DNA of 60,954 bases from a virus: positions 1 through 60,954 of IMG/VR virus record IMGVR_UViG_3300022220_000001. The stretch is one strand, 5' to 3'. Position numbers and translations under genes: made by a program. Of the stretch, positions 1-60,954 are shown one piece after another. A model generated the notes under the pieces. That model did no database searches. It saw only the letters and a program-made list of their open reading frames with translations, and had not been told where the DNA came from. Position 1 is the stretch's first letter; every line of letters starts with the position of its first letter.

Positions 1-127
1 ATAGAAATAGAAAGCGCAATAATAATAACAGTAAATAAATGGGCATAGGAGGAAAAATCTATGGCAACTGAAAATCCAAGAAAAAATAAAGTGTTTTTTT
101 CACACAGAGAGGCAACTGCTGGTACTC
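1..127. repeat. Terminal direct repeat, copy 1 (assembly overlap)
   Basis: Bases 1-127 are identical to 60828-60954. A perfect repeat of exactly 127 bp at both contig ends is what a de Bruijn assembler leaves when it closes a circular or terminally redundant molecule. The true unit is therefore about 60,827 bp. It spans the end of the tail-terminator gene and the start of the tail-tube gene, so it is unlikely to be a real packaged terminus. Confidence 0.95.
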
Positions 128-1161
128 CAGACACGAATTGCTTCTTTGAGGGAAGAGGTAAAATGAATTTACCAGAGCCAGAATATTTGTTCGAAACGGA
201 TAAAATGAAATTGGGATCTGGCGAACATGGTACAAAACAAGAATTACAGGCATTGTGGACACCGTTTACCTATACCTGTAAGCGGATGTCAGAAATAGCT
301 TACTTTCTCGCATACTTCCAGGGGAAAACATATGCAGTGTCTACGAGCGGAGATCTTGAACGTCATGAATTATGGCACCTTGGAACTGATGACACAACAT
401 TACCAACTTTTACAATGGAGTTTGGTACCGGAGGAACTGGAAACAATACTGTTATTTCAGGGTGTATGGTGAATGAATTTTCTATAACTCTCGCAAGTGG
501 TGGAAACGGGACACCAGAAGTAACATTTTCAGGTTTTGGGAATCGCCATCAATACACAGCAGGTGCTTTGGCTGCTAACACCGCCGGTAATATGGATAGT
601 GCAGATGAGGCTTTTGATTTCGACGGTGAACCATATGTAAATTATAAGGCATGCTCTATATGGATTGCCGACAGTGTTGACGCGAATCTCAAGGGGAGTT
701 CTGTAGATTTCTCGGGTGAGGATTTAGGTGCAAACCTGGTAAATCTTAGTACACTCATTAACACAATGACAATAACAGGCAGCAATGGGATATCAGCGGA
801 AGATCTACCAAGGGCCGGTTCCTACGGAATCATAAATACTTTCGAAAGAAGTGACAGAACTTACAATGTGGAAATTAATCTTCGTAAAGATAATTCAAGT
901 ATTAACACAGACACATTGATTCTTGCTGATACACAAAAGGCAATAGAGATACAATATGCTGGAAAATATATCTCTGGTACTGACCCATACGGTATAGATA
1001 TCTTTTTCCCTGTAGTACAGTTAAATAGCGGTGCTGAGGGAGATCAATCACCTATAGACAAGACAATACCTTTTGAAGTATTTGAAGACAGCACAAATAC
1101 AGCATGCGATATATTTGTTCAGTCGGAAGTGAGTACGGGTTATAATGCAATTTATGTTTAA
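61..1161 (+). CDS. Major tail tube protein (probable)
   Basis: A 366-aa protein that probably polymerises into the tail tube through which DNA passes. The start follows a clear AGGAGG site. The sequence is rich in beta-strand-forming, Gly/Thr-rich segments with few charged helices, as in tube proteins. The assignment rests mainly on position: it lies directly after a tail-terminator-like gene (60384-60875) and before a frameshifted chaperone pair and the tape measure, the standard siphovirus order. At 366 aa it is longer than many tube proteins, so an extra surface domain is possible. No catalytic motif is visible. Confidence 0.7.
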   Translation: MATENPRKNKVFFSHREATAGTPDTNCFFEGRGKMNLPEPEYLFETDKMKLGSGEHGTKQELQALWTPFTYTCKRMSEIAYFLAYFQGKTYAVSTSGDLERHELWHLGTDDTTLPTFTMEFGTGGTGNNTVISGCMVNEFSITLASGGNGTPEVTFSGFGNRHQYTAGALAANTAGNMDSADEAFDFDGEPYVNYKACSIWIADSVDANLKGSSVDFSGEDLGANLVNLSTLINTMTITGSNGISAEDLPRAGSYGIINTFERSDRTYNVEINLRKDNSSINTDTLILADTQKAIEIQYAGKYISGTDPYGIDIFFPVVQLNSGAEGDQSPIDKTIPFEVFEDSTNTACDIFVQSEVSTGYNAIYV

Positions 1162-1576
1162 TCTTTTTAAAAAGAAGCAGCCTTTAGTGTGTGGTGGGAA
1201 CGGATGCATAGAGGTCTATAGAGAGGGTAAAACAATAGGATCTGTCTATTATCGTAGGCCAACATATGAGGAGATCCTTGCATATCAATATGAGTACGCG
1301 GAGGGCATAGGAAGTGAATTACAGCTAAAGGAAATAAAGCGTGATAAAAAAAAGATAAAAAAAATACAAGAAATTGTAGTGCGTGACCTTTTCCTTCCTA
1401 ATGCTGAAAAAATTTTTGTATCATCTAAAGGCTTTTACGATGATAATGATAACCCTATTGATTCGTTGGAAACAGAAAAGCAATTTAACTATATCAAAAA
1501 ATACCATGGGTATATACTTGTTGATATGGTTGCAATAGCCTACAAAATAGATACGATATGTAAAAAAAAACATTAA
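1145..1576 (+). CDS. Tail assembly chaperone, short form (gpG-like)
   Basis: A 143-aa protein in the position of lambda gpG. It probably coats the tape measure during tail assembly and is absent from the finished virion. It overlaps the tube gene by 17 bases and has no clear ribosome site, so translational coupling is likely; an ATG at 1154 is an alternative start. The sequence is Lys-rich and mostly helical. It ends in a run of nine A residues encoding three lysines and His before a stop. The next reading frame is open across that run, so this gene probably also makes a longer frameshifted form ending at 1878. Identification is by order and frameshift architecture, not by sequence signature. 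Confidence 0.7.
   Translation: MQFMFNLFKKKQPLVCGGNGCIEVYREGKTIGSVYYRRPTYEEILAYQYEYAEGIGSELQLKEIKRDKKKIKKIQEIVVRDLFLPNAEKIFVSSKGFYDDNDNPIDSLETEKQFNYIKKYHGYILVDMVAIAYKIDTICKKKH
1562..1570 (+). other. Slippery A9 run, candidate programmed -1 frameshift site
   Basis: Nine consecutive A residues sit at the last sense codons of the short chaperone. A -1 slip moves from the frame of 1145 into the frame that runs open to 1878. The joined product reads ...CKKKTLSFDEFLVILK... and continues without a stop. The downstream ORF has no ribosome site of its own. G/G-T frameshifting at this locus is conserved across siphoviruses. Confidence 0.75.
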
Positions 1577-1593
1577 GTTTTGATGAATTTCTT

Positions 1594-1878
1594 GTGATTT
1601 TGAAAGACGTTTATGGTTATAAAAAGGACGAAAATGGTAAAAAGGTAATAAAAGGATTTCCTGATGGATGTGACGTGTGCGACTCTGACGATGAATGGCA
1701 ATGTAAAGAAGGGTGTTTGTGGTATGATAACTATTGGAAATATGATGAAGTTAGAAAATTTGTGCATTTATATCAAATACACAAAGCTGGTTGTGATATA
1801 ATGAGACTTGGGAAATTATCTTGGAATGATTGGAAAAAACTATCTATTGCAGGGAAAATTATTGAAAGCCGGGAATAA
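1594..1878 (+). CDS. Tail assembly chaperone, frameshift extension (T domain)
   Basis: A 94-aa open frame starting at a GTG with no ribosome site. The same frame is open upstream to the A9 run at 1562-1570 and adds a sensible segment (LSFDEFLVILK). It is therefore best read as the C-terminal half of a frameshifted fusion spanning 1145-1878, about 245 aa. The extension is acidic, contains a CDVCDSDDEWQC Cys cluster, and in the lambda model would recruit tube subunits to the tape measure. It overlaps the tape-measure start by one base. Confidence 0.7.
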   Translation: MILKDVYGYKKDENGKKVIKGFPDGCDVCDSDDEWQCKEGCLWYDNYWKYDEVRKFVHLYQIHKAGCDIMRLGKLSWNDWKKLSIAGKIIESRE

Positions 1879-3872
1879 TGTTTGGAATTGGTAAAAAAAA
1901 TACTGCTGTATCGACCGTTAAAATAAACTATGACGGCAAAGAAGCGTCAAGGGGTATAAAAAACCTTGACAAATCGTTTAAACTCCTTGCTGGTTCAATT
2001 GGTGGCCTATTCGCGCTTGCAAAGGTTAATTCGTTCCTTGTTGAATCATCAACACTAGCAAAAAGGCAAATACAAGCTGAGAAAGGGCTATCACAGGCGC
2101 TAGGCAAAACAAGTCATGAATTGCTTAACCACGCAAGTGCGCTACAGAAAAATACGACTTTTGGGGATGAGGCTATAATAGAAGCGCAAACACTAGTTGC
2201 AGCTTTTATTAAAGAAGAAGCACAGATAAAAAAACTTACACCAGCAATATTAGATCTTGCCGCTGCAAAAGGTATGGATCTGAGATCAGCAGCCGATCTT
2301 GTAACAAAGTCTGTAGCGTCTAGCACAAATGCTTTAAGTCGATACGGTATCCAGATAGACGGCGCTGCTGGGAGTACCGAAAGAATTGATAATGCAGTTG
2401 GTGAGATAACAAAGGCTTTCGGTGGTATGTCTGAAGCTCTTGCGCAAACAGACGTGGGAAAGCTTGAACAGATGGCTAATGAACTAGGCGATATTCAAGA
2501 ACAAATAGGGAAAGAAATAATACCACTACAGGTTGAGTGGAACAAACTACTACTTTCTGGGACAAAAATAGCTACTAATTTTTTCATTGAAACGATAGCC
2601 GGTTGGAAAGCAATATTAAAATTAAACAAAGATAATACTGAAGAATCGGATGAGTCTTACGAGAAAATAAAAAAATACACACAAGAAATAAAATTATGGG
2701 AAGAAGCTGTAAGAAATGCAAGTGGTGAGTTTGTAAAAAGTCCTTTTCGTGGACGGAATATAAGATTAACAACAGCAGAGAAGCATATAGAAAACCTGAA
2801 AAATAAAATAATAGAAACAAACAAAGAGTACCAAAAGATAGTTAGTGATCCAGTTCAAACCGCTGTAACCACTGATGTTATGGAGCCAAAACGTCCACAA
2901 AAAACAAAAAAACAAAAAATTACAGTAGAAACGCTAGCAGTTTACGAAGGATTCGCAGAAGGCCTAGAGCAACGTGAGAGGATGTTAGAAGAGGCAGAAA
3001 AGCGAGAGCTACAACTAGAGGAAGAATATATAGAACAAAGAAAACAGGCCTGGAACCGGTTGAATGAAATAGGCAAGAGTGGCACTGAACTAAGGTTGCA
3101 AGAAGAATTCGCTATTATAGAACAATGGCGGCAACAAGAAGTAATAACAGCAGAAGAACATGAAAGGCTTAAGACGGATATAGAAAAACGGCAATCTGAT
3201 GAGCGAATAAGAAATAAGCAAAAAGAAGAGGCAGAAAAGCGAGCGATTGCACAACAGGGGCTTTCTTCAATGAGTACTATTAACAATGCGATTATAGGTA
3301 TAATAAATATTCGTACTAACAAAGAAATAGAGTCACTTGAAAAACTTGGTTTGTCAGAAGAAGATTTCGCAAGACAAAAAGAAGCAATACTGCAAGAATC
3401 AGAAGATAAACGAAGAGCGTTCGCAAGAGCACAACAAGTAATTGCTATTGCTGAGGCAGGTGTGAATATAGGGAAAGCGGCGGCCGGTGCGTTTGCCGAT
3501 ACTCCAGGGCCAATATGGACGAGGAGCCTTGCTATGGCGGCGGCTTTTGCACAGGGAGCTCTAACTGTAGCGCAAATTGAAGCACAGAATTTTCAAACGG
3601 GTATGATCGGTATTGATGGTATTAAGCGATCAAGGCAAAAAGATACTATCCCTATCAACATCGGTGGTGGTGAATCAGTAATATCCGCACCACAGACAGC
3701 AATGCACGAGGACACATTGAGGGCAATACAGAATAACACCGCGAATACGGCAAGAGGCCTTAACCGTACCAATAGTAGCATCATAAATAATTTTTACGGT
3801 GTATCATCTGAACAGATGTTGGAGGCACAGATCAATACAGGTAGAAGAAAAACGATAGGAAGGAAGTTATAG
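1878..3872 (+). CDS. Tape measure protein
   Basis: A 664-aa protein that sets tail length and is probably ejected ahead of the DNA. It has the usual build: a short basic N-terminus, a helical Ala/Gly-rich first half with a hydrophobic stretch near residues 35-50, a long charged coiled coil (about 340-470, Glu/Lys/Arg/Gln-rich), another Ala-rich helical segment near 520-570, and a Gly-rich C-terminal region that ends basic. Using the usual 1.5 angstrom per residue, this predicts a tail near 100 nm. It starts within the stop of the chaperone extension (TAATG). No peptidoglycan hydrolase motif is evident in it. Confidence 0.92.
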   Translation: MFGIGKKNTAVSTVKINYDGKEASRGIKNLDKSFKLLAGSIGGLFALAKVNSFLVESSTLAKRQIQAEKGLSQALGKTSHELLNHASALQKNTTFGDEAIIEAQTLVAAFIKEEAQIKKLTPAILDLAAAKGMDLRSAADLVTKSVASSTNALSRYGIQIDGAAGSTERIDNAVGEITKAFGGMSEALAQTDVGKLEQMANELGDIQEQIGKEIIPLQVEWNKLLLSGTKIATNFFIETIAGWKAILKLNKDNTEESDESYEKIKKYTQEIKLWEEAVRNASGEFVKSPFRGRNIRLTTAEKHIENLKNKIIETNKEYQKIVSDPVQTAVTTDVMEPKRPQKTKKQKITVETLAVYEGFAEGLEQRERMLEEAEKRELQLEEEYIEQRKQAWNRLNEIGKSGTELRLQEEFAIIEQWRQQEVITAEEHERLKTDIEKRQSDERIRNKQKEEAEKRAIAQQGLSSMSTINNAIIGIINIRTNKEIESLEKLGLSEEDFARQKEAILQESEDKRRAFARAQQVIAIAEAGVNIGKAAAGAFADTPGPIWTRSLAMAAAFAQGALTVAQIEAQNFQTGMIGIDGIKRSRQKDTIPINIGGGESVISAPQTAMHEDTLRAIQNNTANTARGLNRTNSSIINNFYGVSSEQMLEAQINTGRRKTIGRKL

Positions 3873-3873
3873 A

Positions 3874-4455
3874 ATGGCATGGATGATAAGACCAGTACTT
3901 CCAACGGGGACTACATTCGATGGACAACTACTCTATAACATAACGGAATATGAAATAGAAAGCGTTTTTAAGAAATATATTGAGTCAGTTGAGTTTGAAG
4001 TAATGCCACAATTCGAAACAAAAATAACTGGTTTTACGAAAAAAAAATATAGAAAAACAAACTCAAGCACTATAAGAATATCAATAATGTTAGTTGGAAA
4101 CCTGCCTTTCTGGATCCACCAACTAATATTAGGACTTGCGATTGGTTGTAATGGGGCCGGTATTACAATAGATTTTCGCGACACATTCTGTTCCGCAACG
4201 GTAGATACTCCTGTAACATACAATTGCAGATGGTTGAATGCAGGTGATTTCGTGGAAAATAGTGAACTAATTAATGGTGGCAGCATTGACCTTGTAGCTT
4301 ATACCCTCCCAGAGGATGAAGGGCGGTGGTATGGTGGTGAACCAGACGGTGGTTATTACGAAAAAGTTATATCAGCTCCAGCAAGTGGATTAGAATGGAC
4401 GCTACAAATTGCAGATGGTGATGCAGATTATTTCTATACAAGGGTGACAGGATAA
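3874..4455 (+). CDS. Tail protein after the tape measure (distal-tail-like)
   Basis: A 193-aa protein starting one base after the tape-measure stop and overlapping the next gene by one base. It is beta-rich with scattered aromatic residues and no recognisable enzyme motif. In siphoviruses this position holds distal tail or tail-tip assembly proteins. The next gene looks more like the distal tail protein itself, so this one may be an adaptor at the tube tip. Function is inferred from order only. Confidence 0.5.
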   Translation: MAWMIRPVLPTGTTFDGQLLYNITEYEIESVFKKYIESVEFEVMPQFETKITGFTKKKYRKTNSSTIRISIMLVGNLPFWIHQLILGLAIGCNGAGITIDFRDTFCSATVDTPVTYNCRWLNAGDFVENSELINGGSIDLVAYTLPEDEGRWYGGEPDGGYYEKVISAPASGLEWTLQIADGDADYFYTRVTG

Positions 4456-5591
4456 TGGCAGCTAACCCATATTTTAGATACGAAACCAGTTCGTTAAATT
4501 TAAAAACAGGCATGAGAGCACCAAATTTTCCTGTACAATCTGGCTTATCACTACACACTTACGCCACTGAAAAGTATTCTCATACAACAACAACTCGGGA
4601 TTATGGCACCACAAGTTTTACATATGTGATAAAAGGCGTAAAACGAGACGATTTAGAAATAATAAAATCCTTTTGGGAAACAACTCTTGATGAAGGATAC
4701 TACGACTTTACGGTGATAGACAATAAGAATCGAATGTTATTTGAAGCGTCTTGGAATAATTGGCGAAAAGTATGGTACAAAAGGCGAGGCGGTGTATATG
4801 ATGTTTACGTGGATATTGAGTCAACGGTACCGTGGACACTCCCCGTAATAGCGGCCTATCCAATGGTTGCAAATAATCTTAATGACCACACACTACAAGG
4901 AAACGACTTAACATTAACAGATGCCGTACTAGCTAGCGATACCGACCCTAACGTAATAAGGAGTAATGGGTATTGTTTGCGTATGGATGGCGATAGTTTA
5001 GTGTCACAGCTTACCGGGGCAACAGGGACAACGAGTTTTAGTAGTAAATCCGGCGGATCATTGTCTATATTCTGCCAGTTCAGAAGAGCTAACACCATAT
5101 CGCACAGACTAAGGTTAGCCCAAATCACAAACGAGGCTGAAACAATAGATTTTACTGTTTGGCAATCATCTTCACAATTCGGAGGACAGATTAACAACGA
5201 ACCCGTAGGTGTTGCTCAAGATGTATATCACACAATAGTTTCAGATACTTGGTACGATTGTGCAATAACATATGATTCACACAATAGCACACCATATGTG
5301 TATATTACACCATCACAAATAACAACATTCACAAATTTCCTCTATGGTTCAACAGACATAACGGATCATATAGGATCATATATGGAAGTACCAGGCGCAC
5401 CAAACACAGGAGGATACACCAAAATTAACTTGTTGAAAGAAGATGCAGATGGTGGACTTGTAGAAGACGGAGCTTATGGATATGTCCAAAACGTTTTCTT
5501 TTTTGACGGTCACATGACACCAATGATGTTTAATATGATGCGAAGATTATGCTTTTTGTGGGATAATGCAACAACATCGGAGCCAAAATAA
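4455..5591 (+). CDS. Distal tail-like protein with ConA/LamG-like C-terminal half
   Basis: A 378-aa protein. Residues 1 to about 130 resemble the compact beta domain of tail-tip proteins, with many aromatic residues and a YDFTVIDNKN segment. From about residue 155 a second domain looks like a concanavalin/laminin-G jelly roll (FCQFRR, WYDCAITYDSH, PYVYI strands), typical of carbohydrate-binding modules. It probably joins the tube to the hub encoded next and may contact host glycans. It is coupled to both neighbours by one-base stop/start overlaps. The lectin-like fold is inferred from pattern. Confidence 0.6.
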   Translation: MAANPYFRYETSSLNLKTGMRAPNFPVQSGLSLHTYATEKYSHTTTTRDYGTTSFTYVIKGVKRDDLEIIKSFWETTLDEGYYDFTVIDNKNRMLFEASWNNWRKVWYKRRGGVYDVYVDIESTVPWTLPVIAAYPMVANNLNDHTLQGNDLTLTDAVLASDTDPNVIRSNGYCLRMDGDSLVSQLTGATGTTSFSSKSGGSLSIFCQFRRANTISHRLRLAQITNEAETIDFTVWQSSSQFGGQINNEPVGVAQDVYHTIVSDTWYDCAITYDSHNSTPYVYITPSQITTFTNFLYGSTDITDHIGSYMEVPGAPNTGGYTKINLLKEDADGGLVEDGAYGYVQNVFFFDGHMTPMMFNMMRRLCFLWDNATTSEPK

Positions 5592-8500
5592 TGAGTACAA
5601 GAGCGAACAAAGCGTATGTCGCAAAGATAGAACTGAAAAACAACACATACTATGTAACTGATAGGCCAGATATAACTCTTGATAGCCAAACATATAGTAA
5701 TCTTGTGAGATACTGGGGTGACGTGAGTTTTAATAGCGACACGGAAAATGGTATATTCCAAATAGGATCATTTGATATAGAGCTTATCAACGGTGAGGAG
5801 ATGTTGCAAGACGGGTATGTGTTCAGCCCAACCGATGTGTGGAATAATTATAAATGCACTGTTAAGTTATATACAGACGGCGATGTTGAGTTTGATAGTT
5901 GTGAGCCAATAATATCAGGAAAAATAAAAAACTATAACATTAATAATGATATTATAAGTTTTTCGATAGAGCAAATTGATGATAGAGACGACATCCTACT
6001 TCCTGCTATAGTTTGTACTGATCAATCAGACTTGTCTGACGCTGAAGCTATTGCGGTGCCAGTGTCAACCCCAGATTATGATACTATAACATTTGCTACT
6101 GGCGATGCATCAATATTTGATACCGGGGAGCTTGTAGTTTTGACGTTTGAGACCTATTACCCTGAAGTTGCGGGAAAGCCTTACCAGATTGCGAGGATAA
6201 AGAGTATTGATGCTACTAACACAACTATAATATTATGGGAAACATATGAATACATATTCCGTGTAGTATCTGTAGAAAAGGCATTTCGTTATATACCGGA
6301 AAAAGCGATAAATAAAACAATTCCGATACAAATAGGCAGCCTCACCGATAGGGAAAATGGTGAATTTGGGAAAACGGTTACAATTAGTGAAAAGGCTGGA
6401 AGAAAAATAATAGCAGCCGATTATATTGAATTAAATTATTTGATAGAAATTGGAGTTTGGGAAAATTTATTAAAACGTTTTTTCGCGGCAAGGGGTGGAT
6501 CCGCAAGTAATATTATATATGAATACGGCGTAAACACAAGGAATAATTTTGTGCATTTCGTGTCAACAGCAGGTACAACATTATCAACAACAACTAGTGC
6601 TATAAGCGGAGTCCAGGAAATATTTATGGCAAATCCAGAAAATATCCCTTGGGTTGACGAGGATGATGTAACTGACACTGAAAATACAGACCTAATAACT
6701 AATAATGTGATTGTTATAGATAGGGAATTGTTCTTAATCTTAAAAAAACCATCTGCTGGAAACGGTGTTCTTGTTGAAAGAGGCTATGATGATACAGAGG
6801 TCGTTGAACATTCAGCGGGTAGCACCGTGTACTTGGTAGAAAAATTTGCAGCAAAGAATCTATTATCCTTTAGAGAATTTTTTTACCCAAAGTCAGTGTC
6901 TACAATGTATCAATATGGCATGTCCTTAGAAAAATATTTATCACCGACAAACTATGGAATGACAGGGAACATAGAAAATATTATAAAAAACGATCTTACA
7001 AGTGTAATTTTATATATGGATCATTACCATGACCTTAGAGCCACAGGCCCACAAGGGATGTATTTTATATTCGATTTGCAATTTAACAAGATAGTTCTAG
7101 ACGCAACTGTCTCAGCGTGCTATGTAGGGTTAGATGCAGACTTTACGTATGCTAGGGCAACCTCATCTGCACAAGTATTTGATAGTTTTATAATAAGCGT
7201 TGCAGATGTGAACGAATATATTAGTTATACTGATGTGATTACTTACGAAACACATACAACTGGGCATGCTATCTTACAACTAATCAGACACACTGGTGAT
7301 TCTGGGAGCAGCACCATAAACGGGGTTTCATCAGCAAAAGAAGATCCTGAAACGTTAGCGTCTTATGATCCAACCTATGACGATATATATGATGCAAACA
7401 TAACCAAAACAAATTGTGATTGGCCTCCAGATATGGACGGTTTTGGGCTATCGAGGCTAAAAGACATTAATAAAAGATGGCGTTTTTATTTTATGGAGGT
7501 AACAGACCTACTAGCGACGGCGCCAGGGAACGGTTGTGTGGCAACAATAAGAAAGATAGGGCTTTGGGTTGACTTTCTTGTGGATTTTACAAAAGAGAAT
7601 GTTATCGCCCCATTACAAGGCAGAAAGATAACGGAGGATGTTGCAAGTATCACAGGAGACACTGAAGGAGATATATGTATTTACCCACAAAGTGTGTGTG
7701 CGCAAATACTGACACAAGAGCTAGGGTATGAAGTGGATGACTTTGGTGATGGATGGTCTCTCTTACAAATCGGTGGATGGACAACCAGAACTACACCAAA
7801 TAGTAATGCTTATTATGAGGTGACATTTGGGAACAATCTTTTCGTAGCAGTTGGTACTGGTGCAAGTAGTACAGTTATGACTTCATCAGATGGTATAACA
7901 TGGACAGCAAGAACATCAAGTTTTTCTTGTAGTAGTGTGACATATGGGGGTGGTCTTTTCGTATTGGTTACTACTGGTGGGGGGGTAGCTACTTCGCCAG
8001 ATGGTATAACATGGACATCCAGAACTACACCGACTAGTAATAGTTTAAATAGTGTGACATATGGGAATAATCTTTACGTAGCAGTTGGAGCAACCTCTAG
8101 TTTAGATGGTGTTATAACTTCGCCAGATGGCATAACGTGGACATCTAGAACCACACCAAATAATAATAGTCTGAATGGTGTGACATATGGGAATAATCTT
8201 TTTGTAGCAGTTAGTGGCTCCTCTAGTTTAAGTGGTGTTATAACTTCGCCAGATGGCATAACGTGGACATCTAGAACCACACCAAATAATAACACTTATA
8301 CCAGTGTTGTATACGGAAATAATCTTTTCGTAGCAGTTAGTGCGAGTGGTAGCCTAGATAGGGCTATGACTTCGCCAGATGGTATAACGTGGACAGCCAG
8401 AACTACGCCGACTAATAATGCTTATACTCACGTCACGTATGGAAACAGTCTCTATGTATCGGTCAGCTCAACTGGTAGTTCAGACAAGGTTATGACTTCA

Positions 8501-9343
8501 ACAGATGGTATAACGTGGGAGACTATGGTTACTCCCAATAATAATTATACCAGTGTTACATATGGGAATGGTACTTTCGTAGCAGTAAGTTTTACTGGTG
8601 GTTTAGATAGAGCTATGACGCTATCAACAATGAGTCAAAATGCTTGTGCATTCTCCTATGGCATAGAAGACGAAAGAAAAAAAGGTTTTGAGTTTGTCTC
8701 AGAAATAGCAAATCACTATAACTATTTACTATTCAAGACTTACAACAATAAATTATCTATAGTTAACCTATACAATATATACGATGACACAGATACCGGG
8801 AATAAAATAGAAATAGAAGAAATATTATTCCTGAAAGAATCCGGACAAAGAAGAATATCTATATATCAAACCGGCAATGATTTAATATATAATGATGTCA
8901 TTATTAAATACAACCGGAATAATAGCACAGATGAATATCAATCTGTATATACCCTACCCGACTCTTTCACCTTGGCTAAGTCAGGTATAACACTAAAGCA
9001 AGCAAGAAGTGATTATTATGGTGGCAAAAAACGAACGTTGACCATAGAAAGCCCGTATATATATGATGAAGAACGAGCGCAAGAACTAGCGGAAACAAAA
9101 GCTAACGAATTCGCTGAGGTACATTTTTATATTGAACTATATATCGATTACGATCACTACACAGATATAAATAGTCTAACAGATCAGTACCAAATAGGAG
9201 ATATAGTATATCTTAACGGTGATTCTAATGGAATTACATTTGATTCTGACAGATTATTCTACATAAAAGACACTGTTATTACAGATAATGGCAGAGAAAT
9301 ATGTCTCCACATCAAATCAGTAGACCCGGTATCTGAATTCTAA
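5591..9343 (+). CDS. Tail hub/tip protein with an inserted seven-repeat beta-propeller
   Basis: A 1250-aa protein closing the tail operon. Residues 1-720 and 1013-1250 resemble a siphovirus baseplate hub: the N-terminal part has an ENGIFQIGSFDIELING segment, and the C-terminal part matches hub domains that end in a strand-rich IGDIVYLNGD region. Between them (residues about 728-1012, bases 7772-8626) lie seven repeats of about 40 aa, each with YGNNLFVAV-like and SPDGITWTSRTT-like strands. Seven such blades fit a closed beta-propeller that probably binds a receptor sugar or protein. Two repeats share 59 identical bases (8108-8166 and 8234-8292), so copies have recently recombined. Starts on TAATG overlap. 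Confidence 0.75.
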   Translation: MSTRANKAYVAKIELKNNTYYVTDRPDITLDSQTYSNLVRYWGDVSFNSDTENGIFQIGSFDIELINGEEMLQDGYVFSPTDVWNNYKCTVKLYTDGDVEFDSCEPIISGKIKNYNINNDIISFSIEQIDDRDDILLPAIVCTDQSDLSDAEAIAVPVSTPDYDTITFATGDASIFDTGELVVLTFETYYPEVAGKPYQIARIKSIDATNTTIILWETYEYIFRVVSVEKAFRYIPEKAINKTIPIQIGSLTDRENGEFGKTVTISEKAGRKIIAADYIELNYLIEIGVWENLLKRFFAARGGSASNIIYEYGVNTRNNFVHFVSTAGTTLSTTTSAISGVQEIFMANPENIPWVDEDDVTDTENTDLITNNVIVIDRELFLILKKPSAGNGVLVERGYDDTEVVEHSAGSTVYLVEKFAAKNLLSFREFFYPKSVSTMYQYGMSLEKYLSPTNYGMTGNIENIIKNDLTSVILYMDHYHDLRATGPQGMYFIFDLQFNKIVLDATVSACYVGLDADFTYARATSSAQVFDSFIISVADVNEYISYTDVITYETHTTGHAILQLIRHTGDSGSSTINGVSSAKEDPETLASYDPTYDDIYDANITKTNCDWPPDMDGFGLSRLKDINKRWRFYFMEVTDLLATAPGNGCVATIRKIGLWVDFLVDFTKENVIAPLQGRKITEDVASITGDTEGDICIYPQSVCAQILTQELGYEVDDFGDGWSLLQIGGWTTRTTPNSNAYYEVTFGNNLFVAVGTGASSTVMTSSDGITWTARTSSFSCSSVTYGGGLFVLVTTGGGVATSPDGITWTSRTTPTSNSLNSVTYGNNLYVAVGATSSLDGVITSPDGITWTSRTTPNNNSLNGVTYGNNLFVAVSGSSSLSGVITSPDGITWTSRTTPNNNTYTSVVYGNNLFVAVSASGSLDRAMTSPDGITWTARTTPTNNAYTHVTYGNSLYVSVSSTGSSDKVMTSTDGITWETMVTPNNNYTSVTYGNGTFVAVSFTGGLDRAMTLSTMSQNACAFSYGIEDERKKGFEFVSEIANHYNYLLFKTYNNKLSIVNLYNIYDDTDTGNKIEIEEILFLKESGQRRISIYQTGNDLIYNDVIIKYNRNNSTDEYQSVYTLPDSFTLAKSGITLKQARSDYYGGKKRTLTIESPYIYDEERAQELAETKANEFAEVHFYIELYIDYDHYTDINSLTDQYQIGDIVYLNGDSNGITFDSDRLFYIKDTVITDNGREICLHIKSVDPVSEF
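7772..8626 (+). repeat. Seven tandem propeller-blade repeats (about 120 bp each)
   Basis: The motif DGITW occurs six times and the strand [YF]GxxxxVxV seven times at near-regular spacing. Nucleotide identity between blades is high, with one 59-bp perfect match 126 bp apart, which would favour blade gain, loss or shuffling by recombination. Confidence 0.85.
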
Positions 9344-9396
9344 CCATACCAAAAATTCAAAAAATCTACAAAAAATTAAAATAAGTAAAATAACTG

Positions 9397-9425
9397 TTGA
9401 CAACACCTTTTTTTTAGGCTATATT
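9397..9425 (+). promoter_or_regulatory. Sigma-70-like promoter P1 for the early genes
   Basis: TTGACA at 9397-9402, 17-bp spacer, TATATT at 9420-9425 followed by TAATA. Just downstream, ACAAAG and CTTTGT (9430-9435 and 9444-9449) form an inverted repeat over the likely transcription start, a possible operator. It lies in the 140-bp gap between the late tail operon and the early recombination genes. Confidence 0.8.
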
Positions 9426-9483
9426 TAATACAAAGAGATAACACTTTGTTTTGTTAAATAACTTCAAAAAGAAAGGGTAAATA

Positions 9484-9714
9484 GTGGCACAAGTACAAAT
9501 CGGAAATAACAGCGCTAGGTTAGACGGAGAACACAATCAACTGTTAAACGATGTGAAAATTATTCTAAAGGACGCAACGGGGAAGCCGCCTGGAACAAAG
9601 GAGACAGTGATAAAATGCCTTCAGTATGTGAAGGACCATTTTTACCAATGTAACGGTGCTGATGTTAAACCATCGCTTGAAAAACCCCCAGATAACAGTT
9701 ATACGCCATTTTAA
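9484..9714 (+). CDS. Hypothetical early protein, 76 aa
   Basis: GTG start after a GAAAGGG site, first gene downstream of promoter P1. The protein is soluble and mixed charge, with a Pro-rich end (KPSLEKPPDNSYTPF). I do not recognise a family. First position in the early operon suggests a small regulatory or host-takeover protein, but nothing in the sequence proves it. Confidence 0.65.
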   Translation: MAQVQIGNNSARLDGEHNQLLNDVKIILKDATGKPPGTKETVIKCLQYVKDHFYQCNGADVKPSLEKPPDNSYTPF

Positions 9715-9728
9715 ATATTGGAGGCAAT

Positions 9729-9944
9729 ATGTCTTACATGCTAAAAGAATACAATACAGCCCAAATAAAGGCAATGAAAAGGTACATTAAAAGAAAAGGT
9801 GGAAACCCAAATGATGAAAAAAATACAAAGACTTTTCGGCTTGAGATGGAATGGACAGAAAAAGGCTACTCAAAAAAATTCCGTGAAAACTGGAACAAAA
9901 GAAAAATACTTCAAACTTCTTGTTCCAGGCAAGGGGTTTGTTGA
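9729..9944 (+). CDS. Hypothetical basic protein, 71 aa
   Basis: ATG with a GGAGG site 6 bases upstream. The product is strongly basic (many Lys and Arg) and could bind nucleic acid. Its last third overlaps another open frame (9811-9999), and the two cannot both be judged from composition alone. The good ribosome site favours this start. Confidence 0.5.
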   Translation: MSYMLKEYNTAQIKAMKRYIKRKGGNPNDEKNTKTFRLEMEWTEKGYSKKFRENWNKRKILQTSCSRQGVC

Positions 9945-9999
9945 AAATAACAAAATCAAAACACCTTTTAACATGGGAAGTGTTTTAACAACCTTATAA
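9811..9999 (+). CDS. Hypothetical basic protein overlapping its upstream neighbour
   Basis: A 62-aa frame beginning at ATG 9811 after GGTGG. It lies out of frame over the end of the preceding gene and runs to just before the strong ribosome site of the nuclease gene. Its C-terminal part (KYFKLLVPGKGFVENNKIK) looks more protein-like than the same stretch in the other frame. The pair could be two coupled genes or one gene with a frameshift. Confidence 0.4.
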   Translation: MMKKIQRLFGLRWNGQKKATQKNSVKTGTKEKYFKLLVPGKGFVENNKIKTPFNMGSVLTTL

Positions 10000-10008
10000 G
10001 GAGGTGTA

Positions 10009-10737
10009 ATGACTGATTTAGTAAAAAGCTCTGCAAAAAAAGCAAAAACCCATCAACGATATTATGTTATAATAGATGGTAAAAAGAAAAGGGTTCCTGG
10101 CACTACAACTATTACAGGTGTTATGGATAAGCCAGCGTTAGTCTACTGGGCGAATAATCTTGGTTTGGAGGGTATTAATGTAAGAGATTATGTCGATGAT
10201 CTGGCTAATGCTGGCACGTGTGCTCATTTGATGTGCGAATTAAATTGTCTTGGGTATGAAGAACCTGTTAGCCATGAAGACATGGGGCAATTTACCGGTG
10301 ATCAAATAAAATTAGCAAAAATAGGCTATGAAAAGTTTTTAAACTGGAAAAACAAAACAGGTTTTATAGCAACTAAAAATGAGGTACAACTAACTCACGA
10401 CAGATTATTGTATGGTGGCACAGTAGACATAGTAGGATATATCACTAAAGACTATGTGTTAAATAATGGTATTACATTGTATGCTAATACTAAATTACTG
10501 ATTGACCTCAAGACATCCAAAGCGTGTTATGGCGAACAGAAAACACAGGTATGCGCTTATGGGATGCTGTTAGAGCATAATAATATTAGCTATGATCATA
10601 TTATAATTCTTCGCATCGGAAGAAATGAGGAAGAGGGATTTGAAGATATATTTATTACGGAACAAGAAAAACTTAATCACCAAAAGCGGTTTAAGATTTG
10701 CCGTAATTTGTATGAGTTGAATAAATATTGTAAATAA
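10009..10737 (+). CDS. RecB/Cas4-like PD-(D/E)XK exonuclease
   Basis: A 242-aa nuclease that probably resects DNA ends for the annealing protein encoded next. A GxxxHxxxE-type helix (GTCAHLMCE, residues 69-77), a GGTVDIVG strand with its acidic metal ligand, and an IDLKTSK strand giving the D/E-x-K lysine form the PD-(D/E)XK core, followed by a QVCAYGMLL helix like the QxxxY motif of RecB nucleases. It starts after a near-perfect AAGGAGGT site. Pairing of such a nuclease with an ERF-type protein is a standard phage recombination cassette. Confidence 0.85.
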   Translation: MTDLVKSSAKKAKTHQRYYVIIDGKKKRVPGTTTITGVMDKPALVYWANNLGLEGINVRDYVDDLANAGTCAHLMCELNCLGYEEPVSHEDMGQFTGDQIKLAKIGYEKFLNWKNKTGFIATKNEVQLTHDRLLYGGTVDIVGYITKDYVLNNGITLYANTKLLIDLKTSKACYGEQKTQVCAYGMLLEHNNISYDHIIILRIGRNEEEGFEDIFITEQEKLNHQKRFKICRNLYELNKYCK

Positions 10738-10768
10738 ATAGTATTATTAATTAACCAAGGAAAAAACT

Positions 10769-11671
10769 ATGCTACAAAATGAAGAACTCCAAGAAAATAG
10801 AACTGGAAGTATCAGCGGCGATGGTTATGAGTTTTCGCAAGAGGTTGATAAAATTATCCCAGCTTTTGTGAAAATGCAGGGGGAGCTGGAGCCTGCAAAA
10901 TTATTATCAAACAATCCTTTCTTTAATTCCAAGTATTCAGACTTAAATGAAGTTATGAGAGTTCTGAAAAAACCACTATCAGATAACGGATTTGCAGTTG
11001 CTTGGTTTGTTTCTATGATGCCATATGTTGATTGCCAATTAAAAGAACAGGAGCTTAAGCAGTTTAATGGTAGAAATGGTACGTATGAAAAATTAATTTG
11101 GACGGGGAAATGGAATAGTATACGAGTTAGAGAGATAAAAGTAACAACTCTACTCTTGCATACTTCAGGCCAATACATTAAAGCTTGGATTATATTAATT
11201 CCTAATGACAATGACAATCAGACAAAAGGTAAGTGTATTACGTATGGGAAACGATACTCAATAACTTCTTTGACAGGATTGTGTTCTGAAGAAGATAACG
11301 ACGGAAACCCAGAGCCAAAAAACAAATCATACGAAGGTAACAATAACCAGCTTCCACCACCAAAAAAAGAAGAAAAGCCCAAACAAAATAATACAGATAA
11401 TTACATTTGTGATGAAAAAGGAAACCGGAGGTATGATAAAAACAAACAAACATTGTTTGATAAATACCAAATTAAAAATACCTTGATAATAAATGCTCAA
11501 TGGAAAACAATGTTAGATTTGATCATGCAAAATTGTGGTGGTGATTCAAAAAAATTTACTTCGTGGCTCAAAGATGTATATAATGTAAAATTCTACGACA
11601 TAAAACAAAGCATGATTGCCGGAATAATGGAAACACTTACAAACAGTTCAGAACAAATATTTCTGGATTAG
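10769..11671 (+). CDS. ERF-family single-strand annealing protein
   Basis: A 300-aa recombinase. The N-terminal half carries the ERF pattern: a helix, then FFNSKYSDLNEVMRVLKKPLS, then the later TYGKRYSITSLTGL strand-helix that closes the core. Residues about 185-220 are a Lys/Pro/Asn linker, followed by a C-terminal domain of about 80 aa with a WKTMLDLI helix that may bind a partner protein. It would anneal complementary strands made by the upstream nuclease, for replication fork repair or genome circularisation. Starts after AAGGA. Confidence 0.88.
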   Translation: MLQNEELQENRTGSISGDGYEFSQEVDKIIPAFVKMQGELEPAKLLSNNPFFNSKYSDLNEVMRVLKKPLSDNGFAVAWFVSMMPYVDCQLKEQELKQFNGRNGTYEKLIWTGKWNSIRVREIKVTTLLLHTSGQYIKAWIILIPNDNDNQTKGKCITYGKRYSITSLTGLCSEEDNDGNPEPKNKSYEGNNNQLPPPKKEEKPKQNNTDNYICDEKGNRRYDKNKQTLFDKYQIKNTLIINAQWKTMLDLIMQNCGGDSKKFTSWLKDVYNVKFYDIKQSMIAGIMETLTNSSEQIFLD

Positions 11672-11702
11672 GCATTGTCTCAATACATGGAGCACGTCAA
11701 TA

Positions 11703-12131
11703 ATGCACCAAAAAATAGCAAGTAATCCAAAAGAATTATGGTTATGGCTTAAAGAAATAGCTTCACAGCTTAATTGGAAAAAGTCGCATGTTTTCACCAT
11801 AAAAGAATACCGCAAAAAAAGATCGTTACAAGCTAATAGATTATATTGGCTAATAATTACGGCGATAGCTGATAGTATCGGTGACGAAAAAGAAAACGTA
11901 CATGTTGCGTATAAAAAGAAGTTTTTGAAGTGGAAAGAAGTTGAGTTGCCTGGAGGATTAAATTATTGGGTTGAGGGGTCAACACCTGACGCAGATTCTA
12001 AGGAGTTTAGTGAATATATAGAAAAAATATATATACATTCTAACGAGTTTCTTGGTTTAAATCTACCTAGGCCGGACGATGAGCTTTTTGGATTGTTTGC
12101 AGAAAAATATGAAAAATATAGTCAAATTTAA
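11703..12131 (+). CDS. NinB/Orf-like recombination protein
   Basis: A 142-aa protein resembling lambda NinB (Orf), a recombination mediator that helps load annealing proteins on single strands. The visible signature is the segment KKRSLQANRLYWLIITAIAD, which matches the family pattern of a basic patch, Gln/Asn and aromatic helix. It follows the nuclease-ERF pair, as expected for this role. The C-terminus (PDDELFGLFAEKY) is acidic-aromatic. A ribosome site GGAG lies upstream. Confidence 0.68.
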   Translation: MHQKIASNPKELWLWLKEIASQLNWKKSHVFTIKEYRKKRSLQANRLYWLIITAIADSIGDEKENVHVAYKKKFLKWKEVELPGGLNYWVEGSTPDADSKEFSEYIEKIYIHSNEFLGLNLPRPDDELFGLFAEKYEKYSQI

Positions 12132-12147
12132 AGCAAAGGATTAAAAC

Positions 12148-12339
12148 ATGAATGGAATACAAAAAATTATAATTACGGTAAAACCTGATGATGTGTTAAA
12201 AGTTATCACGGAAAAAATAGAAGAGAATTTTAAGATACCTGAAAAAAAAGAGATAGAAATAACTGACATCATCTACAAAAATAGTGCTGAAGAAATACAA
12301 ATATGTATTGCAATAACAGATCCAAGGTTACCTTTCTGA
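12148..12339 (+). CDS. Hypothetical protein, 63 aa
   Basis: Small soluble protein, ATG preceded by AAAGGA. It alternates hydrophobic and charged residues (IIITVKPDDVLKVI), suggesting a compact alpha/beta fold. Family not recognised. Confidence 0.6.
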   Translation: MNGIQKIIITVKPDDVLKVITEKIEENFKIPEKKEIEITDIIYKNSAEEIQICIAITDPRLPF

Positions 12340-12349
12340 TAAATTACAT

Positions 12350-12421
12350 AGTGGGTATACCAACAACGGCAATTGTGACCTGCCCTATATGTGGAAATAT
12401 AATTAACGTTGGGTACCCACT
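12350..12421 (+). other. Long inverted repeat around a possible 25-aa ORF
   Basis: The arms AGTGGGTA..CCAAC (from 12350) and GTTGGGTACCCACT (to 12421) are nearly complementary with one bulge and enclose about 40 bases. A GTG ORF at 12351-12428 inside it encodes a 25-aa peptide with a CPIC motif. Either an RNA hairpin in the leader of the next gene or a micro-protein is possible. Confidence 0.4.
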
Positions 12422-12453
12422 AATATAAAAACTTTTACCAAGGAGAGAATTGG

Positions 12454-13569
12454 GTGAAAAAAATAAATAAACTAACTGACAAACAAGAACTTGGGATTAT
12501 TGAGTGGCGTGATCATTGTATAGACATAGGAAGAAGAACTGATAGCGTAGACAAAAAAAATACCGAGAAAGCATGGACTCAGTTTTACCAAAAACTTGGC
12601 CTTAAAAGACCTTATTATTGGTATTGCCAAAGCCCTTTACAGGCCAATGTGATCATAAACATCCTTAAAAATGTCAGTGCTAAAATCAGAGATAATATCG
12701 GGGTTAATATCGGGGTTAATATCAGAGATAATCTCAGGGAAAATACCGGGGTTAATATCAGTGAAAATATAAGTGAAAATATCGGGGATAAAATCGTGGT
12801 TAAAAACAGGGATAATATCGTGGTTAAAATCAGAGATAATATCGTGGTTAAAATCAGAGATAATATCGTGGTTAATATCGGAAACTATGAGTTGATACCA
12901 ACCTATATACCAACCTATGGTTGGTGCCAACACGATATACATTGGATTGCCTATTTTTTATTTTTCGAAAGGTATTCTTTGCTGAAGACTAATAGTGATT
13001 TTGAGGTAATAAAAATATGGTATTTGTTAGCAAAATCTTGTGGTTGGTGCTATACTTTTGAAAATATGGTATTTGTTTGTGAAAAACCATGCGAAATAAA
13101 CCTTAACACTTCTGGACAGCTACACAAAAACAGTGATATGGCACTAAAATATAGTGATGGTTATGGTTTGTATATGTTAAATGGTGTTAATGTCCCAGAA
13201 TATCTTGCGGTAACAAAAAGTGAAAAATTGGACATAGAGTTTTTCAAAAAAGAAACAAATGCAGATGTTAAGGCTGAGTTTATTAGGAAATTTGGAATTG
13301 ATAGGATGGTTTCTATGGGTAAAAAGGTAGACACTTACAAAAATTATAGTAATGGTGAATGGTGGGACAAGTCAAGATATGAGCTGATTGATATGTCACC
13401 AATCTTCCCAACCATAAGTTATGCACCGCATATCAAAATGGTAAACCAAACAATTAAAGGCGTGTATCACCTAGAGTCTGTTGCGCCAGAATGCAAAAAT
13501 TTAGAGCAAGCATTGAATTGGAGAGAAGAAACTAAAAATAAAAAATATAAAACAATTTCCATAAATTAA
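12454..13569 (+). CDS. DUF6745-like protein with 17 tetrapeptide repeats
   Basis: A 371-aa protein of unknown function, GTG start after AAGGAG. Its C-terminal domain (about residues 220-360) matches what I know of DUF6745: a MALKYSDGYGLYMLNGVNVPEYL-type pattern, followed by RKFGIDRMV and a YELIDMSP motif. Proteins of this family often carry low-complexity repeats like the block here at residues 77-144, where a four-residue unit of the form (N/K)-I-x-x is repeated 17 times. The central region (IHWIAYFLFFERY) is aromatic. No enzyme activity is established. A DNA- or protein-binding role near the recombination genes is only a guess. Confidence 0.65.
   Translation: MKKINKLTDKQELGIIEWRDHCIDIGRRTDSVDKKNTEKAWTQFYQKLGLKRPYYWYCQSPLQANVIINILKNVSAKIRDNIGVNIGVNIRDNLRENTGVNISENISENIGDKIVVKNRDNIVVKIRDNIVVKIRDNIVVNIGNYELIPTYIPTYGWCQHDIHWIAYFLFFERYSLLKTNSDFEVIKIWYLLAKSCGWCYTFENMVFVCEKPCEINLNTSGQLHKNSDMALKYSDGYGLYMLNGVNVPEYLAVTKSEKLDIEFFKKETNADVKAEFIRKFGIDRMVSMGKKVDTYKNYSNGEWWDKSRYELIDMSPIFPTISYAPHIKMVNQTIKGVYHLESVAPECKNLEQALNWREETKNKKYKTISIN
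12682..12885 (+). repeat. 17 x 12-bp tandem repeat (tetrapeptide coding)
   Basis: Units such as AATATCGGGGTT and AAAATCAGAGAT alternate in frame. The regular 12-bp period would let copy number change by slippage without breaking the reading frame. Confidence 0.85.
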
Positions 13570-13585
13570 ACAAAAGGAATTTAAC

Positions 13586-13918
13586 ATGTTAAGAAAAATT
13601 AATCACGGTGAAGTTGTTGTAAAAGAGGTGGAGAGTATACCCGATACTGCAACAACTATAAACATCAAAGAAAATTATATAGTTGTTGGCGAGTCTAAAA
13701 CTATTGGAAACGACCACAGGGTATCTGTGTCTAGTGGCACAACTATGTATGCTGATAATGGGAAATTATACATGAAAAATATATCTAAAGAAAAAATTTA
13801 TTGCCCAATACCACAAAGGCACAGCGAAGCTGAGCTACCAGCAGGATCAATATGGGAATTTGGCATAGCTCAAGAGTATGATTATATCAATGAGGTAAAA
13901 AAGAATGTCTGTGATTAA
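13586..13918 (+). CDS. Hypothetical protein after the DUF6745-like gene, 110 aa
   Basis: Begins after AAAGGA. Beta-rich with a DTATTINIKENYIVVGESKT segment and a PAGSIWEFG strand near the end. It is probably a partner of the upstream DUF6745-like gene, since only 16 bases separate them, but I know no function. Confidence 0.6.
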   Translation: MLRKINHGEVVVKEVESIPDTATTINIKENYIVVGESKTIGNDHRVSVSSGTTMYADNGKLYMKNISKEKIYCPIPQRHSEAELPAGSIWEFGIAQEYDYINEVKKNVCD

Positions 13919-13920
13919 AA

Positions 13921-13950
13921 TTGGCATTCCTAAAATATTTGAACTATATT
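13921..13950 (+). promoter_or_regulatory. Promoter P2 (TTGGCA-N18-TATATT)
   Basis: TTGGCA at 13921 and TATATT at 13945, continuing TATATTAATACATAG. That 15-mer is identical in promoter P3 (18254). It drives the SbcC-like ATPase gene at 13997. Confidence 0.7.
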
Positions 13951-13996
13951 AATACATAGTGTTATACGCAACAACATTAAAACCAAAGGAGAATAT

Positions 13997-15340
13997 ATGA
14001 AAGTAAAGTCTTTAACTGTGCACAATATAGGTATTATAGCACACGAAGAAATTGTTTTAAATCAGCCACTAAACATTTTTTACGGTGAAATCGAATCAGG
14101 GAAAACAACACTTGCTATAACCAGCATAAAATTACTTTTTGGGGGTAAATTCCCTGAGAGTATTATACGGAAAGGTGAAAGTGAGGGATATGTTGAATTG
14201 GTGTTTGACAATGCCAGAATAAAAAGGTCATTCTATATTGACCGTTCTTCCATTACCCAGGCAAGGGCAATAGAATATTACCTGGATAACAACAAAGTTA
14301 GCAAACCTGTAGATGCTATTAAGAAGCTTTTAAATCCATTTCTACTTGACCAGGATTATTTGGTTAATATGTCCGTTATTGAACGGAAACAATACTTCAT
14401 TGATTTGTTTGATGTTGATACATCTGATTTGGATGAAGAGCTGTCAAGAGAGATTCAGAACGCAAAAGAAATTCGTTCGAGTATTAAAAATTATGGTGAG
14501 ATTGAAATTGTTCCTGTTGAAAAACCTGATATTGAGACTCTTAAGAAAGAAAAAGATGAAATTAATAATTATAACCAAACCATAAATAGTAATTATTTGT
14601 TAGCCCAAAGTAACGAAAATAAAAGTGTTGCGGATTATAATAATAATGTCGATGAACATAATAATATTATTGATACTTGCATTAAAGAATCTTCTAATTT
14701 AAAAAATGAAATTAAAAATCTTGAGGAGAAAATTGATATATTAAAAGCAAAATATGATAGTAATCAAAAATACCTTGAAGATCCTGAAAATAAAAAGAAA
14801 GAAAAAAAAGAACCAATACAAATAGAAAGGCCAGTATTAAAAGATAGTACTGAAATAGATGAAAAGATATCTAATGCAAAAGCTGATGAAATACGATATC
14901 AACAATATCAAGCAGCAATATTAAAACAACAGGAAAAAGAATATCATGTGAACCTTCTCAGAGAGAGCGAGGCTAACTCTGCACGTATAAAAAAAGAAAA
15001 AACCAACAAACTTTCCGAAATTTCTAAAAACATATCTATTCCAGGATTGGTCTTTGATCATAACGGAACAGCCATATACAACGATACACCTATGGATATG
15101 CTTTCCACTAGTCAGATAATGTCCCTTTCTTCCGAATGCGCAAATTTATACCCAAATGAGCTCGGTATAGCGTTACAGGATAAAGGGGAGTCTCTCGGAT
15201 CATCTATCTTTAAATATGTAGATAAAGCAAAGGAAAACGATTTAACTATTTTAGCAACTGTCGTATCGGAAAAACCTGCGGAAAATATTCCTGATGATGT
15301 TGGTGTTTTTATTATCAAGAAAGGTGTTATTGAAAAATGA
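13997..15340 (+). CDS. SbcC/RecF-like ATPase
   Basis: A 447-aa SMC-type ATPase. Walker A is GEIESGKTT (residues 30-38) after a typical N-terminal strand pattern (LTVHNIGIIAHEEIVL). Residues about 170-350 are a charged coiled coil. The C-terminal head has LSTSQIMSLSSE as a signature-like segment and LGIALQDKGESLG in place of Walker B. It is much shorter than SbcC and lacks an obvious zinc hook, as in other phage versions. It probably acts on DNA ends or forks with the DUF1064 nuclease encoded just downstream (15491). Own promoter upstream, ribosome site AAAGGAG. Confidence 0.8.
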   Translation: MKVKSLTVHNIGIIAHEEIVLNQPLNIFYGEIESGKTTLAITSIKLLFGGKFPESIIRKGESEGYVELVFDNARIKRSFYIDRSSITQARAIEYYLDNNKVSKPVDAIKKLLNPFLLDQDYLVNMSVIERKQYFIDLFDVDTSDLDEELSREIQNAKEIRSSIKNYGEIEIVPVEKPDIETLKKEKDEINNYNQTINSNYLLAQSNENKSVADYNNNVDEHNNIIDTCIKESSNLKNEIKNLEEKIDILKAKYDSNQKYLEDPENKKKEKKEPIQIERPVLKDSTEIDEKISNAKADEIRYQQYQAAILKQQEKEYHVNLLRESEANSARIKKEKTNKLSEISKNISIPGLVFDHNGTAIYNDTPMDMLSTSQIMSLSSECANLYPNELGIALQDKGESLGSSIFKYVDKAKENDLTILATVVSEKPAENIPDDVGVFIIKKGVIEK

Positions 15341-15498
15341 AAAATACTGATACAAAAAAACGTTATAAAACGATGTGGGAGTATCTAAAAGATAAGCATG
15401 GTAATAAGTTTTGTGATCAAACTATCTTACTCGAAGACTTAATGGATGAGGTAGAAAACACATTCCGTAACTCAATAGAATCGGTAAAAGATGTATAA
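15337..15498 (+). CDS. Small protein between ATPase and nuclease, 53 aa
   Basis: Starts in an ATGA overlap with the ATPase stop and overlaps the next gene by 8 bases, so it is translationally coupled on both sides. Highly charged helical peptide (MWEYLKDKHGNKF, LLEDLMDEVE). Coupling suggests it serves the ATPase-nuclease pair. Family unknown. Confidence 0.6.
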   Translation: MKNTDTKKRYKTMWEYLKDKHGNKFCDQTILLEDLMDEVENTFRNSIESVKDV

Positions 15499-15841
15499 AA
15501 AATACCGTAACACAAAAAAAGTCTGTATATTCGGGCATAAACACGATAGCACTTTTGAGGCTGATTATTGCGTCACTTTAAGTCTTCTTGTTATGGCTGG
15601 TGAAATCAAGAGGTACGAATACGAGAAGGCATTTTCTTTGCATGCTTATAACGGAATAGATGCAATAGAAGTTTGTAAACATAAACCAGACTTTTACGTG
15701 ACAAATAACGATAACAGTATAGAGGTGCGTGAGTGTAAATCAAAGGGGACAGTTACGGATGTGTGGAAATTGAAAAAGAAATGGTTTGAAGTTGAATACC
15801 CTGATATACCGTATAAAATTATATGGAAAACTAAATTATAA
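15491..15841 (+). CDS. DUF1064-like nuclease (Holliday-junction-resolvase fold)
   Basis: A 116-aa protein with the small PD-(D/E)XK pattern of DUF1064: an early FEADYCV acidic helix, then KHKPDFYV and VRECKS supplying D and E-x-K ligands, then a WKLKKKWFEVEYPDIPYKII ending typical of the family. The likely role is a structure-specific endonuclease in recombination or debranching before packaging. It overlaps its upstream neighbour. Confidence 0.75.
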   Translation: MYKKYRNTKKVCIFGHKHDSTFEADYCVTLSLLVMAGEIKRYEYEKAFSLHAYNGIDAIEVCKHKPDFYVTNNDNSIEVRECKSKGTVTDVWKLKKKWFEVEYPDIPYKIIWKTKL

Positions 15842-15842
15842 T

Positions 15843-15968
15843 GCAGACATTAACCCACAGTTGGTACAGTGGTCAAAAACAGACTAGTCCTTAGAGGTTC
15901 GATTCCTATCAGTTTAATGGTAAGTGAGGGGCTGGTTGTCCGTAGTTCGATTCTATGGTGTGTTTGCA
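15843..15968 (+). other. tRNA-like relic region
   Basis: Two T-loop-like elements, GGTTCGATTCC (from 15896) and TAGTTCGATTCTA (from 15943), lie 47 bases apart. D-arm-like CCAC..GTGG (15855-15872) precedes the first and AGTTTAATGGTAAGT precedes the second. GCAGACA (15843) could pair with TGTTTGC (15961). Neither half folds into a full cloverleaf with an anticodon arm, so these look like decayed or recombined tRNA genes. Confidence 0.35.
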
Positions 15969-15995
15969 ATTTACAAATTTGGAGTAGAAAAGATT

Positions 15996-16214
15996 ATGGT
16001 CAAAAAAAAATCAAATGAATACGCATTAATAAAAGAGTTAGATAATATGTGCATAGGAGATGTCCTTGAAGCTACGGCACCCAAAATGCCCTATCATATC
16101 TTTATGCACAGAGTTCCTGGCGGATGGAATTATATATATCAGTTGTCTGGACATTGGCCAAGAGTTCAGTTTATACCTCGTGAAAGACCACTACTTGTTT
16201 CACGTTACTGTTAG
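15996..16214 (+). CDS. Hypothetical protein, 72 aa
   Basis: The ATG at 15996 is chosen because GGAG lies 12 bases upstream. A longer frame extends back into the tRNA-like region and is not credible. Sequence contains HRVPGGWNYIYQLSGHWPRVQFIPRE, an aromatic, basic segment. Family not recognised. Confidence 0.55.
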   Translation: MVKKKSNEYALIKELDNMCIGDVLEATAPKMPYHIFMHRVPGGWNYIYQLSGHWPRVQFIPRERPLLVSRYC

Positions 16215-16231
16215 CGATAGGAGATAGGAAA

Positions 16232-16402
16232 ATGAAAGAATACAAAGGTTGCCCTAATATTTGGTGTATAAAAAACCGCATACCACAAACATCCATACAA
16301 GGGTATTGTGTTGATGATATTGAAGATAGTTGTGGTTTGTTAAAGAGATATGTTAATGATTTTTGTCCAACGGAGGAAGAATATAATGGGAATGAAAAGT
16401 AG
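16232..16402 (+). CDS. Small Cys-rich protein, 56 aa
   Basis: ATG after AGGAGA. Six cysteines (CPNIWC, YC, SCG, FC) suggest a small metal-binding fold. It overlaps the next small gene by 17 bases. Confidence 0.5.
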   Translation: MKEYKGCPNIWCIKNRIPQTSIQGYCVDDIEDSCGLLKRYVNDFCPTEEEYNGNEK

Positions 16403-16523
16403 AACTAATACAGATTGGTCTAAACACGAACTGCGTATTATTAAGAACGATAATGTTTTAATCCATGGGTTGAAAAAACCTGGTTCGGGCCACATGAGAG
16501 TAAGATTTATAAACACAAAGTGA
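16386..16523 (+). CDS. Small basic protein, 45 aa
   Basis: ATG 9 bases after GGAGGAAG, which lies within the preceding gene. Basic peptide with a GLKKPGSGHMRVRF ending. Function unknown. Confidence 0.45.
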   Translation: MGMKSRTNTDWSKHELRIIKNDNVLIHGLKKPGSGHMRVRFINTK

Positions 16524-16577
16524 AGAAAATTGATGAGTCCAAAATAAATTTTAAACAATTTTCAAAGAAGGTAAATT

Positions 16578-16775
16578 ATGAGTAAAAGAATTGGCGAAAA
16601 AGTTATTATTTGTGAAGAACCAAAACAACAATGTGATTTTTGTGGTAAAATAGCCGAATTAAGACCGTATGGTCCAAAAGGTGAATGTATATGCTATAAG
16701 TGTGGTATGAAGGATGAGAAAACAACAATGAAAATGTGTGGCAAAACATTGCTTGAAGTGGATATTGATCAATAA
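16578..16775 (+). CDS. Zinc-ribbon small protein, 65 aa
   Basis: ATG after GAAGG. CDFC (residues 19-22) and CYKC form a four-Cys zinc site separated by about 16 residues. Such ribbons in small phage proteins often bind host RNA polymerase or nucleic acid, but no target is visible here. Confidence 0.55.
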   Translation: MSKRIGEKVIICEEPKQQCDFCGKIAELRPYGPKGECICYKCGMKDEKTTMKMCGKTLLEVDIDQ

Positions 16776-16840
16776 ACCGTCACAAAAAAAGGAGTAAAAG
16801 TTAATACGATAAAAAATTGCCAAAAATCCATATTTTTAGG

Positions 16841-16869
16841 TTGATATTTCCGTAACATTGTAGTATGTT
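16841..16869 (+). promoter_or_regulatory. Promoter P9 (TTGATA-N17-TATGTT)
   Basis: TTGATA at 16841-16846 and TATGTT at 16864-16869, followed by AATA, matching the TATRTTAATA form of the other early promoters. Transcription would start near 16876 and give a leader of about 115 bases with a predicted structured element. Confidence 0.65.
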
Positions 16870-16920
16870 AATATTATGAACAAACGACCAAATTCCAAAG
16901 AAAATTAATTAATTAAATAT

Positions 16921-16981
16921 CCCGGTTAGGACAATTCCGCTCCGTTCTATGGTTCTTGGTCGTACCATAGTGAAAGCCGGG
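16921..16981 (+). ncRNA. Structured 5' leader (possible cis-regulatory RNA)
   Basis: CCCGG (16921) pairs with CCGGG (16977), closing a domain that contains a perfect 7-bp hairpin, CTATGGT (16947) with ACCATAG (16964) and a 10-base loop. The G+C content stands out from the surrounding AT-rich DNA. The ribosome site of the 16993 gene is just 3' of the closing stem, so folding could control its translation. No known riboswitch family is recognised. Confidence 0.5.
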
Positions 16982-16992
16982 TTTATATTTCC

Positions 16993-17205
16993 GTGGAGGT
17001 ACCTGTGAGGATAAAGCAGAAAGTAAGAAATAGTAAAGGGAATTTGGTCGAGGTAGAGTTTGCGCGTTCATTAGCCATAAAATTGATGTGTACCGAATGT
17101 ATGGGGTGGGAAAATCCAGTTAAGGGTGAAAATGGATGCAAAAGTATATATTGTCCGTTGTATTCTTATCGCGGCAGAACACACAAAACTTTAGCTAAAG
17201 GCTAG
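16993..17205 (+). CDS. Zinc-binding small protein (CTECMGW type), 70 aa
   Basis: GTG start; a second GTG at 17005 follows GGAGGT and may be the true start (66 aa). CTECMGW and a later CKSIYCPLYSYRG give the two halves of a zinc site seen in many small phage proteins next to replication genes. It is followed 10 bases later by the replication initiator. It is the first gene after a promoter and structured leader. Confidence 0.6.
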   Translation: MEVPVRIKQKVRNSKGNLVEVEFARSLAIKLMCTECMGWENPVKGENGCKSIYCPLYSYRGRTHKTLAKG

Positions 17206-17214
17206 GAAATTATT

Positions 17215-18234
17215 ATGGCGTTAAGAGATCAACCCTATTTCCCATTATATGTACAAGACTTTTTGACCGATGAAAAATTAAACGAATGTTCTGCAGAATC
17301 AGTAGGGGTATATATAAAAATTATGTGCGTAATGCACAAATCGAAAGAATATGGTTCTATTTTGCTTAAGCAAAAAGACAAGCAAGATACCAAGCAAGAG
17401 TTTTTTACATGCTTAGATTTTGCTTATAAACTTGTTAAACATTTGCCTTATCAAAGGAACGTTGTTTGTAGTGCAATTGAAGAACTTGTTGAAGAGGACG
17501 TTCTTCAAATTGATGGTAACAAACTCTCTCAAAAGCGCATGGTTAAAGATAATGAGATTAGTTTGATAAGGGCAAAGTCTGGAAGAAAGGGAGGAAAAGT
17601 AACACAGTTTGCTAAAGCAAAAGTTGAAGCAAAAATTGAAGCAAGTACTGAATATGAATATGAATATGAAAATGAATATGTAAATTGTAAAAGTTGTATA
17701 GTAAATTATTTAAATTTAGTTTGTGGTACTAAATATAGGATTGATAATAAAAAAACAGTGTCGTTAATAAATGCCAGGTTTAAAGAAAGATATTGCGTTG
17801 AAGATTTTAAAAAAGTTATTGATATAAAATTCAAAGAATGGGGTAATAATTTTGAAATGGTAAAGTACCTAAGGCCAGAAACACTTTTTGGTACCAAGTT
17901 TGAATCTTACCTTAATCAGAGTAAATACAACGGGAAAATAATAACTTATCAAGACGAAGATTTAAATACAAAAACGGAAACAATCAAAACTTTCCTCTCA
18001 GAGATAACCCATACATGCATCAAGGGTAGTACATACGCAATACAAATAGGCCAAAAAGACCAGGATTTGCTTGTGCAATACCAAGCCAACCATCCAGAGT
18101 ACCCATTAATACGAGTACTGTTAGAGGAACGGAGAAAGGCCAGGGATGAAGAACGAACACCTATAGGGATACAAAAACTACTCGATAACCTCCCAATAAA
18201 AGAGGTCGTTGAAAAAAGAATAAATAAATGTTGA
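17215..18234 (+). CDS. Replication initiator / helicase-loader-like protein
   Basis: A 339-aa protein. Residues 1-120 form a winged-helix-like N-terminal domain (RDQPYFPLYVQDFLTDEKL) seen in phage replisome organisers. A short linker with EYEYEYENEY follows, then at about 160-230 the conserved phage C-terminal domain with VNYLNLVCGTKYR and a YLRPETLFGTKFESYL ending. The family binds the phage origin and recruits helicase. The linker DNA (17650-17690) is a run of GAATAT-like hexamers and could be an origin. The primase-helicase lies downstream. Confidence 0.78.
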   Translation: MALRDQPYFPLYVQDFLTDEKLNECSAESVGVYIKIMCVMHKSKEYGSILLKQKDKQDTKQEFFTCLDFAYKLVKHLPYQRNVVCSAIEELVEEDVLQIDGNKLSQKRMVKDNEISLIRAKSGRKGGKVTQFAKAKVEAKIEASTEYEYEYENEYVNCKSCIVNYLNLVCGTKYRIDNKKTVSLINARFKERYCVEDFKKVIDIKFKEWGNNFEMVKYLRPETLFGTKFESYLNQSKYNGKIITYQDEDLNTKTETIKTFLSEITHTCIKGSTYAIQIGQKDQDLLVQYQANHPEYPLIRVLLEERRKARDEERTPIGIQKLLDNLPIKEVVEKRINKC

Positions 18235-18259
18235 CAATTCAATTTTTTATGGTTATATT
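18231..18259 (+). promoter_or_regulatory. Promoter P3 (TTGACA-N17-TATATT)
   Basis: TTGACA at 18231-18236 overlaps the initiator stop codon; TATATT at 18254-18259 after exactly 17 bases, followed by AATACATAG as in P2. It should drive the pentapeptide protein and primase-helicase. Confidence 0.8.
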
Positions 18260-18319
18260 AATACATAGCGTTAACAAAGCGTATAGAGTGGTTGGAAAAA
18301 AACTTATACTAACTAATGG

Positions 18320-18625
18320 ATGCTGTTGATGAATAAAGACCAATACAAAATAATTCTGTCTGGGCCTGAGAACTGGAATAAATGGCGGGAAAAGAACCCA
18401 AATAGTATTATCGATCTCAGGGAAGCTAATCTCAGACATGCTAATCTCAGGGGCACTGATCTCAGGGGTGCTGATTTCAGGGGTGCTGATCTCAGGAAAG
18501 CTAAACTCAGGGAAGCTAATCTCAGACATGCTAATCTCAGGTATGCTAAACTCATGGAATTAGATCTCAGATATGCTGATCTCAGGGGTGCTATTCTTTG
18601 GAATGTAATTTGGGATAAAGAATGA
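18320..18625 (+). CDS. Pentapeptide-repeat protein, 101 aa
   Basis: Residues about 30-90 are a run of A(D/N)LRx pentapeptides (EANLR, HANLR, GTDLR, GADFR). About 12 units give three coils of a right-handed quadrilateral beta-helix. Pentapeptide proteins such as MfpA and Qnr mimic B-form DNA and bind gyrase; that role is known for relatives, not shown here. The ATG at 18329 is an alternative start and no good ribosome site is seen. It overlaps the primase-helicase gene by four bases, so it is co-translated with replication functions. Confidence 0.75.
   Translation: MLLMNKDQYKIILSGPENWNKWREKNPNSIIDLREANLRHANLRGTDLRGADFRGADLRKAKLREANLRHANLRYAKLMELDLRYADLRGAILWNVIWDKE
18418..18600 (+). repeat. 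15-bp tandem repeats coding pentapeptides
   Basis: Units of the type GCTAATCTCAGGNNN repeat in frame about 12 times, with long near-identical runs at 18421-18440 and 18511-18530. Confidence 0.85.
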
Positions 18626-20370
18626 AACATTACAACGAATTTGATTTAACAGATACACTAACAGAGCTTCACCTTTCTTCCAGGAATGTAAGGAACCAAG
18701 TCCAATTGGATTACTGTCCGTTCTGCGAAGAATCCAGGGGTAAGAAGTCAGATCATTTTTCGTTTAACCGTGAGACAGGACAGTTTAAGTGCATAAAGTG
18801 TGAGGAAATAGGTAATCTAATTACTTTTCGTCGTCATATGGGATTAGATCCATTTCAGAAAGATGAATTCAAATTACCGGATCAAAACAGGGTGTCTAAG
18901 CTCCGGGAACAGCCAAAACAATACTACGAACAGTATGCGAAGTCAAGATGTATTAGTGCAGAAACGCTGGAAAAGTACGGTGTGGGTAGGTTTAATGATT
19001 CTAAGCTTGGTGCGTGTAGGACTTACCAGTACATAGATCTGGATGGTAAAATTGCCAATATCAAGTATGTCAACAAAAATAAGCAGATGAAAACGGAGTA
19101 TAAGGCAAGGAAAATCTATTACGGGTTACAATTTATTGATTTCAAAAAAGATTACCTACATGTAGTTTGCGGCGAAGATGATGTTCATGCGCTGATTGAT
19201 ATTGGTTTTGATAATATTGTGTCGCTTCCCTTTGGTGACAAAACCTATACTCCAGACATGGGTGATATAAATAAACGGTTTAAAACAATCTACCTCATGT
19301 TTGACCATGATAACTCAGGGCAAGAAGGGGCAAAAATGTTTGCTCACAAAGCTGGTGTTTGGAAGTGTATTAACGTTTTCCTTCCGTTTAATGATGCAAG
19401 GGAATGCTTGAAGTTTGGGGTGGAATTGTTTGGGTTAGAAAAGGCAAAGAGTGAAGGTAAACGGTTTGAGTACACACAAGAAGATACGTGTCGGCCTGGG
19501 CTAACATTCGAGGAAAGAAATAGCAGGTACATTGCCTCCCTGAATGCAGGGGATGGGTTAAAGTTCGGCTTTAAGTTGATTGACGATATTATTGGCGGCA
19601 TTCGGCCAGGCGAAGTTATTTCTGTTGTTGCTAACCCAGGAGCATATAAAACAACACTGCTCATGAATCTAATTATTAATTTAGCGAAGTCATTGTCTCA
19701 TGGTTTTGTAATGTTTTTTTCGCTTGAAATGGCTATTGAAAGCGAGTTTGAACGGGAGCTTGGAATAGTTACAGGAAAGACAAGAACGGACATTAAGCAT
19801 ATAAAAGACAATCCATACGCAATAAATACTATGACCGAAGAAGCAAGGCAAGGGTTAGAACAGATAATGGTGTCAGAAGAATCGTATATAAACTTAACAC
19901 AAATGAAAGAAATAATAAAGAAAACGGAAGATGTATATGGAGAACCATGCGTATTTGTCGCTGTGGACTACTCAGACTTTGTAGAATCGACTAAAAAGAT
20001 TTCAGAGTACGAAACTATCAAAGAAGTCGCAAATGGATTTAAGAGCCATCTCTGTCGCTCTGAGGGCATTCCTGGAATTATGCTATATCAAACCAACCGT
20101 GGAACCAAATCCGCAGATGAGGAAGTTACCGCAAGATCTGGGAAAGGTGGAACGCCTATAGAGGCAGGGTCGGATTTTCAGTTGGGGTTATGGAGGAAAG
20201 GGGAAGATGTTGTGGGTAGATTTACTAAACACAGGCGAGTTGATGATATGTGGAACGGTGTTATGTGGCCGTATTTTAAATGTGTTGTACCGTATCCTAA
20301 GACGTTTAGAATTACTGATATACACCAAATAGATGAAGCAGAGTTAAAACAAGAAAGTGAGGAATTCTAA
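18622..20370 (+). CDS. Bifunctional primase-helicase (T7 gp4-like)
   Basis: A 582-aa replicative protein. CPFC (32-35) and CIKC (57-60) form the primase zinc ribbon. A TOPRIM-like centre has VVCGEDDVHAL near 181 and FDHDNSGQEG near 227. From about 300 a DnaB-type helicase domain has Walker A ANPGAYKTT (337-345), where the usual GK is YK, then SLEM, Walker B-like VFVAVDYSDF and the YQTNRG arginine-containing segment. It unwinds and primes the fork in the replisome. No phage DNA polymerase is present, so the host enzyme is presumably recruited. Confidence 0.92.
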   Translation: MKHYNEFDLTDTLTELHLSSRNVRNQVQLDYCPFCEESRGKKSDHFSFNRETGQFKCIKCEEIGNLITFRRHMGLDPFQKDEFKLPDQNRVSKLREQPKQYYEQYAKSRCISAETLEKYGVGRFNDSKLGACRTYQYIDLDGKIANIKYVNKNKQMKTEYKARKIYYGLQFIDFKKDYLHVVCGEDDVHALIDIGFDNIVSLPFGDKTYTPDMGDINKRFKTIYLMFDHDNSGQEGAKMFAHKAGVWKCINVFLPFNDARECLKFGVELFGLEKAKSEGKRFEYTQEDTCRPGLTFEERNSRYIASLNAGDGLKFGFKLIDDIIGGIRPGEVISVVANPGAYKTTLLMNLIINLAKSLSHGFVMFFSLEMAIESEFERELGIVTGKTRTDIKHIKDNPYAINTMTEEARQGLEQIMVSEESYINLTQMKEIIKKTEDVYGEPCVFVAVDYSDFVESTKKISEYETIKEVANGFKSHLCRSEGIPGIMLYQTNRGTKSADEEVTARSGKGGTPIEAGSDFQLGLWRKGEDVVGRFTKHRRVDDMWNGVMWPYFKCVVPYPKTFRITDIHQIDEAELKQESEEF

Positions 20371-20372
20371 TA

Positions 20373-20579
20373 ATGGATTTAAAAAACTGTCCATTTTGTG
20401 GTTTTGATGATATAGATGTAGTAACTTCACAGACAATGATTATTGATACAAGCCCAATACAATACAAGAGAGAGGCTTTTTGCAATGATTGTTTTTGTGC
20501 TGGCCCACCTAAAAATACACACAAAGAGGCTGTTGAGGCTTGGAACGAAAGAAGCGAATCAATCATAAATAATAATTAA
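20373..20579 (+). CDS. lar: Lar-like restriction alleviation protein
   Basis: A 68-aa protein with the family layout: CPFCG near the N-terminus, CNDCFCAGPP in the middle, and EAVEAWNER at the end. In Rac prophage Lar relieves type I restriction by changing the balance of modification and restriction. The zinc pair is intact. Starts after AGGAA, two bases after the helicase gene stop. Many Lar-family members are untested, so the anti-restriction role is inferred. Confidence 0.72.
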   Translation: MDLKNCPFCGFDDIDVVTSQTMIIDTSPIQYKREAFCNDCFCAGPPKNTHKEAVEAWNERSESIINNN

Positions 20580-20589
20580 GGAGGAACAA

Positions 20590-20808
20590 GTGAAAAAGTA
20601 CAAAGAAAAAGATGTTGAAAGATTAATTGAAGCTGTTTTAGATCTAAGTTTAACCGTTATCCCAAAAGCAGTCGGTTACGGAACAATTACTGTTGAGTGT
20701 CCTGTATGCGGTGTAAGAAAATCAGATGATGGCGAAACTATCGAGGATTATCCTCACGATGAGGAATGTGGTTACATGGTTGCTATGAAAATGTATAAAG
20801 GAGAATAA
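20590..20808 (+). CDS. Hypothetical zinc-site protein, 72 aa
   Basis: GTG after AAGGAGG. ECPVCGVRK followed by HDEECGY suggests a C2HC zinc site. N-terminal half is a helix. Part of a run of small accessory genes; function unknown. Confidence 0.6.
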   Translation: MKKYKEKDVERLIEAVLDLSLTVIPKAVGYGTITVECPVCGVRKSDDGETIEDYPHDEECGYMVAMKMYKGE

Positions 20809-20810
20809 AA

Positions 20811-21068
20811 ATGACAACTTGGAGAGAAGAAATAATTGAGGCGATGGGGAAGGAAGAAACTTTAGATGATGTTGAGTATATAACACTGTCGGAGAAAGAG
20901 TTGGATAGAGAATTTGATGACAATTATGGTTTGAAAGAAGGTGAACCGTTTTTGTTGTGGACAAAAAACAGAGTTTATTTTCCTGTTTGTTATGATGGAT
21001 CTGAATGGGTTGAATCTGTGCCAAGAAATCCATGTGAAGAAAAAAGAGAACATATTGGCGGTGGTTAA
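20811..21068 (+). CDS. Hypothetical acidic protein, 85 aa
   Basis: ATG after AAAGGAG. Strongly acidic first half (EEIIEAMGKEETLDDVEY), then a beta-like EGEPFLLWTKNRVYFPVCYDG segment. Acidic small early proteins are often inhibitors of host DNA-binding enzymes, but nothing specific is seen. Confidence 0.6.
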   Translation: MTTWREEIIEAMGKEETLDDVEYITLSEKELDREFDDNYGLKEGEPFLLWTKNRVYFPVCYDGSEWVESVPRNPCEEKREHIGGG

Positions 21069-21115
21069 AATATGCTAATAAAATAAAAAACCGAACAAAC
21101 CAAGGAAAACAAATT

Positions 21116-21400
21116 ATGATAAAAAAATTAAAACTTCAGAACTTGTTTGATAATATTAGACAGCTATATAAAGATAGTTATGATGGATACTTAGCTGACA
21201 ATGCAATGAACTCCCAGAAATTATTATCAGAAGTCCACACTAAAATTACTAGTGAAGATTCTCGTTTACTTAAAAGTTTAATCCCCACACTCAAATCCTA
21301 TCATAAAAAAGGCATGTTACACCAGTTAGCAAATGACGATGAGTGTGATATTTGGTGGTCTCGGTACAGAAACATTCAAGTTGAGGATAATGAAAAATGA
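21116..21400 (+). CDS. Short first component of an ABC-3C-like operon (possible CTD remnant)
   Basis: A 94-aa protein, ATG after AAGGA, overlapping the next gene by four bases. It is helical with a GMLHQLANDDECDIWW segment. In ABC-three-component systems the first gene normally encodes a large effector ending in a small C-terminal domain that contacts the middle component. This product is the size of such a domain alone, with no effector attached. Either it is a natural short component or the effector has been lost. The assignment depends on the two downstream genes. Confidence 0.5.
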   Translation: MIKKLKLQNLFDNIRQLYKDSYDGYLADNAMNSQKLLSEVHTKITSEDSRLLKSLIPTLKSYHKKGMLHQLANDDECDIWWSRYRNIQVEDNEK

Positions 21401-21906
21401 AATTACCTTTTTTAGATTCTGATAATGATTTGTACGTTAATATATGCTTAATTCTAATTATTATTGATACTTTAGGAAAAACCAGTCGAGGTGTATTAAA
21501 AGTAAACAATGGAAGACTACATATTTTTCTGTATTTGGTAAAGAATCCTACATTCTTAAACAAGATGTTTGTAATGTTTAATAAAGATACTGTGTTACTC
21601 CATGAACGTGATGCTTTCTCAGTTACTTCAATTTCCCCCAATATTGATCCACTGTTTGATAGAGAAACACTTAAATCTTTATTGAGTATTTCAGTTGTAA
21701 AAAAATTAGTAAAGGTTGTTTATAAAAAAGATGATGGTTTTTTCTATGTTATAAGTGAAAAAGGGCAATTTGTAGTTGAAGAATTAAAAGATGAATACTT
21801 TCAAGAAATTATACTATTATGTAAAAAATTGAAAAGCATATTAAGTATTAGCGAATCTCAATTAAACCAAAAATTGAATCAATTAATTCGAAGGGAATCA
21901 AATTAA
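21397..21906 (+). CDS. ABC-3C middle component (MC4-like)
   Basis: A 169-aa protein. Features I associate with ABC-3C middle components are KLPFLDSDNDLYVNI at the start, LHIFLYLVKNPTFLNK in the middle, a NIDPLFDRE motif, then a winged-helix-like segment (LLSISVVKKLVKVVYKKDDGFFYVISEKGQ) and a helical C-terminus. The middle component links ABC ATPase and effector. It overlaps the first gene (ATGA) and ends two bases before the ATPase start, so the three are one operon. Confidence 0.72.
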   Translation: MKLPFLDSDNDLYVNICLILIIIDTLGKTSRGVLKVNNGRLHIFLYLVKNPTFLNKMFVMFNKDTVLLHERDAFSVTSISPNIDPLFDRETLKSLLSISVVKKLVKVVYKKDDGFFYVISEKGQFVVEELKDEYFQEIILLCKKLKSILSISESQLNQKLNQLIRRESN

Positions 21907-23592
21907 ATGCCATGCAGTATCTTAATTAATCAGCTAATTGTTGTTGGTATAAGAAAAAATTATAAAGTATCATTTAATCCTGGTGTCAATATTATATATG
22001 GAGATTCCGCTACTGGTAAATCAAGTATTCTAAATTTGATTGATTATTTATTAGGAGCCAAACATTTTGATTTATACCCTGAAATTGAATCATCTGGTAG
22101 ATATGCGGTTCTTGATGTTACTTTAAATGAAGATAGGTATTCAATAAAGCGTGATATATTTGACTCATTAAAACCAATTGAGGTATTTCCTTGTTCATTT
22201 GACGAAATTGAACAATATGCAGTTAAAAAGTATCTGCCGACCTTTCAAACTAATAGCAGTTATCAAGACATAGAGTTTTTCTCAGAATTTTTGTTAGATG
22301 CTTTAAACCTAACAAATTTAAAAATTAAGCAAGCTCCAACAAAAGATGATTCAAAACTTGTACGTTTAAGTTTTCGTGATATAATTAATTATTGTTATAT
22401 CGATCAGGATGATCTTGGAAGTAAAAAGTTTTTACGCCCAGACAACTACGCACTTCAAACGAAAAACACTGAAGTTTTTAAATACATTTTTAATGCATTA
22501 GACAGCCAAATTTCAGAATTAGAACAAAATATCTCAGACAAAACTCAACATAAAAATAATCTTGACAAAAAATTCATGGCTGTATCAGAATTTCTGCGAG
22601 AATCAGAATTTGGAAGTCTTTCAAATTTAGATAATGAACTAAAAAAGACGGATGTTAGAATTACAACCTTAAAAGAACAAATATCAGTGTTAAATTCTAA
22701 AGTTGTTGCTGACAAAGAAGTTTATAGGGCAATTAAATCTACTATAACAGAAATAATTCGTGACAAAAAAGTATTACAAAACAAAATTGAAGAAAGTGAA
22801 ATTAGAATTGAAAGATTTACAAGATTAAAAAATGATTACTTAAGTGATATTACAAAATTTAAAGCATCGCTTGAAGCTAGAAATGTTATAGGTGAGATAC
22901 CTGAAGAAATTTCTTTATGCCCTGTTTGTGACAACACTCTTAAATTAGAATCAGCAAAAAAGATATTTGAAATAACAACAACTGACAAAGTGAAGCAAGA
23001 ATTGAATTCACTAAAAAGGCGAGTAAAAGACACTGTCCAAATGATTAATGATAGTAAACAACAATGGGAGTTAGATAATTCAGCTTTAAAAATATTAGAT
23101 ACAAAAGAACAAGAGACTAGAATATTAATTGATCAAAATACTAAGGATTTAATATCCCCTTACTTGGCTGAGCGAGATATGTATGTGAACCAACTTGGAG
23201 AACTAAAACAAAAACGAATAGAACTATTCTCTAGATTGAAGATCAGAAACCAACACAGCCTTCTGATAGAAACAATGAAATCACTTGAAAGCAGCATAAA
23301 GCAGCTAAAGGAAAGATTACAAATTTTAAAAGATAAAGTCCCTTCAATGAGTAATGTTTTATCCAATTTAGCAGATAATTTATATAGTTATCTCACCAAT
23401 GTAAAAATTAAAGACCCTTCAAATATTAGTATTAGTAATAAATTTTTACCTGTTGTGCGTGGTATAGAATATGGAAATATAACATCTGGTGGTTGTATGG
23501 AACAAGAGTTAGGGGATTATAGTGATTACGAGCCGGAAGACTACGAAGGCTTAAACTGGAAAAAATACCCAGAGAATGGATACTCAGAATGA
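21907..23592 (+). CDS. ABC-3C-type SMC ATPase, truncated at its signature motif
   Basis: A 561-aa ATPase of Rad50/RecN type. Walker A GDSATGKSS spans residues 32-40, a long coiled coil runs about 200-500, and a zinc hook CPVC lies at 338-341. The signature ITSGG is reached at 525-529, but the expected Walker B, D-loop and H-loop are absent. The frame instead runs into 31 unrelated acidic residues (from Met at base 23497) ending WKKYPENGYSE, a tail also encoded at 24034-24111. It therefore cannot form a normal composite ATP site. It may be a decaying fragment or a dominant-negative form. Coding style up to the break is continuous. Confidence 0.78.
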   Translation: MPCSILINQLIVVGIRKNYKVSFNPGVNIIYGDSATGKSSILNLIDYLLGAKHFDLYPEIESSGRYAVLDVTLNEDRYSIKRDIFDSLKPIEVFPCSFDEIEQYAVKKYLPTFQTNSSYQDIEFFSEFLLDALNLTNLKIKQAPTKDDSKLVRLSFRDIINYCYIDQDDLGSKKFLRPDNYALQTKNTEVFKYIFNALDSQISELEQNISDKTQHKNNLDKKFMAVSEFLRESEFGSLSNLDNELKKTDVRITTLKEQISVLNSKVVADKEVYRAIKSTITEIIRDKKVLQNKIEESEIRIERFTRLKNDYLSDITKFKASLEARNVIGEIPEEISLCPVCDNTLKLESAKKIFEITTTDKVKQELNSLKRRVKDTVQMINDSKQQWELDNSALKILDTKEQETRILIDQNTKDLISPYLAERDMYVNQLGELKQKRIELFSRLKIRNQHSLLIETMKSLESSIKQLKERLQILKDKVPSMSNVLSNLADNLYSYLTNVKIKDPSNISISNKFLPVVRGIEYGNITSGGCMEQELGDYSDYEPEDYEGLNWKKYPENGYSE

Positions 23593-23593
23593 A
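23552..23593 (+). repeat. 42-bp direct repeat, copy A
   Basis: Matches 24071-24112 with one mismatch. It contains the codons for WKKYPENGYSE, the stop and an overlapping ATG. It lies at the chimeric 3' end of the truncated ATPase, so it may mark the recombination that brought the fragment in. Confidence 0.9.
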
Positions 23594-23703
23594 TAAAAAA
23601 TACAAAATTTTATCAGAGTACAGAGAACACGGAAAATCCTACTACCGGTTGGCGAGAAGTTGTCGACCGTAGAGCTTTGAGGAAGATTAAGGAGAATATT
23701 TGA

Positions 23704-24033
23704 ATGAAAGTAGACAAAATGGTCACAATAGAAGAGGTAGAAAAGGTTTGGGGTAATGCTGATTTTGGCCCAAACATATCTAAAATGGAAGTTGTTAAAT
23801 ACGGACTTTTAAAATGTGCCGGACAATGGTACCAGGGGTACACATCTAAAAGCATCCTGTACGAATTAGGTTTAATAACCAAGAAATATACTCTTTCTAA
23901 AAGAGGTGCGAGGTGCCTATATGAATTCTTTAAACAAAAGTGTGAATGTTGTGGATGCGAAGAAGCCGCCGATTATATAGACAGTATGGATTATTATATG
24001 TGCGAAAACTGTGTTAATGACGATATTACCTGA
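23704..24033 (+). CDS. Hypothetical protein with C-terminal zinc site, 109 aa
   Basis: ATG after AAGGAG. The N-terminal region has VEKVWGNADFG and a helical middle with a TKKYTLSKRGARCLY patch. The C-terminus has CECCGC and CENC, a zinc-binding arrangement. The frame continues in phase after its TGA for 25 codons to a second stop at 24109, giving the tail WKKYPENGYSE found on the truncated ATPase, so the stop may be recent or read through. Confidence 0.6.
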   Translation: MKVDKMVTIEEVEKVWGNADFGPNISKMEVVKYGLLKCAGQWYQGYTSKSILYELGLITKKYTLSKRGARCLYEFFKQKCECCGCEEAADYIDSMDYYMCENCVNDDIT

Positions 24034-24111
24034 GGTTATTCAGGCCAAACCCCAGAAGATTTCGTACCCTTAGACTGGAAAAAATACCCAGAGAATGGAT
24101 ACTCAGAATGA
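24034..24111 (+). pseudogene. In-frame remnant after TGA, ending WKKYPENGYSE
   Basis: Twenty-five sense codons follow the stop of the 23704 gene in the same frame. The last 11 residues match the C-terminus of the 21907 ATPase. There is no start codon or ribosome site, so this is a duplicated tail, a C-terminal extension by stop readthrough, or a relic. Confidence 0.5.
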
Positions 24112-24112
24112 A
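24071..24112 (+). repeat. 42-bp direct repeat, copy B
   Basis: Second copy of the repeat at 23552-23593 (one mismatch, 519 bp apart). It overlaps the start codon of the next gene in the same way as copy A. Confidence 0.9.
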
Positions 24113-24338
24113 ACTCTTTGAGAGAAATAACTTTAAATCAAAAAAACAACTTCGGTTCGAAAACGATCATAAAAGATTAATTCATGTTGTTAAAATGGCA
24201 TACAGGAAGCATAATTATGGCGATGACAGTATTGGATGGGGAGAGCTGAGCGAAGAGCTCTATACCACCCTTGCCGATGTCATTGGGTATGAAGAATTGG
24301 GACAACTACAGAATATGAAGTATTTTAATAACAAATAA
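24108..24338 (+). CDS. Hypothetical protein, tandem paralog 1 (76 aa)
   Basis: ATG overlaps the stop of the repeat-encoded tail. It is clearly related to the next gene: both share RLIHVVKMAYRKH, a central ELY(T/N)TL(A/V)DVIG motif and a YFNN ending. Helical and charged; function unknown. Confidence 0.6.
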   Translation: MKLFERNNFKSKKQLRFENDHKRLIHVVKMAYRKHNYGDDSIGWGELSEELYTTLADVIGYEELGQLQNMKYFNNK

Positions 24339-24352
24339 TCCAAAGGAACAAA

Positions 24353-24592
24353 ATGAGACACATAGAAAAGCCAAGCTTAAAATCAAAACAACAACTTAAA
24401 TTAGAAAAAAACTATGAGAGATTAATTCATGTTGTTAAGATGGCATACCGGAAGCACAGCCTGGATGACAATAGTATCTGGAAGGAGTCCCTTAACTACG
24501 AGCTCTATAATACACTTGTCGATGTCATCGGTGAGGAGGAGGTACGTAAACTACAACAATTAGAGTATTTCAATAATAATTCAAAGGAGTAA
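24353..24592 (+). CDS. Hypothetical protein, tandem paralog 2 (79 aa)
   Basis: ATG after AAAGGA. Tandem duplicate of the preceding gene, with nearly identical DNA around 24177-24213 and 24420-24456. The middle of the protein has diverged more than its ends. Confidence 0.6.
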   Translation: MRHIEKPSLKSKQQLKLEKNYERLIHVVKMAYRKHSLDDNSIWKESLNYELYNTLVDVIGEEEVRKLQQLEYFNNNSKE

Positions 24593-24599
24593 CTAACCA

Positions 24600-24809
24600 A
24601 TGAACAAATTAATTAAAAAAACAGAGCAGACTAAGGAAAAACCATTTCCTAAGCTGATGAAAAGTAAAAAAGGTCAATATGTGTATTTCCGTGAAGAAGG
24701 AAAAGGGGTGCAGTTATTAGGAGAGTATATAGACTATTGTGACACACTTTGGAATATGCATTGTTTCGAGGACACAGACGACCAAATACTTTTAAACTGC
24801 AAAGAATAA
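24600..24809 (+). CDS. Hypothetical protein, 69 aa
   Basis: ATG after AAAGGAG. Basic N-terminus, then a beta-like KKGQYVYFREEGKGVQLLGEYIDY segment resembling small DUF-type phage proteins. Family not named. Confidence 0.55.
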   Translation: MNKLIKKTEQTKEKPFPKLMKSKKGQYVYFREEGKGVQLLGEYIDYCDTLWNMHCFEDTDDQILLNCKE

Positions 24810-24867
24810 CAAAACACAAAATCGCGCTACTATGCTGAATTGTCATAAACAACCAAGGAGAAAAAAC

Positions 24868-25074
24868 ATGCGGAAAAGATGTAATATGTATAAAAAATGT
24901 ACAGCAAGAATTTGTAAACACTACCATCATCATCAATTTAAAAGCGATTGCGAAGATAAGTGTGATCGTTTTGGAAAAGATAAAATTGTGCCAAAATGCA
25001 TCGATGCGAAAGAGCACATATCAAGAGGTATTCCTAATATAGCAACTTACGAAAGGCGGGTGTTTTGTGGGTAA
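24868..25074 (+). CDS. Cys/His-rich small protein, 68 aa
   Basis: The ATG at 24868 follows AAGGAG and is preferred to an upstream ATG at 24832 without a ribosome site. Eight cysteines and several His (CKHYHHHQF, CEDKCDRF) suggest metal binding. Overlaps the next gene by eight bases. Confidence 0.55.
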   Translation: MRKRCNMYKKCTARICKHYHHHQFKSDCEDKCDRFGKDKIVPKCIDAKEHISRGIPNIATYERRVFCG

Positions 25075-25450
25075 TTGCGGTTGTGTATATGTAGACACAA
25101 GTACTAATAATAGTTGTTTAAGGCAGAAATTAATAACTGCCAGAAAAGAGTGTGATTGTTGTGAGTGTGGTGAAAAAATACCAATAGGTACACAATATGA
25201 AGATTATGTCGGGATATGTGAAGGAGAAATGTTTTGGTGTAAGACCTGTTTGGATTGTCTAAGTATTAGAAAGTCGTTCTTTTGTGATGGCTTTGAGTTT
25301 GAAGGAATGATTGAGCGTCTCGAAGAACATATTATCGAAATGGGTGGTGATATTTCATCAGACTGTATTACTACGCTCACAAAAGGTGCGAAAGGTATGG
25401 TATGTGATATGATTGAGGAATATTGGGAAGGGTATGATGATGGAGAATAA
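25067..25450 (+). CDS. Hypothetical protein with Cys clusters, 127 aa
   Basis: GTG start after AAAGGCGGG. CDCCECGEKI and WCKTCLDC form a probable zinc-ribbon similar to phage proteins with a treble-clef fold. The C-terminal half is helical and acidic (EYWEGYDDGE). Lies directly before the HNH gene with one spare base. Confidence 0.6.
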   Translation: MGNCGCVYVDTSTNNSCLRQKLITARKECDCCECGEKIPIGTQYEDYVGICEGEMFWCKTCLDCLSIRKSFFCDGFEFEGMIERLEEHIIEMGGDISSDCITTLTKGAKGMVCDMIEEYWEGYDDGE

Positions 25451-25888
25451 ATGAAATATCCAAAACAAAAGTGGTTAGACAAAAAGTCAAACAAACCTAA
25501 TAGAAAAAAACTTATACAGAAAACATCTGTTTTGTGGAGTCGGATAATAAAAACTCATGGTAGGTGTGCTATATGTAGCTCAATATCAAGTGTAGATGCC
25601 CATCATATTGTGCGGAAAGGAAAAGCTATCCATCCAGGGTGGTTTCTTCTTGAAAACGGTATCCCACTATGCGTGGATTGTCATAGAGACGGTATCCATT
25701 CGATGCATTATCCTACTACAAGAGTTTTCCAGAAAAAAATAAATACCTGGTTAAATAAAAAAGACCTCACTTACGAGGTCTTATATTCCATGTGTCATAC
25801 TACCCAACGTATGGATATTTTTACTATACAGGATATTTACTCAGCATTGAGAATTGTTGCCTCGCAGTTGGGGCAAGCTTCACCATAG
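25451..25888 (+). CDS. HNH endonuclease
   Basis: A 145-aa nuclease. CAICSSISS, VDAHHIVRKG and LCVDCHRDGIH give the HNH core with two zinc cysteine pairs and DAHH as the metal-binding His. This may be a homing enzyme or a packaging/recombination nuclease. It is not adjacent to terminase, so a free-standing accessory role is more likely. The 3' end of the gene carries, on the opposite strand, an intrinsic terminator for the antisense unit. Confidence 0.82.
   Translation: MKYPKQKWLDKKSNKPNRKKLIQKTSVLWSRIIKTHGRCAICSSISSVDAHHIVRKGKAIHPGWFLLENGIPLCVDCHRDGIHSMHYPTTRVFQKKINTWLNKKDLTYEVLYSMCHTTQRMDIFTIQDIYSALRIVASQLGQASP
25755..25782 (-). terminator. Intrinsic terminator of the antisense unit
   Basis: On the minus strand, AAGACCTC-GTAAGT-GAGGTCTT is an 8-bp hairpin followed by TTTT-ATTT. 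On the plus strand the hairpin lacks a downstream U-run, so only the minus orientation makes sense. It ends the antisense transcript inside the HNH gene. Confidence 0.75.
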
Positions 25889-25892
25889 CCCA

Positions 25893-26117
25893 TCACCTTA
25901 CCACAATCTCGATCTTTTCTAAACGGACATCTTTAATTTTCATTTTAGGGTGCTTGTTTTTTACCGCACTAACAGCTTCTTTATGAAATTCTGTGATAAT
26001 GCAGGAAACTTTTTTTAATAAGCCTTCAACTTTTTCTTTTGGTACTTCTATTGTGATGTATCCACATCTTACACTTGTGGGGCCGGTATACACAGAGTGG
26101 TAATATTTTAGTTCCAT
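25893..26117 (-). CDS. Antisense-unit hypothetical protein, 74 aa
   Basis: Minus-strand gene with AAGGAG before the ATG. Alternating beta/alpha sequence (VRCGYITIEVPKEKVEGLLKKV) with a basic end (KMKIKDVRLEKIEIVVR). It starts two bases after its upstream partner's stop. One of only two minus-strand genes in the genome. Confidence 0.7.
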   Translation of the reverse strand: MELKYYHSVYTGPTSVRCGYITIEVPKEKVEGLLKKVSCIITEFHKEAVSAVKNKHPKMKIKDVRLEKIEIVVR

Positions 26118-26119
26118 AG

Positions 26120-26278
26120 CTACTCCTTGTCTAAAAATTCATTAATTTCATTAGTTAATTTTACTTCTTTTTTGTTAAATTTCGGTTCGACATAAGCCTC
26201 TATAAAAGCAGCCAACAACACAACAACCGCAATAACCGCAATAACCGCAATAATAATATTTAAGTATAATAGCGCCAT
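26120..26278 (-). CDS. Antisense-unit small membrane protein, 52 aa
   Basis: ATG 10 bases after AAGGAG on the minus strand. One strongly hydrophobic helix (about residues 3-26, with AVIAVIAVVVLLAAF) is followed by a charged cytoplasmic tail (KKEVKLTNEINEFLDKE). The helix codons are a 9-bp tandem repeat (AATAACCGC on the plus strand). A single-span protein with a charged tail could be a holin-like, antiholin or superinfection-exclusion factor. It shares a promoter with the 74-aa gene. Confidence 0.65.
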   Translation of the reverse strand: MALLYLNIIIAVIAVIAVVVLLAAFIEAYVEPKFNKKEVKLTNEINEFLDKE

Positions 26279-26330
26279 AAAATCATTTCTCCTTGTTTAA
26301 GTTTTAATACAAACAGTTAACTATATGTAT

Positions 26331-26359
26331 AGTATACACAAAAAATACAGACATGTCAA
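26331..26359 (-). promoter_or_regulatory. Antisense promoter (TTGACA-N17-TATACT)
   Basis: On the minus strand TTGACA (26354-26359) and TATACT (26331-26336) are separated by exactly 17 bases, a near-consensus sigma-70 promoter. It is divergent from P4 at 26395. An AT-rich, near-palindromic stretch (GTATACTATAC, AGTTAACT) overlaps the -10 and start, a possible operator. Confidence 0.82.
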
Positions 26360-26394
26360 CATTTTTTTTATTTTTTTTAAAAAAGTAATTTTTG

Positions 26395-26424
26395 TTTGCA
26401 ATTAAGGCTACAATGGGTTATATT
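26395..26424 (+). promoter_or_regulatory. Promoter P4 (TTTGCA/TTGCAA-TATATTAATA)
   Basis: TTGCAA at 26396, 17-base spacer, TATATT at 26419 followed by AATAGTAATG. Same extended -10 as P2 and P3. It reads away from the antisense promoter, forming a divergent control region at 26279-26450. Confidence 0.65.
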
Positions 26425-26452
26425 AATAGTAATGTGTGATTAAATGTAGATG

Positions 26453-26495
26453 TGGGTATTCCGGTATAATAATATATTAATTAAAAAGCCGGATG
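26453..26495 (+). other. Leader hairpin upstream of 26522 gene
   Basis: TGGGTATTCCGG and CCGGATGCCCA form an imperfect stem around an AT-rich loop, within the P4 leader. It could protect the mRNA or act as an attenuator. Confidence 0.4.
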
Positions 26496-26521
26496 CCCAT
26501 TTATTAATAGTGGAGAAAAAA

Positions 26522-26740
26522 ATGCCTTGCCCAAATTGTGGAACGACAACAGACACTCACTCCCCAGATTGTAGACGCTTACATGCTGTAAGGATGTATG
26601 AATGGGAGTGGAATATGATAGAAGAAGGACGGTTAAGAGGCGGATACCGTGGGAGAGGGAAGTATATAGTGGATCTATGTAAGAGAGATGCTAAGAAAAA
26701 AAAGTGGTGGAATCAATTTAAGTTATTTGAGAAGAAATAA
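26522..26740 (+). CDS. Zinc-site small protein, 72 aa
   Basis: The ATG at 26522 is preferred because GGAG lies eight bases upstream; the longer upstream frame runs through the leader hairpin. MPCPNCGTTTDTHSPDC is a CxxC..HxxxC zinc site. The remainder is Arg/Lys/Trp-rich (RGGYRGRGK, KKKKWWNQF), fitting nucleic acid or membrane contact. Confidence 0.55.
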   Translation: MPCPNCGTTTDTHSPDCRRLHAVRMYEWEWNMIEEGRLRGGYRGRGKYIVDLCKRDAKKKKWWNQFKLFEKK

Positions 26741-26745
26741 ATAAT

Positions 26746-27126
26746 ATGAAAAAAACAATTTTTATTGTTTTAGTTGTAATGCAAATGTTTTGCGACCCAA
26801 TGGGTGTATATGAGTATGTTGGAGGTGTTCAACAAGTTGAATTGTGGATCTGCCTTGGCCCTACTTTACACATCCAGGCCAACATCCCTGGGTGTAGAAT
26901 CAACTTAGACACCTTGGATAAATACATGTCTGTGGAAAACGGAAAATATACTCAGAGGTTAGATAGTTTGAGAGTTACAAAGTCTACTGGCGAGATAATA
27001 TTTGCAGGATATTCAAAAAAGGCAAAGTGTTTCTTCCATTATAAGGAAAAAATAACAATAATAGGTGGAATCCAACAGGATATAAGTAGTGATAGTGTGT
27101 TGGTATATCTGAAAATAGGAGGATAA
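26746..27126 (+). CDS. Probable exported protein, 126 aa
   Basis: N-terminus MKKTIFIVLVVMQMFC is a typical short signal sequence, with the Cys at residue 16 as a possible lipidation site, though the -3/-1 residues are not a classic lipobox. The mature part is beta-rich with three more Cys. An early, surface-located phage protein suggests superinfection exclusion. The ATG has only a weak ribosome site, and the gene follows six bases after its neighbour. Confidence 0.6.
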   Translation: MKKTIFIVLVVMQMFCDPMGVYEYVGGVQQVELWICLGPTLHIQANIPGCRINLDTLDKYMSVENGKYTQRLDSLRVTKSTGEIIFAGYSKKAKCFFHYKEKITIIGGIQQDISSDSVLVYLKIGG

Positions 27127-27128
27127 AT

Positions 27129-27227
27129 ATGACCCCTGATATCACAAAAGAAGATCTTAAAGAACATGGATATATAGAGTTGAGAGAGCTAACTGAAGAA
27201 GAAAAAAAAAGAGGCTGGAAAGGTTGA
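27129..27227 (+). CDS. Short acidic ORF with a frameshifted continuation to 27375
   Basis: ATG after AGGAGG. The 32-aa product ends soon after a run of nine A residues (27202-27210). In the +1 frame the sequence stays open from before that run to 27375 and reads sensibly (KEAGKVELYKRKSLEF...). One fewer A would give a single protein of about 81 aa. This is either a real frameshift in the phage, slippage at the run, or a homopolymer error. Confidence 0.5.
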   Translation: MTPDITKEDLKEHGYIELRELTEEEKKRGWKG

Positions 27228-27414
27228 ATTATATAAGCGAAAGTCATTGGAGTTTTGCAATCTAGCGATACATTATAATAATAGATTATATTCTGATATC
27301 ATTATTAAGGACGGAATCAGTAATAATTCGGTTATAATTATAGAAAATCGAATATACACAAAGCCGGTGGAGTAATATTGTAAAGATTTCAGATAAACTT
27401 GGTAGGAGGATATA

Positions 27415-27624
27415 TTGGAACTAACAGAATGCATTTATAACCCAAGAGGAAAAGCCACATACAAGCACCTAATAGGTGAACGTGGGTTATTTTATTACTA
27501 TATGTGTTGTGAGGACGGGGACTTTGTTGCTTTCGTTCCACAACACGATGCAATGAAAACAAAACACAATAATCAGTATTTAGTGAAAGAGACTGAGTTA
27601 GAAATTGTATCAAAAAACAAGTAA
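27415..27624 (+). CDS. Hypothetical protein, 69 aa
   Basis: TTG start after a strong AGGAGG site. Sequence contains YNPRGKATYKHLIGERGLFYYYM, beta-like with basic surface. Last gene before the packaging module. Family unknown. Confidence 0.6.
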   Translation: MELTECIYNPRGKATYKHLIGERGLFYYYMCCEDGDFVAFVPQHDAMKTKHNNQYLVKETELEIVSKNK

Positions 27625-27633
27625 ACACACCCT

Positions 27634-27671
27634 CCCCCGCCAACCTTGTTTGAGCTTGGTTGGGGGTTGGG
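27634..27671 (+). other. C-rich/G-rich hairpin before terS
   Basis: CCAACC (27640-27645) pairs with GGTTGG (27658-27663), extended by a bulged CCC/GGG. The 3' arm, GGTTGGGGGTTGGG, is also G-quadruplex-like. It stands out in AT-rich DNA, lacks a U-run and lies about 100 bases upstream of terS. It could be a terminator variant or part of the packaging recognition site. Confidence 0.45.
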
Positions 27672-27766
27672 AATTGTAAAAAAAATATTATAGGCATAAA
27701 ATTGGGGTACAATGAAAAGTTACATAGAGAATATTGCAAAAGCGTGCGGTAAAATAGGAGGTTGAT

Positions 27767-28381
27767 ATGCCACAAAAAAAAAGCAAGGCAAGGGAAAAAT
27801 TAAATGAAAAACAAATTGCCTTCTGCTATGAGTATGTCGCAAACAATTTTAATGGAACGAAAGCACACTTGGCCGTATATAAAGGTAAGTCTGAGAACGC
27901 GGCTGGTGTAGAGGCAAACAAGCGCCTAAAAAAGCCTAAAGTTAAAGCTCTCATCAAGAAGCTTACAGAAAAACACCTTACAAAGTTGTCATATACAGCT
28001 AATGATGTTCTAAAAGAACTGTCAAAAAACGCGTTTTCGGATATAAAAGATTTTGTTTCCTGGAGCAAGGACAGTGGTGTTATAATCAAGAATACGGAAG
28101 AGCTTGGAGAGTTTACCTCGTGTATTAGAGAAATAAAAATAGATGCAAGAGAGATAATGGAAGACGGAAAACCCACAGGAATAAAAGACTACAAAATAGA
28201 TCTTAAATTGCACGACAAAGTAAAGTCACTAGAGCTGTTGGGTAAGAACTTATTATTATTTGTTGATAGGTTAAAAGTTGAGAAAGATGACGCAACAGAA
28301 AAGTTTGAGCGAATTGCGAAAATCATGGATGAAGAGTGTCGGCCTAGTGAGGATAGATCCGATAACACCGATACAGTATAA
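27767..28381 (+). CDS. terS: Terminase small subunit
   Basis: A 204-aa DNA-recognition subunit of the packaging motor. The N-terminal domain (residues 10-75) is a basic helix-turn-helix with LNEKQIAFCYEYV, FNGTKAHLAVY and VEANKRLKKPKVKALI, the Terminase_2 pattern. A central helical region includes ANDVLKELSKNAFSDIKDFV, and there is a C-terminal tail. It follows a strong AGGAGG and overlaps the large subunit. It would bind the pac or cos site, probably close to or upstream of its own gene. Confidence 0.9.
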   Translation: MPQKKSKAREKLNEKQIAFCYEYVANNFNGTKAHLAVYKGKSENAAGVEANKRLKKPKVKALIKKLTEKHLTKLSYTANDVLKELSKNAFSDIKDFVSWSKDSGVIIKNTEELGEFTSCIREIKIDAREIMEDGKPTGIKDYKIDLKLHDKVKSLELLGKNLLLFVDRLKVEKDDATEKFERIAKIMDEECRPSEDRSDNTDTV

Positions 28382-29705
28382 ATACCTGCATGACGAGCAT
28401 CGTTTTATAATTGTTGCAGCCGGTAGAAGATCCAGAAAAACATTAATCGCAAAACAAAAAATCCTCAATAGGGCAATCAAAACCCCTGATACACTATGGT
28501 TTCATGCCGCGCCAACCTATAACCAAGCCAAGTCAATATTTTGGGAAGATTTAAAAAAATATACGAAGGTGTTCCGCACAAAAAAAGAGCCTTCTGAGTC
28601 AAACCTGTCCGTTGAGTTAGATAATCGATCACAAATACACGTGATAGGCTTAGATAAACCACAGCGTATTGAGGGGCGTACCAAATCATGGAATGGCTGC
28701 CATATAGCAGAGGTCGGTGATGTAAAACCAAACGCTTGGGAGACCAATATCCGGCCAGTGTTGGCAGATACCGGTGGTAGTGCTATTCTTGATGGTGTTC
28801 CAGATCCAATGAAGTCAGGTTTCGCTGGACACAAAAAGCTAGCGCAATATGCATGTGGTGGGTCAATACCAAAAATAGAGCCATTGATAGGTGCGTATGG
28901 AGAAAATAAGGAGGATATAGACTTTAGTTTTTACGGTTGGTTTTCGTCAGATGTTATCCCCCCAAAAGAAATGGAGTCGATAAGAAATACCACAGATCCA
29001 CTGACTTATAGAATAGAATACGAAGCCAGCTTTGAAGAAATAGCTGGAAAGGTATATTACTCTTTTATTCCAGATTACTATCCCAACGGTAATCTTGATA
29101 AGAATATACAGTATGACCAAAATCTACCAATAGTTATGGGGTTTGATTTCAATGTCAACCCCATGACCGCAGTACTTGGGCATGTAAAAAGAAACGAAAA
29201 AGGCATGCAAGAGTGGTTGTTGTTTAAGGGGTATTTCCTTAAGGCAAGTAATACAGAGCAACTAATAAGACGAATATTTGATGAGCATCCAGATACTTTT
29301 ACTTTTGTTTTAACTCCGTGTCAAAGTTCAATCGCAAGACAATCGTCACAGGAAATAACGGCCGATGGATATAAGACCGATCTGGCAATTATAAAAAACG
29401 TAGCAAAGGAATACGGGAAAAATCTAAAGGTAGCAAAACGGTCTAAAAATCCGCCTGTCCATAAGGGTATTAGTGCGGTGAATTCTAAGCTAAACAATAA
29501 AACCCTTAGAATAAATCCACAAGATCCAGGTTTACAAGAACTGATCAAAGATCTTGAGTGGCTAACATATAAAGAGGGCACAAGCGCAATAGATGAAAGT
29601 GATAAGATGCGGAACCACATATCAGCATGCTTGAGGTATCCATGCGAAAAGCATTGGCCGGTTAAGCAAGAGCGTAGTGAAGGAAATAATAAAATTATAG
29701 TATGA
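28329..29705 (+). CDS. terL: Terminase large subunit
   Basis: The ATPase-nuclease motor that packages DNA through the portal. Walker A is GRRSRKT, with Arg where Gly is usual. The N-terminal ATPase continues with the WFHAAPTYNQAK and GLDKPQRIEGRTK segments. The RNase H-like nuclease starts near VMGFDFNVNP with its first catalytic Asp, and later acidic residues sit in the C-terminal 150 residues. The frame is open from a TTG at 28278, but that would overlap terS by 104 bases. ATG 28329 (459 aa) or GTG 28347 is more likely. Confidence 0.93.
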   Translation: MKSVGLVRIDPITPIQYKYLHDEHRFIIVAAGRRSRKTLIAKQKILNRAIKTPDTLWFHAAPTYNQAKSIFWEDLKKYTKVFRTKKEPSESNLSVELDNRSQIHVIGLDKPQRIEGRTKSWNGCHIAEVGDVKPNAWETNIRPVLADTGGSAILDGVPDPMKSGFAGHKKLAQYACGGSIPKIEPLIGAYGENKEDIDFSFYGWFSSDVIPPKEMESIRNTTDPLTYRIEYEASFEEIAGKVYYSFIPDYYPNGNLDKNIQYDQNLPIVMGFDFNVNPMTAVLGHVKRNEKGMQEWLLFKGYFLKASNTEQLIRRIFDEHPDTFTFVLTPCQSSIARQSSQEITADGYKTDLAIIKNVAKEYGKNLKVAKRSKNPPVHKGISAVNSKLNNKTLRINPQDPGLQELIKDLEWLTYKEGTSAIDESDKMRNHISACLRYPCEKHWPVKQERSEGNNKIIV

Positions 29706-29715
29706 AAGGTAGTTT

Positions 29716-29928
29716 ATGAATAAATTTGAAAATAGAGATTGCATGGAGGGTATGATGGAATACCCAGATAAATATTTTGAATTGGCTATTGTTGATCCTC
29801 CGTATGGTGGGTGTGATCACCTTGTGAATAGAGTGGGTGGGGGTTGGGCTCACAAATATGGCAAGAAAATTAACAAATGGGACATAGCTCCAAGTAAGGA
29901 AGGCGAGTATTATGCACGAAAGATTTAA
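29716..29928 (+). pseudogene. Truncated adenine DNA methyltransferase
   Basis: Only 70 aa. The N-terminus matches phage N6-adenine methyltransferases: NKFENRDCMEGMMEYPD followed by the catalytic AIVDPPYGG motif (residues 24-32). All target-recognition and SAM-binding (FxGxG) parts are missing; full-length relatives have over 200 aa. The frame ends inside the ribosome-site region of the next gene, so a deletion has removed the rest. The start has AAAGG. It is unlikely to methylate DNA. Confidence 0.75.
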
Positions 29929-30316
29929 TAGGACTGTATGGGCTTTTAAAAAAGATTTCACGGGTGCTTTGGCTAAATGTTTAGTAAAACTATCTCCGTA
30001 TCCTGTGCCAGATAACCTTGAAAAGATAATTGCTGAGTTTCATGAGCGCATTCCGTATGATTTTGACAAAAATGGTATGGTGAAAGTAAGTATCAAGGAT
30101 ATGAGAACAAAAATAAATAAAGTCCTTGAGTCCATGCCTGATGTTATGGCTTTGAACGAACGTAAGAACGGTAGGGAAGGTCATAGCTTTACCTGTCGAT
30201 ATAGTAAAAAGCCTGATCCCAACGATGATTTTATTGATATTATGGCCGTGGCACAAAATATTACTTGTGAGTTTGCAGAAAGGGCCGATGCACAAGCTTG
30301 GCTTGATAGAAAATAA
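29912..30316 (+). CDS. Hypothetical protein, 134 aa
   Basis: ATG after AAGGAAGG, overlapping the end of the methyltransferase remnant by 17 bases. Helical protein with PYPVPDNLEKIIAEFHERI and a SFTCRYSKKPDPNDDFIDIM region. It sits between terminase and portal; function unknown. Confidence 0.65.
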   Translation: MHERFNRTVWAFKKDFTGALAKCLVKLSPYPVPDNLEKIIAEFHERIPYDFDKNGMVKVSIKDMRTKINKVLESMPDVMALNERKNGREGHSFTCRYSKKPDPNDDFIDIMAVAQNITCEFAERADAQAWLDRK

Positions 30317-30348
30317 ATAGCTATACCAAGTTAGATTTGTTTTAATTA

Positions 30349-30376
30349 TTGTATAATTATTACATTTGTGTATATT
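30349..30376 (+). promoter_or_regulatory. Promoter P5 upstream of portal
   Basis: TATATT at 30371 followed by AATAG as in P4; the -35 candidate TTGTAT (30349) is weak. It would give a short leader to the portal ribosome site at 30401. Confidence 0.5.
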
Positions 30377-30413
30377 AATAGTTATATGCACAAATTTAAA
30401 AGGAGGAAGAAAA

Positions 30414-31931
30414 GTGGCAAAACTATATCCAACTAATGTTCCGATAGATCTAAGCTCTATCCCCATACACCCAGAAGTAGAAAAAAGAATTAAAAAGTGG
30501 GAAAGAATAGAAATTTTACTAGATCAAGATGAAGAAAAAATAACTGAAAATTTTTGTCGTATGTTGCCGAACGAAGATCCAAAATCGTATGATATCAGAA
30601 AAGAAACGTATAATGAGACTTTCGTCAATATCACACAGGATTTAATAACCGCACCAGTTAATTCTGTATTTTCTCAAGGGTTAAAAATCGATTACAAAAA
30701 CGAAAATTCTTCGATAGTTAAAAAAATGAATGAAAATGTAACTATTGGAAGTGAAAATATTACGATAAGAAGATATATAAAAGATTTTGTTGGTGTCGCT
30801 ATTAGGGGTTATGGCTCAGTTTGCACAATAATAGATAAACCCAAAAATGCGAGTGAAAGCCTTGCGGTTGAAATTAATGATGGTCTACCATACATTAGTA
30901 ATATCCAGCTTAAAGATATAAAAAATTGGTCATTAGATTATGAAGGAAATTTAAACTGGATAGTATACACCAAGAACTATCTTCCAGCGTGGGAAAACCC
31001 TTTTACTGAAAAAGCGCCAATATCTATTGAATTGGAATGCATGTACACCAAAAATGAATACATTGTGAGAAAGGCCGGTGGAAAAGTAATTAACGAATTA
31101 TCAATGGTACACAATTACGGTTTTGTCCCTGTTGTTATACAGGGGTCTTTTCTAGCCAAGCAGGGCGACATCTTAGGCAATGCAGCCATGTTCCAAACAT
31201 CCAACTCAATTATTAATATGAACAACAATCTAAATGTTGGTAATTATGAGTTGTATAAGCATGGTGGTGCGCTATTATTGATGCCAGAGGACGCAACAAG
31301 TGGCACCAACTTAGAAACCGATGAAAAAGGAAATGTCAATCTCAAAAAACATGATGATAACGGAATGTTAGTATATGGAGGTGATATACAACCGGACTAT
31401 TTATTGAAAGAGCTCAAGGTGGCTGATTTTATGGCCTGGGCTATGGCTTATCAAAGATACGCTATAGAAAACGAAAGAGATTTGAAATCAATAGCAAATA
31501 AAGGTACATCGGGTGAAATTGTGCAAGAATCTGGCTTTGCTAAAATGGTTGACCGTGAACCCCTGGAATCAAATCTCATTAGTTTGTCAGAAGATTTCGA
31601 GGCCTGGTATCAAAAAGTAACCGCAATGCGAGCTAAATTGATGAATGTAGAGGATGATAGTTCTATTGAGTTCGACAAAGACTATGACCTGAGGTCGACA
31701 AAACAAAAATACGAAGAGTTGAAGATAGCAATCGAAAATGATGTTAGGGCGGTTTCTCCTACCCTTTTCCGTGAGCACTACAAGAATATCGCACCTGGTG
31801 AGGTTAGAGATCCTGATATTCTTAGCACTATTAACAATGAGATTGATGAATATAATCCTGATCTTATCAACGATGAAATAGCCAAAGAAATAGAAGAACA
31901 ACAAAAAGAAAGCGAAAAAGAAAAAGAATAG
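30414..31931 (+). CDS. Portal protein
   Basis: A 505-aa protein forming the dodecameric ring that connects capsid, terminase and tail. GTG 30414 follows an AGGAGG site; an upstream ATG has none. The family pattern is visible: an N-terminal helical wing (YNETFVNITQDLITAPVNSVFSQGL), mixed central domain, then a long helix with AYQRYAIENERDLKSIANKGTSGEIVQESG that lines the channel, and a charged C-terminal tail. It is followed by a promoter and RNA element and then the glycan cassette, not directly by the head protein gene. Confidence 0.88.
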   Translation: MAKLYPTNVPIDLSSIPIHPEVEKRIKKWERIEILLDQDEEKITENFCRMLPNEDPKSYDIRKETYNETFVNITQDLITAPVNSVFSQGLKIDYKNENSSIVKKMNENVTIGSENITIRRYIKDFVGVAIRGYGSVCTIIDKPKNASESLAVEINDGLPYISNIQLKDIKNWSLDYEGNLNWIVYTKNYLPAWENPFTEKAPISIELECMYTKNEYIVRKAGGKVINELSMVHNYGFVPVVIQGSFLAKQGDILGNAAMFQTSNSIINMNNNLNVGNYELYKHGGALLLMPEDATSGTNLETDEKGNVNLKKHDDNGMLVYGGDIQPDYLLKELKVADFMAWAMAYQRYAIENERDLKSIANKGTSGEIVQESGFAKMVDREPLESNLISLSEDFEAWYQKVTAMRAKLMNVEDDSSIEFDKDYDLRSTKQKYEELKIAIENDVRAVSPTLFREHYKNIAPGEVRDPDILSTINNEIDEYNPDLINDEIAKEIEEQQKESEKEKE

Positions 31932-31960
31932 TTGACTTTTTAAAGAAAATACACTATGTT
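31932..31960 (+). promoter_or_regulatory. Promoter P7 for the small RNA
   Basis: TTGACT at 31932-31937, 17-base spacer, TATGTT at 31955-31960. The expected start (31967-31970) falls exactly at the first base of the TGAGCCCGA pairing segment of the RNA below. Confidence 0.75.
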
Positions 31961-31968
31961 ATATAGTA

Positions 31969-32085
31969 TGAGCCCGATATACCAAAAAACAAAAATCTTT
32001 CCCTTGGTTAAAAGTGCAACAATTAGTTGCAGTTGGCTGGATGTGCCTTCACTATGTGTCGGGCTCACACATCCAGCTTTTTTTT
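31969..32085 (+). ncRNA. Predicted pseudoknotted small RNA with intrinsic terminator
   Basis: About 117 nt. TGAGCCCGA (31969-31977) is complementary to TCGGGCTCA (32059-32067), nine perfect pairs. GCTGGATGTG (32036-32045) pairs with CACATCCAGC (32068-32077), ten pairs, followed by eight U, a terminator. The strand order 5'a, 5'b, 3'a, 3'b makes a pseudoknot with adjacent, stackable stems. Inside are hairpins GCAAC-AATTA-GTTGC (32016-32030) and ACCAA/TTGGT (31981/32004). The promoter immediately upstream and the terminator define a free-standing RNA. Confidence 0.65.
32036..32085 (+). terminator. Intrinsic terminator
   Basis: Ten-bp GC-containing stem and a U8 tract. It ends the small RNA and probably also much of the portal transcript, so the glycan genes depend on readthrough or antitermination. 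Confidence 0.8.
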
Positions 32086-32097
32086 ATTTGGAAAATT

Positions 32098-32292
32098 ATG
32101 ACTATTAAAGAGTTATATCAGTTGTTAATATTGCTTCCTGAAGAAATGGAAGTGGTGATACAGAAAGACGGCAATAAACTTTCTCCTTTGGTTGGTGGTG
32201 ATACTTGCGAGGTAAGCGTCCAAGGCCAACAGTATGGTGGTATCCCAACATTTCCAATAGAAAGAGTTTTCGTCTTGTATCCAACAAATTGA
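32098..32292 (+). CDS. Hypothetical protein, 64 aa
   Basis: ATG 32098 is chosen because the longer frame runs through the terminator. Contains LPEEMEVVIQKDGNKLSPLVGG, a beta-hairpin-like pattern seen in small phage proteins of unknown role. Weak ribosome site. Confidence 0.55.
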   Translation: MTIKELYQLLILLPEEMEVVIQKDGNKLSPLVGGDTCEVSVQGQQYGGIPTFPIERVFVLYPTN

Positions 32293-32321
32293 TAAAACAT
32301 TAGAAACGGGTAGAAATTAAC

Positions 32322-33227
32322 ATGAAAATATTATTTAACGCCTTAGGTTGTGGTTTGGGCAATAATGGCGGCACACACACTATTGTTAGTAGTATTAATT
32401 GTTTAAATAAATTAAAGCATAACGCATCTTTAGCAGCCGTAAAAAACAACTACGATTGGGGTTGCGTTTCCAATTTTATTGGTGAGATGCGAGATACTGT
32501 TTATAGCGATGTTGTTGTCAATGTATCTGTGTGGGATGTCGACTATACCCTGCTTATGTCGTGTGATAAAAAGGTGTGGTGGATGCGTGGTTGGGAAAAA
32601 TGGGTAAAAGGAGAGCAGTATTTAATAGGCCAGATTAAAAAATTTGTGGGTGCAGGTGGTAAAATAATTGTTAATTCTTCGTGGTTGATACAGCAGTTAA
32701 AAGAAAAGTGTGGTGTGGATTCACAACTGTGCTATTCTGGTTTAGATTTGGATTTCTGGAAGCCTTCAGTAATACATACTGATAAGCATACTATAGGTGC
32801 TCTCTGGCATCCTAAGCATAAGACAAAAAATTATTCGATGTTTAGCACACTGAAAGCAATATACAATGAAAGAACGGATATGGTATTTCAAACTGTCCGT
32901 GGGAATTTAACACAAGAACAAATGAGGATATTTTATGGAAACTGTAATGCTTGGCTTTCGTTGTCTGAGTTGGAAGGCTTTCACCAATGCCCTGCTGAAG
33001 CCGCATTGTGTGGGTGTGATATTATCTATAATGATGTTGATTCCGGTGGCACGCGCGATTACTGCACACCTGAGACAGCGACACCGTTTAAATCTTTTAG
33101 CGAACTCGTATTATCCCTGGAAAACCAAATATCCAGTCAAACGAAACGAGACAAAATGCAGGAAGTTTTGGTAAATAAAATTGGCAGTCGTGAAAGTAAT
33201 ATGAAAAAATTTGTGGAGATGCTATAA
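32322..33227 (+). CDS. GT4-like glycosyltransferase
   Basis: A 301-aa GT-B-fold enzyme, first of the glycan cassette. The C-terminal domain carries SELEGFHQCPAEAALCG (about residue 216), the nucleotide-sugar-binding glutamate motif of GT4, and GALWHPKHKTKNYSM before it fits the linker strand. The N-terminal GNNGGTHT is a Gly-rich acceptor-domain loop. It would transfer a sugar from a nucleotide donor in the cytoplasm; donor and acceptor are unknown. Weak ribosome site. Confidence 0.75.
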   Translation: MKILFNALGCGLGNNGGTHTIVSSINCLNKLKHNASLAAVKNNYDWGCVSNFIGEMRDTVYSDVVVNVSVWDVDYTLLMSCDKKVWWMRGWEKWVKGEQYLIGQIKKFVGAGGKIIVNSSWLIQQLKEKCGVDSQLCYSGLDLDFWKPSVIHTDKHTIGALWHPKHKTKNYSMFSTLKAIYNERTDMVFQTVRGNLTQEQMRIFYGNCNAWLSLSELEGFHQCPAEAALCGCDIIYNDVDSGGTRDYCTPETATPFKSFSELVLSLENQISSQTKRDKMQEVLVNKIGSRESNMKKFVEML

Positions 33228-33229
33228 TT

Positions 33230-33775
33230 ATGGCAAAGATAACATACGAAAAATGTGAATATTGTAATCGTAGGCATTGTGACGGTAAAGAGTTTTTGGT
33301 AAAAGGTGAATATGAATATTACGAAAAAATTATAGTAGAAAAAATAGTATGCAGTAATTTGGTGTATAGTAGTGCCGACAAAGACTTGGAACTAAAACAA
33401 GATGAAATGCGTGATAAACTTAAAACAAACCTTCGCAATAACAAAGCATCGTTGGAAGATCTGCAAAAAATTGTTTGCGAAGGTTTGTTTTCAAAAAAAA
33501 TTACAGAAGATGATATAAAAAAATATGCGGCCAAACAACACAATTTGGTGAAAAGCAGTGCTAAAGCACAAAAAGAACTAGAAAAAATAAAGAAAAAAAC
33601 CATCCCAAAAAAATATTATCATAATATCGTGTGTGGTCATGGTGCTAATTTTGATATAGAAGCGATTCCTGTAAAGCAATGTGACCCAAAAGAAATATCA
33701 ATAATAAAAGCAGCACAAAAGATGAAAGAAGAAATATTAGATGGTGATGATTTGTCTCCTGAGATAGGAAATTAA
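33230..33775 (+). CDS. Hypothetical coiled-coil protein with Cys clusters, 181 aa
   Basis: N-terminal CEYCNRRHC zinc-like cluster, a central Lys/Glu-rich coiled coil and a later IVCGHGANFDIEAIPVKQC region. It overlaps the next glycosyltransferase by one base. It is not like any glycan enzyme I recognise; it may be a structural or assembly factor. Confidence 0.6.
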   Translation: MAKITYEKCEYCNRRHCDGKEFLVKGEYEYYEKIIVEKIVCSNLVYSSADKDLELKQDEMRDKLKTNLRNNKASLEDLQKIVCEGLFSKKITEDDIKKYAAKQHNLVKSSAKAQKELEKIKKKTIPKKYYHNIVCGHGANFDIEAIPVKQCDPKEISIIKAAQKMKEEILDGDDLSPEIGN

Positions 33776-34698
33776 TGAAATATCCTAAATTAATAATTTT
33801 ATACGGTAGATTCCAAACTACAACAAACTGGAAACAACAGCGCATGATAGACGGTGGCGCAACGTGCATGTATCGTGAGATGGCGCAAACGTTTGGTGAA
33901 ATAATTTATCTTGCCCCACAGAAAATAAGCAAGAAATGGGAAAAGTGCTTTATATCAAAGAAAACATTAATTGATTATTTAAAAAGTTTTCCCGATGCAG
34001 TAATTTGGAGTGTAAAACATGATTTGAATAAAGATAGCGTGTTAAACTTAATTCCAAATAAAAAAGTGTATTATTCGTGTTGTTCATATGATATGTATAA
34101 TTCAAAATGCGATATATCGTTGGTCGATTTACCAAGCAGGATAAAAAACAACGGAAAACTTTGGGTAAAAGGCAAAAACCCTACATATTGGAAGCCAAGT
34201 AATAATAAAATATATGACCTCTTAATAATGGGTTCTCGCGGAGACAAAAATGAGTTGTTTTTCCTAAAAAACATGCAACAAACTGACAAGGAGTATAGTA
34301 TACTGTGGATTGGTGGTGATAAGTTCCGTGATAAACAGATAAATAAAAAGCATCAAGTATGCTATACTCCTTTCTTTTCTATGGAAGATGTAAGAAAACA
34401 TATCCCTTTGGCTAAAATGGGTGTAATTCTTTCAGAACATCCAGCGGAAGGATTTCCACAAAGCTTTCTTGAAATGACCATGTGCGGGGTGCCAGTTGTG
34501 TATTTGTTCAAAGGTAGCCCAAATCGTGTGTATAGTGGTAACTTTACCGGAATTGTTGATAAGCATATTGTTTCCGCAGTTGTTGAGGATAAGCTATCTA
34601 CTTGGACTATGGAGAGGTCGGAAAGTGTGAGAGAGTACGCTAAAAATAATTATAGTTTAGAAAAATCTTATGAATCAATATTGTTTGGATTAGAATGA
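33775..34698 (+). CDS. GT4-like glycosyltransferase
   Basis: A 307-aa protein. The C-terminal half has LLIMGSRGDKN, ILWIGGDKFR, and SEHPAEGFPQSFLEMTMCGVPVVY (about residue 220), a clear GT4 donor-binding motif with catalytic-region glutamates. The N-terminal domain is diverged. It overlaps its neighbours at both ends. Likely substrate unknown. Confidence 0.78.
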   Translation: MKYPKLIILYGRFQTTTNWKQQRMIDGGATCMYREMAQTFGEIIYLAPQKISKKWEKCFISKKTLIDYLKSFPDAVIWSVKHDLNKDSVLNLIPNKKVYYSCCSYDMYNSKCDISLVDLPSRIKNNGKLWVKGKNPTYWKPSNNKIYDLLIMGSRGDKNELFFLKNMQQTDKEYSILWIGGDKFRDKQINKKHQVCYTPFFSMEDVRKHIPLAKMGVILSEHPAEGFPQSFLEMTMCGVPVVYLFKGSPNRVYSGNFTGIVDKHIVSAVVEDKLSTWTMERSESVREYAKNNYSLEKSYESILFGLE

Positions 34699-34868
34699 AT
34701 GTAACAATAAAAGGTTTTAATACTCCACCGTATAGAGTGATAGGTGAATTCGAATCAGTTAGAATCGACCAAGGCAGCATAGATGATTGTTGTGTGATAG
34801 AATACGTAAACGGTGAGTATGTTATATATATTAGCAATCAAAAAATTCCTATAAGGATTGTGCGTTGA
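34695..34868 (+). CDS. Small beta-rich protein, 57 aa
   Basis: ATG overlaps the stop of the glycosyltransferase (ATGA), and the stop overlaps the next start (TTGA). A compact all-beta sequence (VIEYVNGEYVIYIS). Coupling on both sides supports it as a real gene; function unknown. Confidence 0.55.
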   Translation: MNVTIKGFNTPPYRVIGEFESVRIDQGSIDDCCVIEYVNGEYVIYISNQKIPIRIVR

Positions 34869-35611
34869 AGCATTTAGTAATAACAATGGCAGACGAAATG
34901 TACTTCCCCAATGGGAAGCTTTTCCTTGAGACAAGAAAAAGGGTTCATGCTGACTTTTTATTATACACCCCAGATGAAACAGGGTTGTGTGAGTATAGTA
35001 GGCGAGTTTGCGCACATCACGAAATAGATGTGAGGCCTGTAGACCAGAACCAGTGGAACACGATGAATCAAAGTTTAAAATTCTATTACATGGCGTGGAA
35101 TTATAGGGAATATGATTATGTTACAATGTGTGATTTTGACACTTTCTTTATAAGCGATTGGTCGAAGGTTGTGTTTGGTAATGATTTTGTGTTTGGCGTT
35201 ACAACAACTGAGGGTTACCCACAACACAACTACCTTAGGTCTAAAGTTAACGGTGGTGTAATTTTCTTAAAGAATCATCAAGACACAAAAAGCATGCTTG
35301 GGATAGCGCACAAGTGTATTAAAGACGGTGGACATATAGACCTTCCTCAGTATGACCAAATATGGAAGACCTTGGAAGATCCGAAGCGGCGAGATGGGAA
35401 ACGGCACTATCGAACAAATCATGCGTGGTGGTGTGATCAGGTTTTTTTATCTGCTCTTGTAATACATGGGGGGTACAATGTTAGGGCTTTCCCATGCAAA
35501 AGATTCAATGCTTTGGATAGTCGCCCGGATACTTCTGATATTCCTGGCGTGTATATAAAACATCTCAAATCAGCTAATAGAATAGTGAAAAAAGGAACAA
35601 TTAGTGGATAA
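34865..35611 (+). CDS. GT-A-fold glycosyltransferase
   Basis: A 248-aa enzyme with CDFDTFF (DxD, about residue 90) for metal and nucleotide-sugar binding, NGGVIFLKN near 130 and WWCDQVFLSALV near 188, the arrangement of GT8/GT32-like transferases. TTG start within the preceding stop codon. Overlaps the methyltransferase gene. Acceptor not known. Confidence 0.72.
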   Translation: MKHLVITMADEMYFPNGKLFLETRKRVHADFLLYTPDETGLCEYSRRVCAHHEIDVRPVDQNQWNTMNQSLKFYYMAWNYREYDYVTMCDFDTFFISDWSKVVFGNDFVFGVTTTEGYPQHNYLRSKVNGGVIFLKNHQDTKSMLGIAHKCIKDGGHIDLPQYDQIWKTLEDPKRRDGKRHYRTNHAWWCDQVFLSALVIHGGYNVRAFPCKRFNALDSRPDTSDIPGVYIKHLKSANRIVKKGTISG

Positions 35612-36464
35612 GAAGCTGTGGAAAATTACGTACAGCAATAAAACGCAGTATTTTGTGCTGGCAAAAGAAAAAGAAATTGCAGTGGCTTTAATAGAAAAAC
35701 ATTACCAAGAAACAGAATCCACAATAGACCAGGAAGAGTGTATGGATTCTGTGAAATTGGTTGGCGAATTGTTGAGTGCTGAAGATAAAAGTATTGTTTA
35801 CTCAGATATCTTTTTAGGGGTGGGATTAGTGGCTGAATATACGGAAAAGTGGAATAAGTACAAAATAGGTAATATCCCTTGGATAAACGCTAATAGAAAT
35901 CATTTGGCACGCCAATTGTTTATTAATTACGTGAAGGACAATTGTGGGGCAATAAGATCGGTATTGGAAATAGGCGCTGGAGAGTGTATAGAGGCGTGTG
36001 CGTTGATGGATGTTGTTGATTATACTGTTATGGATACATCAGATTTGTTTTTGTCTCATGCTAAGCAATTAGGGCTAAAAACTAGAAAATGTGATATGGT
36101 GAATTGTGATGAAAAATATTTTGAGTATGATCTTATATATATGTGTGGGGTTATAGAGCATACACCTGATATAACAAGAACAATAAGTGGCATAAATAAT
36201 ATTGGAAAAAAATATTATATCACCATGTTTCGTTGGGGGTATAATGATAACTTATCTACGTGGTTCGAGCCAAAAAAAAAATATTATACATCAACGTTTG
36301 ATATTGAAAAAATCTTTAATTTGTTTGGTGATGCGGAAGAAAAAATTATTGTACTCAAAGATGGTGGTGTAGAACAATACGAATGTTATGAAAAAAATAT
36401 AGATAAAACAATGAAAGAACATAGAAACGGAAATTGGCTTTCTTTTTATGGAAACTGCTATTAA
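35604..36464 (+). CDS. SAM-dependent methyltransferase
   Basis: A 286-aa class I methyltransferase. Motif I is VLEIGAGECIEA (about residue 119), followed by a YTVMDTSD acidic strand and the IYMCGVIEHTPD motif typical of small-molecule or sugar methyltransferases. The extra N-terminal 110 residues may recognise the acceptor. In glycan clusters such enzymes often cap chains by O-methylation. GTG start overlapping the glycosyltransferase. Confidence 0.7.
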   Translation: MDKKLWKITYSNKTQYFVLAKEKEIAVALIEKHYQETESTIDQEECMDSVKLVGELLSAEDKSIVYSDIFLGVGLVAEYTEKWNKYKIGNIPWINANRNHLARQLFINYVKDNCGAIRSVLEIGAGECIEACALMDVVDYTVMDTSDLFLSHAKQLGLKTRKCDMVNCDEKYFEYDLIYMCGVIEHTPDITRTISGINNIGKKYYITMFRWGYNDNLSTWFEPKKKYYTSTFDIEKIFNLFGDAEEKIIVLKDGGVEQYECYEKNIDKTMKEHRNGNWLSFYGNCY

Positions 36465-36503
36465 AGCATTAAAAACATTATTATAAGAAAGGTACGGTAC
36501 GAT

Positions 36504-36743
36504 ATGATAGATCAGAGTTTCACTCCAAAAACAATTGATGTTGTTGAAGTTAGTATTGTCGGCAGAGAAGGAAGTACAATACAACAAAATATTTCACAAG
36601 CACTAATGGTAGGAGTTGCCGAAAACGTCACGGTGAATTTGACAATGGAGGAAAAGGTTTTAAGATTTAGACCAATTGATATTATTAATTATATAGAAAA
36701 GTTTTGTCAAGTCGGCCAGGATAATAAAAAAGATGCAGATTGA
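36504..36743 (+). CDS. Hypothetical protein, 79 aa
   Basis: ATG after AAAGG. Contains VVEVSIVGREGSTIQQNISQALMVG. Not recognised. It overlaps the next glycosyltransferase by 11 bases. Confidence 0.55.
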   Translation: MIDQSFTPKTIDVVEVSIVGREGSTIQQNISQALMVGVAENVTVNLTMEEKVLRFRPIDIINYIEKFCQVGQDNKKDAD

Positions 36744-37620
36744 TATCACAACAACCGCAATGCCTAGACCTGACATATTGGATAGGTGCTACTCTTCATT
36801 TCAAAAGTATCTTATTGGGGTAGATTTTACGGAATGTGATTGTTATATCAACATAGATCCATTACCGGCTAGTAATGAAAGACAGTGCAAGTATATTAAC
36901 CAAATGATTAGCGCCACTATCGAAACCGCAAAAAAACATTTTGGAAATGTCATTGTCAGAGCCCCAAAAACACCAAATTATGCAGCGGCCTACAAATGGT
37001 TATGGAGTAAGGCACAGTCAGATATAATTCTTAACATTGAGGATGATTGGGAATTACTAAGGCCGATTAGTGTGAATCATTTGATTAAGAAGTTTACTGC
37101 GATAAAAACATTATACCAAATAGTTTTTCGTGCGTATAGTTATGTTTATCCTACTTGTTGCACAAGTCCATCATTGCTACACAGAAGATGGTATAAGCCA
37201 GTATCAAACGGAATGAACAAAATAGAAAACCCAGAATCACAGATACATAAAAACAATAATAATAAATTTAGTGTGTTCGTTCCGAATCGCAAAACTTGTG
37301 ATAGTAAGAAACACCCTGGGAAAAAAAGAGAGATAGAAAAGTATATTATTCCTTACCCAAAAAACAATTTTGATAGAAGCTGTATTATTGTGAAGGATAT
37401 AGGGAAAAAATGGATAGAAAACAGTCCATATATTAGCCCGGTAGACCTAATACGGCGAGAGAAGGAAATGTATCGGAAGCATAAACATAAGATGGATAGA
37501 GATCAAAAGATATATGCCAAGAAGTGCATAGAAAGCCTAAAAAAGTCTAATTTCTTATCGTGGGTGATAAGGCCAGACGTAAACCCTCTAAAGTGGCTAA
37601 TGGAGTATAAATGCAAATAA
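36733..37620 (+). CDS. GT-A-type glycosyltransferase, paralog of 44728 gene
   Basis: A 295-aa protein with LNIEDDWELL (about residue 100), an acidic metal-site motif shared with the 44728 protein (HLEDDWEFI). Both start with a short strand and RPD/RPEIL helix (MPRPDILDRC, LRPEILKRT), so they are paralogs. The basic middle and C-terminal regions may bind an anionic acceptor. Exact GT family not certain. Confidence 0.6.
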   Translation: MQIDITTTAMPRPDILDRCYSSFQKYLIGVDFTECDCYINIDPLPASNERQCKYINQMISATIETAKKHFGNVIVRAPKTPNYAAAYKWLWSKAQSDIILNIEDDWELLRPISVNHLIKKFTAIKTLYQIVFRAYSYVYPTCCTSPSLLHRRWYKPVSNGMNKIENPESQIHKNNNNKFSVFVPNRKTCDSKKHPGKKREIEKYIIPYPKNNFDRSCIIVKDIGKKWIENSPYISPVDLIRREKEMYRKHKHKMDRDQKIYAKKCIESLKKSNFLSWVIRPDVNPLKWLMEYKCK

Positions 37621-38456
37621 CGATACACACATATATAGGCCACAACTCAGCGGCCTATGCTGAGAATCTTAAAAAACATTGTGACAGGCTTAAGAGTGGG
37701 CAACATGAAATCTTTTACGAATGTTACCGGACAATAAATCACACTCAGTACAAGAAAACCGAGCGCATCCCCATTGGATGGGAGCATATGGCAGATGTTA
37801 ATGCCCATGAAGTTTCTAGTAGTTATAGCCACGCAAAGTGTATCCACAGATCCATTGAAGAAATTGAGCATAGCACAGGATGTCATATTATAATGGATGC
37901 AGATACGTGTATTACATATAAGCATTGGGATGTGGAAGTACTAGAAATGTTGAAGCAATATGATATCTTTGGGTGGGAAAATAAAAGAGGTGTTCCCTCG
38001 GTAATGTTTTTTGCTTTTCATCCTGTTATACTAGACAAAATGAAATTAGATTTTACTCCTATGCTAAAAAACGGAAAAGAAATGTGTGCGAAAGATAGAA
38101 TATGCACTCCGGAAGAAGCAGATGTGTACAAAATAGAACTTGGAGAATATATAAAATGCGATACTGGCTGGAGGATCCCGAAGCTACTACGAGATGCTGA
38201 TTTACATTATTGTTGTTTAAAAAGGGTTCTTGGAGTTGACAAAGAATCAATATTGCCGTTTAAAGATAGGAGGCAGAAAGAATTCTGTTTCAAGGGTGAT
38301 AAGAACGAACACATGTGCGAATGGCATTTGAACTGGAAATTGTTTGGTACACACATGCAAGCTTCACGGAGTTTTGCCTTTAACTCTAACCGTGGCAAAG
38401 TGTGGAAAAGTAGGATAGATATGTACATGCAAAAGGAGCATGGTTTCACAATATAA
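37611..38456 (+). CDS. GT-A-type glycosyltransferase-like protein
   Basis: A 281-aa protein with the nucleotide-sugar DxD motif IIMDADTCI (about residue 95), preceded by AKCIHRSIEEIEHST, and a later W-rich segment (HMCEWHLNWKLFG). It overlaps both neighbours. Assignment rests on one motif and neighbourhood. Confidence 0.55.
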   Translation: MQITIHTYIGHNSAAYAENLKKHCDRLKSGQHEIFYECYRTINHTQYKKTERIPIGWEHMADVNAHEVSSSYSHAKCIHRSIEEIEHSTGCHIIMDADTCITYKHWDVEVLEMLKQYDIFGWENKRGVPSVMFFAFHPVILDKMKLDFTPMLKNGKEMCAKDRICTPEEADVYKIELGEYIKCDTGWRIPKLLRDADLHYCCLKRVLGVDKESILPFKDRRQKEFCFKGDKNEHMCEWHLNWKLFGTHMQASRSFAFNSNRGKVWKSRIDMYMQKEHGFTI

Positions 38457-38794
38457 TGGATAGAATTTACAAACTTTTTACTGGCGATTATGTTGATTTG
38501 GGTAATATTATTAGTATTGGTAAGATGCAAATCCTAAACAAAAGCGGCCAGTGGAATGTAGATATGAAATTGTATTTAAAAATTTTTATAAAAATGCAAT
38601 TGTGTAATAGTGATCTAATTATACAAGAGGATATCAACGAAGAATATGCCCATTACGAACATTGGATAGATGAGGATGGTTACGATAATACCGAAATGCC
38701 GAAAATTACCAATGTGGGAAAGAAGTATTATGAAGAAAAATATAATGAATTTATAAACGCATGGGAAAGGTATGTTAATGATGAAATACAGTAA
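38456..38794 (+). CDS. Hypothetical protein, 112 aa
   Basis: Begins at the preceding stop. The N-terminal 75 residues resemble a small beta domain (YVDLGNIISIGKMQIL, NVDMKLYLK); the remainder is acidic and aromatic. Unrecognised. Overlaps the methyltransferase gene. Confidence 0.5.
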   Translation: MDRIYKLFTGDYVDLGNIISIGKMQILNKSGQWNVDMKLYLKIFIKMQLCNSDLIIQEDINEEYAHYEHWIDEDGYDNTEMPKITNVGKKYYEEKYNEFINAWERYVNDEIQ

Positions 38795-39308
38795 AACAGC
38801 ACACATACCAATAATAGAAGAAATCGCAAAGGGAATTAAGGCAGCGGGTAATAATCAAAGATACCTTGAGTTGGGAATAGCAAAAGCCAGGTGTTTCAAT
38901 CGTATAGCACCATATTTTGAAAAGTCTTATGCGGTTGATGTAAATTTTGAGGCATTGCTAAATGTAAGTGTAAAAACATTGTGTGTTATGAAGTGTGTTA
39001 ATACTGATGTTTTTTTTGAGCAACCCAGGAATATTAAGTTTAACCTTATATTTATCGATGCGAATCATGCTATCAAAAACGTTGTAGCGGACACTTGTCA
39101 CGCGTTAAGTGTAATTGCTGATGAGGGTATAATAATACTACACGACACTTATGCACCTGATGAGGAATCGGCACCACATTGTAAAGATGCGTGGAGAATA
39201 CAGGAATACCTAAAGAGTGATGACAGTCTACAATATATAAATTTACCTTTTTACTACGGATTAACTATTGTTAAAAAACACGTTAAAAGAAAATGGTGGA
39301 TTGAGTAA
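38778..39308 (+). CDS. Class I methyltransferase (Methyltransf_24-like)
   Basis: A 176-aa enzyme. Motif I is YLELGIAKA (about residue 30), then YAVDVNFE with its acidic ribose-binding residue, FIDANHAIKN near 93 and LHDTYAPDE near 120, the pattern of cephalosporin-hydroxylase/Methyltransf_24 proteins that act on sugars. ATG 38778 is spaced from GGGAAAGG; ATG 38772 is too close. Confidence 0.68.
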   Translation: MMKYSKTAHIPIIEEIAKGIKAAGNNQRYLELGIAKARCFNRIAPYFEKSYAVDVNFEALLNVSVKTLCVMKCVNTDVFFEQPRNIKFNLIFIDANHAIKNVVADTCHALSVIADEGIIILHDTYAPDEESAPHCKDAWRIQEYLKSDDSLQYINLPFYYGLTIVKKHVKRKWWIE

Positions 39309-39809
39309 GTGGAAAACGAAGATAAAGTAAAAGAACTTCAAGAAGAAGTTGAAGATCTAAAGATTGATATCACGGCGCAAAAGGAGTTCACGCGGTTGTA
39401 CGCAGCCGTGAATAAGACTGAAAACAGAGCTGTTTTAAATTGTGCCAAGATACAGATACTAGAGGACGAAATAAAAGGGGTTAAGGTTGATATCACCGAT
39501 ATAAAGACAGGTATGAAGGAAGCGACAACGGATAGGATGGAGATAAAAAAAACTATGATGGCAACCGATACCAAAGTAAGCACGGTACTACTTACAATGG
39601 AAAACTTTATAGTAAAGTATAAGAATGATCTTTGGAAATTTTTAGTAGGAATATTTATTATGCTGTTCACTTTTTTTGGTGGAATATGGGTAACACAAGA
39701 CAGAAGTATTAAGACATTTAAGGATGATATTATTAAGCTTCTTATAGAGGACAAGGTAGGGGGAAATATAAAAGAAAGGAAAAAAGTGTATGAATATGAG
39801 AAAAAATAG
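39309..39809 (+). CDS. Coiled-coil protein with one membrane helix (holin-like)
   Basis: GTG start directly after the methyltransferase stop. Residues 1-105 are acidic, heptad-like coiled coil. A hydrophobic segment FLVGIFIMLFTFFGGIWV lies near 116-133, then a basic tail. This resembles hemolysin-XhlA-type proteins that sit next to lysis genes. The following two genes are also membrane proteins, so a lysis block is possible. Equally it could anchor glycan enzymes at the membrane. Confidence 0.5.
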   Translation: MENEDKVKELQEEVEDLKIDITAQKEFTRLYAAVNKTENRAVLNCAKIQILEDEIKGVKVDITDIKTGMKEATTDRMEIKKTMMATDTKVSTVLLTMENFIVKYKNDLWKFLVGIFIMLFTFFGGIWVTQDRSIKTFKDDIIKLLIEDKVGGNIKERKKVYEYEKK

Positions 39810-39885
39810 GCGAGGAATATATAAATGGACTGTTATTGCCATGGCTTTGGCAACGATTCTTATATGGGTAATTAGAGGGTGCTAA
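39790..39885 (+). CDS. Tiny membrane peptide, 31 aa
   Basis: ATG after AAAGG within the end of the preceding gene. Basic N-terminus (MNMRKNRRGIYK) and one helix (WTVIAMALATILIWVI) ending in Cys. TAATG overlap with the next gene. A small holin or spanin component is possible. Confidence 0.5.
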   Translation: MNMRKNRRGIYKWTVIAMALATILIWVIRGC

Positions 39886-40538
39886 TGGACAAAAAAGCTT
39901 TTGTATTAACAATGATAATAGGTACTGTGGTTGGATGGGAATGGAATTTTTTTCATTACAAAAATGGCGTTGTTCATGCCTGGGATTTTGGTACTGGTGA
40001 GACTTTTGGTATATTGATCTGTGGTATTCCTGCCGTTGATTGGGCGTTTTATGCTGTTACAGGATTTTTCTTCCTTACTATGATTGTAATTGATCCACTA
40101 AAAAAACCATATGAGAAAGTCTTTGGGTTAGATGATTGTAGTTATTGTAGCCATCACACTATTAAGGTAACGAACTTTTTTGTTTTGGGCATAGCAATAA
40201 TTGTTGGTATAGTTTTCTTCGGTTGGTCTGGCACGTTTAGCTCTATACTTTTTGGTATCCCTTCTTTTTTGGCATTACTCTATATTGATGGCGATTTAAA
40301 TGTCCCACATTTTATTCGTACTGGGATTATTGTAGTTCCAACTAATGTAATTTGGGAAATTTTTGCTACCCCCATTACTAAGCAGTGGTGGTATAACCCT
40401 GAATCAGGTTTGTTTTCAGATCATTGGTGGTGGTGGGGTATACCGTTTGAGATGACACCAATGTTAGGTTTTTTTGCGTGGTATTTTATATTTACTACTT
40501 ATAGTTATTTGAGAAAGGCTTTCCCTGATGGAAAATAA
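39885..40538 (+). CDS. Polytopic membrane protein, 217 aa
   Basis: About six hydrophobic helices. Motifs GIPAVDWAFY and GIPFEMTPMLGFFAWYF recall the PxE motifs of lycopene-cyclase-domain (CrtYcd) proteins, and IWEIFATPITKQWWYNP also fits that pattern. This is only a distant resemblance. In this location it might process a lipid carrier or be a membrane partner of the glycan enzymes. ATG in TAATG overlap with the peptide gene. Confidence 0.5.
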   Translation: MDKKAFVLTMIIGTVVGWEWNFFHYKNGVVHAWDFGTGETFGILICGIPAVDWAFYAVTGFFFLTMIVIDPLKKPYEKVFGLDDCSYCSHHTIKVTNFFVLGIAIIVGIVFFGWSGTFSSILFGIPSFLALLYIDGDLNVPHFIRTGIIVVPTNVIWEIFATPITKQWWYNPESGLFSDHWWWWGIPFEMTPMLGFFAWYFIFTTYSYLRKAFPDGK

Positions 40539-40821
40539 AAAACCCAATCTATTGTATACAAATAAAATGCGTACTGTATGTGAGGTGATAAGGGAAACGA
40601 ATGATATTATTTGTGACGAACGGATCAAAAAGGGCATTAGAAAGCAGTTGAAAGATAAAATAACAGAAATTCATAAGATGGTTAAAAGAATGGATAAAAA
40701 ACTGATAGAATATAAAGAAAATTATAGTCAGAAATGGTATGAAGAAAATAATGGCTATGAAAATAGCTATTCCAAAAGACAACACAGGAAAAGAGTAAAA
40801 AAGAGCAAGCATGAGTCTTAA
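40528..40821 (+). CDS. Hypothetical basic helical protein, 97 aa
   Basis: Overlaps both neighbours. Very Lys-rich with a helix RIKKGIRKQLKDKITEIHKMV and a basic tail (RQHRKRVKKSKHES), suggesting nucleic-acid or membrane-surface binding. Unknown family. Confidence 0.55.
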   Translation: MENKKPNLLYTNKMRTVCEVIRETNDIICDERIKKGIRKQLKDKITEIHKMVKRMDKKLIEYKENYSQKWYEENNGYENSYSKRQHRKRVKKSKHES

Positions 40822-41437
40822 AACAGTATACACAGTGATAGCCGGGAAAGGCTACAAGCTAAGAGAACCTGAAAAGGTTTGCCATGGGTGGCAATATGTA
40901 TGCTATACAGACCAGTCTTTTAAGTCGGATGTATGGGAGACCAGAGCTCTACAACAAACCCAGGATAGTAGCAGAAGACGATCCAGGGTTTCCAAGATCG
41001 CAGTTGTATTTAACGGTGTTTCTATATATATGGATGCTAAATTTCGGCCTGTTAATAATTTGGATTATTATGTGGAAAAATATCTTGATGGGTATGATAT
41101 GGCAATTATGTCTCACCCTAAAAGGAATTGTTTATATAAAGAGTCAACCTTCCTTACAAGGACAAACATAGAAAAATGGGAGAATATACAGCTACAGTTG
41201 AGCCGATACATTAATCAAGGGTTTCCGAAGGAGTACGGTTTGTGGGCACCTGGTATAATGATTCGAAGGGATAATGAAACGGTTAGAGATTTTTGTGGAT
41301 TATGGTGGAATGAGTATATTAGTGGAACCGAAAGAGATATGATCAGTTTAGCCTATACAATATGGAAAACTCGCCATTCAAAAATAAAAATAAATGTAAT
41401 GCCATTTAGAAAAACATACAAGAGGTTTCGAATATGA
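40811..41437 (+). CDS. DUF616-like glycosyltransferase
   Basis: A 208-aa protein with the pattern of DUF616 transferases: YMDAKFRPV (about residue 73) as the metal-binding segment, SHPKRNCLYKE near 99, and TERDMISLAYTIW near 177. Relatives act on capsule or cell-wall glycans. Overlaps its neighbours. Substrate unknown. Confidence 0.68.
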   Translation: MSLKTVYTVIAGKGYKLREPEKVCHGWQYVCYTDQSFKSDVWETRALQQTQDSSRRRSRVSKIAVVFNGVSIYMDAKFRPVNNLDYYVEKYLDGYDMAIMSHPKRNCLYKESTFLTRTNIEKWENIQLQLSRYINQGFPKEYGLWAPGIMIRRDNETVRDFCGLWWNEYISGTERDMISLAYTIWKTRHSKIKINVMPFRKTYKRFRI

Positions 41438-41691
41438 GAATCCTTGATATAACAACAGCACTAATAAAATTTATATTAGATAAACCAGCAGAGGTTTGTC
41501 TGAAGTGTAAAAATTTATATATTGATAAAGACACTAAGTCTATTCATTATAGTTCTAAATATTGCTGCAAGATACATAAAATCCGTGATGAGTATTATTA
41601 TATTAAAGGAATTGTGTCTTATTGGGATTGTAGTGTTATAAGAGGTAGAAATATAATATTGAATCAATATTGTAGAAATTATAAACAGTGA
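41434..41691 (+). CDS. Hypothetical Cys-rich protein, 85 aa
   Basis: ATGA overlap with the preceding stop. CLKCKN, YCCKIH, and later CSV and YCRN could bind zinc. No known family. A 25-base gap follows. Confidence 0.5.
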   Translation: MRILDITTALIKFILDKPAEVCLKCKNLYIDKDTKSIHYSSKYCCKIHKIRDEYYYIKGIVSYWDCSVIRGRNIILNQYCRNYKQ

Positions 41692-41716
41692 AAAAATGTA
41701 AAATATAGTAGGAGTA

Positions 41717-42070
41717 ATGATGGTTAATATAACGAAGTGTGACAACTGTGATGGCGTTGGTATTATGGCATGGGCAATATATGATGATAATGATAAAGAT
41801 GATAATGGTGAGTACAAAAGCCCTCAGTTGTTGAAAATAAAAAAAACAGAAATGGAAATAGAAAAAGCAACAAAAGCACCTCATGACGGTAAAGAAATTA
41901 GAGGATGTGATAATAAAGGGGTTGAATGTAATTTGCGATATCATTTTTGCTATAACTGCAACGGCAGCGGCGAACAACCTATTAGTGATAATATGCGGTA
42001 TACTATATTAGTAAATTTATACAATAGGTTAGGAAGTATTGAAAAGTTATTAAGCGATAAACCAAGATGA
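41717..42070 (+). CDS. DnaJ-zinc-finger-like protein, 117 aa
   Basis: ATG after AGGAG. CDNCDGVG and CYNCNGSG are CxxCxGxG motifs as in DnaJ zinc fingers, separated by an acidic, Lys-rich insert. Might act as a zinc-dependent chaperone for neighbouring enzymes. Overlaps the next gene. Confidence 0.6.
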   Translation: MMVNITKCDNCDGVGIMAWAIYDDNDKDDNGEYKSPQLLKIKKTEMEIEKATKAPHDGKEIRGCDNKGVECNLRYHFCYNCNGSGEQPISDNMRYTILVNLYNRLGSIEKLLSDKPR

Positions 42071-42513
42071 ATTTTGCAAAATATATAAAAACATTAAAAT
42101 TAAAAACTGTAGGCATGGTAGAGGTGCCAATAGAAACTATAAGTTGTCAGTACAACCCTGATAGATACAAGTTTTGGCGTGAAGCTTGCGGAGAGTCTTT
42201 AGATATAAAAAACGGGCCTTTCTGGGAATATCTCATGTACAAAAAACTTGACAAATATAATAGGTTGTTTAAGCTATACGGCAGATCTGAGGTGTGGGTC
42301 ACAAACAATATTCTCAAGTTTCAGAAAATGTATAATGATATCTCTGTTAATGGATTTGATGAAAAAAAAGGCTTTCCTATAATTCTTGGATCACCTGTGA
42401 TAAATAATAAGTATAGTAAGGGCCACGAAATTTTTGAAGGGCACCGAAGATTATCGATATGTCTATATCTGGGAATCAAGCAAAGGGTAAAATTATGCAA
42501 AATTATCTCATAA
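42067..42513 (+). CDS. ParB/Srx-fold-like protein, 148 aa
   Basis: The C-terminal segment IFEGHRRLSICLYLGIK (about residues 122-138) matches the GxRR/GHRRL motif of ParB/sulfiredoxin-like proteins, some of which hydrolyse or bind nucleotides. The rest shows YNPDRYKFWREACGES. Such domains occur in sugar clusters. A CTP- or CMP-binding role is only speculative, suggested by the neighbouring cytidylyltransferase. Confidence 0.5.
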   Translation: MNFAKYIKTLKLKTVGMVEVPIETISCQYNPDRYKFWREACGESLDIKNGPFWEYLMYKKLDKYNRLFKLYGRSEVWVTNNILKFQKMYNDISVNGFDEKKGFPIILGSPVINNKYSKGHEIFEGHRRLSICLYLGIKQRVKLCKIIS

Positions 42514-43070
42514 TATGCGCAGGTTCAACGATAATGGAATATAGAAAACGAATCCAGAGTTATATTAACCGTATTCACCCTATAGTAATTGGAATAAACA
42601 ATGTAGCACACTTGTTTAAACTTGACTATCATATGTGGACAAATTACCGAAGATTTAGAAGCTTTTATTCCGGTGATAGCACAAAATTGATATTTAGTAA
42701 TAGCCTCTATGAGAAAATTCTAGAAAAAAAGTTGTATGGGTTTGGGAGCACATACGCAGCAGATGATATTATACTTATTCATGATGAAATCGAAAGATGG
42801 AGAACGGCAGGTATTAGGGCTATACAATACGCCAACGATAACAATCATGGCACAATAGATGTTGTTGGAATGGATGGGTATAGCCTAAAGTATAACGGTA
42901 ATCAACATTGTTACGGAGTCGGAAGTACCGATACTGATAATAAGGAATATTGTAAAACAAAAGACAAAGTTATGTGTGCTAATATGCTTAGGATGAAAAA
43001 AGAGGGTGTTAAATTCAGGATACTAACACCAACCGTTTTTAAAAAATTCTATTGTGATAATATTTTATGA
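42495..43070 (+). CDS. MAF/DUF115-like or glycosyltransferase-like protein
   Basis: The ATG at 42495 (191 aa) follows AAAGGG and is preferred to one 36 bases earlier. The start (LIICAGSTIMEYRKRIQSYI) and VIGINNVAHLF segment look like DUF115/MAF-type proteins, linked to nonulosonic-acid transfer. Near the end DVVGMDGYSLKYNG is unusual. Its place directly before aldolase and cytidylyltransferase genes supports a role with the ketoacid sugar. Confidence 0.5.
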   Translation: MQNYLIICAGSTIMEYRKRIQSYINRIHPIVIGINNVAHLFKLDYHMWTNYRRFRSFYSGDSTKLIFSNSLYEKILEKKLYGFGSTYAADDIILIHDEIERWRTAGIRAIQYANDNNHGTIDVVGMDGYSLKYNGNQHCYGVGSTDTDNKEYCKTKDKVMCANMLRMKKEGVKFRILTPTVFKKFYCDNIL

Positions 43071-44032
43071 AGATATTAGATTGTACACTTAGAGACGGTG
43101 GGTACTGCAACAATTGGGTTTGGAATTATAATGTTCCGGCACAGGTTGTCGATGCCTTATATCCTCATGTAGACATCATAGAAATAGGATATCGTAGGCC
43201 GAAAAAGAATGGATATGAATATTGTGGTGATGAATTTATTAGAAATATTTTTGAAGAAAGACACTTTAATAAAATCGCAATTATGATTGATATCAAAGAT
43301 TATATGTGTGGTGACATGTTTAGTCAGGAACAATTAGATATACATTTTGATGAAAAAAAAGTATCTCCTATAGAATATGTAAGGGTGGCGTGCACAATAA
43401 ATAACCTAAACGCGGCGATTAAAGCAACATTGGTATTGAAACAAAAAGGGTATAAAACAACAATAAACATAATGAAAGCCACACTTTTAACAACCAAACA
43501 GTGGCAGGACATATACAATATGATGTTTGATGAAATATTTAATCATTTATCATATCTATACTTCGCTGATTCGTTTGGTAGTGTCTTCGGCAACAAACTA
43601 GTAGCGCCGGAAATAATGGTAAGCTATCGGCCTGTTGAGGTTGGTATTCACCCACACAATAATACAGGTATGGCTTTTTCTTATTGGAAAGAAGCTGATG
43701 CAGATATTATAGATTCGTCAATAGCAGGTCTTGGGCGTGGCGCTGGAAATCTTGATACAATCCAAGTCTTAATGGATAGGGATGGTACGCTTGATCGCAA
43801 GTTATACGAATGCTTAAAAGATATAGAAAAAATTAAAAAGAAAGCACAGTGCGGTTATTGCTACGAGTATCATTATTGTGCGAAAAACAACATTCACCCG
43901 AATTATGCGGTATACCTTAAGGGGTTGCGTAAGTATGGGCGATTTGATATAATAAAAATACTTGGGGAAATTGATAACTACAAAAAGATCTCTTTTGATA
44001 AGAGATATATGGAGAATATAATAAATGAGTAA
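43067..44032 (+). CDS. DRE-TIM aldolase (4-hydroxy-2-oxoacid aldolase-like)
   Basis: A 321-aa metal-dependent TIM-barrel enzyme. DCTLRDGG (residues 4-11) is the family DRE motif, GIHPHNNTG (about 193) supplies the metal-binding His pair, and AGLGRGAGNLDT (about 220) is the conserved loop. Relatives add pyruvate to aldehydes, or cleave 4-hydroxy-2-oxoacids. Next to a CMP-sugar synthetase it would fit making an ulosonic-type ketoacid sugar. It is unusual for a phage. Overlaps both neighbours, so co-translated. Confidence 0.8.
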   Translation: MKILDCTLRDGGYCNNWVWNYNVPAQVVDALYPHVDIIEIGYRRPKKNGYEYCGDEFIRNIFEERHFNKIAIMIDIKDYMCGDMFSQEQLDIHFDEKKVSPIEYVRVACTINNLNAAIKATLVLKQKGYKTTINIMKATLLTTKQWQDIYNMMFDEIFNHLSYLYFADSFGSVFGNKLVAPEIMVSYRPVEVGIHPHNNTGMAFSYWKEADADIIDSSIAGLGRGAGNLDTIQVLMDRDGTLDRKLYECLKDIEKIKKKAQCGYCYEYHYCAKNNIHPNYAVYLKGLRKYGRFDIIKILGEIDNYKKISFDKRYMENIINE

Positions 44033-44741
44033 TGTGTCAATAATTATTCCTGCAAGATGGGGAAGTAGCAGATTCCCTGGAAAACCATTAGCTAAAATAA
44101 ACGGTAAAGAAATGATTTTGCACGTAGCTGATGGATGTGCACCAGCTTTTGGAAAAGATGTTGTGTATGTAGTTACAGATGATGATAGGATATCTAATTG
44201 TGTTACTAAGTCAGGTTTTAAGGTAATCATGACAAGAAAAGATCAAGTGTTTCATACTGGGATGGACAGGGTTGCATATGCTGCTAAGTTTCTTGATAGT
44301 GAATATATCATTAATGTTCAGGGAGATGAGCCTCTTGTCGATTTCAGAGATTTGCAAAGAATGTACGGAAAACGTAAGCCTGTTTTAAATTGCTATCAAC
44401 GCATTTTAACCAAAGACCAAATAAACAACAGAAATACAATAAAAATAATAACTAAAAAAGCAAATGAGTTATTGTATGCCTCGCGTGAAATGGTACCATC
44501 AAAGGGGGCTGATTACAAAAAACAAGTGTGTCTCTATATGTTTAAAAAAGACAACTTGCTTGAATTGTATGGTGAGGGGAAAAAAGTTGGAACTCTAGAA
44601 TTTGGTGAAGATGTTGAAATTTTAAGGATACTAGATTATTGTGACGATGTATATATGATGAAAGTGGATGGGAAATATCAATCCGTTGATGTACCAGAGG
44701 ATATTGTGAAAGTGGAAAGGTTATTGAATGGAGAAAAGTAA
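44025..44741 (+). CDS. CMP-Kdo-synthetase-like cytidylyltransferase
   Basis: A 238-aa enzyme, close to the usual KdsB length of about 245. The start IIIPARWGSSRFPGKPLAKI is the CTP-binding loop, NVQGDEPLVD (about residues 93-102) is the catalytic motif, and SREMVPSK near 155 corresponds to the substrate region. It probably activates a ketoacid sugar with CMP for transfer. It is shorter in the later sugar-binding segment than KdsB, so the substrate may differ from Kdo. Overlaps the aldolase and the next transferase gene. Confidence 0.85.
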   Translation: MSNVSIIIPARWGSSRFPGKPLAKINGKEMILHVADGCAPAFGKDVVYVVTDDDRISNCVTKSGFKVIMTRKDQVFHTGMDRVAYAAKFLDSEYIINVQGDEPLVDFRDLQRMYGKRKPVLNCYQRILTKDQINNRNTIKIITKKANELLYASREMVPSKGADYKKQVCLYMFKKDNLLELYGEGKKVGTLEFGEDVEILRILDYCDDVYMMKVDGKYQSVDVPEDIVKVERLLNGEK

Positions 44742-45471
44742 TATAGACTTGTGTATTGTAGCAACGTTAAGACCAGAAATATTAAAACGGACTATTGTAA
44801 GCTTTTTTAAACATATTACTTATGTTGGTGGTATAAACTTATGCATTAACATAGATTGTGTGCCAAAATACAAAGACCACGGTAAAAGAGAACAATGTAT
44901 CAATGATATTGGTGTTATTTGTGGTATGGCTGCGCAAATATTTAAAAAAAACTGTAAGTCTTTCATAGTCACAGATGGTTTTAATTTTTCAGCTGCGGTA
45001 AAGAGGTTGTGGGTAAATACAAAATCGGACTATGTATTTCATCTTGAGGATGATTGGGAATTTATAAAGGATATTGATCTTAATGAATGTATAGAAAGAA
45101 TGAACAACGAAGATTTTGACTATATGAGGTTCCCAAAGAAAAACGCACCTCATCTAAATAGATTATGGAAAGTTGCCTTGCAACCTTCATTATGGCGTGG
45201 TAATGTAGTACGTGAACTCGCTGAACACATGAAGACAGACAAAGATCCGGAAAAACAATTAAGAATAGGGCAAGGTAATAAAAAGTTGGATAAAATATTA
45301 ACCAGAATACAAAAAAAGGGACTCAAGGATTATTGTTCAGAATGGTGTTGCCAGGATATTGGTAGGGAGTGGAGAGAAGAACAAGGTCTTATCAAGTGGA
45401 ATGCTGTTGAACCTGAGAAGGTATCAAAAAACAATCAGAATGCAAAAAATATTACTTGGTGGGAAAAATGA
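44728..45471 (+). CDS. GT-A-type glycosyltransferase, paralog of 36733 gene
   Basis: A 247-aa protein with HLEDDWEFI (about residue 106) matching the paralog's IEDDWELL, and an N-terminal ATLRPEILKRT helix. It lies directly after the cytidylyltransferase and is the best candidate to use its CMP-sugar, but no sialyltransferase motif is seen. Confidence 0.6.
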   Translation: MEKSNIDLCIVATLRPEILKRTIVSFFKHITYVGGINLCINIDCVPKYKDHGKREQCINDIGVICGMAAQIFKKNCKSFIVTDGFNFSAAVKRLWVNTKSDYVFHLEDDWEFIKDIDLNECIERMNNEDFDYMRFPKKNAPHLNRLWKVALQPSLWRGNVVRELAEHMKTDKDPEKQLRIGQGNKKLDKILTRIQKKGLKDYCSEWCCQDIGREWREEQGLIKWNAVEPEKVSKNNQNAKNITWWEK

Positions 45472-46469
45472 CCAAATGGCTGTTTTTTAGGGGGCGATGG
45501 GATGATGATGTTTTAAACCCACAAAAAAACAATGCAGATATGTGGATGAATTTATTTCATGAAATCTGCAAAGACAAAAATAGTATGTGTGATATTGCGT
45601 TCTATGGCAAAGAAATAAAACATCCCATAACAGTAAACTTAGGTGAAAACGAAGGACATCCCCCATTAATTCATTCAAAAAAAAATATTTCAAAACTACA
45701 TTGTTTTCCTAATCTTAATTACATATTTGTTCGTGGGGGGTTCGTGGAATACCTGCCGTTGTTAAAAAACTGTAATAAGTATTATCCTAATATATATCTA
45801 ATAAGATACGGGGCAGGAAAGCGGTATATGCCAGAGCCTAATATAAAATATAATCTAATTTTGGTAGACTCAGAATATCAACAAAAAGAAGTTTTGTCAA
45901 AATATCCAAAAGCAAATGTGAAATTGTTCATAAAACCAGCAGCAAGACACTTTATGCCAATCCCGTGTGAAAAAGAATATGATGTGTGTTTCATAGCAAA
46001 AGACCCACAAGCACATTTTAAGGGTGTGCAGTGGGTGTATGATACGGTACCGAGGGACATTAACGTCCTTCATCTTGGAAGTGATGGAAGGCATAACCCA
46101 CCAAGTAATGTTACTTGTAAGCTTGTGGATAGGATTGATATGCCTACATGGATATCAAAATGCAAGATTGGTATTGTTCCGTATTTCAACAAAATCGATA
46201 GCTGCCCTAGAATAATTCCTGAGATGACAGCGTGTGGATTGCCATTGGTTGTCTCAGATATAGTTAATCTTTGGTTTGAGAAATATCGCGTAACAAGAAG
46301 TAACGATATGGAATTTTGGGAAAAGGTAAAGTTAGTAAATGGGAAAATTTACGATACGGAAAGTTTGGTGGATGGTACATGGTCATTATTTATAAATAAT
46401 TATTACCAGAAAAATTTATCAGTACCGGTAGCTGCTGAACATCTTAGAAAATTAATGGGGATAGAATGA
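45468..46469 (+). CDS. GT4-like glycosyltransferase
   Basis: A 333-aa GT-B-like protein; ATG 45468 overlaps the upstream stop. It has VCFIAKDPQAHFKGVQWVYD and VLHLGSDGRH strands of the donor domain and CPRIIPEMTACGLPLVV as the donor-binding glutamate motif. N-terminal half is diverged. Overlaps the next gene. Confidence 0.68.
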   Translation: MTKWLFFRGRWDDDVLNPQKNNADMWMNLFHEICKDKNSMCDIAFYGKEIKHPITVNLGENEGHPPLIHSKKNISKLHCFPNLNYIFVRGGFVEYLPLLKNCNKYYPNIYLIRYGAGKRYMPEPNIKYNLILVDSEYQQKEVLSKYPKANVKLFIKPAARHFMPIPCEKEYDVCFIAKDPQAHFKGVQWVYDTVPRDINVLHLGSDGRHNPPSNVTCKLVDRIDMPTWISKCKIGIVPYFNKIDSCPRIIPEMTACGLPLVVSDIVNLWFEKYRVTRSNDMEFWEKVKLVNGKIYDTESLVDGTWSLFINNYYQKNLSVPVAAEHLRKLMGIE

Positions 46470-47209
46470 AAGAACTAAGAGCAGGATTTTTTGCTGGAGA
46501 ATTTGGGTGGGAACTTATGCGATGGCAAGCAAATATAGGGTATATCGCGAATGATTATGATAAAGTAATCATAGGATGTGAGATGTCACATAGGTTTTTG
46601 TATAAAGATTTTGCTACTGAATTTGTGGATTTTCCGCTTGAAATTAAGTCAAGAAACATGTGGTACACAAACGGACGTGTATACCCAATGAGTAATGATA
46701 ATTGTATAATTCCTTCCAGAAAAATATGTTTATCTGAATATCAGAAATTCATAAAATATGGCAACCGCAAAAAAGAATTGGGTTACGATATATTAATCCA
46801 CGCGCGATATTCTAAAAATATGAATACGGGATATCGTAATTGGTGTCGAGAAAATTGGGTGTCTTTAGTTGAGTTATTAAAAAATTATAATATGGCAAGC
46901 ATAGGCACAAGAGAAGACGCTCTTTGGATACCTGGAACGATAGATAATAGAGACGTGCAACTATCTAAGTTAGCAGATACAATGGCTTCAAGTAAGATGA
47001 TTATTGGCCCTTCTTCTGGCCCAATGCATCTTGCCTCTCTGTGTGGTCTAAAGCATATAGTATGGAGTGATAAAAAAACGGTAGGTATTATGAATAACGA
47101 AAAACGTTATAAGGATATTTGGAATCCTTTTGGAACGGAGTGTAAGTTTATACCGACTTGGCAGCCAGGAATTAGCCAAGTTGAAAGGGAAGTTATAAAA
47201 TGGCTATAG
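46466..47209 (+). CDS. GT9 (heptosyltransferase)-like protein
   Basis: A 247-aa protein. The C-terminal GPSSGPMHLASLCGLKHIV segment (about residue 180) corresponds to the GxSGxxHLA donor-binding motif of GT9 enzymes and ADP-heptose transferases. The N-terminal domain is short (FFAGEFGWELMRWQ). Substrate is not defined. Overlaps both neighbours. Confidence 0.68.
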   Translation: MKELRAGFFAGEFGWELMRWQANIGYIANDYDKVIIGCEMSHRFLYKDFATEFVDFPLEIKSRNMWYTNGRVYPMSNDNCIIPSRKICLSEYQKFIKYGNRKKELGYDILIHARYSKNMNTGYRNWCRENWVSLVELLKNYNMASIGTREDALWIPGTIDNRDVQLSKLADTMASSKMIIGPSSGPMHLASLCGLKHIVWSDKKTVGIMNNEKRYKDIWNPFGTECKFIPTWQPGISQVEREVIKWL

Positions 47210-47409
47210 TGCAAGAAATTGATAATATCATATCTCAATGTGATAAAAAGCCAAATAAGTTAAAACTTGGTTTAAATAAATACATTGAATTTAAAAATGG
47301 CTTATCAAAGATAGAATATAAAAAGTATGTTTTCAGGTATACAGAGAGTTATTCAGAAATAGAGATATTCATAGATTATATCGATAAGGAAAAAGTTGAG
47401 GTAACATAG
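47200..47409 (+). CDS. Hypothetical protein, 69 aa
   Basis: Starts in the end of the GT9-like gene and overlaps the next gene by one base. Small alpha/beta protein (KYIEFKNGLSKIEYKKYVFRYTE). Unknown role; coupling supports expression. Confidence 0.55.
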   Translation: MAIVQEIDNIISQCDKKPNKLKLGLNKYIEFKNGLSKIEYKKYVFRYTESYSEIEIFIDYIDKEKVEVT

Positions 47410-48191
47410 TGTCAATCCCAATTTTCATAACAACTAGTGATCCAGAGTTAAAACAGTTTAACGATAAGCGGTATTTGTATTTTGTTAAATCTATTAATAG
47501 CCTTGAAAAAACGAACGCGGATCTTACAGATCTGCATATTTTTGATGATCATTCAATACATGTGCCAAAATTACAATTCTTACTGAGCAAATCATGGCAG
47601 TACCATATAAAATACCGGCATGAAAATCTTGGCCCAACGTTGAACACAATATACGCGATTGATTACATGTGTAATGAATATTCTCACTCTAAATATATTG
47701 TGTTTTTACAAGATGATGTTATTTTCTCAAAAAACTGGCTGGAAAAAGGAATAAAGATATTTGAAAACATTGATAGTGATATTGAGAAGATGGAAGGGCC
47801 GTATTTTGGGAATGTGATATGCTCAACTATTCAAAGAATTGGCATTCTGTGCCTCTATAACCGAATTGGTGCTTCAAACGAAAAATATTACCTTATGCCT
47901 ACGGGCCATCCTGGAGGTGTTGCCTGGATAATCAAAACTGAATTCTGGAGACGGTATGTAGAAAGATATAGCATAAATGACCAAATGGACACCATGGTTC
48001 CAAAGAACGAGAGAACGGAAAAAAGAGTACGTAACCTGGTAGACTATAAAATATGTGAGAGATCTCATATGATAGGTTGGGATGTTGGGAAGACCGGACA
48101 GAGTTTAGTGCAGCACATAGGTGATCAGAGCAGTCTAGGAAAGCGTGACATGACACAGCATAGAAGTAAGAACTTTATTGGAGAAAACTAA
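47409..48191 (+). CDS. GT2-like glycosyltransferase
   Basis: A 260-aa protein, last gene of the glycan cassette. Pattern of a GT2 enzyme: FITTSDP start, LHIFDDHSIH acidic strand, RHENLGPTLNTIYA helix, FLQDDVIFSKNW (about residue 99) as the DxD metal site, and a GGVAWIIKTEFW acceptor loop. GTG start. Followed by promoter P6, which resets transcription for the capsid genes. Confidence 0.78.
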   Translation: MSIPIFITTSDPELKQFNDKRYLYFVKSINSLEKTNADLTDLHIFDDHSIHVPKLQFLLSKSWQYHIKYRHENLGPTLNTIYAIDYMCNEYSHSKYIVFLQDDVIFSKNWLEKGIKIFENIDSDIEKMEGPYFGNVICSTIQRIGILCLYNRIGASNEKYYLMPTGHPGGVAWIIKTEFWRRYVERYSINDQMDTMVPKNERTEKRVRNLVDYKICERSHMIGWDVGKTGQSLVQHIGDQSSLGKRDMTQHRSKNFIGEN

Positions 48192-48207
48192 CCAATAAGG
48201 TTATATT
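48178..48207 (+). promoter_or_regulatory. Promoter P6 before head genes
   Basis: TTGGAG at 48178 and TATATT at 48202 (18-base spacer), continuing TATATTAATA as in the early promoters. The -35 lies in the end of the GT2 gene. Confidence 0.5.
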
Positions 48208-48236
48208 AATAATATAAACTAAACATAGGAGGACTT

Positions 48237-48434
48237 ATGTTCAAACAATTATTTGCGGTATTACCATTAGTTTTAGCGGCCATGAACACTGAAAGTGCTA
48301 AAAAAGCAATTGACGCAATGCTGGATGTACTAGAGGATCAAATCAAAAAATCTGACACAAAGTGGGATGATATTGTTATTGGCAATGCAATTAAGGTTTG
48401 CAGAAAAGTTGCTAATATTCCGGATGATGATTAA
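48237..48434 (+). CDS. Small protein with hydrophobic N-terminus, 65 aa
   Basis: ATG after AGGAGG. MFKQLFAVLPLVLAAM is a short hydrophobic helix; the rest is an acidic-amphipathic helix with KAIDAMLDVLEDQIKK. Small phage proteins of this kind are sometimes annotated as holins, but there is only one weak membrane segment. First gene of the head module. Confidence 0.55.
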   Translation: MFKQLFAVLPLVLAAMNTESAKKAIDAMLDVLEDQIKKSDTKWDDIVIGNAIKVCRKVANIPDDD

Positions 48435-48479
48435 TATTATGAGTACAAAAGTGGGTAAATATTGGAGGAATGGGAATAG

Positions 48480-49379
48480 ATGCCAATAGGAAAAGAATAC
48501 CAGACAATAGAACTTCTACAAGAAGAACTATCTGACCTTTCAAACCTCGAAAAGAGTATGAAGGCCGTTGATGGTAGAAATCCTGTCCAAAAAGTAATAG
48601 ATGCATATGCGGTAACACCATCCTTGTATACTGATCCAAAAAAACTAAAGGATATGATTACCGCTCTATCTGTTGCCCTAAAGGGGTATGTTAAAAGCGC
48701 GAATATCAAGGGTAGGCTATTGGCAACAAAATCATTAGAGAGATATTTATCTGACTCAGAAAAACGGGACATTACTCAACGGCAACTCAGATTGATTAGC
48801 CAGGCGAGCGAGAGACAGGCACAGAGAAGATTATCAGTATCGCTTATGGAGCTACAAAAAGAGCACGGTGTATTAAAAGCTGATATAGCGATATTTAAGG
48901 CGAGGCAAAAGATTGCGGGTTTCAGTGATAAAGAAGCGTTAAAGCAACTTATTATTGCCGGTAAAGATCGTAATGGCATAGTACAGGGATTTGCGAATAG
49001 AATAAAAACAATAAATGTTGCTGCAATGAGAAGAGAAAGGTCGGCTGCTAAAATAACGGAGTACAAAAAACAGGCAAAACCTAAAGAACAATGGCAATGG
49101 ATTACTATATCAAGCAAACCTTGTCCAGATTGTGAGGCAAGAGCTGGAAAAGCTATGTTGTTAAGCCAGTGGGAAAGAATAGGATTGCCAGGATCAGGTA
49201 GGACTATTTGTGGTGCTTATTGCAAGTGTGATTTAATTCCATATTCGGTTGCAGAAGATCTCTTTCCTACTGTAAAAGTATTTGATTGGGATGAGAAAAA
49301 ACAAGTACTCACAACAGCGTCAGAAGCGAGGCAGTTAAGAGCAAAATCACATCAACCTATACAAAAAACGAAGAAATGA
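48480..49379 (+). CDS. Minor head / capsid morphogenesis protein (SPP1 gp7-like)
   Basis: A 299-aa protein. N-terminal long helices; the C-terminal domain has WITISSKPCPDCEARAG and a later CGAYCKCDLIP, the Cys/Gly-rich signature of phage Mu F / SPP1 gp7 head morphogenesis proteins, where the Cys likely bind zinc. It binds portal and scaffold during capsid initiation. Normally it follows portal directly; here a 16-kb cassette separates them. Strong GGAGG site. Confidence 0.75.
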   Translation: MPIGKEYQTIELLQEELSDLSNLEKSMKAVDGRNPVQKVIDAYAVTPSLYTDPKKLKDMITALSVALKGYVKSANIKGRLLATKSLERYLSDSEKRDITQRQLRLISQASERQAQRRLSVSLMELQKEHGVLKADIAIFKARQKIAGFSDKEALKQLIIAGKDRNGIVQGFANRIKTINVAAMRRERSAAKITEYKKQAKPKEQWQWITISSKPCPDCEARAGKAMLLSQWERIGLPGSGRTICGAYCKCDLIPYSVAEDLFPTVKVFDWDEKKQVLTTASEARQLRAKSHQPIQKTKK

Positions 49380-49392
49380 AAGGAAGCTAAGC

Positions 49393-49542
49393 TTGAACGA
49401 AAAAAAAGAATTTGAAAAAGAACAAAGTAAACCAAAAATTACGCAAAAGGAACCCGAAGACAAAGTGTTGTTTCCAAAGGGAAAATTTAAAAAACCATTT
49501 GGAATAATGAACGATAGAGAGAAAAAAATAAAAAGAATATAA
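49393..49542 (+). CDS. Small basic protein, 49 aa
   Basis: TTG start after AGGAAG. Lys-rich (KFKKPFGIMNDREKKIKRI). Unknown; may be a capsid-associated peptide. Confidence 0.45.
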   Translation: MNEKKEFEKEQSKPKITQKEPEDKVLFPKGKFKKPFGIMNDREKKIKRI

Positions 49543-49548
49543 TAATTG

Positions 49549-49577
49549 TTGACTTTTTACAGAAATATATATATTAT
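49549..49577 (+). promoter_or_regulatory. Promoter P8 (TTGACT-N17-TATTAT)
   Basis: TTGACT at 49549 and TATTAT at 49572 (TATAAT also begins at 49575). It precedes a 53-aa gene and then a strong terminator, so it makes a short independent transcript of about 260 nt. Confidence 0.7.
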
Positions 49578-49594
49578 AATAGTAATAGGTGAAT

Positions 49595-49756
49595 ATGGCA
49601 GCTTTAAAGGACAAGTTGGAAAAAGTTGAGTATATTAACAACAAAAACATTGATTTGGTCCACAGAAACTTTACAGGGAAAAGGACTGTACACTGGAAAG
49701 ATGGTGAACCAATGGAAGAGGAAGAGAACAGGAAAAGTAAAATAAGATTAGACTAA
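49595..49756 (+). CDS. Small charged protein, 53 aa
   Basis: ATG after AGGTG, sandwiched between promoter P8 and the terminator at 49792. Contains FTGKRTVHWKDGEPMEEEEN. Its own transcript unit inside the late operon suggests a regulatory or separately timed function. Unrecognised. Confidence 0.55.
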   Translation: MAALKDKLEKVEYINNKNIDLVHRNFTGKRTVHWKDGEPMEEEENRKSKIRLD

Positions 49757-49791
49757 ATACATAATATATAAATCTGGTATCTAATAAAAAA

Positions 49792-49849
49792 GACCCAGTA
49801 TCGTTTTTTCGCAAAGGATAGTGAAAAATCAATACTGGGTCTTTTTTTT
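49792..49849 (+). terminator. Strong intrinsic terminator
   Basis: GACCCAGTAT (49792-49801) pairs perfectly with ATACTGGGTC (49832-49841), followed by eight T. The preceding A-run also makes it work on the minus strand. It isolates the 53-aa gene from the scaffold gene, so capsid genes need readthrough or another start. Confidence 0.9.
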
Positions 49850-49911
49850 GTATAGCTCAAAGGAACGAGCAAAACTATTATAAGGGAACTTAATAGAGGA
49901 GTTTTGATAAG

Positions 49912-50703
49912 ATGTCGCTTGATAAAGCAATAAAAGATGCGTTGAAGGATGTGAAGGTCGGTGATAGTACTGCTATATCTATTGTTGAAGCAGCGTTTGA
50001 TAAAGCAGAGGCAAAAGATAAGGTACAAAAGGCAAACGAGGAATTGACTGCTCAAAGGAAAGAGTGGGAAGTTAAAGAAAAAGAATACAAGAGTAAGAAC
50101 GCTGAACTTGAAAGTAAAGTCCAAAAATTTGAGAAATCAGATAAGGAAAAAACGGAAAAGATTAGTGTCCTTGAAAAAGAAAAACTTACTCCAGAAGAAA
50201 GAGAAAAACTAAAAGCCTCAGAAGCATTAAAAGCCGATATGAATCAAATAATTGAAGAAGTAAAAGCCCTAAAAGAGGACAATGAGACACAAAAAAACAA
50301 AAGGATTGAAGCCGAAAAAGCATCGAGAGTTGCAATTTTAAATGAGAGAAAACAGGCGCAAAAAACAGCTATTTCAACAGAGTTGAGTAAGCACAAAATA
50401 ATTGACGGTAAAAACGCACAAGCCATGCATGTATTGTTTGGTGACGGGTGGGCAAAGCTGGAAGTAAATGACGATGGCACAACTGAAGAAAAGTATTACA
50501 CTAAGAACAGCGAAGGCGAATTAGTGACATCGACTTTAGCAAAGACTATTGCAAATTTTGCCGAAAACAACAAATTTTATGTAGCACCTAGCGGAAATAT
50601 AGGAACTGGACAGAATCATAATAGATTTGAGCAGGGTTCTGGTGGTAAGTTTGAAACTTACAAAGACGAAAAGTCTTATATGGAAGCCGGGTGGGACGAA
50701 TAA
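49912..50703 (+). CDS. Capsid scaffolding protein
   Basis: A 263-aa protein directly before the major capsid gene. Residues 25-165 are a Lys/Glu coiled coil (KEWEVKEKEYKSKNAELESKVQ), followed by a small C-terminal domain (NAQAMHVLFGDGWAKL) that would contact capsid subunits, and a tail ending YMEAGWDE. This is the DUF4355-like scaffold architecture. It organises procapsid assembly and then leaves. Ribosome site AGGAG. Confidence 0.85.
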   Translation: MSLDKAIKDALKDVKVGDSTAISIVEAAFDKAEAKDKVQKANEELTAQRKEWEVKEKEYKSKNAELESKVQKFEKSDKEKTEKISVLEKEKLTPEEREKLKASEALKADMNQIIEEVKALKEDNETQKNKRIEAEKASRVAILNERKQAQKTAISTELSKHKIIDGKNAQAMHVLFGDGWAKLEVNDDGTTEEKYYTKNSEGELVTSTLAKTIANFAENNKFYVAPSGNIGTGQNHNRFEQGSGGKFETYKDEKSYMEAGWDE

Positions 50704-50724
50704 AACAAAACAGGAGCTTTACGT

Positions 50725-51666
50725 ATGGCAGATATAAATTTAATTGATGTCGCTAAGAGCATGCCAAAAGGCAAAGAGCGTTCGGCAGTGTATACATACG
50801 CTGACGCAACACATGTAACTGCAAGAATGCCAATGGAAATGTCTGGGCCGGTAAAAAGTTGGAAAATTGTTAATGATCTCCCTTACACTACTACAGCAAC
50901 AGCAACACGTAGTATATATGGTGAGTTCACAGCAACAAAGGCGTTAGAACAGCCTTTCAACAGTAATGAAAAATTGTATGGTGGCAGGGTGCAGTATGAC
51001 CGATACTTAAAACGGATCAACCCAGCATCAACGGTTGCGTCACAACAGAAATCACAAGTGAAAGGCTTTGCACATCAGTTTACGAAAGATGTGTTTGAGG
51101 GCGCTGGAGGAGTAGGTATTTATGGTATACAATATATGATAGATAACATAGACATTTACAAATCTCAAATTAGATACGCAGGTGATGAAACTGGTAACGC
51201 GAGTACTGGTGGAACTTTAACCCAGAATGACCTTGATGTCGCACTATCAATACATAATAAAATACCTGGCTCGACATACATCTACTGTACGAGGACAGTA
51301 GACCTGAGGATAAAGGTCATGTCACGAGGTGCTGGAGGTGCAGCAGCTTTTGATTCACAGGCTCTAAGATACAATATGTCTGAGTTTGGAAAGTGGTCAC
51401 ATATGTATGATGACGTACCAGTTGTGCCTCTAGTTGATGGTAAGGGAGATGATCTACTTAGCACAACCTCAAGTATTTCAAATCTATACATAGTGACGTA
51501 CGGAGAAGAAAACTTCACAGGATTCAACTCTAAAGGGCCGGAAGTTATTAACATGAATGGCGTTTCGGTTACTGAGGCGTTTGATTTTGAACATACTGTA
51601 GGTACTGCCGCAATGTCAAAAAGGTGTATTACAATGATAAAATATGTAGCAGAATCTTTATCATAA
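50725..51666 (+). CDS. Major capsid protein (HK97-fold)
   Basis: A 313-aa shell protein. It follows the scaffold gene with 21 bases between and has AGGAG at its start. The sequence has an N-arm, a long helix region with RYLKRINPASTVASQQ, a DLDVALSIHNKIPG segment like the E-loop/P-domain helix, and a beta-rich C-terminal A-domain (TEAFDFEHTVGTAAMSKRC). Identified by order, size and composition. Confidence 0.85.
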   Translation: MADINLIDVAKSMPKGKERSAVYTYADATHVTARMPMEMSGPVKSWKIVNDLPYTTTATATRSIYGEFTATKALEQPFNSNEKLYGGRVQYDRYLKRINPASTVASQQKSQVKGFAHQFTKDVFEGAGGVGIYGIQYMIDNIDIYKSQIRYAGDETGNASTGGTLTQNDLDVALSIHNKIPGSTYIYCTRTVDLRIKVMSRGAGGAAAFDSQALRYNMSEFGKWSHMYDDVPVVPLVDGKGDDLLSTTSSISNLYIVTYGEENFTGFNSKGPEVINMNGVSVTEAFDFEHTVGTAAMSKRCITMIKYVAESLS

Positions 51667-51681
51667 AGAAAGGGTGTAATA

Positions 51682-52110
51682 GTGAGTGAAAATGCGTTTA
51701 CGATGGATGAACCGGCAATTAATTTAGAACACGAGGCAAGCCAAAAGCTGGGACAACCTGTTGTGCCAAAAAAGAAGGTTATAAAAACTACCGCAAAACC
51801 ACAAAAGACGAAAATTGTAGAAAAGGCAATTGTGGAGAGTGTAGAGCCAAAATATGATAAGTTGTTGAGCCAGATTGAAGAATTAACCAATTACGTTAAG
51901 GTTTTATCAGAAGAGGTTAAAAATATAAATAAAAGGATAGGCCAAACACAAGGAATAACAACGGATGAATACTTTGGTGCGAATAATACTATAACTATTG
52001 GCGGGAAAACTCCATATGTAAACGAAGTCGAGGGTGACGCACTAGCTATTTTACAAGAGAGAAATAGAAAAATTGAAGACACTAATTTACGAAAAACGAT
52101 AACACTATAA
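51682..52110 (+). CDS. Hypothetical capsid-associated coiled-coil protein, 142 aa
   Basis: GTG after AAAGGG. N-terminal Lys/Pro-rich region (KKKVIKTTAKPQKTK), then a coiled coil (LLSQIEELTNYVKVLSEEVKNI), then a small C-terminal part. It might be a head-stabilising or tail-attachment accessory. Unrecognised. Confidence 0.6.
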   Translation: MSENAFTMDEPAINLEHEASQKLGQPVVPKKKVIKTTAKPQKTKIVEKAIVESVEPKYDKLLSQIEELTNYVKVLSEEVKNINKRIGQTQGITTDEYFGANNTITIGGKTPYVNEVEGDALAILQERNRKIEDTNLRKTITL

Positions 52111-52122
52111 AGGAGATAAAAT

Positions 52123-52551
52123 ATGGCTTGGATACCATCTAATGATTTTAACACTCCGTGGGATGGGGTTGATGGAACAGCTTTACAGGCATCAACAACT
52201 ATTACGTCTAGTACTAATAGTACAGGTGTGGAGGTTGGAAAGGGAATATTTGTAGTAAAAATAGCTGTAACTGCAATCCACCAGGAGAGTGGTTTTGACA
52301 ATGTGATGTTTTGGATTGAATCTAACACAAAAGGCGCAACTACAACCTGGGAACAGTGTGCTTGTCTTGCAATAGGTGATGCTACCGGTGTTGGTGTAGC
52401 TCTTGGAACAACTGGTGTTGGGACCTATCCCGTTGCAGTGATAAACCCTAATGATAATCAAATACGTCTAAATGTTGATGTCCTTGGTTCAACTGATAGC
52501 GTAACATATAGTGCTACTATATATCCTATTAGGAGCATGGGAGCAGCCTAA
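52123..52551 (+). CDS. Probable head decoration protein, 142 aa
   Basis: ATG after AAGGAG. All-beta, Gly/Thr/Val-rich (TSSTNSTGVEVGKGIFVVKIAV), consistent with an Ig-like or jelly-roll decoration protein on the capsid. It has the same length and a nearly identical leader (AGGAGATAAAATA) as the 56756 gene. It is followed by a terminator, as is common after highly expressed capsid genes. Confidence 0.6.
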   Translation: MAWIPSNDFNTPWDGVDGTALQASTTITSSTNSTGVEVGKGIFVVKIAVTAIHQESGFDNVMFWIESNTKGATTTWEQCACLAIGDATGVGVALGTTGVGTYPVAVINPNDNQIRLNVDVLGSTDSVTYSATIYPIRSMGAA

Positions 52552-52590
52552 ATAAAAATATATATTAACATTTTTTTGGTAAACAATAAA

Positions 52591-52623
52591 AAGTCCCAAC
52601 TTAACAAATTGGGACTTTTTTTT
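52591..52623 (+). terminator. Strong intrinsic terminator after capsid genes
   Basis: AAGTCCCAA (52591-52599) and TTGGGACTT (52609-52617) flank a 9-base loop, followed by a T-run to 52623. The next ribosome site starts directly after it, implying some readthrough into the connector genes. Confidence 0.92.
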
Positions 52624-52634
52624 AGGAAAACAAA

Positions 52635-53255
52635 ATGCCGATAATACCCGAAAGCCTTTTAGAAAATGAGTTGTACGACAGTGCCGAAAACACCAATAAT
52701 TATTTAACTACAGCAGTAAATAGGGCGACTGGTTTTGTAAACACGTGGACATCTAATAAATACGACCCGTGGGACAACTACGATACCAGCAATAACACTG
52801 TCAGAGCACCTAGTGAAATAGTTTCATATACGATAAATATTGCTAAATTAGAGTTTGGTAGGATTAATGGCGTTGTTTCCCGCGACGAGGACGGAAATGA
52901 TCTGTATGAGGAGTCTATAAAGAATTATCAAGATGAGTTAAGTACTATAAATGTAACTCCTCTATTTCAAACCCAAACAGTTTCTTTGGACGCAAATGGA
53001 TGTATGGTAATAGGTAGTAGGACAACAACGTCTGGTATATGGACTAGAGTCTTACCCAAAAATGCCCATATAGAAAGTGCTGGCAGTAGTGTTTATGTTG
53101 TGGTTGATGATTTTTGGATTACTAAGGGTGGGGACTATGACAATGAATACCCTGATGCTTGGTATCTTCGGACAACTACCGGATCTAATGTTGAGGGTAC
53201 GCTCAGCTACATGAGGACTTTTCGAAAAGACATGAGAGACTATTTGACTTACTAA
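52635..53255 (+). CDS. Head-tail connector protein
   Basis: A 206-aa protein in the place of adaptor proteins (HK97 gp6/SPP1 gp15). The first 110 residues are helical with SAENTNNYLTTAVNRATGFVN and a SYTINIAKLEFGRI helix, the usual adaptor pattern. The C-terminal part is beta-rich, an extension. It starts after AGGAA beyond the terminator. Confidence 0.68.
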   Translation: MPIIPESLLENELYDSAENTNNYLTTAVNRATGFVNTWTSNKYDPWDNYDTSNNTVRAPSEIVSYTINIAKLEFGRINGVVSRDEDGNDLYEESIKNYQDELSTINVTPLFQTQTVSLDANGCMVIGSRTTTSGIWTRVLPKNAHIESAGSSVYVVVDDFWITKGGDYDNEYPDAWYLRTTTGSNVEGTLSYMRTFRKDMRDYLTY

Positions 53256-53256
53256 C

Positions 53257-53676
53257 ATGGGTAGAAAAAACTATATAGAAAATAGTGCGACAGGAAGCAC
53301 AATACAAAAAGATACCAGGGAATTAAATGTAGAGAGGGAAAGTAGAATATTTTACATTCAAAAAGAATCAAGAAAAAGCTTAGTATCTGAAGACAATAGG
53401 CAGAGTGTGGTAGAAGGCGAAAAAAGATCGTTAAAAATTGAATCAGAGTTAAGATCGTTTAAAGTAGAAGGCGAAAACAGAAGCTTATTCATAGAAAACG
53501 AAAACAGAGCATTAATAATAGAAGATGAGAAAAGAGAGTTATACATTGAACGGCATGAAAGAGGTTATGATAGTAGGGACTATCAAAAAATGATTGATAT
53601 ACCGTCAGATGGAGAATCGTGGGAGTTAATAGTTGATGAAAACAACACTGTAAATAAATACCATAGGATAATATAA
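53257..53676 (+). CDS. Nonapeptide-repeat protein, 139 aa
   Basis: Residues about 20-100 are nine tandem nonapeptides of the form xRxLx(V/I)ExE (for example NRSLFIENE, KRELYIERH). Alternating hydrophobic and charged residues at a nine-residue period fit a beta-solenoid or a trimeric beta-prism like those of phage fibres. The last 35 residues (SDGESWELIVDENNTVNKYHRII) form a small domain. Starts one base after the connector stop. Likely a virion surface spike or adaptor. Confidence 0.68.
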   Translation: MGRKNYIENSATGSTIQKDTRELNVERESRIFYIQKESRKSLVSEDNRQSVVEGEKRSLKIESELRSFKVEGENRSLFIENENRALIIEDEKRELYIERHERGYDSRDYQKMIDIPSDGESWELIVDENNTVNKYHRII

Positions 53677-53677
53677 A

Positions 53678-53959
53678 ATGTCAAGATTTATTAAATCAAA
53701 ACGAGCTGGTGAGGTGTTAGATTACGAATTTGATTGGTCAACGAATGGTTGGCTGGAATCATCGGAGGAAATCTCAACGAGCACATGGGTTGCTATAACA
53801 GGTATAACAGTCGAAACGTATTCTAACACAGCAACAACCGCAACGGTATGGGTAAGTGGTGGAACGTCTGGGGAAACATATAAGCTAACTAATACAATAG
53901 TAACGGATAATTCACCACAAAGAACAGGCATAAGAGAGCTTTTTATAAAGATATTATAA
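53678..53959 (+). CDS. Phage fibre-tail adaptor-like protein, 93 aa
   Basis: A small beta protein with KRAGEVLDYEFDWS at the N-terminus, TSTWVAITGITVE in the centre and VWVSGGTSGETYKLTNTI, the pattern of small Ig-like adaptor proteins found in many siphoviruses in the connector region. It likely binds at the head-tail joint or fibre base. Confidence 0.68.
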   Translation: MSRFIKSKRAGEVLDYEFDWSTNGWLESSEEISTSTWVAITGITVETYSNTATTATVWVSGGTSGETYKLTNTIVTDNSPQRTGIRELFIKIL

Positions 53960-53961
53960 TT

Positions 53962-54459
53962 ATGGCAGATACATTTACAATAGAAATGGAAACGAAAGAG
54001 GTTGAAACCCTTATAGCACGGTTATTGAAGAAAGTAAATAACCCTGGTGAGCTAATGAGGACGTTAGAGCGATGGCTCCATGCACAGACCATGAAGATGT
54101 TTAGAGGGAGAAGGCCGGATAAAGCTGTTATAAGAGGTGTGAAATGGGACCCACTGAAACCATCGACCGTTAAGCAAAAGAAAGCCCTTGTAAAGCGTGG
54201 TAAAGCTATTGTGGCTGATAGGCCAATGGTAAGAACAGGAAAATTGAGAGATAGTTTAAAAGTACTGGAGAGAAGTAAAAAAGGTTTTGAGTACGGAACT
54301 AGGATAAATAACAAAGGGTTTTCGTATGGTGGTCATTGGAATGCAAGTAAATTCCCCTGGCTGTTTTTAAAAAAACAAGACTATGCTCAAATGGCAAAAG
54401 CTACAACTGATTATTTGAGCGGAATATTAAAAAACTATAAGCGTTATACCAGAGGATAG
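53962..54459 (+). CDS. Tail completion / virion morphogenesis protein
   Basis: A 165-aa protein matching the phage virion morphogenesis (Mu gpG/tail completion) family: basic helical N-terminus, KWDPLKPSTVKQKKAL, then MVRTGKLRDSLKVL and EYGTRINNKGFSYGGHWNAS. It would cap or join the tail to the head. Two bases separate it from its neighbour. Confidence 0.75.
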   Translation: MADTFTIEMETKEVETLIARLLKKVNNPGELMRTLERWLHAQTMKMFRGRRPDKAVIRGVKWDPLKPSTVKQKKALVKRGKAIVADRPMVRTGKLRDSLKVLERSKKGFEYGTRINNKGFSYGGHWNASKFPWLFLKKQDYAQMAKATTDYLSGILKNYKRYTRG

Positions 54460-54460
54460 T

Positions 54461-56416
54461 ATGGCTAAGACCGTAAGAGTCTTCGAAATTAGCACAACAT
54501 CAATAAGCAACTTAAAAAAGAAAGAAATTGCTTGTGAGTCAGTTAATGATACTGACCTTGGATGGAAGATGTGGGGAGGTAAAAACGCAAGTAGTGAACA
54601 AACAAAATTTTTAGGAAAAGATAAACCACTAAGAGTTACCACCATAGAGGGAACAGAAAGCTTAACGCTTGCTACTGGTGCAAGCGTTACCGGTATTAGC
54701 ACAGATGGCACTTTCGCTGATAGTAGCGATACTATACTTAAGACATCAGACGCTATAAAGACTTATATAGATACACAGGTGTCAGGGATAGTAACAGATC
54801 ATGGAAACTTAACAGGCCTCAGTGACGATGATCATTCACAATACATATTAACAAGTGGTGCAAGAGAGCTAGCCGCGAATTGGGATGCTGGCGGTTTTGG
54901 TATTACTGCAACACATTTTACAGCAACAACCGGAAATATTGTATTGAATGCAGGATATGTTGATTCAAAAGCCTATTATTATATCAATGGCGCAAAAGCT
55001 ATTCATACAGATGGAGTTAACAATATTGTTGTTGGGGCTGGTGCTGGAAATGACGGTGCCGGGGAGGGCGGAACATTTATAGGAGGTAATTCAGGGCGTG
55101 TTGTGACAGGTAATTATAATACTGGTATAGCTTTTAATACATTATACAATACAACCACTGGTTATGAAAATGTGGCTATTGCTTACCAGGCAATGTACGA
55201 GAATATAACTGGGTATAGAAATGTAGCTATTGGTAGATTTGCGATGTACGCACCAGAAGCAAACGTGTTTTGTATTGCTATTGGGTATAATGCTATGCGA
55301 CAAGGCGCTGGGGGTGGCTCTTCCAATGTTGGCATTGGTGCTCAAAGTGGATTTAATATGACGACATGCCAACGTGTTATTGGTATTGGTGATGATTCTA
55401 ACTATAGCGTTACCACATCACCAGATAATCTTTCTATTGGGTATAGATCTTGTTATAACTTACAGGCCGGAATTGGAAATAATATATCTATTGGTAACTA
55501 CTCCATGTATTCATCGGTCGGATCATATTATAATATTAGTATTGGGTACGAAACCAACTATTTATTAGAAACAGGTGTCGCTAACGTTTCAATTGGGCAG
55601 CAATGTCAACGAAATAACATTTCTTCCAGCTACAATACAACATGCGGTGCATACTCGCTAAGGAAAAACCTTGCCGAATTAAATACAGCTCACGGCTATT
55701 CCGCAGGATACGAAAACACAACTGGAGTAAGAAATGTTTTCCTGGGGGTATATGCAGGAAGATACAACCAAACAGGTACAAGAAATGTTTTTATAGGTGC
55801 TTATGCGGGGGCAAATTCTGCTGTATATTCATCAACAGGAAACGTGTGCATTGGTTACACTGCTGGGTATAGTATAGGAAACAGCACATCATACAATGTT
55901 TTTTTGGGATTCAGTGCTGGATTCTATGAGACCGGCTCATCTAAACTGTTTATTGATAACCAGGTGCGGTCAAGTGAGGCAAATGGCAGGATTAGTGCAT
56001 TGTTGTATGGTGAATTTAATTCAACAGTCTCAAGCCAATTATTAAGAATTAACGCAACGGTACAGCTATACCAAGATGATTTATATATGAAATGGGGAGC
56101 CGGTGCGGATTCTGGGATAAAAGACTCCGGTACGCATATGGTTTTTGATGCTGACTTGAACTCGGTAACGGGGAGAGATTTTTACTTTAATAATGGAAAT
56201 ATTGTATTGCAAGATGGTAAAAATTTTGTTTTGGGGACAACAACAGGAACAAAAATAGGGACATCAGCAACACAGAAAATTGGTTTTTACAATGCGACAC
56301 CGATAGTACAGCAAGCACATATAGTAGATGCAGATGGTAGCCTTGCAGATATAACAAGTAAATTTAACACACTATTATCATATATAGAAAATTTAGGTTT
56401 AAGCGCAGCTTCTTAA
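54461..56416 (+). CDS. Fibre-like protein with YadA-type NVAIG repeats
   Basis: A 651-aa protein. Residues 1-60 form a module shared with the 58298 protein (LGWKM.GGKN...F..KDK..RVTT). Residues about 180-510 consist of repeated GxxN(V/I)xIGxxA units, the left-handed parallel beta-roll of YadA-type trimeric adhesin heads. A C-terminal region with NGNIVLQDGKNFVLG and a last helix follows. It is likely a trimeric fibre for host attachment. Its place between connector and tail-terminator genes is unusual and could mean it is a head or neck fibre. Confidence 0.75.
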   Translation: MAKTVRVFEISTTSISNLKKKEIACESVNDTDLGWKMWGGKNASSEQTKFLGKDKPLRVTTIEGTESLTLATGASVTGISTDGTFADSSDTILKTSDAIKTYIDTQVSGIVTDHGNLTGLSDDDHSQYILTSGARELAANWDAGGFGITATHFTATTGNIVLNAGYVDSKAYYYINGAKAIHTDGVNNIVVGAGAGNDGAGEGGTFIGGNSGRVVTGNYNTGIAFNTLYNTTTGYENVAIAYQAMYENITGYRNVAIGRFAMYAPEANVFCIAIGYNAMRQGAGGGSSNVGIGAQSGFNMTTCQRVIGIGDDSNYSVTTSPDNLSIGYRSCYNLQAGIGNNISIGNYSMYSSVGSYYNISIGYETNYLLETGVANVSIGQQCQRNNISSSYNTTCGAYSLRKNLAELNTAHGYSAGYENTTGVRNVFLGVYAGRYNQTGTRNVFIGAYAGANSAVYSSTGNVCIGYTAGYSIGNSTSYNVFLGFSAGFYETGSSKLFIDNQVRSSEANGRISALLYGEFNSTVSSQLLRINATVQLYQDDLYMKWGAGADSGIKDSGTHMVFDADLNSVTGRDFYFNNGNIVLQDGKNFVLGTTTGTKIGTSATQKIGFYNATPIVQQAHIVDADGSLADITSKFNTLLSYIENLGLSAAS

Positions 56417-56432
56417 CACTGGAGGAAACAAT

Positions 56433-56738
56433 ATGAATGTAAGACAAGAATGGTTCATTAGTAAAATACAAGGGTTATCGTTCAACGAAATATCCGCTCA
56501 TGCACAAAAAGTAATGTTAGAACAAATGTGGCAAGAAGAATTTAGAACTACAAAAGAAAATGCTCTTGATGTTGTGGATTTGTCGCAAAAATCAATAACG
56601 TATGCAAATATATTGTCATACTTTAACAATAACGTTGCAGATGGAATAACTTTTATTGACGGTGGTAGCGAATTAGATAATGTTGAGCGAGGAAGATTTG
56701 CCAGGAGAATTATGTCACAAGGGATTCAATTACTGTAA
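56433..56738 (+). CDS. Hypothetical protein, 101 aa
   Basis: ATG after GGAGG. Helical N-terminal half (NEISAHAQKVMLEQMWQEEF), then a mixed C-terminal half. Located between fibre genes; possibly a fibre chaperone or connector. Not recognised. Confidence 0.55.
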   Translation: MNVRQEWFISKIQGLSFNEISAHAQKVMLEQMWQEEFRTTKENALDVVDLSQKSITYANILSYFNNNVADGITFIDGGSELDNVERGRFARRIMSQGIQLL

Positions 56739-56755
56739 AAAGGAGATAAAATATT

Positions 56756-57184
56756 ATGGCAGGATATCCACAAGGTAGTCAGGTAGCAGGGGAAGTAGAA
56801 GTTTATTCCACTGATGCCTATAGTGGTAGCGATACTGATGTTGATGCGACTGAACGGTACGGTGTAGATATAAATCTAACTGCAAACGTTCAGTTTGGAA
56901 TGGATATAAAATTAGTTGAAATTGGTGGTGCTTCTGGAACTGATAATGTGCTAATGACTGTTTATTCCCGTAGAGATAACACATGGGATGGTGACGAACA
57001 GAAAATTGATGAAAAAGAGTATACTAATGACGGAAGTGAAGATATATTCAGATATGTCATTGACGCTCTCAAAACTGGTTTTGGACATTATCGAGTTTCG
57101 TTTCAGGCGACACCTGGAGGGACCAATACTTTTGACCTGGACGCACAGGGATATTATTCACGTTTTCATAATTCGGATACTTAA
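56756..57184 (+). CDS. Probable decoration or fibre-associated beta protein, 142 aa
   Basis: ATG after AAAGGAG. All-beta, with YGVDINLTANVQFGMDIKLVEI and TGFGHYRVSFQATPGG, consistent with a sandwich fold. Same length and leader as the 52123 protein, so the two may be distant paralogs. Function inferred from composition and place only. Confidence 0.55.
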   Translation: MAGYPQGSQVAGEVEVYSTDAYSGSDTDVDATERYGVDINLTANVQFGMDIKLVEIGGASGTDNVLMTVYSRRDNTWDGDEQKIDEKEYTNDGSEDIFRYVIDALKTGFGHYRVSFQATPGGTNTFDLDAQGYYSRFHNSDT

Positions 57185-57185
57185 A

Positions 57186-57998
57186 ATGATTGGGAAACCT
57201 GCAAATATCGGTTGTTATCTTAATAAAGAACATCCACATGCGGACGGGCTTGTTGCTTCGTATCTGTTCCACGAAAAAACAGGAAAGCTCGTTGCGAATT
57301 ACTGCCGGAACGAAACTGATTCACTATATGCTGAATGGACTCCATACGGCGCGAAAGCGGATTCGAATGCAAAGTATGGTGTGATAGATAATACCGGAGA
57401 AAAATTAATCAACTCTGCAAAAGGTACGATTGTATGTGGAATGAGGTCGCAAAGTGCATTTGACGAGGGTGTTCTTAGGAAATATTTTGGAAATTCGACC
57501 TCTGGAGCCGGGTTGTTTAGAATTTATAAAAATACCGGTAACACATTAATATTCATGCTTGAGGACAGTGTTGGGGTGCACTGGATAAAAAATATCAGTT
57601 CTTCGTTTCCAAATTGGACAACAGGTAATCAGGTGAGTTTTCTGTGGAATCGGACACAAGTAATAAAAAGTATTTACAATATGGTAATTAGTGTAGATGG
57701 AGTACATGAAACACCAAATTCCCATTATTTAGCTACTGGTTGGAACGCTTTTACCGTTTATGACACAATGTACCAGTTTAATGATCAGGATTTAGACGCG
57801 CACTCAAACAGCGAGCTCAAGTATCAGTATATATATAGTAAAGATTTGTCAGAGAGAGTTTTGAAGAGTATTAAAGAGTCACCATATGAAATGTTTGAAA
57901 CCCCAAACGTTTTACAATATTTGTCCAGCACAGAAGAATTTTTTAATAAACCTGAAATGGCCGGTGCAACTGGCTGTTCTATTGGAATCGAAATATAA
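57186..57998 (+). CDS. ConA/LamG-like virion protein, 270 aa
   Basis: The ATG at 57186 is chosen because the open frame runs back through the preceding gene. The sequence has a jelly-roll look: ADGLVASYLFHEKTGKLVANY at the start, strands such as SFLWNRTQVIKSIYNMVISVDGV, and a helix RVLKSIKESPYEMF near the end, as in LamG-like phage proteins. Probably a surface lectin or structural protein among the fibre genes. Confidence 0.6.
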   Translation: MIGKPANIGCYLNKEHPHADGLVASYLFHEKTGKLVANYCRNETDSLYAEWTPYGAKADSNAKYGVIDNTGEKLINSAKGTIVCGMRSQSAFDEGVLRKYFGNSTSGAGLFRIYKNTGNTLIFMLEDSVGVHWIKNISSSFPNWTTGNQVSFLWNRTQVIKSIYNMVISVDGVHETPNSHYLATGWNAFTVYDTMYQFNDQDLDAHSNSELKYQYIYSKDLSERVLKSIKESPYEMFETPNVLQYLSSTEEFFNKPEMAGATGCSIGIEI

Positions 57999-58013
57999 AA
58001 AAAAGGAGGAGCT

Positions 58014-58298
58014 ATGGCAGGGCCAGACACATATTCAAATAGATTCACTAACCCATACACTGGGTCTGAAGTTGTACAACAATCATCTGACCATACTTTC
58101 GTGCACAAACATATACGTGGCCTACTTGTCACAGGAACGGGTAATGTTGTGGTTAGATTGAAAGAGGACAACCATGATTTAACTATTCCAGTGTATGTCC
58201 CTGTTGGTGGCAGTACAGAGCTGAGAGGGTATCTAATAAAGATATTACGTAGTACTGGTAATGGGACTACAGCAACAGTATTGTGTGGGTTAAAATAA
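58014..58298 (+). CDS. Small structural-looking beta protein, 94 aa
   Basis: ATG after AAAGGAGG. A beta-rich protein with HIRGLLVTGTGNVVVRLKEDN and VYVPVGGSTELRGYLIKI, similar in style to small phage collar or fibre-cap proteins. It overlaps the next gene by one base (TAATG). Confidence 0.6.
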   Translation: MAGPDTYSNRFTNPYTGSEVVQQSSDHTFVHKHIRGLLVTGTGNVVVRLKEDNHDLTIPVYVPVGGSTELRGYLIKILRSTGNGTTATVLCGLK

Positions 58299-60379
58299 TG
58301 GCTGAAGATGTAAAAATTGACGAAATTATAACCGCATCACTATCTAACTTAAATAACAGACAGTTTGGATTCGAGACAGCTAATGATGCTGATCTTGGAT
58401 GGAAAATGGCAGGGGGTAAGAACAACAGTGGTGAAATATCGTTATTTTTAGCGAAGGATAAAGCTGCAAGAGTAACAACGTTGTCAGCTACTAGTGATGT
58501 TACTATTGTTAGCGGGGCTATAACAATCGATTCTTTGTCACTATCAACAGCACAATCTTATCAAGTAATGTATGGTGATTTCCAACAGGCCACAACGTTT
58601 AAATGGCAATCATCAATGTTGAGAATCGGATCCACAAACGCCCCTGAATACTTAGTAGATATAGAGTCGACAACGCAAAATAATTTTAGATTGGAAAATA
58701 GTAATAACAATGCTGAAAGCCCATTGTTATTGTTAGAAAAAACAACAGCAAGCCCGGCTGATGATGATGGGTGTGGCAAGATAACGTTTCGTGGTACTAA
58801 TGATGATCCATCTGTACCAGAGGTGGATTATATAGACATTGAGGCGTTTGCGGCTGATGTAAGTAGTAATGATCTTAACGGTACATTAAAAATAAAGACC
58901 ATGGTTAATGGTACTCAAACCGATACTTTGACATTGCAAGATGGTGGCCTAATAATAAAAGAAGAGGCAACACAAACGACAGATGCTTTTCGTGTGGATG
59001 ATAGCTCAGGCAATGAATTGTTTCGAGTGTGGTCCTCAGGGCATCTTACTAATGTTGATGGTATAAATACGGTATCGTCTGAGCAAGGCATTAGTTTATA
59101 TTGTCATAATTACGGTGAGGGGGCTCCTGACCATACTAACGGTGTTGGTTCATATGACCACACTGGTGGAACGTATGAAAAATTATTTACTAAAACATCA
59201 GGTGATGATTTTACACAGAACGATGCGGACACGGGCTCTTTTATAGTTCTAATTGGTGGGGCTGATGCTGGCAGGGTTGCAGAAATAAAAACTTATGTTG
59301 ACGCTGACAATGTAGAGGTAAACGGATTTGGGTGGTCGGGCGATATTTCTTCCCAACCATTTTATATTTACAAACATCCGACTTTTGTTGTTGGCGATGG
59401 AGACATTACAGAGGTAACAGCAGGTTCGTCTGGGAAGTTTGAGATATATAGTTATAACTTTACTGGCGATTACGTGTCAGAAATAAAGCTAGATAGCGCA
59501 TCAGATAATATAGATGCGTTGTTATTGAAAGTGGAGTCTAACGGATATGACCAAAACAATGCAATAAATATACAGCATAATGTTGGAGATCTACAACCAG
59601 GTGACCTTTCGCATTCATTGCAGATCCAATTGGATGAAACTGGTGCAACTTCCGCAGATAGTACCACTGATTTGCAAGCTATACGATTAGAAACAACCGA
59701 CAGTTCAAGCGCTAAAAAATGTGGAATATGTGTAGGGCCAGGTTTTGATAACGTTTTGAGTATTTCAGGATCCGATCCGGCTGATCCTGATTATGGATAC
59801 ACAGTACTAAGCGCAAGTGTTGTTGATAGGGTTAATATCACTAGCCCTGATGGTGATGATACTTTTATTAATACTTCTGATGATGTTGCTTTGTTCGCTA
59901 CGGTGAATGATTACTTTTTGATAGGTGATGATAGCACATTTGAAATAATAAATATTAATCTTGCAACCAATGGAAGCCAGGATTCACAATTAACATTTTA
60001 TTATTCTAAAGCTGGTGGTGGTTGGACTCAGTTTTTCCCGTCTGATGGAACCAGTGGATTAACAAATTCAGGTAATATTTCATTTTCAGCTCCTGGCGAT
60101 TGGACTAAAGATGATGAAGCAGAAGCTAACGGGGATATTACAGAAGCATACTATATAAAAATAGTAAGAACAAAGTTGGGGACATACACATATCCGGTAG
60201 AAGATTTTTTCAAAATATATGCAAGTCAGGATACTGGCATGAAACTTCGTGGTGACGGCTCAATAAATCCACCAACAATAGCAGATGCAAGTGCTGAAAA
60301 TAATTCATTATATTATTCTTCTGACCAATCTAAGCTTGTGTATAAGGATTCCGGTGGGACAGTAAGGGATTTGTGGTAA
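58298..60379 (+). CDS. Large fibre-like protein sharing the N-terminal module
   Basis: A 693-aa protein starting at ATG 58298 (TAATG overlap; a GTG 15 bases earlier is less likely). Residues 1-60 repeat the module of the 54461 protein (ETANDADLGWKMAGGKN, FLAKDKAARVTT). The rest is beta-rich, Asp/Ser/Thr/Gly-rich fibre sequence with segments such as GDGDITEVTAGSSGKFEIYS, and a SVVDRVNITSPDGDDTFI region. The C-terminus ends KDSGGTVRDLW. Probably the second fibre or tailspike-type protein, anchored to the same partner as the first. Confidence 0.7.
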   Translation: MAEDVKIDEIITASLSNLNNRQFGFETANDADLGWKMAGGKNNSGEISLFLAKDKAARVTTLSATSDVTIVSGAITIDSLSLSTAQSYQVMYGDFQQATTFKWQSSMLRIGSTNAPEYLVDIESTTQNNFRLENSNNNAESPLLLLEKTTASPADDDGCGKITFRGTNDDPSVPEVDYIDIEAFAADVSSNDLNGTLKIKTMVNGTQTDTLTLQDGGLIIKEEATQTTDAFRVDDSSGNELFRVWSSGHLTNVDGINTVSSEQGISLYCHNYGEGAPDHTNGVGSYDHTGGTYEKLFTKTSGDDFTQNDADTGSFIVLIGGADAGRVAEIKTYVDADNVEVNGFGWSGDISSQPFYIYKHPTFVVGDGDITEVTAGSSGKFEIYSYNFTGDYVSEIKLDSASDNIDALLLKVESNGYDQNNAINIQHNVGDLQPGDLSHSLQIQLDETGATSADSTTDLQAIRLETTDSSSAKKCGICVGPGFDNVLSISGSDPADPDYGYTVLSASVVDRVNITSPDGDDTFINTSDDVALFATVNDYFLIGDDSTFEIININLATNGSQDSQLTFYYSKAGGGWTQFFPSDGTSGLTNSGNISFSAPGDWTKDDEAEANGDITEAYYIKIVRTKLGTYTYPVEDFFKIYASQDTGMKLRGDGSINPPTIADASAENNSLYYSSDQSKLVYKDSGGTVRDLW

Positions 60380-60383
60380 CATT

Positions 60384-60875
60384 ATGGCACTAGACAGACG
60401 TGGTATAGCAACAATGGCAAAAGATTTTTTAAAAGCTGACACATCTATATTATATGGTGATGATAAGCTAATCCAGCTAATCGAAAATAAAACGGCGTTG
60501 TTTTCAAAGGCGAAGGTGTCTAATACCTATCCAAACGCTATATATATATGGGTTGATGAGAGCGGAGCGACAGATGAAAGAATGCAAAATACAGACTATG
60601 ATTACATTCTAAATTTCAGATTTGAATCGTTACATGTAAACCCTGAAACATCGTCTAATACTGTTGATGATGCATTGGAAAGAATAAATAAAATATTCCT
60701 TGATGAAATGTATAATGGGACAAACTTATCAAGCTATTATACTGATTCAAACGGACAAATAATAAATATATCGGTAGGAACATCAACCTTTTCTTACCCA
60801 GAAACAGGTAGAGATAATGTATTTACAATAGAAATAGAAAGCGCAATAATAATAACAGTAAATAAATGGGCATAG
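60384..60875 (+). CDS. Tail terminator-like protein
   Basis: A 163-aa protein at the place of lambda gpU: after connector genes and just before the tube protein. N-terminal helix and then beta strands (YPNAIYIWVDESG, YDYILNFRFESLHV) fit the terminator fold. It would cap the tube at its head-proximal end. Weak ribosome site. The gene crosses into the terminal repeat at its end, so it is complete in this window. Confidence 0.65.
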   Translation: MALDRRGIATMAKDFLKADTSILYGDDKLIQLIENKTALFSKAKVSNTYPNAIYIWVDESGATDERMQNTDYDYILNFRFESLHVNPETSSNTVDDALERINKIFLDEMYNGTNLSSYYTDSNGQIINISVGTSTFSYPETGRDNVFTIEIESAIIITVNKWA

Positions 60876-60954
60876 GAGGAAAAATCTATGGCAACTGAAA
60901 ATCCAAGAAAAAATAAAGTGTTTTTTTCACACAGAGAGGCAACTGCTGGTACTC
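60828..60954. repeat. Terminal direct repeat, copy 2
   Basis: Identical to bases 1-127. The start of the tail-tube gene is repeated here (from 60888) only because of the overlap, and should not be counted as a second gene. Confidence 0.95.

What the first reader, a model, noticed from the sequence alone, without database searches (positions are those of the whole stretch)
31932..32085. Pseudoknotted small RNA with its own promoter and terminator after the portal gene
A promoter points exactly at a 9-nt segment that pairs with the loop of a terminator hairpin 90 nt downstream, and the two stems are adjacent, so they can stack. Internal hairpins fill the gap. Perfect pairing of 9 and 10 bp plus correct promoter spacing is unlikely by chance. 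It could be a free regulatory RNA, an antitermination switch controlling the glycan cassette, or an RNA with a virion role.
Basis: partly seen in the sequence, partly recalled or inferred. Interest (0 to 1): 0.8.

Follow-up and report, generated by a model that had tools for sequence, protein, structure and literature searches.

The report
Phage leader RNA with knotted terminator
A virus of bacteria carries, at the head of a block of sugar-modifying genes, a short RNA whose first letters fold back into its own stop-transcription hairpin; the same design recurs in about ten related viruses, nearly always starting with an untested mini-gene, so it may be a new kind of switch that lets transcription continue only when a ribosome sits on the RNA's end.

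Summary
Promoter 31932-31960 points at an RNA whose 5' end (31969-31977) pairs with the loop of a terminator (32036-32045/32068-32077, then T8). It is the only such match in the genome; shuffled genomes give 0.05. Three relatives with the same gene order (portal, RNA, glycosyltransferase) keep the pseudoknot with different stem sequences (0, 0 and 1 of 400 shuffles score as well). A promoter-anchored scan of related contigs found further copies, at least some heading replication operons; 6.9 Mb of shuffled DNA contains none as strong. Best explanation: a leader in which the free 5' end promotes termination, and a ribosome loading on the leaderless start codon prevents it, letting transcription enter the operon. 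Anatomy is shown; switching is inferred. A free regulatory RNA, or both roles at once, is not excluded. No Rfam family matches. I call it a new variant of leader-peptide attenuation.

The parts
31932..31960 (+). sigma70-type promoter, TTGACT-17-TATGTT, starting directly after the portal stop codon
   Evidence: same arrangement in L114, L113, L191; near-identical promoter at 49549
31968..32108 (+). predicted leaderless ORF (46 aa, MSPIYQKTKIF...), ATG 7 nt after the -10 box; runs through the pseudoknot and terminator, stop 32106-32108 overlaps the next ORF's start
   Evidence: translation not shown; codon usage inconclusive
31969..31977 (+). S1 5' strand (core; extends to 31981 with G-U pairs)
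32013..32034 (+). internal hairpin GCAAC/GTTGC region in the long connecting loop
32036..32045 (+). S2 5' strand (terminator stem)
32059..32067 (+). S1 3' strand, inside the terminator loop (extends to 32055)
32068..32077 (+). S2 3' strand, contiguous with the S1 3' strand
32078..32085 (+). T8 tract of the intrinsic terminator
32098..32292 (+). first downstream ORF (64 aa, no family match), start overlaps the leader ORF's end
32322..33227 (+). first glycosyltransferase of the cassette; orthologous position in L113, L114, L191
16841..16986 (+). probable second copy: promoter TTGATA-17-TATGTT, ATG 16876 (10-codon ORF), S1 ACGACCAA 16884-16891, S2 CTATGGT/ACCATAG plus outer CCCGG/CCGGG; upstream of the replication genes
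   Evidence: its score alone is within reach of chance

Best explanation
It is the leader of the glycan-cassette operon and works as a 5'-end-gated terminator. Transcription starts at or next to the A of an AUG (31968). If nothing binds the nascent 5' end, its first 9-13 nt pair with the loop of the terminator hairpin (S1), which brings the two far-apart strands of the terminator stem together (S2) and seals the start codon: transcription stops and a compact, end-protected RNA of about 115 nt is released. If a ribosome loads on the leaderless AUG first, S1 cannot form, and as it translates through the S2 5' strand the terminator is held open, so polymerase reads into the cassette; the leader ORF ends on top of the next start codon, so the ribosome can pass on. 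Shown: promoter-like site, pseudoknot, conservation of the pseudoknot, AUG at the predicted start, open frame through the terminator. Inferred: that it is transcribed, translated, and that occupancy of the 5' end decides termination.
For: Pseudoknot conserved with changed stem sequence at the orthologous place in L114, L113 and L191 (shuffle tests 0/400, 0/400, 1/400). Further copies found without regard to coding: L118, L012 (two), L014, L181, L115, L135; 8 promoter-anchored hits at or below -37.6 kcal/mol in 1.37 Mb, best of 6.86 Mb shuffled is -34.7. ATG at +6/+7 after the -10 box in 7 of those 8, background 4.6% of promoter-like sites. Frame from that ATG open through S2 in 10 of 12 copies, other frames 1 of 12 each, chance about 0.07-0.25 per copy. 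Start-codon letters paired in 9 of 12 (for L012 with a G-U pair, for the rest). S2 loops are 17-46 nt without S1, far longer than in ordinary terminators (established knowledge). The next ORF in the window starts 13 nt after the T-tract with no promoter between. Translating ribosomes are known to block intrinsic terminators (PMC5021804, PMC4824070).
Against: No expression data. Codon usage of the leader ORF is neutral in the window (log-odds 0.6, -2.2, 0.6 in frames 0, 1, 2) and only mildly positive overall. L191 (3 codons) and the copy at 16876 (10 codons) have short ORFs and poor U-tracts; L113 has ATT in place of ATG; so the open frame is not universal. In L012/L014/L181 a 9-nt stretch (AAAAGTCTG) is invariant even at third codon positions, pointing to an RNA-level constraint. 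S1 is not proven to be needed for S2. The host, and whether it translates leaderless RNAs well, is unknown.
Confidence: 0.45

Rival explanations
1. A free regulatory RNA made from its own promoter and terminator, acting in trans (for example through the A-rich and UCUUUCCC loop); the following operon is served by other promoters and the position is incidental.
For: Strong T8 terminator in the window and L114; both ends buried in stems, as in stable small RNAs; the first small ORF after it differs between relatives while the RNA stays. An attenuator product can also act in trans, as S. meliloti rnTrpL does (PMC7298713).
Against: U-tract lost in L191 and weak in L113 although the pseudoknot stays; at the head of co-directional genes in the contexts I read; open frame from +1 unexplained.
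Confidence: 0.2
2. An RNA that modifies RNA polymerase for processive antitermination over the long cassette, like HK022 put or the EAR element of exopolysaccharide operons.
For: Sits at the 5' end of long operons, including a 17-18 kb glycan cassette; co-directional terminators lie further downstream (49790, 52591).
Against: No sequence or Rfam match to any described element; it ends in a terminator itself; most sequence is not conserved apart from the pairing.
Confidence: 0.12
3. Ordinary parts: a cassette promoter plus a terminator that ends the upstream structural transcript; the 5' pairing merely stabilises the RNA.
For: Promoter directly after the portal stop codon; the terminator would insulate the cassette.
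Against: Does not explain conservation of S1 with compensatory change, nor the +1 ATG and open frame.
Confidence: 0.13
4. A leaderless small-protein gene whose RNA carries its own terminator inside the frame, giving a non-stop mRNA (compare arfA); the peptide is the product that matters.
For: Long open frames all end after the terminator; peptides of L012, L014 and L181 are alike (35-47% identity).
Against: Peptides differ completely outside that trio; alikeness there can follow from the paired RNA strands.
Confidence: 0.1

Closest known systems
Leader-peptide (ribosome-mediated) transcription attenuators, in particular the leaderless trp attenuator rnTrpL of Sinorhizobium meliloti (PMC7298713)
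   Same: Promoter-proximal small ORF, terminator in the leader, ORF starting at the RNA's first base in rnTrpL; terminated product is a small RNA
   Different: Here the ORF runs through the terminator, no run of one amino-acid codon was seen, and the control element is a pseudoknot between the 5' end and the terminator loop; found in phages
Pseudoknot riboswitches that control termination (preQ1, fluoride, ZTP classes)
   Same: Pseudoknot next to or within a terminator region of a leader (comparison from general knowledge)
   Different: No Rfam match, no conserved ligand pocket seen, and the knot includes the terminator stem itself and the transcript's first bases
Lambda pR'-tR' 6S RNA and HK022 put RNAs
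   Same: Short phage transcript or leader at the head of an operon, terminator or antitermination involved (comparison from general knowledge)
   Different: No Rfam match; I know of no pseudoknot and leaderless ORF of this kind there
arfA non-stop mRNA (PMC10107115)
   Same: A frame without a stop codon before the end of the terminated RNA
   Different: No similarity of the peptides to ArfA was shown; leaderless and pseudoknotted here

Membership tests
Ribosome-mediated leader-peptide attenuator | Small ORF between promoter and structural genes, overlapping the terminator region | tested here: met
   ATG at predicted +1 and open frame in 10 of 12 copies; translation itself not shown
Ribosome-mediated leader-peptide attenuator | Intrinsic terminator ahead of the structural genes | tested here: met
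   Window, L114, L115, L118, L012 and others; not met in L191
Ribosome-mediated leader-peptide attenuator | Mutually exclusive terminator and antiterminator folds | tested here: not met
   S1 and S2 are compatible with each other (pseudoknot); no competing antiterminator stem was seen
Ribosome-mediated leader-peptide attenuator | Translation of the leader changes readthrough | not testable with these tools
   needs reporter experiments
Any Rfam 15 family | Match at the family's gathering score | tested here: not met
   permissive searches on the RNAs give only matches far below gathering scores
Type III toxin-antitoxin RNA (ToxI-like) | Tandem repeats of a pseudoknot unit with a toxN-type gene next to it | tested here: not met
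   Single unit; neighbouring 64-aa ORF matches nothing in Pfam or PADLOC
Processive antitermination RNA (HK022 put, EAR) | RNA at the operon start that lets polymerase pass distant terminators | not testable with these tools
   Position fits; no sequence match

The most novel reading that the evidence does not exclude
A widespread, undescribed class of phage leaders in which the pairing of a transcript's own first bases with its terminator loop reports whether a ribosome has loaded on a leaderless start codon, so that whole phage operons are switched by leaderless translation, and the terminated product doubles as a free small RNA.
Probability: 0.3. Interest if true: 0.88.

Novelty: new variant of a known kind. 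Interest (0 to 1): 0.72.

Why it matters
If right, it gives leaderless translation initiation, whose regulatory use is little understood, a clear role: sensing free ribosomes to gate phage operons. It also shows a terminator whose action depends on the RNA's extreme 5' end, a simple and portable design that can be tested in a reporter, and it defines an RNA class found in about ten related phage contigs and absent from Rfam.

Tried and rejected
Chance pairing: rejected by shuffles and relatives. Known RNA family: no Rfam match. tRNA or tmRNA: none. Exact 16-mer of the S1 region in viral contigs: four unrelated chance matches. Close relatives by portal, terminase or AAA protein alone: none found; alignments of distant terminases led to the useful ones. 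Relatives L192/L193 and L194 lack the element; L200 and L202 show none upstream of their glycosyltransferase and L196 has a repeat there. Seven named phages with related terminases or primases have none. Sequence of the L181 RNA and the L014 leader peptide in phage records: nothing convincing. The first idea that the downstream 64-aa ORF is the regulated partner was dropped because that ORF differs in every relative. Codon-usage test of the leader ORF: inconclusive for the window.

Full report
What was checked. The window is a complete-looking phage record (127-bp identical ends; one virus record of 60,954 bases) at 36% GC with nearly all long ORFs on the + strand. The finding lies between the portal gene (30366-31931, PHROG portal) and a long row of glycosyltransferase and related genes. 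The promoter, the 9-pair S1, the 10-pair S2, their contiguity and the T8 tract are exactly as described. A search for this arrangement finds only this place on both strands and expects 0.05 per shuffled genome. Strong terminators are few in this genome: 32035-32078, 49790-49843, 52591-52617 and 25761-25782.

Relatives. Direct searches with the portal, terminase and an AAA protein found nothing close. An alignment of the terminase with about 40% identical relatives then brought L113 (65%) and L114 (60%), and a portal alignment brought L191, L192/L193 and L194. In L113, L114 and L191 the gene order is portal, gap, small ORF(s), the same first glycosyltransferase. Each gap holds a promoter-like site and the same pseudoknot with other letters: S1 is TGAGCCCGA in the window, GAATCCGCAA in L114, GAGTCCGC in L113 and GGTTGGC in L191; S2 differs too. 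Scored against 400 dinucleotide shuffles of its own gap, the window, L114, L113 and L191 are reached 0, 0, 0 and 1 times; L194 and L192 lack it. So the pairing is conserved while the letters change, which is what selection on structure looks like. The U-tract is T8 in the window and L114, weak in L113, absent in L191. The small ORF after the RNA is different in every phage.

A recurring class. A scan of all fetched loci for the pseudoknot plus T-run, blind to promoters, gave eight hits below -47 kcal/mol; seven have a promoter of 9/12 or better ending 5-14 nt before S1, whereas five shuffles of everything gave one hit below -47 and one promoter of that quality among 219 hits. A promoter-anchored scan of 1.37 Mb gave eight hits at or below -37.6, against a best of -34.7 in 6.86 Mb of shuffled sequence. 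The members are L118, L012 (two copies 741 nt apart), L014, L181, L115, L135 and the window, plus L114, L113 and L191 by position, and a probable second copy in the window at 16876. In L012, L014, L181 and L135 the element heads genes running opposite to the terminase genes, with helicase or primase-type genes among those of L012, L014 and L181 by eye and the L014 protein matching annotated phage primases; the window's copy at 16876 precedes its replication genes (primase/helicase at 18622). In L012, L014 and L181 the RNAs can be aligned, with changed but still paired S1 letters and a changed internal hairpin.

The open frame. In 11 of 12 copies an ATG lies at or next to the predicted transcription start (L014 needs another choice of -10 box for this); for promoter-like sites in general the rate at +6/+7 after the -10 box is 4.6%. 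From that ATG (ATT in L113) the frame is open to the end of S2 in 10 of 12; the other two frames are open in 1 of 12 each, and shuffles predict 7-25% per copy. The frames end after the terminator, often on or near the next start codon; in the window the stop at 32106-32108 overlaps the ORF that starts with the ATG at 32098. The letters of the start codon are themselves paired in S1, or in a similar helix in L135, in 9 of 12. Codon usage is not decisive, and an invariant 9-nt stretch in three relatives shows that RNA-level constraint exists as well.

How it most likely works. S1 and S2 do not exclude each other. Without S1 the two strands of S2 are 17-46 nt apart, much farther than in ordinary terminators, so S1 should help S2 form. 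S1 needs the first bases of the RNA, which are also where a ribosome would bind a leaderless message (70S ribosomes bind AUG at or near the 5' end, PMC9031893). A ribosome there prevents S1, and a ribosome translating through S2 prevents the terminator, as is established for other terminators (PMC5021804, PMC4824070). The outcome would be termination when the end is free and readthrough into the operon when a ribosome has loaded. The anatomy and its conservation are shown; transcription, translation and switching are inferred. Copies with short frames (L191, 16876) or weak U-tracts must work differently, perhaps on translation of the next gene.

Comparison. The nearest known kind is leader-peptide attenuation. 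Rhizobial rnTrpL is a leaderless attenuator whose terminated RNA acts in trans (PMC7298713), so a double role is possible here. A defining feature of classical attenuators, competing terminator and antiterminator folds, was looked for and not found, so I do not file this as a member; I say it works like one. No Rfam family matches. My literature searches turned up no description of this arrangement, but that library is partial.

Limits. Twelve copies from related, mostly fragmentary metagenomic contigs; several share ancestry, so the counts are not independent events. Promoters are predictions. The host is unknown. All scans of the large collections were used, so the true spread of the class is not known.

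Noticed in passing
window 49530-49843: A promoter 81% identical over 55 nt to the one at 31932, followed by a 53-aa ORF (49595-49756) with a Shine-Dalgarno-like site and a strong bidirectional terminator (49790-49843), at the other end of the glycan cassette, just before the presumed scaffold and capsid genes. No pseudoknot like that at 31969 there.
   Followed up: partly
window 29912-30316: 134-aa ORF between terminase and portal matches Pfam Tad5, a type I Thoeris inhibitor (E 4e-34), directly after a 70-aa fragment (29716-29928) that looks like the start of a DNA methyltransferase.
   Followed up: no
window 32098-49500: About 17-18 kb of glycosyltransferase, methyltransferase and HMGL-like genes inserted between portal and scaffold/capsid genes, which are adjacent in the relative L012.
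   Followed up: partly
window 12639-12905, 18401-18608, 7777-8592: Three tandem repeats inside ORFs (units of 12, 15 and 126 bases).
   Followed up: no
L196 150-360: Short G/T-rich repeat (GGTCA..) directly upstream of the first glycosyltransferase, where other relatives carry the pseudoknot RNA.
   Followed up: no
L012 2690-2568 and 1949-1844 (minus strand): Two copies of the element in one phage, 741 nt apart, in series before two neighbouring gene groups.
   Followed up: partly
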